A DNA stretch of 27,671 nucleotides, taken from positions 1 to 27,671 of the IMG/VR virus record IMGVR_UViG_3300045996_000338. The stretch is one strand, 5' to 3'. Positions 1 through 27,671 of this stretch are shown piece by piece (positions within the stretch are counted from its first letter, which is position 1; the number at the start of each line of letters is the position of its first letter). The position numbers were made by a program, and so were the translations under genes. Source of the stretch: a virus. Under the pieces are notes generated by a model. That model was not told where the DNA came from. It did not search any database and was given only the letters and a program-made list of their open reading frames with translations.

Positions 1-1
1 T

Positions 2-2800
2 TTACCTACTACATTAGTGGGTGGGACTGTATCGGGTTTCAGAGATAGTGGTGGCCGAATTAGAGGGGTTGGGGATGCTACTACAAGAGACGTTCTATTT
101 GGTACTACTCGTGGAGCATTAGGGGCAGGATTAAATAGGTTCCAACAACTCGGGCCAGTGAAAGGAATAGGGGCTATAGGTGCGGTAGTTGGTGGATTAG
201 CCCTATTAGATAAAGCAGCTACGTCTACAGATGCGACAACGAAACAAACAATAGCTTCTGTACTTCAACTAGGTGGAGCTATAGGTTTAGCTATACCCGG
301 ATTCCAAGCGTTCGGAGCAGCAGCTATTGGTGCGGGTACATTGCTCTCATTATTCGGTAACGAAGCAGCGGAAGCAGAGAAAGATGTTAAGGCTTCAGCC
401 GTAGCTATCTATGACACCCTGCAAACACTAAATAGATCACAGGCAGATGTTGAAACGTTTACTAAGGCTCAAAGAGACGCTTCTAGAGATATAGATCGTA
501 TAATAAAAACAGGTAAGACGGATGAGCAGGCTAAAATTGCTCAAACTGATGCTACAAATAGATTCGTAACTGCTACACTATCATTGGCTAGTGCGAACAA
601 GGCTGTTTCTGACTCTTTCGATGATCTTTTACTTAAGCTAGATAGTATTGGCGGTAGCTACGCTGAATATAAAAACATCATTGGCAATGCTGCGAGAGGA
701 CCAAATAACGCTGTAGTCCAAAGATTATCCGCAGAAATTGCTACAGAGATTCTTCGCGCAACAGGTACACCGCTCTATCTTCCAGAGGGTCAGCGAAGAC
801 CTATACCTACGGGGGAATTTAAGGTTCCTCCTTTAGAGCTATCTGTTAACGCTGAGAAAATTTTATCTCAGCATATATTTGACGAGGGGGGCCAGTATGG
901 ACAAGTTAGAACGCTAACTCCCGAAAATATTGGTAAACTTATTGATGTGGATACGGGTAAGTTTAACTTTGATGTTCTTCCTTCCCAAGAAAACTTATTA
1001 AAGCTGTCATCCGTTATACAACAGCTAGCTACTGATCCACTAGATTTTAACCAGACTCAGATTGATACCCTACAACGAACCGTTCAAGATTTCTTAGTAG
1101 CTAACTCAACCTTTTATGCTATACAAACTACACTATTGACGGATCAGGCTCGTATCCAAGCATTAGGATCGATTGGTGCCCTGAGAGGGGAAGATTTGAA
1201 AAATGCTACTCTTCGAAATCAACTAGGAATACAGCTACAAAGCCTATTAGGTAATGCAGATGCTCCTAGAACACCCCAAGACCGAGCCGCTTTAGGTCCA
1301 CAAGCTACCTATGACGTTCGGGTAGGCATTGATCAGGAACAAGTACGTGATTTAATTAAGGAAATTACAGAAACAGCCGATGGTGAGATAAACATAAAGG
1401 CTTTTGATGGTGATGAATTAGAGAAGGTAGGAGAAACCCTTCTTAGACTAAAGGAAATATTCCCAGAGATAAGCGCGCAAGGGGAGCAAGCTTTGCAGAG
1501 GGGAATTATTGAAATGCTTCTAGAGGGTGGAGTTGAAGCTCAAACTTTAGAGGAAGAATTAGGGCATATACCGGGTGTATTGGAAGCTATATCTGACGAA
1601 GCAGCAGAAGCAGCAGAAGAGCTTAAAAAGGCGTTCCAAGGAGCAAGGGACGAAGCATTAAATTCTTTGGCTCAACGAAATGCTGCACTTCAAGCGGGTG
1701 AAAATAGTGGTCAATATGAAGACAACGCTGCTGGATTAGCAGCACTAAAGGATCAAAGCCAGCAAGCGTATGATTCTCAAATAGCATTGATTAATGCTAT
1801 TGAGGGATTAAATTCTAAGGCTCTACCTGAACTACAGGCTCAATTAGCTAATGTTGTTGGTATGGAAAACGCTACTATTCTTTCAAGTGATCAGCTATCA
1901 GCAGCGTTTATTAACAATGCATTAGATGCCGGGGTTAGTGCTGAGGGTATCGTAAAACTACAAGGAAAACTATTAACTCTTATCGATGTTATGGATCGAA
2001 TTTCTAAACTTAGAGTTAAGTTTACAATTAAGGGTGAAGTTTTCACAGATGTATCGCAGCATATTGCGGCTTTGAAAATCTATCAAAAAGCTACAGCAGC
2101 GGCTCTTAAGAATAATCCTTTCATTGGCCCTACAACCGGAGGCGTTACATCATCCGCTTTTAAAGAATTAAATGAGGCGATTGCTGAGTTAGAGGGTCTA
2201 AGTGGAGAGCTAGATAATCTTACTGGTGGGATAAATAAGACAATAGGCTCTGGTACTGGCTCTAGCTTTGGGCAGTTACCTAAAAGTGGTAGCGGCAGCA
2301 GTGCTGCTTCAAAGGCTAGTGGGCCAGATGTATCAACACTTGATCTTCCAGAAGAGATTGCTAACGCTATGAACAGAGCAGCACTTATTCAGGAAGCTAT
2401 TAAGAGAGCGAAAGAGCTACAGGCAAAGATTCCGGGTGCAAGTAAGGAAGCACAGAATGACATTGTTGAGTTGCTACATGGTACTCAGCACATTCTAGAG
2501 GTTAGAGGCGTTAAGGATGACTTGCTACGAAAGGCTCTTGAAGAGCTAGCCGAAATCGAAAGAAAGAGACTAGAGTTTGAAACAAAAGCTGACACGATCC
2601 GACGAATTAGAGTTGGTGCAGGAAGCTTTGCAGCTATTGCTAACGTTCCAGTAAACACTAAGACAGGAGTTTCATTAGGTGGCGCAGAAGGTCCAATCAA
2701 TATTTCATTGAACCTTAACGGTACTGTACTAACTCCTGCACAGTTAGCACAATTCGCTGATCTTGTGGCATCAGCACTAAAGAGACAGCTAGCTAGCTAA
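2..2800 (+). CDS. Tape measure protein, C-terminal part (5' end outside window)
   Basis: The reading frame is open from the first bases, so the gene begins upstream; the GTG at 17 is probably internal. The visible part is 932 residues. The tape measure runs through the tail tube, sets tail length and is ejected with the DNA. Evidence: great length, Ala/Gly-rich hydrophobic stretches near the visible N-terminus (around residues 50-115, membrane-helix-like), long Ala/Glu/Lys/Leu-rich probable coiled coils (about 520-620 and 780-870), and a Ser/Gly-rich linker near 755-780. The C-terminal tail has the NLNGTVLTPAQLAQFADLV pattern often seen at the end of siphovirus tape measures. It sits directly before a Dit-like gene, the canonical order. 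The stop codon overlaps the AAGGAGGT ribosome-binding site of the next gene. I see no peptidase domain in the visible part. Confidence 0.85.
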   Translation, partial: LPTTLVGGTVSGFRDSGGRIRGVGDATTRDVLFGTTRGALGAGLNRFQQLGPVKGIGAIGAVVGGLALLDKAATSTDATTKQTIASVLQLGGAIGLAIPGFQAFGAAAIGAGTLLSLFGNEAAEAEKDVKASAVAIYDTLQTLNRSQADVETFTKAQRDASRDIDRIIKTGKTDEQAKIAQTDATNRFVTATLSLASANKAVSDSFDDLLLKLDSIGGSYAEYKNIIGNAARGPNNAVVQRLSAEIATEILRATGTPLYLPEGQRRPIPTGEFKVPPLELSVNAEKILSQHIFDEGGQYGQVRTLTPENIGKLIDVDTGKFNFDVLPSQENLLKLSSVIQQLATDPLDFNQTQIDTLQRTVQDFLVANSTFYAIQTTLLTDQARIQALGSIGALRGEDLKNATLRNQLGIQLQSLLGNADAPRTPQDRAALGPQATYDVRVGIDQEQVRDLIKEITETADGEINIKAFDGDELEKVGETLLRLKEIFPEISAQGEQALQRGIIEMLLEGGVEAQTLEEELGHIPGVLEAISDEAAEAAEELKKAFQGARDEALNSLAQRNAALQAGENSGQYEDNAAGLAALKDQSQQAYDSQIALINAIEGLNSKALPELQAQLANVVGMENATILSSDQLSAAFINNALDAGVSAEGIVKLQGKLLTLIDVMDRISKLRVKFTIKGEVFTDVSQHIAALKIYQKATAAALKNNPFIGPTTGGVTSSAFKELNEAIAELEGLSGELDNLTGGINKTIGSGTGSSFGQLPKSGSGSSAASKASGPDVSTLDLPEEIANAMNRAALIQEAIKRAKELQAKIPGASKEAQNDIVELLHGTQHILEVRGVKDDLLRKALEELAEIERKRLEFETKADTIRRIRVGAGSFAAIANVPVNTKTGVSLGGAEGPINISLNLNGTVLTPAQLAQFADLVASALKRQLAS

Positions 2801-2810
2801 GGAGGTAACG

Positions 2811-3563
2811 ATGCCACTAGGTCCAGCACAACAATATTTAGCAAATTATAACTCATTCACCTTACCGGGTTATGTCCAGCAGGAAGAGCTAGAAAATACA
2901 TCTAATATCGCTGGTCATAATGCTCCTTATGCTGACGGATCAGAGTCAGAGTATACAGGGCTACAGAATAAGTTGCTAGCTCTCACACTAAAGGTGTGGG
3001 AGCCTGATTATTTGTCCTGTAAAAATGAAGTACAAAAGGCCGCAACAATAGTTAGAAGTAAGAAAGATAGCTTCGCACCTTTGTATGTCCATTATTCAGA
3101 TAGATACTATGAAGCCATGACTCGGGATATCAAAGTAAGCAAGACCGCAGGAACGTCTGTAAGGACGCTAGATTACACAGTTAACTTTGAGTGCCGCCCT
3201 TGGCTTACAAGCGTGTCTGGACACACTCTGACGGGCACAGGGACGATTGACACAGACTCCGTTGGCCGGACTATCGATAATGGTGGCTGGACACCGACAA
3301 TTATCACGGTGACAGGCACAAATGTAACGATTTCTGGTTACACAGCTACGGGAGATTTCGCAGGATATATCAGCATATCTGGTGCTGTCTCAGGGTTAGT
3401 AATTAACTCTGAGGATTATTCTGCGGAAATCGGGGGCATAAATAAAAATAATGTAATGCTATGGACAGACTACAGAATGTATGTGGGTCCGGGTAAGACG
3501 TATTTCACTAGTACAGGGGCATCTTCTGTATCTATATTCTATAGAGATAGGTGGTATTTGTAA
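2811..3563 (+). CDS. Distal tail (Dit-like) protein, first copy
   Basis: 250 residues, ATG start 4 nt after a perfect AAGGAGGT site. Dit proteins form the ring at the tail tip that joins the tube to the Tal hub and adhesins. The call rests on position right after the tape measure, on length, and on architecture: an N-terminal half with Y-N-S/G-Y-x-L-P-G-F/Y, a W-E-P-D/N-Y motif and a V-N/D-F-E-C-R/K-P-W strand typical of tail-ring beta barrels. A C-terminal beta-sandwich follows (T-G-T-N-V-T-I-S-G-Y, Y-V-G-P-G) and ends in Y-R-D-R-W-Y-L. A clear paralogue forms the last ~245 residues of the protein encoded at 6964-11301, also ending Y-R-D-R-W-Y-L. The stop codon overlaps the next start (TAATG). 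The family call is from context and pattern; no search was run. Confidence 0.7.
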   Translation: MPLGPAQQYLANYNSFTLPGYVQQEELENTSNIAGHNAPYADGSESEYTGLQNKLLALTLKVWEPDYLSCKNEVQKAATIVRSKKDSFAPLYVHYSDRYYEAMTRDIKVSKTAGTSVRTLDYTVNFECRPWLTSVSGHTLTGTGTIDTDSVGRTIDNGGWTPTIITVTGTNVTISGYTATGDFAGYISISGAVSGLVINSEDYSAEIGGINKNNVMLWTDYRMYVGPGKTYFTSTGASSVSIFYRDRWYL

Positions 3564-5020
3564 TGGTAGAGCAGTACGAGAATAACTACTCAACACAACT
3601 TAATGGAGCTATCGATTCAGACGATACAACCATCGTAGTTGATGCTGCCCCTGTTACTATGACAGGTAGCTTTAGGATTAAGATCGACAATGAGTTAATT
3701 CTCGTAGGTTCTGTATCAGGTACATCATTTACAGGCTGCACAAGGGGTGTAGAAGGTACTACAGCGGCCTCTCATAGCGATAACGCTATCGTTAAGCATG
3801 TATTAACTGCGGATGCTTTAGAAAATATTATTTCTGAAACTGTCTCAGGTATACCAGTTACAACCCTTGGTTATAACACAGTAGGGGCTTCTACTCTTAG
3901 CCCCGGTGCAGATAATAGGGGACAAGCAAAGAAAGTAACTATTACACAGGCTGGTACCATATTAGGTGTATCTGGATATTTTAAAATGGTAGGAGGTCCG
4001 GGTACGGGAGCGTTATGGGGAGCCGTATATACAGATAATGCGGGAGTACCGCATAAACCTATGGGCGGGGCTTATACCCAATATAGACAGGTCATTTTAG
4101 ATGCTAATGAAGATTTAGGGTGGTTCCATATACCTGTAAATGTTCATGTTGATTCGGCTACTGATGTGTGGATTGTAGTTGGTAATGCATATCAAGCAGG
4201 GTTTTTACGTTTAACATATGACGCTAGTGGTACTGACTATGAAATAACTTTCAGTCAATTGCCTTGGCTAGCGGAAGTTGGTATGAGTGGAGGGTATGCT
4301 ACAGCTTCCTCAACTACTCGTAAGCACTCAATTCGTGCGCATTTTCTACCCGATGGAGTCGCACCTTCCCCAACTGATCCTATTGATATAGTGTTTGGTA
4401 CACCAGATACAGCATATGAATTTGATACTACTAGCCTAACAGGTTTAACAAGCCTATCCACTACACCAGATGTAATGAATGCAAATACTACAGTACCACA
4501 TCATCTATATATTAATGACAATGCGGGTACAGGTGGAGCAACACAGCTTGTAGGACTTTATGCATCAAAAAGCCCCCCATTTACAGCCATTTGTAAAGTA
4601 GGCGACGCAACTACCTATACCGATTATAACTGGTTTGGTATGTTTTGTGGTGTAGCAACACCGGGCAAAATGTTAGCTGCGGGAGTTGCTTATGATAGTG
4701 GTGTAGCACTTAGGACCGTTAGAATTAATAGCCCTACGGATGGATCAGGAACAGTCGGTAATGCCGTAAGAAATGCTCCCTTTTTAATTGATGTTAATAA
4801 TTCCTATTTCTGTGTACGGGCTGCTTCTAGTACAGACGTTAGCATATATTGGAGTAGAAGTGGGTATATCTGGTATCCAATTGTTCTCAATGATAATAAT
4901 ACGATGACAGTGGGTTCAGTAGGTCTGTATATTCTTTCAAATAATACAACAGCGCCCGGTATGAGTGCTGCATTTGATTATTTAAGAATTTGGGATTCAA
5001 CCCTAACTATAGTAACTTAA
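3563..5020 (+). CDS. Tail adhesin with shared N-terminal beta domain and lectin-like C-terminus
   Basis: 485 residues from the ATG at 3563, which overlaps the previous stop (TAATG); an in-frame GTG at 3551 lies inside the previous gene and is less likely. Residues 1-90 are a small beta domain (A-I-D-x-D-D-T-T, I-D-N-E-L-I-L-V-G, T-R-G-V-E-G-T-x-A-A-S-H) that recurs at the start of the next two genes. By hand count about 60 of 86 residues are identical to the copy at 6076. This domain type is common as a mounting unit in phage tail proteins. A middle domain (about 105-260) is followed by a concanavalin-like beta domain (about 275-485) with Y-W-S-R-S-G-Y-x-W-Y-P. Likely a host-surface-binding tail-tip protein; the ligand is unknown. 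Confidence 0.6.
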   Translation: MVEQYENNYSTQLNGAIDSDDTTIVVDAAPVTMTGSFRIKIDNELILVGSVSGTSFTGCTRGVEGTTAASHSDNAIVKHVLTADALENIISETVSGIPVTTLGYNTVGASTLSPGADNRGQAKKVTITQAGTILGVSGYFKMVGGPGTGALWGAVYTDNAGVPHKPMGGAYTQYRQVILDANEDLGWFHIPVNVHVDSATDVWIVVGNAYQAGFLRLTYDASGTDYEITFSQLPWLAEVGMSGGYATASSTTRKHSIRAHFLPDGVAPSPTDPIDIVFGTPDTAYEFDTTSLTGLTSLSTTPDVMNANTTVPHHLYINDNAGTGGATQLVGLYASKSPPFTAICKVGDATTYTDYNWFGMFCGVATPGKMLAAGVAYDSGVALRTVRINSPTDGSGTVGNAVRNAPFLIDVNNSYFCVRAASSTDVSIYWSRSGYIWYPIVLNDNNTMTVGSVGLYILSNNTTAPGMSAAFDYLRIWDSTLTIVT

Positions 5021-5035
5021 ACTAAGGGGAATAAA

Positions 5036-6058
5036 ATGGTAGAGGTATTTTCAAATGATTATCATACGACTCTAAGTGCAGGAATAGATGATGATGATAC
5101 TACATTAATTGTAGCGTCAGTTACAGGTCGTCCCACAGGGGGAGAATTTCGTATCATCATTGATCCTGAAACTGCGTCCGCAGAAATATGTACTGTAACA
5201 AGTGTATCGACTAATACCTTTACAGTAACTAGAGCTAGTGAAGCTGTCGCTGGCGTTCAAACTGCCTTTGCTCATAACTCTGGTGCCGTAGTTTCTCATG
5301 TAATAACTGCGGGAAGTTTATCACGAGCAAATCCAAGTTTATTATACTCTGTTAAAACCAGTGTAGATACCCCTGATGATGAGTTTAATTCAACAACTAT
5401 TGATGCTAAGTGGACAGTTGTATCAGGTACGGCAGGAACAGCAAGTCTATTCGGTAATGCTGGTGGGGCTACAAATGCGGTTTATGATCTATCTACTAGG
5501 CCCGGTTGGATGCTTATGCAAACAGGTACTACAACGGGTAACACTGTTCAATTAAGACAAGATTATACTATACCTGATGGCAGTAGCATAGTAGTAGCTT
5601 TAGCTATTGCTTCTCCGTCACAAGATGCAAGTCCCGGCCCCGGTTGGGCAGATAATGAATTACAAGTTGGTATTACTCTAAATACAGATGATACAGGGGC
5701 CACTGCGGGAGCAGCAGGAATTGATTTTTATGCCATGGAAGTAGATGCAAACTCTACTGATGTTCAAGTTGTAGGCAGAGGTATGACTTCTGGGGGCACT
5801 AGTATATCTACGATTTGGCGTCCTATTGGTACTATGATTTATTTACGTATAGCTAGAACAGGTTTAGTTTATTACCCTTATTTTTCTATGGATGGATTTA
5901 CATGGGCACCGATGGATGATGTTACTTTTGCATCAGCACTTACAAATATTTGGATATTCCATAGAAACGTAGCTACACAGGGAACACCTACAGGAGTTAC
6001 AGCATGGGCTTGGGTAAGATTAGGCAGTAATAATATCGATCCTTGGATATGGGCTTAA
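5036..6058 (+). CDS. Tail adhesin, second paralogue, concanavalin-like head
   Basis: 340 residues, ATG preceded by AAGGGGA. Residues 1-95 are the second and most divergent copy of the shared base domain (D-D-D-D-T-T-L, F-R-I-I-I-D, V-T-R-A-S-E, A-H-N-S-G-A-V-V-S-H-V-I-T-A-G). The rest (about 110-340) begins D-D-E-F-N-S-T-T-I-D-A-K-W and contains S-M-D-G-F-T-W-A-P. Both are hallmarks of the concanavalin-like lectin/glucanase jelly roll seen in many phage and bacterial surface proteins. No catalytic glutamate pair is obvious, so binding is more likely than hydrolysis. It lies 15 nt after the preceding paralogue, which suggests co-expression as interchangeable receptor-binding units. Confidence 0.6.
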   Translation: MVEVFSNDYHTTLSAGIDDDDTTLIVASVTGRPTGGEFRIIIDPETASAEICTVTSVSTNTFTVTRASEAVAGVQTAFAHNSGAVVSHVITAGSLSRANPSLLYSVKTSVDTPDDEFNSTTIDAKWTVVSGTAGTASLFGNAGGATNAVYDLSTRPGWMLMQTGTTTGNTVQLRQDYTIPDGSSIVVALAIASPSQDASPGPGWADNELQVGITLNTDDTGATAGAAGIDFYAMEVDANSTDVQVVGRGMTSGGTSISTIWRPIGTMIYLRIARTGLVYYPYFSMDGFTWAPMDDVTFASALTNIWIFHRNVATQGTPTGVTAWAWVRLGSNNIDPWIWA

Positions 6059-6075
6059 GTTAATTAGGAGAAATT

Positions 6076-6912
6076 ATGGCGGATCAATTTGAGAATAACT
6101 ACATAACACAACTTAATGGGGCCATCGATGCTGATGACACTACGCTAACTGTAGATGCTGCGCCATCAAGTATGACAGGTACTTTTCGTGTTCTTATTGA
6201 TAATGAATTAATACTTGTGGGAGCAGTCTCAGGGTTAACTCTTACGGGTTGTACAAGAGGTATAGAGGGTACTGTCGCCGCTAGTCATAACGATAACTCC
6301 ATAGTAACTCACTTACTTACAGCAGGAAGCATACAAACATTAGGAGGAAATACATACCCTGAAATTTATCAGGTAAAATTTGGGGGAACACAGATTTCTT
6401 CTCTAACACTAGATACTGCCCCGCCTAATGGAAGTAGTATTTTAATGTATTGTGATGCATACAATACGGCACATGTAACAGCGATAAGCTCTACTAATAC
6501 TACATGGACTAAACTGACTGATGTATCTGCGGGCGCTTATTATTCTCTATGGATAGGATTAGTATCTGGGGGCGCAGGAGGAACAGCAATTACGTTTACT
6601 CATGTTAACTCTTATCTGTCTGTCTTTGCTATAAACATAGCAGATACATTAACTGGAACACTTGGTACATCAGTATTCGGTGCGCAGAGTACAACTATAA
6701 CAACTCCTGCCGCACCAGCAGAAGGTAATTTAGTAGCTGTTTTTGGTGGCTTAGACAATACAACTTTAACAAACGATATTAGTGTATTAATACCAACATT
6801 AGGTTTTCCTACAGGAACAGTTTCAGGGGTGGTAGGATACTCACTTGGTAATAAAGTAACTGCTCAGTTTACTCCTAACGCGGGGAGATTAGTTATAGCG
6901 GAAATAACATAA
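6076..6912 (+). CDS. Tail adhesin, third paralogue, different beta head
   Basis: 278 residues, ATG after TTAGGAGAAATT. Residues 1-90 are nearly the same as the first paralogue, including I-D-N-E-L-I-L-V-G and T-G-C-T-R-G. The C-terminal ~185 residues are unlike the other two heads. They form an Ala/Thr/Ser-rich beta domain (S-S-T-N-T-T-W-T-K-L, Y-S-L-W-I-G, I-T-F-T-H-V) resembling small beta-sandwich domains common in tail-associated proteins of environmental phages. Same base with a different head argues for recombination at a module boundary near residue 90. The receptor is unknown. Confidence 0.55.
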   Translation: MADQFENNYITQLNGAIDADDTTLTVDAAPSSMTGTFRVLIDNELILVGAVSGLTLTGCTRGIEGTVAASHNDNSIVTHLLTAGSIQTLGGNTYPEIYQVKFGGTQISSLTLDTAPPNGSSILMYCDAYNTAHVTAISSTNTTWTKLTDVSAGAYYSLWIGLVSGGAGGTAITFTHVNSYLSVFAINIADTLTGTLGTSVFGAQSTTITTPAAPAEGNLVAVFGGLDNTTLTNDISVLIPTLGFPTGTVSGVVGYSLGNKVTAQFTPNAGRLVIAEIT

Positions 6913-6917
6913 AAACT

Positions 6918-6951
6918 ATAGGCAATACAATGTCATAGGCAATAACATGCT
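6918..6951 (+). repeat. Two imperfect tandem 17-bp repeats before the giant repeat gene
   Basis: The 10-mer ATAGGCAATA occurs at 6918-6927 and 6935-6944, exactly 17 nt apart, and the following bases also agree in part (13 of 17 by hand count). The pair fills most of the 51-nt gap between the stop at 6912 and the ATG at 6964. It could be a duplicated remnant of a former gene end, or a regulatory site. No promoter is convincing here. Confidence 0.4.
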
Positions 6952-6963
6952 TGGGGTGAAATA

Positions 6964-9900
6964 ATGTTAGGGAATGATCAACTAGGGGATTTTATACTCG
7001 GGGGTGCCGAAGAAGATCAGCCTAGCATTACCTATGGTACAGGACAAGGCCAAGCTACTATTTTTGCAAGTAGTTATTCATTTGGTCAAGCCCAAGCATT
7101 AATACTTGTACTAGGTGTAAATAAGCACGCACAGGCCCAAGGGTTTATTCTTGATCTTAGTCTAACAAGTGTTTTAGGTATATCTGATTCTGTATTAGGG
7201 CGTAGTCTATTAGTAGGACTTGGTTCAGAGTTAGCTCCTATACCCTCTATGGTGGGGCAAGCACAAGCAAGCATTCTCACAGATGATTATCGCTATGTAA
7301 CATTAAATCAAACTCCTTTTGCTTACTTCCCTCTAAATGAACTAAGTGGGACTAACTACGATAATATCATGGGTACCGGAGACGGTACATCAGATGGCGA
7401 TACTATTACTCAGGGTGTTACACACGCCCTAGATAACTCTACAAATAATACTGCTATTACATTTGCTAATAGTGGCTTCTGGTCACGAATTGTAGCCCCG
7501 CTCACAGGTGTTCCGGTAAGTGCGGGTGGAGTAGTAACTGTTACAGGCTGGATTAAATTATCTTCTAGTAACAGTCAGATGTTTTTTGGTTGGAATGTTT
7601 ATGATCTGCATTTCAATGGTACAAATCTAGGATTTAATACTGGTAATAGTGATAACTACGGTTTTAATGCTACTGCCCTAGTTGGCAAATGGGTACATAT
7701 TGCCGCAGTATTTTATCACAACCAAAATTATACAATAGCTAATAAAATCTATATTAATGGTGTTGCACAAACACTGTCAGGTAGCTCTAACACCGGTTTA
7801 TTAACTACTACATTCCATCTTTCAGGTTGGGGAACAAATACAGGGGAATGGGCTAGAGGAACCTCTATGGATGAGGTTGCTCTATTTAATAGAGAATTAA
7901 CATCTACAGAAATTGCAGCACAATACAATGCAGGACAACCTAAAGCCTATGGACAAGCACAGGCAGTAATTGGTGAAGTAATACCTAGCATTTCTACATC
8001 TAAACCGGGTATTGCTCGTTTGGGTATTGCTAGATTAGGTACTGATCATGTTGAAGGGGAAGAGGATACTTCTAAGTATGCTCATGGACAAGCCCAAGCT
8101 AGAATACTTCAAACGTACTATACACATGGACAAAGCCAAGCAGATATCCTACAAACATATCAAGCTTACGGTCAATCACAGGCTAGAATAGGTAATGTTT
8201 ATTCCGTTCATGGACAGAGCCAAGCATTAATTCTTGCTCCCGCTAATGCGCACGGACAAGCGCAAGGTACGATCCTAGCCGTAAGTAATGGCTTGGGTCA
8301 ATCACAGGCTGATATCTTACAAACCTATCAATCTTATGGACAGGCTAATGCAACCATAGCATTAAGACAATACGTTCATGGTCAGAGTCAGGCTTGGATT
8401 AAATCAGTAGTTTATGGGCTTGCTCAGGCTCAGGCACTTATCTTTACGTCAACATGGAAAGTCGCGCAAGCACAAGCCCTATTAATTAATCCTATCTCTT
8501 GGCAATATGGTCAAGCACAGGCTATGGTCTATACAATTTATCTGTATGACTCATTTAGCCGAACAACATCATTAGGTGATCTAGGCTCACCTAATATTGG
8601 TCCTGATTACGAATACGAATCACCACTATTAAAGGTAAACGGCTCTAAATTAGAATTAGAGTCTGACGGAGACGCTGCTAATGTAGATATAGCAAGGGGT
8701 ATGTTTAAAGACCCCTATATTATCCAATTTGAATTTACTTCAAATGACTTTGATTTTTTCTACTTAGAAGTTTCAGACTCACGTTATTTCTACCTATATG
8801 AAAATAATAATAATCCATATATAAGCATCGAAGATGATGATAGTACTACTATATCTTTAGTTAATGATGAAACATACGTATTCAAGGCTTCGCATATTGG
8901 CGGCGTAATGCGTATGAAGGTATGGAATATCCTATCTGTTGAACCAGATTGGATGATTACTCTTTCAGGTTATCCAGATAATAGTAATAGTATTTTCCTA
9001 TATATAGACCCTGATACCGTATCAACTGTTTTAATTGATAACCTTCTTATTCTTACAAGTGGGGAAGGCCAACACCTTAAACAATCTTATGGTCAAGCTA
9101 GAGCATTTGTTAAGGCAAATAGACAAAAATTTGCTCAGGCACAGGCAGATATTCTAAAGAGCGACGGATACGGTCAAGCTAAAGCACAGATCATTCACTT
9201 TGATGCTAATAGAATGGGCCAAGCCCAAGCTATGATTAATCTAAAATTAGCAATAGGACAAGCTAAAGCATATGTTCAGCCTATATTTAGAAGAGTCGCA
9301 CAAGCGCGAGCAAGAATTAAAATACTAGGACAACAAGGATATGGACAAGCAAATGCCTTGATTATGCCTAGATTTAACCAGTTTGCCCAAGCGCAAGCAC
9401 GAATGTTAGGGTTCGATCAAGTAGTACATGGACAAGCCACAGGATTAGTTGACTCAGCTATTAAGGTCAACTCAGGTAATGCACACGCTGTAATTAGTAA
9501 ACGTATTCTTTTTGATACCTTCACCAGAACAACTACAAACGTAATTGGAACACCTGATCTTGGTAGTTATCAATCTTCTGATATAGCTAGTGGAGACGTA
9601 GATGGGTCACAATTAGTAGTTGTATTCCCAACTACATATGACGATGCATGGGCAGATGCAAGAGTACATGCAAGAAATATAATTACTTCTATCGAATTTA
9701 CTAGAAGTGCTACGCATGAAGATAACTACATGGAAATTTACGGGCGTGGAGCCAACGGTGGTGTGGCTATTTGGATATCAAATAACGAAGTTTATATTAA
9801 TAGACAAACCGCTGTTAATAATTCAAGTAGTTCACAAAAGATAGCAGACCTGACTATACTAGCTGGTGTTACATACGTAATGAAGCTGGTAATCGTTGAA

Positions 9901-11301
9901 GATCAAGTATTGGCAAAAATTTGGGATAAATCAACTCTTGAACCTGATTGGATGGGAAGCCTTACTATACAATACAATGATCGTATTGGTAGGGCAGGAT
10001 TTTATTTCGATAACTATGATGGTATTGATGGTATGGTAAGTACTGTCTATATTGATAATTATAGTATTGAAACTACAGATTACTATCAAAGAGCCTACGC
10101 GCAAACAAGAGCAAGAATCAAGTCTGTAGGACTACAGAAGTATGGTCAGGCTCAGGCAGAAATATCCCCGCCACTACCGGGAATTAAATCTGGTCAGGCA
10201 CAGGCTTTCATTAGCAAACTTGCTGGATATGGACAGGCATTAGCTACGATCTATGCAGCCTCTAGACGTTGGGGACAAGCCCAAGCATATATTAAGGAAT
10301 TTGAATTTAAATATGGACAAGCGAGGGCCTACATTCGGAAGGGAGATAACACTACTTACGGTCAAGCGCAAGCATACATTAGACCTAACGCTTATACAGG
10401 AAATGCACAGGGTTATATCTCAACTAAGCCAATAAAGACGGGACAAGCCCAAGCGTTGATTGCGCGAGGTCAGAAGCATGGACAAGCTAAAGCATACATC
10501 GTAGGTATAACAGGTACGCCGCCTCCGGGTACAACCCCACCACCAACAGGTCCGGGTAATGTAGTTAGAACATATATTGTTGATTACAATGGCTATCAGC
10601 TACCGGGATTTGCAACAGATGAATCTATGGAAAGTATTATGGAGATAGATGCTCATTCTGCGGCATATTATCAGATACCTTTCGTAGAGCATATGGGGCT
10701 TAGAAATAAGCTTGTCTCTATGACTATGGCTGTATGGGAACCTAACTACTACGTTGTGAAGAATAAAGTGCAGGAAGCTGCAACCATTATTCGATCTAAT
10801 AGAAGTGGTTATGCTCCACTATATATTCAACGAGTAGATCGTCACTATGAAGCTCTTGCTAAGAAGATATCCATGAGTGCTGTAGCAGGAGAGAGTGAGA
10901 GACTTGTTAAGTATCAAATTGACTTTGAATGTAAGCCATGGACTGTGAGCGACACAGAACATACATTGACAGGTACAACTACACTTGATACGGATGCTGT
11001 TCTCCGAGATTTGTATAGTGGTGGATGGACACCGACTAGAGTGGAAGTTACAGGTACAAATGTAACTATATCGGGTTATACAGACTTCGGAGAATTTGCA
11101 GGGTATATTAGTATTTCAGGAGCAGTATCAGGTTTGACAATAGACTCAGAAAATAATATAGTCGTAATGAATGGGGAAACTAGAAACGATGTTCTTTATA
11201 CACCGGATTACAGCCTGTACGTTGGGCCGGGAAGAACACGGTTCGATGTAACAGGAGCATCTAGTGTAACGATAACGTATAGAGATAGATGGTATCTCTA
11301 A
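6964..11301 (+). CDS. Giant repetitive tail adhesin: GQAQA repeats, lectin-like domains and a C-terminal Dit-like domain
   Basis: 1445 residues, ATG 4 nt after GGGGTGA. In order: repeat block A (about residues 25-106), LamG-like jelly roll (about 108-325; A-Y-F-P-L-N-E, W-V-H-I-A-A-V, I-Y-I-N-G, M-D-E-V-A-L-F-N-R-E-L), block B (329-522), jelly roll 1 (527-697; K-V-W-x6-E-P-D-W-M), block C (709-845), jelly roll 2 (849-1039; K-I-W-x6-E-P-D-W-M), block D (1045-1179), a Pro/Gly/Thr linker (1183-1199) and a Dit-like domain (1201-1445) paralogous to the protein at 2811-3563. The blocks hold about 36 copies of [YHF]-[GA]-Q-[AS]-[QRK]-A-x-[IV] every 12-19 residues. Likely role: an elongated virion adhesin attached to the tail tip through its Dit end. 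The repeat fold is unknown; its alternating pattern suggests beta structure. The gene is followed 10 nt later by the Tal-like gene. Confidence 0.65.
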   Translation: MLGNDQLGDFILGGAEEDQPSITYGTGQGQATIFASSYSFGQAQALILVLGVNKHAQAQGFILDLSLTSVLGISDSVLGRSLLVGLGSELAPIPSMVGQAQASILTDDYRYVTLNQTPFAYFPLNELSGTNYDNIMGTGDGTSDGDTITQGVTHALDNSTNNTAITFANSGFWSRIVAPLTGVPVSAGGVVTVTGWIKLSSSNSQMFFGWNVYDLHFNGTNLGFNTGNSDNYGFNATALVGKWVHIAAVFYHNQNYTIANKIYINGVAQTLSGSSNTGLLTTTFHLSGWGTNTGEWARGTSMDEVALFNRELTSTEIAAQYNAGQPKAYGQAQAVIGEVIPSISTSKPGIARLGIARLGTDHVEGEEDTSKYAHGQAQARILQTYYTHGQSQADILQTYQAYGQSQARIGNVYSVHGQSQALILAPANAHGQAQGTILAVSNGLGQSQADILQTYQSYGQANATIALRQYVHGQSQAWIKSVVYGLAQAQALIFTSTWKVAQAQALLINPISWQYGQAQAMVYTIYLYDSFSRTTSLGDLGSPNIGPDYEYESPLLKVNGSKLELESDGDAANVDIARGMFKDPYIIQFEFTSNDFDFFYLEVSDSRYFYLYENNNNPYISIEDDDSTTISLVNDETYVFKASHIGGVMRMKVWNILSVEPDWMITLSGYPDNSNSIFLYIDPDTVSTVLIDNLLILTSGEGQHLKQSYGQARAFVKANRQKFAQAQADILKSDGYGQAKAQIIHFDANRMGQAQAMINLKLAIGQAKAYVQPIFRRVAQARARIKILGQQGYGQANALIMPRFNQFAQAQARMLGFDQVVHGQATGLVDSAIKVNSGNAHAVISKRILFDTFTRTTTNVIGTPDLGSYQSSDIASGDVDGSQLVVVFPTTYDDAWADARVHARNIITSIEFTRSATHEDNYMEIYGRGANGGVAIWISNNEVYINRQTAVNNSSSSQKIADLTILAGVTYVMKLVIVEDQVLAKIWDKSTLEPDWMGSLTIQYNDRIGRAGFYFDNYDGIDGMVSTVYIDNYSIETTDYYQRAYAQTRARIKSVGLQKYGQAQAEISPPLPGIKSGQAQAFISKLAGYGQALATIYAASRRWGQAQAYIKEFEFKYGQARAYIRKGDNTTYGQAQAYIRPNAYTGNAQGYISTKPIKTGQAQALIARGQKHGQAKAYIVGITGTPPPGTTPPPTGPGNVVRTYIVDYNGYQLPGFATDESMESIMEIDAHSAAYYQIPFVEHMGLRNKLVSMTMAVWEPNYYVVKNKVQEAATIIRSNRSGYAPLYIQRVDRHYEALAKKISMSAVAGESERLVKYQIDFECKPWTVSDTEHTLTGTTTLDTDAVLRDLYSGGWTPTRVEVTGTNVTISGYTDFGEFAGYISISGAVSGLTIDSENNIVVMNGETRNDVLYTPDYSLYVGPGRTRFDVTGASSVTITYRDRWYL
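7036..7281 (+). repeat. GQAQA repeat block A (about 4 units)
   Basis: Four coding units, G-Q-G-Q-A-T-I, F-G-Q-A-Q-A-L-I, H-A-Q-A-Q-G-F-I and V-G-Q-A-Q-A-S-I, irregularly spaced. It is the shortest and most degenerate block, at the N-terminus of the giant adhesin. Confidence 0.75.
7948..8530 (+). repeat. GQAQA repeat block B (about 12 units)
   Basis: Twelve coding units, many of the form H/Y-G-Q-S-Q-A-x-I. Two two-unit segments (around 8122-8190 and 8296-8355) encode the near-identical G-Q-S-Q-A-D-I-L-Q-T-Y-Q stretch with different synonymous codons, so the repetition is stronger in protein than in DNA. Confidence 0.85.
9088..9498 (+). repeat. GQAQA repeat block C (about 10 units)
   Basis: Ten coding units such as Y-G-Q-A-R-A-F-V, F-A-Q-A-Q-A-D-I and I-G-Q-A-K-A-Y-V. 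The fifth position varies among Q, R, K, N, T and H, and the last two units are degenerate. The block lies between the two E-P-D-W-M jelly rolls. Confidence 0.85.
10096..10500 (+). repeat. GQAQA repeat block D (about 10 units)
   Basis: Ten coding units ending H-G-Q-A-K-A-Y-I. Tyrosine before the last hydrophobic residue (A-Y-I) is favoured in this block. A Pro-rich linker separates it from the C-terminal Dit-like domain. Confidence 0.85.
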
Positions 11302-11311
11302 GGGAGATTAA

Positions 11312-14300
11312 ATGCTGCAAGTAAAGATCACAGAGTTTGATGGCAGTGATGCTATCATCTTAGAGAGAGCTAAATCCTTAACAGTATTCGAAGCTGTTAA
11401 CTCATCTGATGAAGGGGTATCCTTTAATATTGCCAAGAATGATCCCAAGGCATACATAGTTAATCCTGATCAGGAGGGCTATAAAAAGTTTTGGGAGGTA
11501 TGGGATACAGTCACTAATGAGAGGGTTAACTATGGTCCTATTACGTCTATCACTGAACAAGGGACTGACTTTCGGGTAGAGGGTGCGGGTCGATCCGCCC
11601 TTCTACTCGATTTTTATAAGACTACAAAAACTTTCTACACTCCGATTGATTCTATCATAGATGACATTAGGTATGAAAACCTAGCTGTTCAGCCGCGTAC
11701 TACAACATTGGTCCATAAGGCAGATGATACAGCAGCACAGGATACAATCTTTGGCGCTACTGATATTAATGAGAAGTACGCTGGACTTAGCTTACAAACT
11801 AAAGATAACGTTATTGATGATAACTCTGGTCTGGTAAGACCGGGCGAAATCGAGCCACCAAATACTTATCATTCTACTGATTCTTTCTGGGCAGGACAGG
11901 GTAAGGTCGATAGTCACATCATAGATTTAGGCGACGTATATAGCGTCTCTAAATTATTATTGATACTTCCTTCATGGGGTGGATCAGAGAGAAAAGGTAA
12001 CAGAACCTATGACTTTGAATTAGCCTATGCAACGGATACTGAGGCTACTTTAACGTCCTTTAACGGAAGAGAGATAGGCCCATTTCATGCGTTATATGAT
12101 ACTGGCGCAGAGAGCCATTTACTCATGGGTAATAGACCCGGTGGTTCTTTCTACATAGGTGCGGGTAACATGAATGTAGGATTAGATGATCCTACTTTCT
12201 ATGTGGCTACTGAAGTACCGGGAACATCCTTAGATATGAGATACATTCGTACCAGAATTTATGACGTACATGCTTGGTACGGTAGCGTATTGGATCAGAG
12301 TCCTGCGGTAGATAAATGGCGCTTCCAGTGCGATCCTACATATGAACCGGGAGACGAGGTTACAACTCCTGCGGATGCTCCGGGTGTCATGGAAGGTAAG
12401 GTAATTAACGAGAGGGAGTTAGAGCCAGCTAACGATTGTTTCGCCTCTATCATTGAGCTAGGTGTTTATAAAGAAATACTAGGGCGTGGAGACTTAAAGC
12501 CTTTAGCCCTACAGAGAATTGATAATAATAACCTACAAATTATCTATTCTCACCAGCCAGAGGCATCGGAAACGGTTACTACACCACAAGGATTCCGTAA
12601 GTTTGAGCCGGGGGGATTCTTTAGAGCAGTTAGTGTGAATTATTCGGGTGCAAGCTCAACTTACTCTAAATTTTATGATGATGATTGTGCAGATTGTTAT
12701 CCAGATAACTTTAACTTTGGTGTAATGGATCAAAACAATAGTCTTATCTTGTCTAGGGATCAAAGCTCGGGTACAGGAGTAACAGTTAAGTCTGGAGCAT
12801 ACACAAGTTATATTCTAATGAAGGGCGCATCTAATGCTGTAGTTACTCACGCTGATTCTTGGCCCGCTGTTACTGACCCTCTTTCTTGGGGAGGTTCCTA
12901 TAGCTATACAAAGATAGTAGGGGATTACGCTATCCTTCATTTTAGGGGCCAATCTCTTAGATGGTATGCCACGCTACCCGATGGGGAAACACCAGCAGAG
13001 GTTAGCATAGAGATTAGAAACAAGGATACTAATGGAGAATGGACAGGTTGGACTACATTAGAAAGTAGTTTCACTCTCCCTACAGGATCATATAATGCTG
13101 AGCCTGTGTATGAAATCAGCTATGAGTCAGGTGCCCTACAGCCTGAAACCGTATATCAGATTAAGATAACTAATCTAGATGGTAACTATCTAGCAATCGA
13201 TTCATTCGAAGGTTATTGGTCTAGCTCTATGACTAGCTACAATGAGGACAACTCCCGAATTGGTGTTAGTGCTCCTGAAAGACTCTCACAAATCTATGAT
13301 AGAAGATTTAGTGGTGGGTCGATGTATAAGTGGAATAATAATACATTCTTTAACTTCGTGTTTGAAGGAGATAGAATTGTATTATACTCAGCTAAGGGTA
13401 GAAACCATGGTAAGATTAGAATTATCCTAAGAAAGAGTGGACAAGGTTCTTACTTCTATGATGATTATCCTACCGATACTACAGTATTAATTCCGGGGGG
13501 AAACCCTACCGATGGAAGCCTCTCTATCGATCTAGAGACAGGGAAGCGGGGGGCAGAAATTCCACAGTTTGTAGCTTTCGATTCTAATGATTATTTTCCT
13601 GACGGTTTGCCATGGAGTAAGTATCTATTTGGTATCTATTTGCTACCGAGTGAAATTGATACCTATACAACAACTGACGTAGCAGCTTCAAACAATTTCA
13701 TTGAACGTTGCTCAGATTGTGAAGCACCAATAGGTGAGCCAGTTACTATAGCAAAGCATGTGTATTTCGATGGACTAGCTACGCATGAAAAGGTTGGGCT
13801 ATCAATTTCATTTGAGAATGAAGCTCATTTAGACATACTAAAAGCAGTAGCAGAAGCTACTCAAACTGAGTGGGATATAAATGAGGCGGGAGTTAATCTT
13901 GTCCCTCGTCTTGGTGAGGATACAAATGAGGTTCTACGAGAGGGACAAAATACGATGGTAGATTGGCAGATAGTTAATGATGTTAATAAGGTAGCTACAC
14001 AGCTAGTATCTAGTGGTGCCGATATCGATGGCTTGCCTCTATTTACTATTACAGAGGATAAGAAAACGCGCGCAGATGTAGGCCGAACCATTATGAGAAA
14101 GGAAGACTTCAGAAATATTGCTGACTACTTCCAACTTATCGGCCTATCACGAGTAGCATTAAGGAAGAGACGAAGACCTGAAAAACGGATCACCGTAACT
14201 CATATTACGAAACGATTTGCATTAAATAAGGGAGACTCATTTATACTCTATACTAATAAGATGGGGCCACTCAGAGTAAGGATCATGAAAAAAGAGAGAA

Positions 14301-14365
14301 GTCAGGCTGCCCAAAGTGGCTTTGAGTATAGATTGGAGTGTATACAATGGCCTCAGATAACTTAA
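11312..14365 (+). CDS. Tal-like tail hub protein with inserted carbohydrate-binding-type domains
   Basis: 1017 residues, ATG after AAGGGAGATTAA. The N-terminal ~115 and C-terminal ~220 residues resemble the hub (gp27/ReqiPepy6 gp37-like) domains of siphovirus tail-associated proteins: a Y-N-P/F-x-I-x-L-like opening, V-x-G-x-G-R-S-A-L-L, and a C-terminal N-K-V-A-T-Q, S-R-V-A-L-R-K-R-R-R-P and N-K-G-D-S-F pattern. Between them lie an F5/8-discoidin-like domain (about 187-327; H-I-I-D-L-G-D-V-Y, Y-I-R-T-R-I-Y-D-V) and two jelly rolls. These are at about 532-637 (I-L-H-F-R-G-Q-S-L-R-W-Y) and about 660-740 (F-V-F-E-G-D-R-I-V-L-Y-S-A-K-G-x-N-H-G-K), the second like domains in glycan-active enzymes. 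No peptidase motif is visible. The likely job is the central tip hub with glycan binding. The end overlaps the next gene by 19 nt. Confidence 0.6.
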   Translation: MLQVKITEFDGSDAIILERAKSLTVFEAVNSSDEGVSFNIAKNDPKAYIVNPDQEGYKKFWEVWDTVTNERVNYGPITSITEQGTDFRVEGAGRSALLLDFYKTTKTFYTPIDSIIDDIRYENLAVQPRTTTLVHKADDTAAQDTIFGATDINEKYAGLSLQTKDNVIDDNSGLVRPGEIEPPNTYHSTDSFWAGQGKVDSHIIDLGDVYSVSKLLLILPSWGGSERKGNRTYDFELAYATDTEATLTSFNGREIGPFHALYDTGAESHLLMGNRPGGSFYIGAGNMNVGLDDPTFYVATEVPGTSLDMRYIRTRIYDVHAWYGSVLDQSPAVDKWRFQCDPTYEPGDEVTTPADAPGVMEGKVINERELEPANDCFASIIELGVYKEILGRGDLKPLALQRIDNNNLQIIYSHQPEASETVTTPQGFRKFEPGGFFRAVSVNYSGASSTYSKFYDDDCADCYPDNFNFGVMDQNNSLILSRDQSSGTGVTVKSGAYTSYILMKGASNAVVTHADSWPAVTDPLSWGGSYSYTKIVGDYAILHFRGQSLRWYATLPDGETPAEVSIEIRNKDTNGEWTGWTTLESSFTLPTGSYNAEPVYEISYESGALQPETVYQIKITNLDGNYLAIDSFEGYWSSSMTSYNEDNSRIGVSAPERLSQIYDRRFSGGSMYKWNNNTFFNFVFEGDRIVLYSAKGRNHGKIRIILRKSGQGSYFYDDYPTDTTVLIPGGNPTDGSLSIDLETGKRGAEIPQFVAFDSNDYFPDGLPWSKYLFGIYLLPSEIDTYTTTDVAASNNFIERCSDCEAPIGEPVTIAKHVYFDGLATHEKVGLSISFENEAHLDILKAVAEATQTEWDINEAGVNLVPRLGEDTNEVLREGQNTMVDWQIVNDVNKVATQLVSSGADIDGLPLFTITEDKKTRADVGRTIMRKEDFRNIADYFQLIGLSRVALRKRRRPEKRITVTHITKRFALNKGDSFILYTNKMGPLRVRIMKKERSQAAQSGFEYRLECIQWPQIT

Positions 14366-16944
14366 AACAAGTCGGACAGTTTATTAAGAATACAAGAAAG
14401 GGTGTAGATCATGCTCTGAAGCGATACCATGGGGACATTCCAAAGGTAGAGCGGACACGAGATATCTTTGACTCAGAGATACCCTTTGAAATGAATTTCA
14501 GCACGGAAAAGCCGGGAGAGAGGGTTCTCTTGAACCTAAATTTTAACAAACCTCCCCCGATGAATGACTGTGTAGCTGATTGTTTAGAAGCAAGGTGTGA
14601 ATCATTCACGCTACAACCGGGAAATCATATTGTGCAGTTAGCACAAGGATATACTGCTGGCACCATAACTGTGTTTGTAGATGCTGTTCCTGTGCTGGAT
14701 TCAGACTTTGATGAAGTCGATCCTGCTAATGGTACGGTTTACATTCAAAGTGAATCTTTAGACACGTATGTAGCTACTGTATGTTATACGTTTGGTACAT
14801 GCGTAGGTGATGATGAAGGCTGCATAGATTATCCTTCGCCCGGTGGTTATACTGGACTAGCTGTAATATTTGCTGATCGCTTCGATAAGTCTTTTGTAGA
14901 AGTCGAGCCTAGATGTGGGCAATGGGGTCTAGATGATAGCCCTACAATAACATTAAATGGTGATGGTACGGCTAATATTAACGAAACCATTTACTTAGAA
15001 AATGAAACAATGGTTGGCCCACAGTGGGAAGTCTTGGTACGATTTAGATTTCCCGCCACTTTTAGTACTTCTGTTTTTAGGTTAGAAGCTTCAAGTGGTG
15101 GTAATGGATTTAACTCATTTCTTACTATTGGTCCGTGGGGACAAGGAGCCGTAGCATCAAGAGCAATTACTTTGTCAGGACGATATGAGGGGCTTGATCC
15201 AACTTCTACTGGTTTAGCATGGACAGAAACGGGAGCAACGACCTCAACTACCTATAAAGAATTTCCTACAGATGAAACACAAGAATACTATGTAAGGTAT
15301 GTACAATATGTAGGGGTGGGGTGGTTTGCAAAAATTTGGAATGTAACAGAAGAAGAACCGGCTGCATGGACTGCTAGTTTATGGGCTATTCCCGCTCCTG
15401 TTAATCCAGCAGTTACTCGTCAAGAGTGGGTAAGTCATAATCTTCAAAAATTACTTGTTACTTCAACTGCTGTTCGTCATATTACTGTGTGGGGACAGGG
15501 TTCAGTAGGAAGATGGGTTGGATTTAGTAGTGGTACTACTTGGGCCTATGATGACTGTTATCCTAATCCCGATGGTTTGATTAGATTTGGTCATTGTGAT
15601 GAATTTTCACAAACCATTTCAGGTCCAACTAATCAAGGAAGTCATAGCTCTGACGTTTTAACGCCTAGTGCATTAGTTAGTTACTCCTCCCCTATTTTTG
15701 CTACTGGTCCTAATGCTAAAACAGGTACCTCTCAGGGTATGGTATCTTTTTCAGTACCAGAAGGCTGTACATCGGTGATTCTTGAATGTGAGTATCGTAT
15801 GACAGGTAACAGCGCATGGAATGGGTTTGGTTCTACAGCTACAATATATCAATATGATTTTGGTACTACTCCACCATCACCGGGACCGGGGAGATTGCCG
15901 GGATCAAGCGTTACTTCTTTTAGTGGTCCTGTTAATGGTCCGGGTTGGTTGCCTCTTACGTTTAGCATTACACCCATAAACAATCAAGTACAGTGGGGCT
16001 TTATGGTTGTTACTGATGCTTCTGGATGGCCTCCTGCCGAATCTGGTTTCCTGTTTCCGCCCAATGGCGGTCTTAGTGTTCAGTTTAGACAAAAAAGAAC
16101 CTTTGCATTAGGTGTAATGCACTGTACAACTAGACCCGGATGCCCTGTAGATGAACAGGATATATTTAGTAATTGTGGAGATAGTTATGACTCTCTTTTA
16201 AATGCTACTAATTATGACTTTTATTGTGGAGTAACTGTAAATACACCTACTAACGATATATTTAGGTATTACACTAATGATTCAGGTAGTAGAACACGGA
16301 TGCGTTCACAGATTGGTACAGCGGTTACAAGCACCAGCGATGGGGCAAGAATTAGTTGGCGAGCAAGAGGACGAACCTTTGATGGGTCTGATGGTAGATG
16401 TAGAAAGGCATTAAGTGGCACTTCTTTTGATGATAGTACAAGAGGAACATCATCTACAACAGCAGCCGTCACGTTTAACTTCACAAGCCCTGTCGTATGT
16501 GAGGGCGGGGCATTAAGTCAGTTTGAATTTAAACTTAACTCTATGCCTCAAAGTCAATGGACAACAACAGGAAATACTCTAACCACACCGGCTTTTGAGC
16601 TTACTTTTGGGGACGACCCAATCACGTTTACTAGTTTTATTTTAGAGCGTGCAGTTAATGGATCATTTATTAGTACAAATGGCATGGGACCGTTTTTAAG
16701 TGATGCTACATTTAGTGGGGGGCTTGATATAGGAGATTGGTATTCGGTCAAATATTTAGCAGATGGGTCTAATGTAAAAATGAAGATTTGGAAATCATCT
16801 GGAAGCGAGCCGGGATCATGGTATCACGAAGCACTCATTGCAGAAGCAAATCAGGGGGGCTTTACTATAAGTTTAAGCTATAGTAATTTCTCAGAAGATG
16901 GCTTTAGCGTAGATGTAAGAAATGTATCGTCGGTGAGGCCGTAA
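14347..16944 (+). CDS. Large tail adhesin with cysteine-containing base domain and two EPxxW jelly rolls
   Basis: 865 residues from the ATG at 14347, with TTGGAG 8 nt upstream; a GTG at 14338 overlaps that site and is unlikely. Residues 1-160 are a base domain shared with the next gene: R-A/T-R-D-I-F-D, P-F-E-M-x-F, D-K-P-like turn, P-P-P followed by Cys75, Cys79 and Cys84, and a later I/V-C-Y. Then a concanavalin-like jelly roll (about 173-415, K-I-W-x6-E-P-A-A-W), a middle beta domain with a Pro/Gly-rich segment (about 420-600), and a last jelly roll (about 605-865, K-I-W-x6-E-P-G-S-W). It is rich in Cys, Thr and Ser. It follows the hub gene, where receptor-binding proteins usually lie. Its stop overlaps the next start (TAATG). 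Confidence 0.6.
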   Translation: MASDNLKQVGQFIKNTRKGVDHALKRYHGDIPKVERTRDIFDSEIPFEMNFSTEKPGERVLLNLNFNKPPPMNDCVADCLEARCESFTLQPGNHIVQLAQGYTAGTITVFVDAVPVLDSDFDEVDPANGTVYIQSESLDTYVATVCYTFGTCVGDDEGCIDYPSPGGYTGLAVIFADRFDKSFVEVEPRCGQWGLDDSPTITLNGDGTANINETIYLENETMVGPQWEVLVRFRFPATFSTSVFRLEASSGGNGFNSFLTIGPWGQGAVASRAITLSGRYEGLDPTSTGLAWTETGATTSTTYKEFPTDETQEYYVRYVQYVGVGWFAKIWNVTEEEPAAWTASLWAIPAPVNPAVTRQEWVSHNLQKLLVTSTAVRHITVWGQGSVGRWVGFSSGTTWAYDDCYPNPDGLIRFGHCDEFSQTISGPTNQGSHSSDVLTPSALVSYSSPIFATGPNAKTGTSQGMVSFSVPEGCTSVILECEYRMTGNSAWNGFGSTATIYQYDFGTTPPSPGPGRLPGSSVTSFSGPVNGPGWLPLTFSITPINNQVQWGFMVVTDASGWPPAESGFLFPPNGGLSVQFRQKRTFALGVMHCTTRPGCPVDEQDIFSNCGDSYDSLLNATNYDFYCGVTVNTPTNDIFRYYTNDSGSRTRMRSQIGTAVTSTSDGARISWRARGRTFDGSDGRCRKALSGTSFDDSTRGTSSTTAAVTFNFTSPVVCEGGALSQFEFKLNSMPQSQWTTTGNTLTTPAFELTFGDDPITFTSFILERAVNGSFISTNGMGPFLSDATFSGGLDIGDWYSVKYLADGSNVKMKIWKSSGSEPGSWYHEALIAEANQGGFTISLSYSNFSEDGFSVDVRNVSSVRP

Positions 16945-17387
16945 TGTCAGACTATGCACGACAAGTAGGAAGGGAATTAAATCAGCAGGGACAAGATACA
17001 CATGATGCCCTTAATAGGTATGCTCAAAGACCTGTAGCACTAGAGCGGGCAAGAGATATATTTGATCCTGTTGTACCGTTTGAAATGGAATTTTATACGG
17101 ATAAACCACAGTCTAAAGTTATGCTAGACTTATTCTTTTTGGGGCCTCCACCATCTAAGTGTTGTAGCAATAACTTATGTTCTAAGTGTGAGGTATTTGC
17201 TGACGGTTCAGAAGTAATAACATTAGAGCGCCCCTATGTAGCAGGAAGTGTCATTCCTTATGTTAAGGGTACAAGACGGACTGCGTTTACAGAAACTAGT
17301 CCAGAGACAGGAGTAGTAACTATTAATACAACCGTAGCAGTTGGAGACGTAGTAAGAATATGTTATGTATATTTATATGAGGAGTAA
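16944..17387 (+). CDS. Short 'headless' paralogue of the adhesin base domain
   Basis: 147 residues, ATG overlapping the previous stop. Its whole length aligns with the first ~160 residues of the preceding 865-residue protein: A-R-D-I-F-D-P, V-P-F-E-M-E-F, G-P-P-P followed by Cys73/74, Cys79 and Cys82, and R-I-C-Y. It ends just after the conserved I-C-Y strand, where the long paralogue continues into its jelly rolls. It may occupy the same attachment position without a head, or work as an adaptor. The cysteines could bind a metal or form disulfides; that is inference. Confidence 0.6.
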   Translation: MSDYARQVGRELNQQGQDTHDALNRYAQRPVALERARDIFDPVVPFEMEFYTDKPQSKVMLDLFFLGPPPSKCCSNNLCSKCEVFADGSEVITLERPYVAGSVIPYVKGTRRTAFTETSPETGVVTINTTVAVGDVVRICYVYLYEE

Positions 17388-17390
17388 AGA

Positions 17391-17600
17391 ATGTATCCAT
17401 CAGATATTAGAGTATTTATAGATGGGAAAGATGTTACTAAATGGATTTTCGGTACAGAAACCGTAACTCTGTCTAACATCAATAGGGACTGGAAGAAGAT
17501 TGATATTAGCTCCTTCATTAAGGGACCGGGGCTACACAAGCTTGAAATTACTGCGGGGGCAGGAGTCGGTAGAGTGGAAGCCAGGTTGGAGATTGATTAA
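17391..17600 (+). CDS. Small tail-module protein, unknown
   Basis: 69 residues, ATG with GAGGAGTAAAGA upstream; the ribosome-binding site overlaps the previous stop region. It is predicted all-beta (V-F-I-D-G-K-D-V-T-K-W near the start, H-K-L-E-I-T-A-G-A-G-V-G in the second half). The opening resembles small beta-sandwich domains of tail accessory proteins. Placement after the adhesins suggests a virion role, but I do not recognise the family. Confidence 0.5.
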   Translation: MYPSDIRVFIDGKDVTKWIFGTETVTLSNINRDWKKIDISSFIKGPGLHKLEITAGAGVGRVEARLEID

Positions 17601-17857
17601 TGACAGGGGAAGAATTAGAAATTTACGCACAAAGTATTGCTCAGGAGGCACATAGCAACTGTGGTCCAGACCATCCCCAAGGGGAGCATAAGTGGTCCGA
17701 CCATATGTTTACGTCTAGAAATTATGCATGGTCGTTACAAAATACAGGGTACACGCCAGAGCAAATTGTACATGCTATTGTTGAGATAGCTAAAAGCCTT
17801 GATAAGTTTAAGCATCCCCATCCGAGGGAAGTGGAGGAATATATCAATGGGAGTTGA
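17600..17857 (+). CDS. Small hypothetical protein with a His/Cys-rich stretch
   Basis: 85 residues, ATG overlapping the previous stop (TAATG) with AGATTGATTAATG context. Mostly helical by composition. Residues 18-35 carry several potential metal ligands (His18, Cys21, His25, His30, His35), with a second H-P-H-P near the end. The family is unknown. It overlaps the next gene by 11 nt. Confidence 0.45.
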   Translation: MTGEELEIYAQSIAQEAHSNCGPDHPQGEHKWSDHMFTSRNYAWSLQNTGYTPEQIVHAIVEIAKSLDKFKHPHPREVEEYINGS

Positions 17858-18095
17858 GTTTACCCAAGACGCAGAAGTAAGAAGAGTATTAGAACCTAAG
17901 CCTACATGGGAGTTGTTTTCATCTACTAGCCTTGTCCAAGCATTACATAAGGCAAGAGATATGGGGTGGAAGAACAAAGAGATACAAGTGCGGGCAGAGA
18001 AACTAGGCACAGATAGAATGAATTATATCATAGAGCCATTCGAAAGAGACTGTGAGTGCCCAAACATTCTCCGATACTCTGACTACTTCGATTGA
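17847..18095 (+). CDS. Small hypothetical protein
   Basis: 82 residues from the ATG at 17847, chosen because GGAGG lies 9 nt upstream; an in-frame start at 17799 is deep inside the previous gene and lacks such a site. Predicted helical, with C-E-C-P near the C-terminus. It closes the run of small genes before a 63-nt gap and the glycosyltransferase. No function recognised. Confidence 0.5.
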   Translation: MGVEFTQDAEVRRVLEPKPTWELFSSTSLVQALHKARDMGWKNKEIQVRAEKLGTDRMNYIIEPFERDCECPNILRYSDYFD

Positions 18096-18158
18096 CCCTT
18101 TTTAGATACAAGGTGACTATTAGTATGGTGGCGGGCAAGGCATAGGTAAAGGAGTAGC

Positions 18159-19337
18159 ATGAAGATATTGTTTGCCGGTGATTCACCGACAGTCCACACA
18201 GGGTTCGGGATCGTATCTAAAAACATTCTGAATCGGTTGCACAAGATGGGTCATGAGATAGCTGTCTTAGGCATCAACCATTATGGAGAGCCTTACGATC
18301 AGAAAGTCTATCCATATCCAATCTATCCATGTGACAAGGGCGGGCCAGACCAAGTGTTCGCTTATGCAAAGTTTTGGGGTATTTATGAGGCTATGCAGCC
18401 TGATTTAGTATTCTTCCTAAATGATCCATGGATAATACATCGGTATATGGAATTCAAACCTGAGGAAATATACTCTCATACGAAATTTCTTGTGTACTAC
18501 CCGACAGACGCTGGACCTATTAAGAAGGTCTGGATGGATACTCTGAACAGTATGGACGCACAAGTATGTTACTCCTACTATGCCGAAGGTGTCGCCATCA
18601 AATCTAATGGAGGAAAACGACCGGATAATCTACATATGGTTTACCATGGTGTAGATTCCAAAACGTTCTATCCAATAAATCAGTCGGTCGCTCGCACGTA
18701 TCTAGGATTACCTCTGGACCAATTCATTGTGGGTATGGTTGCTCGTAACCAATTCAGAAAAAGATTTGACATACTTATGGCGGGCTTTGCCGACTTTGCG
18801 AAGGATAAGACTGACGCAAAGCTCTACCTCCATACAGCGCTGAATGATATTGGATATGACATTCTTGATCTAGCTGTGCAGCTAGACCTAGAAGATAAGT
18901 TAATATTGACTGAGGGAGTAACGCCCGCTAAAGGTGTAACTGATTCACGACTTAATTACATCTATAACTCGTTAGATGTTCATGCTCTCATAAGTCTAGG
19001 GGATGGCTTCGGCCTTCCTGTAGCTGAGAGCATGGCTACAGGCTGTCCGCAACTAGTCAGTGATCATTCTTGTTTACAGGAATTAGTTAAGGACCATGGA
19101 GGTCTTACAGCTAAGACGGCGGCATGGATATCAAATACGAGTGCGATAAATACGTGGGGAGGCATCACTGATCCACAGGACATAGCAAAGAAGCTAAACA
19201 TACTATACAAAAATAGAGAGCAAAGAATAAAGTTAGCGGAACAGGCGTATAACTTCATAACACAAGAGAAGTTTACGTGGGACTATGCCGCAAATGAATT
19301 CAATCAAATTATAAAGAAGCTATTTCATATATTGTAA
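18159..19337 (+). CDS. GT-B glycosyltransferase (GT4-like)
   Basis: 392 residues, ATG 5 nt after AAAGGAG. The N-terminal domain opens M-K-I-L-F-A-G-D-S-P-x3-T-G-F-G, the GT-B donor-independent Rossmann domain with its Gly-rich loop. The C-terminal domain has V-A-R-N-Q-F-R-K-R (basic nucleotide-sugar site) and G-D-G-F-G-L-P-V-A-E-S-M-A-x-G-C-P, a D282-x7-E290 version of the GT4 E-x7-E motif. The reaction would be transfer of a sugar from an NDP-sugar; donor and acceptor cannot be read from sequence. Between tail and lysis genes it could glycosylate virion proteins or alter host wall glycans. The length is normal for an intact single-domain GT4 enzyme, and there is no membrane segment. Confidence 0.85.
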   Translation: MKILFAGDSPTVHTGFGIVSKNILNRLHKMGHEIAVLGINHYGEPYDQKVYPYPIYPCDKGGPDQVFAYAKFWGIYEAMQPDLVFFLNDPWIIHRYMEFKPEEIYSHTKFLVYYPTDAGPIKKVWMDTLNSMDAQVCYSYYAEGVAIKSNGGKRPDNLHMVYHGVDSKTFYPINQSVARTYLGLPLDQFIVGMVARNQFRKRFDILMAGFADFAKDKTDAKLYLHTALNDIGYDILDLAVQLDLEDKLILTEGVTPAKGVTDSRLNYIYNSLDVHALISLGDGFGLPVAESMATGCPQLVSDHSCLQELVKDHGGLTAKTAAWISNTSAINTWGGITDPQDIAKKLNILYKNREQRIKLAEQAYNFITQEKFTWDYAANEFNQIIKKLFHIL

Positions 19338-19349
19338 AGGAGGGAAGGT

Positions 19350-20156
19350 ATGTCTATAAACTATAACTCATTGACTAGAATGCCGCCTAGAATTACCTTC
19401 CAAAGATTCTTACAACTATTACAGTCTAAGAATTCTCCTGCTGTTGGTGAGGCTGTGCAGATTTGGGACGTTCTTGTACGTATCGGTGGCGTTGATCCCT
19501 CTTTCGCTCTAGCTCAGTACCGAGTGGAGTCACAGTATGGTACAGCGGGTCATGCAAAGATCACAAAAAGTTGGGGCAATATGTTAATGGATAGCAGTCT
19601 ATGTATCCATGCAGTAGGAACGTATGCTCCGGGTAATGGTTATACTTATGCAAAGTATAACAACCACGTAGATGCAGCTAAAGATTATGTTAGATACATC
19701 CATGATTATGACATAAATCGTCATCTACCTACAATTTATAAGACTACTGCTGAATGGATAGGGAAGGTGCCGGGTTCTGCTGGACACCTTAGTTATATCA
19801 ACATCATCATCAACGATATGTATGAGTATGAATTAAGTGATGGAGAGTTTTATGAGGTAGGGGATAAGATGATTTACGCAGGACCACCATTTGATAGAGC
19901 TACAGGAAGAATAACACAAAAATATCCCGTTGTACGTGGGATGACACTTTATCGTGGTACTGATGGTACTGTGTTAAAGCAATTCTCAGGAAATACAAGC
20001 GTTCCCGGTGATTTAAAGACATATGCATGGTACTTTGGACTTGTGCAGGGATCAAAGGATTGGGGATTAATTTGTATCGGTACGTCTGATGCGGACCCCG
20101 ATGCAACTCTTTGCTATATCAAGAACATTGACCCTACTAAAATTGTAGGTGTGTAA
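19350..20156 (+). CDS. Endolysin, lysozyme/glucosaminidase-like
   Basis: 268 residues, ATG after AAAGGAGGGAAGG. Residues ~15-165 match the glucosaminidase/lysozyme-fold pattern: F-A-L-A-Q-Y-R-V-E60-S-Q-Y-G with E60 as probable catalytic acid, S-W-G-N-M, Y-N-N-H-V-D-A-A-K-D-Y and a late Y-x-N-I-I-x-D-M-Y helix. It would cleave the peptidoglycan glycan backbone. The C-terminal ~95 residues (Y-R-G-T-D-G, Y-A-W-Y-F-G-L) look like a small beta cell-wall-binding domain. There is no signal peptide, so it should need the holin. The stop overlaps the next start (TAATG). Confidence 0.75.
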   Translation: MSINYNSLTRMPPRITFQRFLQLLQSKNSPAVGEAVQIWDVLVRIGGVDPSFALAQYRVESQYGTAGHAKITKSWGNMLMDSSLCIHAVGTYAPGNGYTYAKYNNHVDAAKDYVRYIHDYDINRHLPTIYKTTAEWIGKVPGSAGHLSYINIIINDMYEYELSDGEFYEVGDKMIYAGPPFDRATGRITQKYPVVRGMTLYRGTDGTVLKQFSGNTSVPGDLKTYAWYFGLVQGSKDWGLICIGTSDADPDATLCYIKNIDPTKIVGV

Positions 20157-20995
20157 TGGCTCTTATATACCCTACATTTAGGTCGCAGCTTTTAGACCCT
20201 ACAACAACACTTGATCCATATATTTGTACCCTAGAGTCGGGGGCTATGGGTCTAGATGTAAAAACAAATGGACGCATTAAAGTATGGGGCGGAAATCTTG
20301 TTCCATGGTGCGGGCGATCTGCCTATACCATTAGACAGAAAGGAACCAATCTTAATAATGTGGCGCAAGCGTGGAGACATTGGGGACAAACACTAGACAT
20401 TGATACTGGTGGCAAATGGATTAATTTATACTACGCTCTTAAAGCAGGATATTATGTAATTGCCCAAGGGGATTACGATCAATTTAGTCTAGCTACAAGG
20501 TGTCAGGACTCATTTACAGGCGGACATGCTGTTATTGTAGTGCCTAGATTTTCAGGCAGCTATGTGTTAATGGGTGATCCTCTCTGTAAGACATGGAAAT
20601 GGGTGACACTAACTGAGCTACGACGTTACTGTGAAAAACTAGGACGAACAACATATGATAACTTGGGGTGGAATTGGACTGGACAGCTATATTATGCTAA
20701 AATAAAATCAAACTCTACTCCAACAACGGAGGTAAATGTGGCAGCCTATAAGTCTACAATAGTAAAGAGATATACTGGACGAATTAAAGTAAAGTCAGAC
20801 GCCAGACATGCGGCTGTTCAGTTACATGATGGAGAGTTTATATGGCTACCATCAGGAGCTATAAAGGATGCTTATGCTCAAATATCAATCTATCCCCCTA
20901 TTCCCGGTGGAAAGGTGGGAGCCAACAGAAAGGATGGCTATTTAGTGGGAGCAGAAGAAGCAATTATACTATTAAGTGACGCTGAGCCAATATAA
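20156..20995 (+). CDS. Second endolysin, C39/papain-like cysteine peptidase
   Basis: 279 residues. Pattern of phage C39-like lytic peptidases: C24-T-L-E-S-G-A-M-x-L-D-x-x-T-x-G with the probable nucleophile Cys24, then A-Q-A-W-R-H-W-G, then G-G-H124-A-V-I-V and M-G-D141-P as probable base and third residue. It would cut peptide stems or cross-bridges, complementing the glycan-cutting enzyme just upstream. Residues ~190-279 form a separate C-terminal domain with no clear likeness to that of the first lysin. The start overlaps the previous stop, so translation is probably coupled. Splitting glycosidase and peptidase into two adjacent genes is less usual than one fused endolysin. Confidence 0.65.
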   Translation: MALIYPTFRSQLLDPTTTLDPYICTLESGAMGLDVKTNGRIKVWGGNLVPWCGRSAYTIRQKGTNLNNVAQAWRHWGQTLDIDTGGKWINLYYALKAGYYVIAQGDYDQFSLATRCQDSFTGGHAVIVVPRFSGSYVLMGDPLCKTWKWVTLTELRRYCEKLGRTTYDNLGWNWTGQLYYAKIKSNSTPTTEVNVAAYKSTIVKRYTGRIKVKSDARHAAVQLHDGEFIWLPSGAIKDAYAQISIYPPIPGGKVGANRKDGYLVGAEEAIILLSDAEPI

Positions 20996-21014
20996 TAAAG
21001 GTGGTGATGTAGAT

Positions 21015-21368
21015 ATGGCATTGTTCAGTTTGTATGATATAATTCCTGAAGCTATTCCTTATCCGATCAGATCGGGTATCGTTAGAGCAGTCAGAACAGC
21101 AATTGCAGCAGTCTTAGCCGGTGTTTCAGCAGCGATCCTCGATGGGTCACTTCTTGACGCAGTACAGATTGTACCAACGGCTTACTACCCTGCGGTAACA
21201 ATGGGCTTGACAACACTCTTCTTGGGTATTGACAAGTGGCTACGAGAAAGAGGGCTAGTCGAGGAAGCTAAGGCAGAAGGGTTCTTGCCTCCACATGCTA
21301 AGGAGATTCCTGCCGCTATTAAACCAGAAGTGGAAGCAGCAGTAGAAGAAACCGACGATCAGGTTTAG
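21015..21368 (+). CDS. Holin-like small membrane protein
   Basis: 117 residues from the ATG at 21015, with AAAGGTGGTGAT upstream; an earlier in-frame start at 20976 lies inside the lysin gene. There are two hydrophobic segments, about residues 22-45 (Ala/Val/Ile-rich, A-I-A-A-V-L-A-G-V-S-A-A-I-L) and 58-77 (V-T-M-G-L-T-T-L-F-L-G). A charged tail follows (W-L-R-E-R, then an acidic Glu-rich end). Size, membrane segments and position after two lysins and before a terminator fit a holin. Two-segment topology is inferred. Confidence 0.65.
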   Translation: MALFSLYDIIPEAIPYPIRSGIVRAVRTAIAAVLAGVSAAILDGSLLDAVQIVPTAYYPAVTMGLTTLFLGIDKWLRERGLVEEAKAEGFLPPHAKEIPAAIKPEVEAAVEETDDQV

Positions 21369-21381
21369 AGAACCGTATAAC

Positions 21382-21422
21382 AGAAGGGAGTTTGGCACTG
21401 TGTCAGACTCCCTTCTTTTTTT
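21382..21422 (+). terminator. Strong intrinsic terminator closing the late region
   Basis: AGAAGGGAGT (21382-21391) pairs perfectly with ACTCCCTTCT (21407-21416). The stem can extend inward by six more pairs, two of them G-T, to a 3-nt loop, giving up to 16 pairs. Six further T follow. It lies 14 nt after the holin-like gene and separates the late genes from the replication module. Confidence 0.93.
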
Positions 21423-21430
21423 ATTTGATC

Positions 21431-21479
21431 TGTGGTCAGCCACAATGTTACGCTTAGTCAGCGCAAGCGCGTTACGCGC
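21431..21479 (+). promoter_or_regulatory. Cluster of short inverted and direct repeats, possible operator
   Basis: Between the terminator and the next gene: TGTGG/CCACA around TCAG (21431-21444), GCGC/GCGC around AA (21461-21470), and GCGCG/CGCGC around TTA (21467-21479). The last two overlap and are mutually exclusive as RNA hairpins. GTTACGC occurs twice, at 21447-21453 and 21471-21477, 24 nt apart. The tract is GC-rich for this genome. A TTGATC at 21425 is a possible -35 but has no good -10. It could be a protein-binding site or a 5' leader structure. Confidence 0.4.
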
Positions 21480-21500
21480 AGAGGAAAGGAGAAGGAGCAT

Positions 21501-21788
21501 ATGTCTAGATTTGAAACAGATAATAGAAATCTAACTTATATAAATACAAATACATATGAAAATTATAAGTTAGAGTATAAGTATTGTAAGGGCTGTGGGG
21601 GAGAATTAAAAAGATTCAATCCAGAGGGAGAAGAATTCGATAGAGCAACAGGAAAAAGAATTCCCGGTATTCCTTATTTATCCTGCCAAGATTTTTCAAC
21701 TAAATTTGATGGTTGGGGGTTTACTAAACCCTTAACGGGCGATCATGATATATGGGAGGAAGTAGACCTAGACGAAATACCATTTTGA
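21501..21788 (+). CDS. Small cysteine-containing hypothetical protein
   Basis: 95 residues from the ATG at 21501, with AAAGGAGAAGGAG upstream; an in-frame start at 21432 would sit in the repeat cluster and has no such site. C-K-G-C-G-G near residue 29 and a later S-C-Q-D resemble a partial zinc ribbon (three cysteines visible). The end is acidic (E-E-V-D-L-D-E-I-P-F). It is the first gene after the terminator. Function unknown. Confidence 0.55.
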   Translation: MSRFETDNRNLTYINTNTYENYKLEYKYCKGCGGELKRFNPEGEEFDRATGKRIPGIPYLSCQDFSTKFDGWGFTKPLTGDHDIWEEVDLDEIPF

Positions 21789-21814
21789 CTTAGATTATTC
21801 TGATTTGATATACT
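21785..21814 (+). promoter_or_regulatory. Sigma70-type extended -10 promoter
   Basis: TTGACT (21785-21790), an 18-nt spacer and TATACT (21809-21814), with TG one base before the -10 (TGATATACT). The -35 overlaps the stop codon of the previous gene. The predicted start near 21821 gives a leader of about 40 nt with a small GTCC/GGAC hairpin (21822-21833) before the GGAGG of the ssDNA-binding gene at 21860. It probably drives the replication module. Confidence 0.6.
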
Positions 21815-21859
21815 GGTTACAGTCCACTTGGACCAACTATTACACCTTGGAGGTACGAT

Positions 21860-22624
21860 ATGTCGTTTAGCGAAGAAGCCCGAAGTTACACCGAGACGCG
21901 CAAGAGAACAAGCGCCGAGTATGTGAAGTTTACGCCAAGGCATCGAACAGTATTACGTATGCTCGATGACAGAGCTAAGACAGTATGGAAGCATTGGATT
22001 CCGCAAGCTAATGGTGGCAGAGGAATGGGTGCTGTCTGTCCTAATGTTGATCCTCAATTGAAAGTCTGCCCTATTGATAAGCTGTATGCTGATCTACCAA
22101 AGGATGATGAGAAGCGCAAGGAGAACAATGCACGGAGACGCTTTGTTGTTAATGTTCTTGATCGTACTCCACACACTGTTTGCAAATCTTGTCAGACAGT
22201 TACTCCCCCGGTAGTTAATACAGCAAGCCCCTCTCAAAAGACATGTGTAAGCTGTGGTGCTGATCTAAAGGGTCATGACTTTAAGCCCCTCAACCGTGTG
22301 AAGATTTTGGAGCAGGGTCCACGCCTATTCAATGAAAGCCTTAATGCTATTGCAGAAATGCAGAAGGCAGACTTGGGTAAGGATATTACTGAGTATGATA
22401 TTACTTTCACTACGCAGGGTGAAGGTCGTGACCGACGAATTACTGCGATCCCACAAGACCCCAAGGAATTAGAGCCTGATGCTTTGATTGATCCTGAGAC
22501 GGGCGAGCCGCAGAAGAAGTTTAATCTCGATCTTCTATCTGAGCCTACTCCTATCGAAGAGATTGAGTTGATGCTACAGGGTGCTACCATGGATCAGCTT
22601 AATGCTGTGAGAGGTATTGTGTAA
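21860..22624 (+). CDS. gp32-like single-stranded DNA-binding protein
   Basis: 254 residues, ATG 6 nt after GGAGG. The pattern V-K-F-T-P-R-H-R-T-V-L-R-M-L, W-K-H-W-I-P, C60-P-N then C70-P-I-D-K-L, R-R-R-F-V-V-N-V-L-D-R-T-P and L-F-N-E-S-L resembles the OB-fold core of T4 gp32-type proteins as found in many environmental phages. A zinc-ribbon-like pair C108-x2-C111 ... C129-x2-C132 sits inside the core, as gp32 also carries a zinc site. The C-terminus is acidic and ends in a short helix, typical of partner-recruiting SSB tails. It would coat ssDNA during replication and recombination. First gene after the promoter at 21785-21814. Confidence 0.65.
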   Translation: MSFSEEARSYTETRKRTSAEYVKFTPRHRTVLRMLDDRAKTVWKHWIPQANGGRGMGAVCPNVDPQLKVCPIDKLYADLPKDDEKRKENNARRRFVVNVLDRTPHTVCKSCQTVTPPVVNTASPSQKTCVSCGADLKGHDFKPLNRVKILEQGPRLFNESLNAIAEMQKADLGKDITEYDITFTTQGEGRDRRITAIPQDPKELEPDALIDPETGEPQKKFNLDLLSEPTPIEEIELMLQGATMDQLNAVRGIV

Positions 22625-22828
22625 GTGAAATCTATCATCCTGATTCGTGACCCTGAAAATAAAGATCAGGAACGAACATGGACTGTGTTTGATGAAATCT
22701 CTCGTAAGGTGAAGGAAGCTAAGACTACAGCCGGGGGAGCTTCCGACGCCGAGAGTAAGTATAGTATCAATTACCAGAACCTAGTGAAAGCGGGTCTAGT
22801 TAACCAGATAAAGAAGAAGTATCGGTAG
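22625..22828 (+). CDS. Small hypothetical protein in the replication operon
   Basis: 67 residues, GTG directly after the previous TAA, with GAGAGG about 11 nt upstream. The N-terminal half is mixed, with a helix (D-E-I-S-R-K-V-K-E-A-K); the C-terminus is basic (Q-I-K-K-K-Y-R). The stop overlaps the next GTG (TAGTG), so it is probably a translationally coupled member of the replication operon. No family recognised. Confidence 0.5.
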   Translation: MKSIILIRDPENKDQERTWTVFDEISRKVKEAKTTAGGASDAESKYSINYQNLVKAGLVNQIKKKYR

Positions 22829-23250
22829 TGCCTTATAAAGACCCTCTCAAACGAAGAGAGGTAGAAAAACGATATAGGGAGAAAAATAAAGAGAAAGCGA
22901 GAGCTTGGGCTAGAGACTACTGGCATAGGAAAGGTAAGTATAAACTGCGGCAAGTTAAGCCGCAGTTTTACTTTAAGTTGCTGGAACAGCAGAATAACTT
23001 ATGTGCGATCTGTCTACAGCCTGAGAGAGCTATTGGTAGGAATGGTAAGGTTAAAGCTTTATCACTTGACCATAATCACATTACAGGAGAAGTAAGAGGG
23101 TTACTATGCTCTACTTGCAACCTATTACTTGGATATGCGGGAGATAGTCCTGAGATTTTAGAGAGGGCAAAAGAATACCTTGGCAGCCAAACTGGATATA
23201 TGGTTAAAACTTATAGAGGAAAATCCAAACGTCTTTCCACGTTTTTATGA
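22828..23250 (+). CDS. Endonuclease VII-type HNH nuclease (recombination resolvase)
   Basis: 140 residues, GTG overlapping the previous stop (TAGTG). The N-terminal ~45 residues are a highly charged Arg/Lys/Glu helix. The nuclease core has C59-A-I-C62, L-D81-H82-N-H84 and G-L-L-C94-S-T-C97-N. This is the endonuclease VII arrangement: four zinc-binding cysteines around a beta-beta-alpha metal active site. T4 endonuclease VII resolves Holliday junctions and branched DNA, and many small phage relatives exist. The core is complete and seems active. A strong palindrome lies inside the gene (22942-22968). The last 71 nt overlap the next reading frame, an unusually long overlap here. Confidence 0.85.
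   Translation: MPYKDPLKRREVEKRYREKNKEKARAWARDYWHRKGKYKLRQVKPQFYFKLLEQQNNLCAICLQPERAIGRNGKVKALSLDHNHITGEVRGLLCSTCNLLLGYAGDSPEILERAKEYLGSQTGYMVKTYRGKSKRLSTFL
22942..22968. promoter_or_regulatory. Perfect 10-bp hairpin inside the HNH nuclease gene
   Basis: AAACTGCGGC (22942-22951), loop AAGTTAA, GCCGCAGTTT (22959-22968), then TA. With four T at 22966-22969 and A-rich sequence on the other side it resembles a weak bidirectional intrinsic terminator. It lies in the segment encoding residues ~38-47, just before the zinc-binding core. It could attenuate transcription into the helicase genes or be a protein-binding site. Confidence 0.5.
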
Positions 23251-23554
23251 GAGCCTGTTGGGTATAAAACCCCCTGATGATTTAGCTCTTATGTCTATTG
23301 TAGACAATTATGGTTCTTGGCCTGTCATTGAGGGCGTTCTATCGGCATCTACTAAAAAGATGGATGGTGATCCTTGGTCTTACGTGGTGGCAGTAGCTAA
23401 AATTAAGTGGAGAGAGGATCGTATAGGGAATGAGTATACCCGAGGTATAGAGCGATCCAAGCAACGTATAGCACAGCAGAATGAGGAATTAGAGCAGCTA
23501 TTAGAAAGGGCTAAACAAGCAGCCCCGGAGGATAATGAACCAGATACCCTTTAA
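23180..23554 (+). CDS. Hypothetical protein upstream of helicase, possible loader position
   Basis: 124 residues from a TTG at 23180. There is no ATG or GTG in frame before residue ~38, so either the TTG is used with translational coupling to the HNH gene, or the protein is shorter. Visible features: D-D-L-A-L-M-S-I-V-D-N-Y, a G-D-P-W-S-Y-V-V-A-V-A-K-I-K-W segment and a long C-terminal charged coiled coil. The P-W-x-Y-hydrophobic pattern and location just before a DnaB-type helicase recall phage helicase loaders/DnaD-like C-termini, but this is only a positional guess. It ends 20 nt into the helicase gene. Confidence 0.45.
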   Translation: MAAKLDIWLKLIEENPNVFPRFYESLLGIKPPDDLALMSIVDNYGSWPVIEGVLSASTKKMDGDPWSYVVAVAKIKWREDRIGNEYTRGIERSKQRIAQQNEELEQLLERAKQAAPEDNEPDTL

Positions 23555-24848
23555 TGAGGAATTTGAGAAGGCACTCATAGTTGGAATACTTCAAGACCCA
23601 TCCCTGTTACCAAAAGTGACGGGGATTGTTACTAGTGACGACTTTTTTAAGGAGAGCCACAAGAAAATAATGCGGGTTATCGAGGACATGAACATCGATA
23701 ACCTAGACTCATTAGCCGTAGAAGATAAGCTAACAGATGACTCTACTAGGGATCATTTTAAGCAACTAATACGAGATAGTGACTCCCTACTTCCCTCGCT
23801 TTCGAATGTTATCTTCTATGCAGAGACAATTAAGGACAAGTCTAAGTTACGGGCAGGGATTGACTTAGGTAGGGAATTAGCGGCGCTCTGTTATCAGGAC
23901 AGCGTTTCTGCGGACGAAGTTATGGAACAGGTTGAGTCCGTGTTCAGTAACTTCCTACAGAAGCGTGTTAAGGACAATTTATATGAGTCTACGAAGGAAT
24001 CCTTTAAGCAATTCATAGATAAGCTTGGTACTCGTATCAATGACGAGGGGGGAATTCGTACAGGGTTTAAAGCCATCGATCTGATCCTTCATAGATTGGA
24101 AGGACTCATAATCTTAGCAGCTAGGCCGTCAGTTGGCAAGACGGCATTAGCTATCAATATTGCCAGAAATGTAGCAGAGGAAAAGCCTGTCGTTTTCTTC
24201 TCATTAGAACAAACACAGGAGCAAGTGTTCGAAAGAATGCTAGCTGCTGAAGCGGAGGTATCACTTGAAGAAATCAGAACAGGAGCGTTTATTGCGGAGC
24301 CTAGAAACACAGAGCGCATCGCTGCGGCTAAGGATCGCCTTATTGAAGTGTTCAATCGCTTTCACGTCGATGAGCGAGACGGTATCCAGACTAGCCACAT
24401 TGCGTCGGTGGCACGACAAAAGAAATTTGAGTGGGGAGAAATCGGACTCATCGTTGTCGATTACCTCCACATCATCCGACTTAACGACAAAGCCAAGGTG
24501 GACGCGCTAGGGGATGCCACGAAGGAGCTACGGGCGCTCGGCAAGGAGCTAGGGTGCCCGGTGCTGCTTCTCTCGCAGCTTTCTCGCCAGCCAGAAATGA
24601 CTTCTAACCAAGGGGAGGAAAAGAAACGGCGACGACCAGAATTAACTGACCTTAGATCATCAGGGGAGATTGAACAGTCAGCAGATGTAGTCATGTTTCT
24701 TCATAGAGATTCATACTACGAACAATCAGGCTATGTTCCAGATGAGGATGAGATTGAAGTCATCATTAAAAAACATAGAAACGGAAGAACAGGAATTACA
24801 TCCCTTGTGTGGATTCCTAAGTACATTAAATACAAGGATATCACGTAG
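23535..24848 (+). CDS. DnaB-type replicative DNA helicase
   Basis: 437 residues, ATG after GGAGG with a short 3-nt spacer, overlapping the previous gene by 20 nt. An N-terminal helical DnaB domain (residues 1-100: E-K-A-L-I-V-G-I-L, F-F-x3-H-K-K-I) leads through a linker to a RecA-fold motor. The motor has R-T-G-F-K-A-I-D, Walker A A-R-P-S-V-G-K-T (196-203), F-F-S-L-E-Q, Walker B L-I-V-V-D-Y (305-310), L-L-S-Q-L-S-R, and L-R-S-S-G-E-I-E-Q-S-A-D-V-V with the trans-acting region I-I-K-K-H-R-N-G. All key motifs are present, so it should be an active 5'-3' hexameric helicase. About 120 nt around Walker B (24481-24600) are near 61% G+C, far above the neighbours. Confidence 0.93.
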   Translation: MNQIPFNEEFEKALIVGILQDPSLLPKVTGIVTSDDFFKESHKKIMRVIEDMNIDNLDSLAVEDKLTDDSTRDHFKQLIRDSDSLLPSLSNVIFYAETIKDKSKLRAGIDLGRELAALCYQDSVSADEVMEQVESVFSNFLQKRVKDNLYESTKESFKQFIDKLGTRINDEGGIRTGFKAIDLILHRLEGLIILAARPSVGKTALAINIARNVAEEKPVVFFSLEQTQEQVFERMLAAEAEVSLEEIRTGAFIAEPRNTERIAAAKDRLIEVFNRFHVDERDGIQTSHIASVARQKKFEWGEIGLIVVDYLHIIRLNDKAKVDALGDATKELRALGKELGCPVLLLSQLSRQPEMTSNQGEEKKRRRPELTDLRSSGEIEQSADVVMFLHRDSYYEQSGYVPDEDEIEVIIKKHRNGRTGITSLVWIPKYIKYKDIT

Positions 24849-24860
24849 GGGGTGTTATGA

Positions 24861-25058
24861 GTGGCCCACTTTTATGATTACGGAATCGCTAAAGGTTATT
24901 GGTTTACCTTTGCCCTTAAATACGCCTCTGATCCTGACTTCCGAGTAGAGTACGAGAAAGAATTACTTGATTTAATTACCGAAGAAGGGAGCTTTAGAGT
25001 GTATGGCAAAAATGGTCAAATCAAAAAGGGAGTACCGATGCGCGTCGTGCGAAGGTAA
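24861..25058 (+). CDS. Small hypothetical protein
   Basis: 65 residues from the GTG at 24861, with GGGGGTG upstream; an ATG at 24857 in another frame stops after six codons. Aromatic-rich N-terminus (H-F-Y-D-Y-G-I-A-K-G-Y-W-F-T-F) and a basic C-terminus. It overlaps the next gene by 56 nt. Length and coding quality are modest; function unknown. Confidence 0.4.
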   Translation: MAHFYDYGIAKGYWFTFALKYASDPDFRVEYEKELLDLITEEGSFRVYGKNGQIKKGVPMRVVRR

Positions 25059-25626
25059 GTTTATAAAGTGGCTAGGTATTTGTCCTAGCTGTGGTAAAGC
25101 AGGGACTCTACAGGAATTCATGTTGGTCCCGATTAAGAAATTGAATGGTGCTACACCGACTCAGAAATCATTGATCAGACGTTCGAAGAATTCTGAGAGA
25201 ACAATAGCAAAGAGAATGGTAGCTGTCGATGGGGCCGATCCTCAGTACGCAAAGATAGCTACGTCCACAGGTAGGATCGGGCACATAACAAACATTCGTG
25301 TTGATGCTATTTCTCGGTCTTACGTTACAGAGAATAAGAACAGGTCATTACCAAGCTGGTTGACAGGTGCGTGGCTGCTGATAAATCAGCGGGCAGAAGA
25401 CTTCGATAAACATGCCTTATTGCATCTTGATCCACCAAATATGGCTAAAGAGTTTCCGATAAACGGAACCATGAAACCACTAGATACCATGGCTGTTATA
25501 ACACAGACTCGGCATGAAGAGTTGATCTTAATCGAAAAAGATTTGACACAGATCAAGTCAATATTAGATAGCCAAAGTAATGATGTATCCAAACTAAGGC
25601 AAATCCGAGAGCTATTAGGGAAGTAA
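25003..25626 (+). CDS. RadA-type zinc ribbon fused to a putative PD-(D/E)XK nuclease (resolvase-like)
   Basis: 207 residues, ATG at 25003 (a second ATG three codons on is possible). Residues 13-30 are C13-A-S-C16-x6-W-L-G-I-C27-P-S-C30-G, the same C-x2-C-x10-C-x2-C with K-W-L-G as the N-terminal zinc finger of RadA/Sms. The RadA RecA domain is absent. Instead S-E65-R-x2-A-K-R-M-x3-D-G, D101-A-I-S and E110-N-K112 give an E...D...E-x-K set. With T-S-T-G-R-I-G-H and a following W-L-x3-W-x-L-I-N-Q helix, this fits a PD-(D/E)XK Holliday-junction-resolvase-like nuclease. A coiled C-terminus follows. The fold assignment is inference from spacing. Confidence 0.5.
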   Translation: MAKMVKSKREYRCASCEGKFIKWLGICPSCGKAGTLQEFMLVPIKKLNGATPTQKSLIRRSKNSERTIAKRMVAVDGADPQYAKIATSTGRIGHITNIRVDAISRSYVTENKNRSLPSWLTGAWLLINQRAEDFDKHALLHLDPPNMAKEFPINGTMKPLDTMAVITQTRHEELILIEKDLTQIKSILDSQSNDVSKLRQIRELLGK

Positions 25627-25629
25627 TCC

Positions 25630-26019
25630 ATGCCAAAAAAGAGCGAATTAAATTACCGTTATGAAGATGAAATATCGCTTGACAGTAGCGATAGACCGCG
25701 TTTACTATGGGAGAAGACCAGTCGAAAGCAGGACTTCGCCTTGTCAGAGGCAGAGGACAAGGCAAGTAAAGACAAGGCAAGGGAGCGATGGAAAGACAAG
25801 GCAGCCCTAGACGGAAGGAAGACGAAGGTGTGTGATGAGTTTTGGGAAGACTTCGTTTTATTATCAAAGGTTTGTCTTCTCAGAAATCCAGACGCAGATT
25901 TGTATGATGTATTTGATACCATTAGAACAAAATTCTTAGGTGGTTGGGGATATACGGAATCATACATCGCTCAGGTGGACGCAGATATTGAACGAGAATT
26001 AGCTAGGAAAGCACATTGA
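25630..26019 (+). CDS. Hypothetical charged protein
   Basis: 129 residues, ATG after TTAGGGAAG. Residues 35-65 are almost all charged (K/E/D/R with Ala), a likely coiled coil or DNA-contact helix. The C-terminal half is mixed with aromatic residues (F-W-E-D-F-V-L-L, F-L-G-G-W-G-Y-T-E-S-Y). I do not recognise it. It lies in the recombination operon, 3 nt after the putative resolvase. Confidence 0.5.
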   Translation: MPKKSELNYRYEDEISLDSSDRPRLLWEKTSRKQDFALSEAEDKASKDKARERWKDKAALDGRKTKVCDEFWEDFVLLSKVCLLRNPDADLYDVFDTIRTKFLGGWGYTESYIAQVDADIERELARKAH

Positions 26020-26309
26020 ATGTGGATACTTTAGTTAAGGAAGTCATGGCCTATCTGGACGATGTTCAGGTAGAGATTGAAGGCGATCATCTTTATAGTA
26101 ACTACCAGAAGGTGACAGCTTACACGCTTCGGCTACAAGAGATACACAATCAGATATCTCTAGAAGAAATCCGAGGCAATGCTTCTCAGGAGCTAAAGAA
26201 GTTTCGGACCATGATCCTCGACCCTACCATTGAGAGGTTTGAAAAGGTCGCTGCGTTTGAGTCCAGAAAGATTACAGCAAAGGCATTGGAGGCTAATCTA
26301 GATCGCTGA
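26016..26309 (+). CDS. Hypothetical helical protein, non-ATG start
   Basis: 97 residues from TTG at 26016 (overlapping the previous stop), or 95 from GTG at 26022; AGGAAA at 26005 suits the TTG better. The ATG at 26020 is out of frame and stops at once. Almost wholly helical by composition (V-M-A-Y-L-D-D-V-Q-V, L-R-L-Q-E-I-H-N-Q-I, E-R-F-E-K-V-A-A-F-E). It could be a small accessory factor of neighbouring enzymes; function unknown. Confidence 0.45.
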   Translation: MNVDTLVKEVMAYLDDVQVEIEGDHLYSNYQKVTAYTLRLQEIHNQISLEEIRGNASQELKKFRTMILDPTIERFEKVAAFESRKITAKALEANLDR

Positions 26310-26536
26310 TGCAACAAAGAGTATCTATTAAGAAATTCAAGGAGTTTCCTGACGCTCAGGCCGCTAAGGATAAGCTATCGATTGAGCATCCCGAGAATAC
26401 ATATAAGGTAAGGCGTATAAGCACAGGCTTTCAACTTGTTCGCCGGTTTAAAGTGAATGAGATTAAGGCTGCCGAAATTCCTAACCCAAGGAAGAAGAGA
26501 CGACGTGCAAGGGATCGGAGAGTAGCAAGTGTCTGA
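26309..26536 (+). CDS. Small very basic hypothetical protein
   Basis: 75 residues, ATG overlapping the previous stop (TGATG), with no near ribosome-binding site, so probably translated by coupling. The C-terminus holds a dense basic run (R-K-K-R-R-R-A-R-D-R-R), suggesting nucleic-acid binding. The N-terminal part F-P-D-A-Q-A-A-K-D-K-L and Y-K-V-R-R-I-S-T-G-F-Q-L-V-R-R looks like a compact alpha/beta unit. Family unknown. Confidence 0.45.
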   Translation: MQQRVSIKKFKEFPDAQAAKDKLSIEHPENTYKVRRISTGFQLVRRFKVNEIKAAEIPNPRKKRRRARDRRVASV

Positions 26537-26855
26537 TGTTAGAACCTACGAGATTGAGACAGCTAGTGGAAAGCTTAGGATCGATATTCCTGAGGACTGG
26601 AAGGTTACATATGGACCTATCTCTATTGGGGCTAAATCTTATGACGGAGGCCATCTAGCTCTACGTGTTTACGAGAGTGACACTAAGCAGCGAGCTATCT
26701 TCACGAATGTCAAGTCTTTCCGTGATCTTAGCATCCCTGTCAAGAGGGAAGTTGTTAAGAGAAGTGGCAGTGATACTTGGGTAGTGAATGACGATAGTAG
26801 TCGTTCTAGTCAGGAAAGTATCACTGAGCGATCATGGCAGGAATTAAATGACTGA
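26529..26855 (+). CDS. Hypothetical beta-rich protein
   Basis: 108 residues, GTG overlapping the previous gene by 8 nt, with GGAGAG upstream. Predicted beta-rich (Y-E-I-E-T-A-S-G-K-L-R-I-D-I-P, G-G-H-L-A-L-R-V-Y) with a Ser-rich C-terminus. No catalytic motif seen. The 8-nt overlap pattern repeats at its 3' end. Confidence 0.45.
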   Translation: MSDVRTYEIETASGKLRIDIPEDWKVTYGPISIGAKSYDGGHLALRVYESDTKQRAIFTNVKSFRDLSIPVKREVVKRSGSDTWVVNDDSSRSSQESITERSWQELND

Positions 26856-27120
26856 CTTGCAAGCTTTTATTCAGGATAGAGAGCTAGAGCTTACATTAGT
26901 TAATGAATTGCCTGAGTCTGGATATGTCGGAGTCGCATCCGACATTATTCCAAAGAAGGGCGAACATATCATCAAATTTCCTGTGTCTAAGGCATTTAAG
27001 AACGTATGTCCTTGGACTATTGCTGTATTGCACAGTGGTAAAAGGATTTTTAAGACATTTTATATTAGACCCGTTTTAGATGTAAATGTCAAGACTATCG
27101 AGGTAGTGTGGCCGGATTGA
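26848..27120 (+). CDS. Hypothetical beta-rich protein
   Basis: 90 residues, ATG overlapping the previous gene by 8 nt, with AGGAAT upstream. Beta-rich by composition (I-I-K-F-P-V-S-K-A-F, W-T-I-A-V-L-H-S-G-K, F-K-T-F-Y-I-R-P-V-L). No family recognised. The end overlaps the exonuclease start by about 13 nt. Confidence 0.45.
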   Translation: MTDLQAFIQDRELELTLVNELPESGYVGVASDIIPKKGEHIIKFPVSKAFKNVCPWTIAVLHSGKRIFKTFYIRPVLDVNVKTIEVVWPD

Positions 27121-27671
27121 TCAAACATATTTCGTACAGCTACCTTCACCTACTGGCGTGCCCCTACGCGGCCTTCCTGCGCTATCAGGGAGTCATCAGA
27201 GGCCCGACAACGCCATGGTTGGCGCTTGGGAACGCTCTGCACTTTGCGCTAGAGAAATGCCACGAGGATGACGCATTAACGTACTCGCTGTTCTCTTTTA
27301 AAGAGGCTGTGAAGTTATTCAAGGAAGAATTACATAGAATCATAGACGAAGAGCATGTGTTGATCGCATGGCCCCAAGTCAAGAAAATTGAGGCCGAAGG
27401 CATTGAAATGTTGGGGGTATACAATGAACAGGTCATCAGTGGGGCGATATCACCGAAACCTTTGGCATTGGAGACAGCATTTGCTATCCCGTTCGAAGGA
27501 ATTGAGATTGTTGGACGAATCGACAAGATCGAGAAGGATGATAGCGGATACATCATCACAGACTTCAAATCAGGAAAGTCAGAGCCTACAGAATGGTTCC
27601 TAAGACATAATTTACAGCTTACAGCTTATGCATGGGCTTGTAAGGAATTATTTGGTGAATTGCCAAGCAAA
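27108..27671 (+). CDS. Cas4/RecB-like PD-(D/E)XK exonuclease, N-terminal part (3' end outside window)
   Basis: 188 residues visible from the GTG at 27108 (GAGG only 4 nt upstream); a TTG at 27117 is the alternative. The frame stays open to the window edge. Motifs: I-S-Y-S-Y-L-H-L-L-A-C18-P (RecB/Cas4 N-terminal helix with a possible first Fe-S cysteine), L-G-N-A-L-H45, G-R-I-D139, D152-F-K154-S-G-K and H-N-L-Q170-L-x2-Y174-A. These are the full metal-binding and Q-x3-Y set of RecB-family nucleases; a C-terminal cysteine cluster, if any, would be beyond the edge. Phage members act as DNA exonucleases in recombination or end processing. The first ~130 nt are near 58% G+C, well above the surroundings. 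Confidence 0.85.
   Translation, partial: MAGLIKHISYSYLHLLACPYAAFLRYQGVIRGPTTPWLALGNALHFALEKCHEDDALTYSLFSFKEAVKLFKEELHRIIDEEHVLIAWPQVKKIEAEGIEMLGVYNEQVISGAISPKPLALETAFAIPFEGIEIVGRIDKIEKDDSGYIITDFKSGKSEPTEWFLRHNLQLTAYAWACKELFGELPSK

Follow-up and report, generated by a model that had tools for sequence, protein, structure and literature searches.

Three tandem fibre-like genes of a siphophage-like virus share an N-terminal β-domain and differ in their distal parts

The IMG/VR virus record IMGVR_UViG_3300045996_000338 (27,671 bases, analysed at its full length and referred to here as the window) contains three adjacent genes, designated c1, c2, and c3, whose products have an approximately 86-residue N-terminal domain (the base) in common and continue into three different distal parts (the heads). 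We consider it likely that the three products are part of the virion, with tail fibres or receptor-binding proteins of a siphophage-like tail as their most likely identity, and that they use the base for docking. The first-pass annotation, made from the DNA letters, had described one base with different heads, and blastp and shuffle tests showed this description to be right. The socket-and-head arrangement that it proposed is borne out by (i) the match of the base to the N-terminus of the tail fibre of phage GP4; (ii) the presence of the c3 head on another stem in the phage of locus L004; and (iii) the replacement of the whole gene slot in two relatives.

Organization of the c1–c3 genes

The three genes had been reported as adjacent plus-strand ORFs, and their limits were confirmed, with all three ORFs intact (Table 1). 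The c1 gene starts at ATG 3563, with GTG 3551 as a possible alternative start, and shares one base with the stop codon of the gene before it; a purine-rich stretch lies directly upstream of the ATG in both c2 and c3. The genes are located in a tail-tip gene block, between a Dit-like gene and large tail genes, in an order that is kept in the two nearest relatives, L086 and L087. The Dit-like call is based on the L086 ortholog, which over 252 residues shares 50% identity with the C-terminus of P0005, the product of the large repeat gene downstream of the slot; this C-terminus matches SPP1_Dit weakly (E 4.6e-4, below the cut-off).

Table 1. Features of the c1–c3 slot and its flanks in the window
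Feature	Position	Strand	Description
Probable tape measure gene, end	2..2800	+	Inferred name, based on position and on long ORFs that match it in relatives
Dit-like tail protein, upstream of slot	2811..3563	+	Kept in L086 (73%) and L087 (68%)
c1	3563..5020	+	485 aa, fibre-like; base ~1–86, then two regions, ~90–275 and 275–485
c1 base domain	3563..3817	+	A2 profile E 1.6e-34 (A2 includes the c1 base sequence itself)
c2	5036..6058	+	340 aa, fibre-like; divergent base and head of ~245 aa
c2 base domain	5036..5317	+	38–43% identity to c1 and c3 bases
c3	6076..6912	+	278 aa, fibre-like; base residues 1–86, head residues 92–278
c3 base domain	6076..6333	+	Predicted all-β fold; block mean pLDDT 74–95 over residues 11–80
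c3 head	6349..6909	+	59% identity to part of L004 7770–8561, whose N-terminus differs
Large repeat protein, downstream of slot	6964..11301	+	Lectin-like inserts; C-terminal copy of the Dit-like domain

In outline, a tandem set with a common base is reminiscent of arrays of alternative tail fibres of which one is expressed at a time through DNA inversion or a diversity-generating retroelement. However, c1–c3 are intact and all on one strand, the repeats found are short and imperfect (inverted arms of at most 19 nt that are 78–88% complementary), and the proteins scanned include none named as an inversion-type recombinase or a reverse transcriptase; we regard such a switch as highly improbable.

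A shared base followed by different heads

The earlier claim that the first ~90 residues are paralogous in all three products holds for the ~86-residue N-terminal domain. Without gaps, 61 of the first 86 residues are identical between c1 and c3 (about 60 had been counted by hand), and the blastp comparison, with composition correction off, gave an E value of 1.5e-41 for this pair. The c2 base is divergent, as had been noted, with 43% identity to the c1 base (E 1.3e-13) and 38% to the c3 base (E 4.9e-13). The identities between c1 and c3 per 10 residues are 6, 9, 8, 5, 9, 7, 8, and 6, followed by 3, 2, 1, 3, 0, and 0, and this drop places the break between the two modules at residues 81–90.

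Beyond approximately residue 90 the sequences had been called unrelated or differently arranged. Local-alignment scores of eight head pairs in all were compared with those of 2,000 shuffles, and six of the eight pairs were chance-like and one was borderline. The observed score was reached by 865 of the 2,000 shuffles for the first distal region of c1 against the c3 head, by 267 for the second distal region of c1 against the c3 head, by 187 for the c2 head against the c3 head, and by 176 for the first c1 region against the c2 head. The borderline pair consists of the second c1 region and the c2 head (10 of 2,000 shuffles; blastp E 0.006–0.008 without composition correction). The same c1 region is unmatched in the c2-like head of locus L089 described below (1,070 of 2,000 shuffles), and a kinship with the c2 head is no more than possible.

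The bases as old paralogs

The close DNA similarity of the c1 and c3 bases had been read as a sign of recent duplication or gene conversion, and this reading did not survive. Alignment of the bases at the DNA and protein levels confirmed the paralogy of the proteins and revealed no synonymous identity in excess of the codon-usage expectation. As a null model, c3 was recoded at random 3,000 times with its protein fixed and with the codon usage of the window. The DNA identity of the two bases is 174 of 258 positions, at the level predicted from the proteins (171.4 ± 4.5 in the recodings, of which 964 of 3,000 reach 174), and the same codon is used at 27 of the 61 identical residues (expected 25.8 ± 3.6). 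The NG86 method over 88 codons gave a dS of 3.47 and a dN of 0.23, that is to say, the synonymous sites are saturated. The protein-predicted level of DNA identity, together with this saturation, points to an old duplication without recent gene conversion, and the three bases are, judged from their sequences, old paralogs. One exact 15-base run near the start of the c1 and c3 bases could be taken as a trace of recent copying, and a run of 15 is reached in 193 of the 3,000 recodings; against the codon sharing, the DNA identity, and the dS, recent copying is hardly credible, and we rejected it.

The base resembles a β-domain known from solved hub, tube, capsid, and fibre structures

A profile of 20 base sequences (A2) was compared with the chains of solved structures. 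It matched the hub protein of phage Chi (8vjh, E 2.9e-9) and residues 5–94 of the GP4 tail fibre (8jov, E 1.7e-4), and more weakly VP1 (9in6, E 0.036) and JBD30 (8rk3, E 0.052). The entry 8VJH is named as Chi in the excerpts of PMC11945409. The predicted c3 base, taken from an AlphaFold2 model of c3 (confidence in Table 1), was then compared with solved folds using VIA-align 2. It aligned with (i) JBD30 8rk3 residues 479–559 (Z 10.3, RMSD 2.0, 75 residues aligned); (ii) GP4 8jov residues 8–96 (Z 10.2, RMSD 2.4, 78 residues), where the library chain comprises 116 of 439 residues, the N-terminal part only, of an entry with 18 chains; (iii) the capsid protein VP1 9in6 residues 59–157 (Z 10.1, RMSD 2.7, 83 residues); (iv) the tail tube protein of Mystique, 9n71 residues 103–180 (Z 8.0, RMSD 2.1, 71 residues); and (v) lambda gpJ 8k35 residues 489–566 (Z 7.4, RMSD 2.6, 70 residues). 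Chi 8vjh is absent among the VIA-align 2 results for the c3 base, and the link to Chi is made by the sequence profile. Foldseek with the whole c3 model found nothing at E ≤ 0.001 and gave long, poor alignments across the low-confidence head. Chains of F1/V-ATPases aligned with the base at Z 5.7–7.1, which we took as a common barrel arrangement and rejected as kinship.

The base has no Pfam or NCBIfam match. The PHROG families matched by c1–c3 include those of tail fibres, tail proteins, and virion structural proteins, and the position of the domain varies among them from N-terminal to internal; tail-fibre families in which it lies near the N-terminus are phrog_38058 (residues 18–102 of 708) and phrog_8469 (residues 6–170 of 303). 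Among the 50 BFVD matches listed, several bear the name tail fibre protein.

On the basis of profile and predicted fold, the base is a known kind of β-domain, a widespread virion module that is N-terminal in one solved tail fibre. The same fold is seen in hub proteins, one tail tube, and one capsid protein, and the base is accordingly a general virion module rather than a fibre-specific one. The hub and tip proteins of siphophages share the fold (lambda gpJ residues 483–569 and JBD30) or the sequence profile (Chi); in these proteins the domain is an insert, whereas in c1–c3 it forms the N-terminal base of separate proteins. Excerpts of PMC10721106 describe lambda gpJ residues 483–569 as a β-sandwich inserted in the HDIV domain, and excerpts of PMC11101478 describe an OB domain in an HDIV loop; from these excerpts, we infer that the two are one domain.

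The tail fibre of GP4 (entry "Portal-tail complex of phage GP4") is among the closest parallels, with an N-terminal β-domain like that of c1–c3. By its profile match and predicted-fold similarity, a conserved N-terminal module of the fibre-anchoring kind is present in c1–c3 and would anchor them. GP4 is a podophage, unlike the window, which looks siphophage-like; its fibre also has another distal part and is a single protein rather than three tandem paralogs.

Distribution of the base and a structural role as an alternative

Scanning of viral contigs with an alignment of the three bases yielded 80 loci, the best 80 of 95 passing stretches. The survey of ORFs, which covered the loci apart from L001–L003 and the later L088 and L089, found at least 88 ORFs with the base, 85 of them outside the window. 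In 7 of these ORFs (c1–c3, L029, L054, and two genes of L063), the base begins no more than 16 residues after the start of the ORF; in most of the surveyed ORFs it is internal rather than N-terminal, in a sample that is biased by its recovery through one motif and by truncated contigs. At L063 (575–2735), a gene for a 289-aa base-headed protein comes directly after that of a major head protein (phrog_283, E 6.5e-71), and from this arrangement some base-bearing proteins may sit on the capsid.

These data bear on the possibility that c1–c3 serve to build or decorate the tail or capsid, for instance as arms, collars, or head fibres with a general affinity for surfaces, instead of binding specific receptors. 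The fold of the base is present in hubs, one tail tube, and one capsid protein as well, a base-headed gene adjoins the major head protein gene at L063, and the phage of L004 encodes a base-bearing collagen-like protein between two putative glycosyltransferase genes (our reading), off its tail genes. By contrast, c1–c3 lie inside a tail-tip block between a Dit-like gene and further tail genes, in a slot that varies between relatives, and we judge a general structural role to be unlikely.

The slot is replaced as a whole in the nearest relatives

The gene order around the slot is kept in L086 and L087, where the Dit-like gene (identities in Table 1) is accompanied by relatives of the 1017-aa gene at 11312–14365 (72% identity in L086 and 45% in L087). 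Both relatives have the order tape-measure-like gene, Dit-like gene, one gene, repeat protein gene, and hub-like gene. The single gene in the slot is unrelated to c1–c3 and encodes 335 and 351 aa, respectively, and both products belong to phrog_2448, a family of unknown function in PHROG. The base domain was not found in the L086 and L087 records (54,144 and 120,336 bases; possibly fragments). Thus, the slot is variable as a whole. Scanning with an alignment of the Dit-like protein again returned L086 and L087 only, with none in genome contigs.

Heads and their exchange

None of the c1, c2, and c3 heads matches a family in Pfam, PHROG, or NCBIfam. The c3 head was modeled with low confidence (blocks mostly at pLDDT 36–74), and the c2 head model, built from a two-row alignment, has a mean pLDDT of 35.6; both head models were unusable. 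As for a concanavalin A-like (laminin G-type) lectin fold, the c1 and c2 heads gave no Pfam match, and Laminin_G_3 occurs only in the neighbor P0005.

Residues 92–278 of c3, that is, the entire head, are 59% identical to residues 78–263 of a 263-aa protein encoded at L004 (7770–8561). The base profile found nothing in this L004 gene, the N-terminus of which differs from the base, and the cut falls on the same module boundary. The GC content is 66.7% in L004 and 41.9% in the window, and the two otherwise share one weak match; therefore, the c3 head crossed between unrelated phages, long ago. This is the single clear example of a variable C-terminal module exchanged at the boundary. The L004 gene is flanked by a 1253-aa ORF, which reads like a tape measure to us (it matches no PHROG family), and an 817-aa ORF that weakly matches a tail fibre. 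A more distant c3-like head (36% identity, residues 94–199) was found in L005, where it belongs to a 632-aa protein whose N-terminal portion is again a different one.

A second locus of the L004 phage, L089 (163–2580), encodes an 805-aa protein with an N-terminal base that is most similar to that of c2 among the three (41% identity), collagen-like G-x-y repeats with a second copy of the base inside them, and a C-terminal c2-like head (25% identity; 0 of 2,000 shuffles). Its gene sits away from the tail genes between two ORFs that we read as glycosyltransferases. From the sequence comparison, this protein is a retained c2-like base–head pair, which argues against free swapping. Base and head could accordingly be fixed, co-inherited pairs, the mosaic appearance arising mainly from divergence and from whole-gene loss and gain; the joint presence of the c2-like base and head in this one protein and the whole-gene replacement in the two nearest relatives agree with this. 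The c3 head on an unrelated N-terminus in the same L004 phage speaks against it, and we consider fixed pairing unlikely.

Direct scanning of viral contigs with c1 and c2 gave no relatives. The c3-head alignment recovered only the two already known loci from viral contigs and nothing from genome contigs, and the scan with the c2-head pair found none. With these near-empty scans and that with the Dit-like protein, the pairing of base and head is judged on very few phages. The contig names of L086 and L004 both carry the metagenome number 3300036851, so the nearest relative of the window and the phage that shares the c3 head come from one sample set.

Docking and receptor recognition

In our preferred reading of c1–c3 as fibre or receptor-binding proteins, the N-terminal β-domain would dock c1, c2, and c3 onto the tail tip, as suggested by the GP4 fibre and by the gene position. 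The three different heads would then widen or diversify what the phage can touch; an adhesin-like role of the heads in receptor recognition is suggested by position and modularity and, for receptor binding, by the general behavior of modular receptor-binding proteins in the excerpts of PMC8262889. In these excerpts, the receptor-binding proteins of Klebsiella phages have an N-terminal module that attaches to the tail and a C-terminal specificity module that is exchanged horizontally. The layout of a structural N-terminal and an exchanged C-terminal module is the same in c1–c3, a likeness of module layout and not of compared bases; according to the same excerpts, the Klebsiella phage heads are tested depolymerases, unlike the c1–c3 heads. 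Base and distal part would have behaved as separate modules over long times, with the c3 distal part placed on another stem and the slot replaced whole.

The window offers a clean natural separation of base and head in an uncultured phage group. The ties of the base to solved domains of hubs, a tail tube, a capsid protein, and a tail fibre could allow candidate fibre genes to be spotted in metagenomic phages whose heads are unmatched. The known picture of modular receptor-binding proteins is unchanged, and modular fibre building is ordinary in phages. A broader and distinctly speculative idea, which we hold to be improbable on balance, is that a single small β-family acts as a socket unit for virions at large, inserted in capsid, tube, and hub proteins and N-terminal on fibres. 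If so, fibres would be added and exchanged on many virions through the same kind of contact, and the window would be a compact case, with three fibres on one tail and heads crossing between phages of 42% and 67% GC.

Other features of the surrounding genes

In the product of the large repeat gene downstream of the slot (1445 aa), a short GQAQA-type motif is matched 29 times, often at a spacing of ~14 residues. These repeats are broken by a Laminin_G_3 domain (E 2.4e-10) and by two mutually related inserts, and are followed by the C-terminal domain that resembles the L086 Dit-like protein. The motif is matched 18 times in the L086 ortholog, which begins with another repeat, and 9 times in that of L087. 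An N-terminal domain is also shared elsewhere in the window: the 147-aa product of 16944–17387 and the first 150 residues of the preceding 868-aa product (14338–16944) have 35% identity (E 1e-24), and this pairing recurs in L086 (626 and 146 aa). Downstream of the tail block, a glycosyltransferase gene is located at 18159–19337 (phrog_2170, E 2.4e-46).

Follow-up and report, generated by a model that had tools for sequence, protein, structure and literature searches.

The distal tail protein (Dit) is usually one hub protein into which other adhesins plug. The window (the whole 27,671-nucleotide stretch of viral DNA analysed here) encodes a stand-alone Dit and, a few genes downstream, a second Dit that forms the C-terminus of a much larger protein made of short repeats and intervening domains (Table 1). 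This layout raises the question of what a Dit with such an extension does at the tail tip, and how a phage comes to carry it next to a Dit of ordinary size.

The fused Dit and its surroundings

Table 1. Features of the repeat-Dit fusion gene and its neighbours in the window
Feature	Position	Strand	Remarks
Tape-measure protein, C-terminal part (putative)	2..2800	+	directly upstream of dit; truncated by contig end
Stand-alone Dit (distal tail protein)	2811..3563	+	250 aa; 53% identical to fused Dit
Three fibre-like ORFs between the dit genes	3551-5020, 5036-6058, 6076-6912	+	PHROG matches
Repeat-Dit fusion protein	6964..11301	+	1445 aa; ORF has exactly these ends
Repeat block 1	7039..7275	+	4 units, at residues 26, 40, 55 and 97; motif scan
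Insert 1, LamG (concanavalin-like) domain	7525..7917	+	residues 188-318; PF13385, E 2.4e-10, above cut-off
Repeat block 2	7948..8529	+	12 units: residue 329, then 11 at 374-515
Insert 2, unnamed D[ST]F[ST]R module	8536..9072	+	~180 aa; recurs across several related contigs
Repeat block 3	9088..9495	+	10 units, residues 709-837
Insert 3, second D[ST]F[ST]R module	9502..10080	+	~193 aa; 26% identical to insert 2
Repeat block 4	10096..10500	+	10 units, residues 1045-1172
Pro/Gly-rich linker, GTPPPGTTPPPTGPG	10501..10560	+	read from sequence; model pLDDT <50
Second Dit, ring/belt and galectin-like C-terminal domain	10543..11298	+	homology to stand-alone Dit; Foldseek
Tal / tail hub protein (putative)	11312..14365	+	1017 aa; follows fusion; weak PHROG tail-endopeptidase match, E 0.011

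Residues 1194-1445 of the fusion protein share 53% identity with the stand-alone Dit (ORF 2811-3563), and the fused Dit aligns with it from end to end. In an AlphaFold2 model of residues 1036-1445 the Dit part is predicted mostly with pLDDT 83-96, and its best solved match in Foldseek is the Dit of phage SPP1 (gp19.1; PDB 2x8k; E 3.2e-12, probability 1.00); further solved matches are the NF5, monocin, TP901-1, 80alpha and p2 baseplate chains. The identity and the match to 2x8k confirm the C-terminal Dit-like domain proposed in a preliminary description of this DNA. Like gp19.1, the fused Dit has a ring (belt) domain followed by a galectin-like domain, and as with other Dits its gene lies between those for the tape measure and Tal; gp19.1 is 12% identical to it and lacks an N-terminal extension. 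The match to the Pfam SPP1_Dit profile (4.6e-4) scores below the family cut-off, so that the fold is the stronger evidence for the identity of the domain.

Three inserts interrupt the repeat array, all of which had been described as lectin-type. This holds for insert 1, which is a LamG domain by profile (PF13385), but inserts 2 and 3 have no recognised binding fold: LamG was not found in either by profile comparison, and their D[ST]F[ST]R module gave weak, scattered matches in Pfam, none of them significant, and no match in the PDB. LamG, PA14 and F5/8 type C domains occupy comparable positions in the relatives. One insert is thus lectin-type by profile and the other two are candidates; all three may bind sugars. 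Some array proteins have short LG-rich stretches (LGNDQLGDFILGG; QLGTTYSQLGGI) at their beginning or close to it, seen in the fusion at residues 1-17 and 60-90 and in another record (L085, 12783).

The ORF at the tape-measure position (2..2800) returned no family match; relatives carry an ORF of 1585-2147 aa at this position, before dit. All three fibre-like ORFs between the dit genes (3551-6912) match phrog_6427 through their N-termini, with tail-fibre PHROGs among their other matches, and are probably paralogous fibres. Elsewhere in the window (18159-19337) lies a gene for a glycosyltransferase up to ~33% identical to those of Synechococcus and Tetrasphaera phages.

A 14-residue repeat and its predicted fold

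A scan with the motif [GA][QN]xx[AG]x[IVLM], usually preceded by an aromatic residue or His, finds 36 units in the fusion protein, in blocks of 4, 12, 10 and 10; 2000 shuffles of its sequence yield 1.4 units on average and never more than 6. The preliminary description, which had counted about 36 units in blocks of about 4, 12, 10 and 10, was correct on this point, although the range of spacings it gave (12-19 residues) is slightly wide: units within blocks are 13-16 residues apart, mostly 14, and block 1 has one gap of 42 residues. By profile comparison, blocks 2 and 4 are one repeat (99.4%). Over the whole family, 824 distinct units yield the consensus [YFH]-[AG]-Q-A-Q-A-x-I-K-Q-T-Y-x-x, and the spacing is exactly 14 in 618 of 889 intervals (70%, among intervals of 12-17), with 15 the second commonest value.

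Third positions at synonymous sites of conserved codons agree in 43% of cases overall and 38% between neighbouring units, close to the expectation from codon usage (0.29-0.51 per residue), and no DNA-level tandem repeat matching the array was seen. Together these observations indicate an old array that selection has maintained at the protein level.

A further ~20 IMG/VR contigs contain the repeat, and a single ORF can hold as many as 70 units. The family was recovered with a DNA pattern (two units at 14-residue spacing) and an alignment-based IMG/VR scan, and was missed by whole-protein searches. The suggestion that the repeat belongs to no named domain is upheld, with no significant match over the GQAQA units in Pfam, PHROGs or NCBIfam and no description found in the literature searched. 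A profile search of the PDB gave chance or compositional matches alone, among them BurrH, which is compositional (best stretch, i-Evalue >6). The repeat was not found by tblastn in 50,697 cultured phage genomes, a result that the BLAST low-complexity filter may weaken. It is a rare unnamed family, whose 824 distinct units offer a test case for short fibre-repeat folds.

Several candidate members were rejected. Early IMG/VR pattern matches (L006-L008 and L013) are unrelated Gly/Ala- or Gln-rich proteins, L109 is likewise of this type, a repeat-profile match in G019 is a low-complexity stretch, and matches in genome contigs are due to low complexity or chance. Some array ORFs of the related phages (L019, L022, L025, L026, L027 and L016) end in 'LxLSDRxY' or 'PxADISNDGW' and not in a Dit; such ORFs often come as two adjacent genes.

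The preliminary description had proposed one beta strand per unit, and we regard this as a probable fold, despite one helix prediction that conflicts with it. In the AlphaFold2 model of block 4 with the Dit (residues 1036-1445, 21 sequences), ten strands are predicted for the ten units, each beginning at the first residue of its unit; pLDDT in the block is mostly 64-84, and the five models agree (72.5-75.5). Because the units were picked by the motif, the absence of Pro and the hydrophobic alternation at motif positions are partly built in, and the unbiased test is the one on 37 units outside the motif selection. In these, the period-2 hydrophobicity is 0.49 (shuffled mean 0.25, maximum 0.33), and there is no 100-degree (helical) hydrophobic signal.

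The conflicting prediction comes from block 2 alone (residues 373-511), modelled as a single long helix with pLDDT 78.5. An array that forms an alpha-helical, coiled-coil-like rod, with the other parts of the proposed protein unchanged, would also accord with the length of the unit, 14 residues being two heptads in one register, with residues 2, 6, 9 and 13 as possible heptad a/d positions. The five block 2 models disagree, however (49.6 to 78.5), and the pTM is 0.39. Heptads poorly tolerate the one-residue changes in spacing (to 13 or 15) that are common among the units, Pro occurs in 7 of 29 units in the window and Gly in most, and the period of the hydrophobicity is that of a strand, so that with strands in ten of ten block 4 units a helical rod appears unlikely. 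The unit is short and rich in Ala and Gln, and unit number differs widely among relatives, features that would suit an unstructured, low-complexity spacer tethering lectin-like domains to the tail. Such a spacer is improbable, given that the unit is conserved while synonymous sites are saturated and that 70% of spacings are exactly 14 residues; moreover, neither block 2 nor block 4 is predicted to be disordered, and the confident prediction of a disordered linker, named beforehand as evidence against a structured shaft, did not occur.

If each unit does form one strand, the array could be either a beta-solenoid or an intertwined trimeric shaft. A trimeric shaft would invite comparison with the triple beta-spirals of adenovirus fibre and reovirus sigma1, whose shafts consist of ~15-residue repeats of short strands and turns. 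The likeness is one of resemblance only: here the units recur every 14 residues, each predicted as a single strand (against the conflicting helix run), and the sequence pattern of the repeat is unmatched in those proteins. Foldseek returned no convincing structural match for the array.

Two Dits across a group of phages

With the stand-alone Dit as query, a match was found in 12 of 17 array-bearing records, and in nine of these 12 an array ORF of 1005-3049 aa also carries a second Dit, either terminal or internal. With L118, which has the fusion as well, and the window, the total is 11, although G009 and G015 among them look all but identical. The gene order in the window and its relatives is tape measure, dit, 0-3 ORFs, fusion and tal, and the fusion gene lies between the stand-alone dit and tal in all nine fusion relatives tested. 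Two contigs (G008 and G011) have an array ORF after dit that extends past the contig end. A single dit directly before tal, with no fusion, is found in G016, which still has arrays in other ORFs, and in L091, a 23-kb fragment in which no arrays were found. These one-Dit relatives, paired with the two-Dit ones, provide material for tracing the origin of the fusion. The fusion of a second Dit to the array, as first described, is therefore real, and the two-Dit arrangement, which has no name, is conserved across this group of uncultured phages. L091 also has an ORF with an HNH-like motif, recognised by eye, between the tape measure and dit (9231-9980).

A scan with the Dit alignment found a contig set nearly identical to that of the repeat search, indicating that this Dit family and the repeat occur in the same phages. 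As a pointer to the host, Dit relatives were also sought in samples of genomes, with no positive control: none was found in 400 genomes from the phylum of L038 (Anaerolineae) or in 380 from that of L042 (Saccharibacteria), and 399 genomes from the phylum of L050 gave one weak partial match.

Trees place the fused Dits on one side of a branch and the stand-alone Dits on the other (support 91/96), a split that three builds recovered in 88%, 90% and 98% of their bootstrap trees; support for the deeper branches is weak. Several sub-groups are mirrored in the two halves of the tree, the window with G014, and G006 with G004 and G005. Two separate Dit groups with mirrored sub-groups point to one duplication before the group spread, and on this phylogenetic evidence a single old duplication of dit is likely.

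In three fusions, L078 (G010), L079 (G015) and L080 (G009), the fused Dit is reduced to its ring/belt part and the galectin domain is absent. The fused Dit of G009 and G015 stops after the ring/belt; in G010 more repeats and other sequence come after the belt, so that the ring/belt is embedded between arrays. Known Dits build their ring from the ring/belt part (PMC7291167), and its retention in all fusions, with the galectin domain lost in three, argues for anchoring by the ring part. One fused Dit, L076 (G005), has a TAA near the end of the aligned stretch, which could be a natural stop or an assembly error.

A proposed Dit-anchored arm and its alternatives

We interpret the fusion as a tail-tip adhesin, an arm anchored by a Dit and likely to bind glycans, and assign this reading a probability of roughly 0.6. 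The fused C-terminal Dit, a paralogue of the stand-alone one, would anchor the protein in the virion at the tip of the tail, where it would probably make up a second Dit-type ring or part of the canonical one. The ~1190 residues upstream would form arms of 14-residue units, each predicted to contribute one beta strand and a turn, which would space out the carbohydrate-binding-type domains and hold them away from the tail; these domains might then make the first, multivalent contact with glycans on the host surface. A more specific version, in which a siphovirus-like lineage has two different Dit rings derived from an ancient duplication of the gene, the second bearing six arms of a new one-strand beta repeat, a new fibre fold that is also used in other large ORFs, is offered tentatively.

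The fused Dit might instead have no ring of its own and swap into the canonical hexamer, giving one mixed ring with fewer than six arms. The two Dit types occur in the same genomes and are still similar (53% in the window), as would be expected if they shared a ring, but the fused Dits sit on tip branches that are clearly longer than those of the stand-alone Dits (0.73 vs 0.22 in the window) and three fused Dits have lost the galectin domain. The longer branches and the galectin loss suggest different contacts for the fused Dits, and we consider a mixed ring doubtful. The orientation of the arm could also be the reverse, with the N-terminus of the array joined to the tail and the galectin domain binding a receptor at the distal end. 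In most known tail fibres the N-terminus is the attached end, and galectin-like folds can bind sugars; yet the domain retained in every fusion is the ring domain and the one lost in three is the galectin domain, the gene is located between dit and tal, and no N-terminal attachment domain common to the fusions was noticed, which makes this reversed orientation very improbable.

A precedent for the second Dit ring proposed here is found in phages p2 and SPP1, which have two Dit hexamers at the tail tip (PMC9863714, PMC6669499). In those phages both rings are copies of one Dit, whereas the present phage has two genes, one of them hugely extended; a separate, extended Dit paralogue is not described in the p2 and SPP1 literature examined. 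The fusion can also be compared with the evolved Dits (evoDits) of lactococcal, streptococcal and Lactobacillus siphophages, where the loops of the galectin domain hold one or two carbohydrate-binding modules (CBMs) that add adhesion to the structural role of the Dit (PMC7291167). The fusion has a LamG domain by profile, a candidate carbohydrate-binding module, and may function like an evoDit. In contrast to evoDits, however, it is a second, paralogous Dit with a ~1190-residue N-terminal extension of repeats and inserts, and we do not class it as an evoDit, since its extra domains precede the Dit in the chain and do not sit in galectin loops. If correct, a conserved second Dit with a giant repeat arm would represent a different design of host-recognition device.

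No relative of the GQAQA repeat was found in the cultured phage genomes searched, and the likeness to Dit-containing proteins of actinophages is a match of fold only: minor tail proteins of Zeta1847 (A0A2Z4Q9Y2) and Mufasa8 (A0A649VM47), of 734-735 aa, likewise contain a Dit-like fold within a larger protein.
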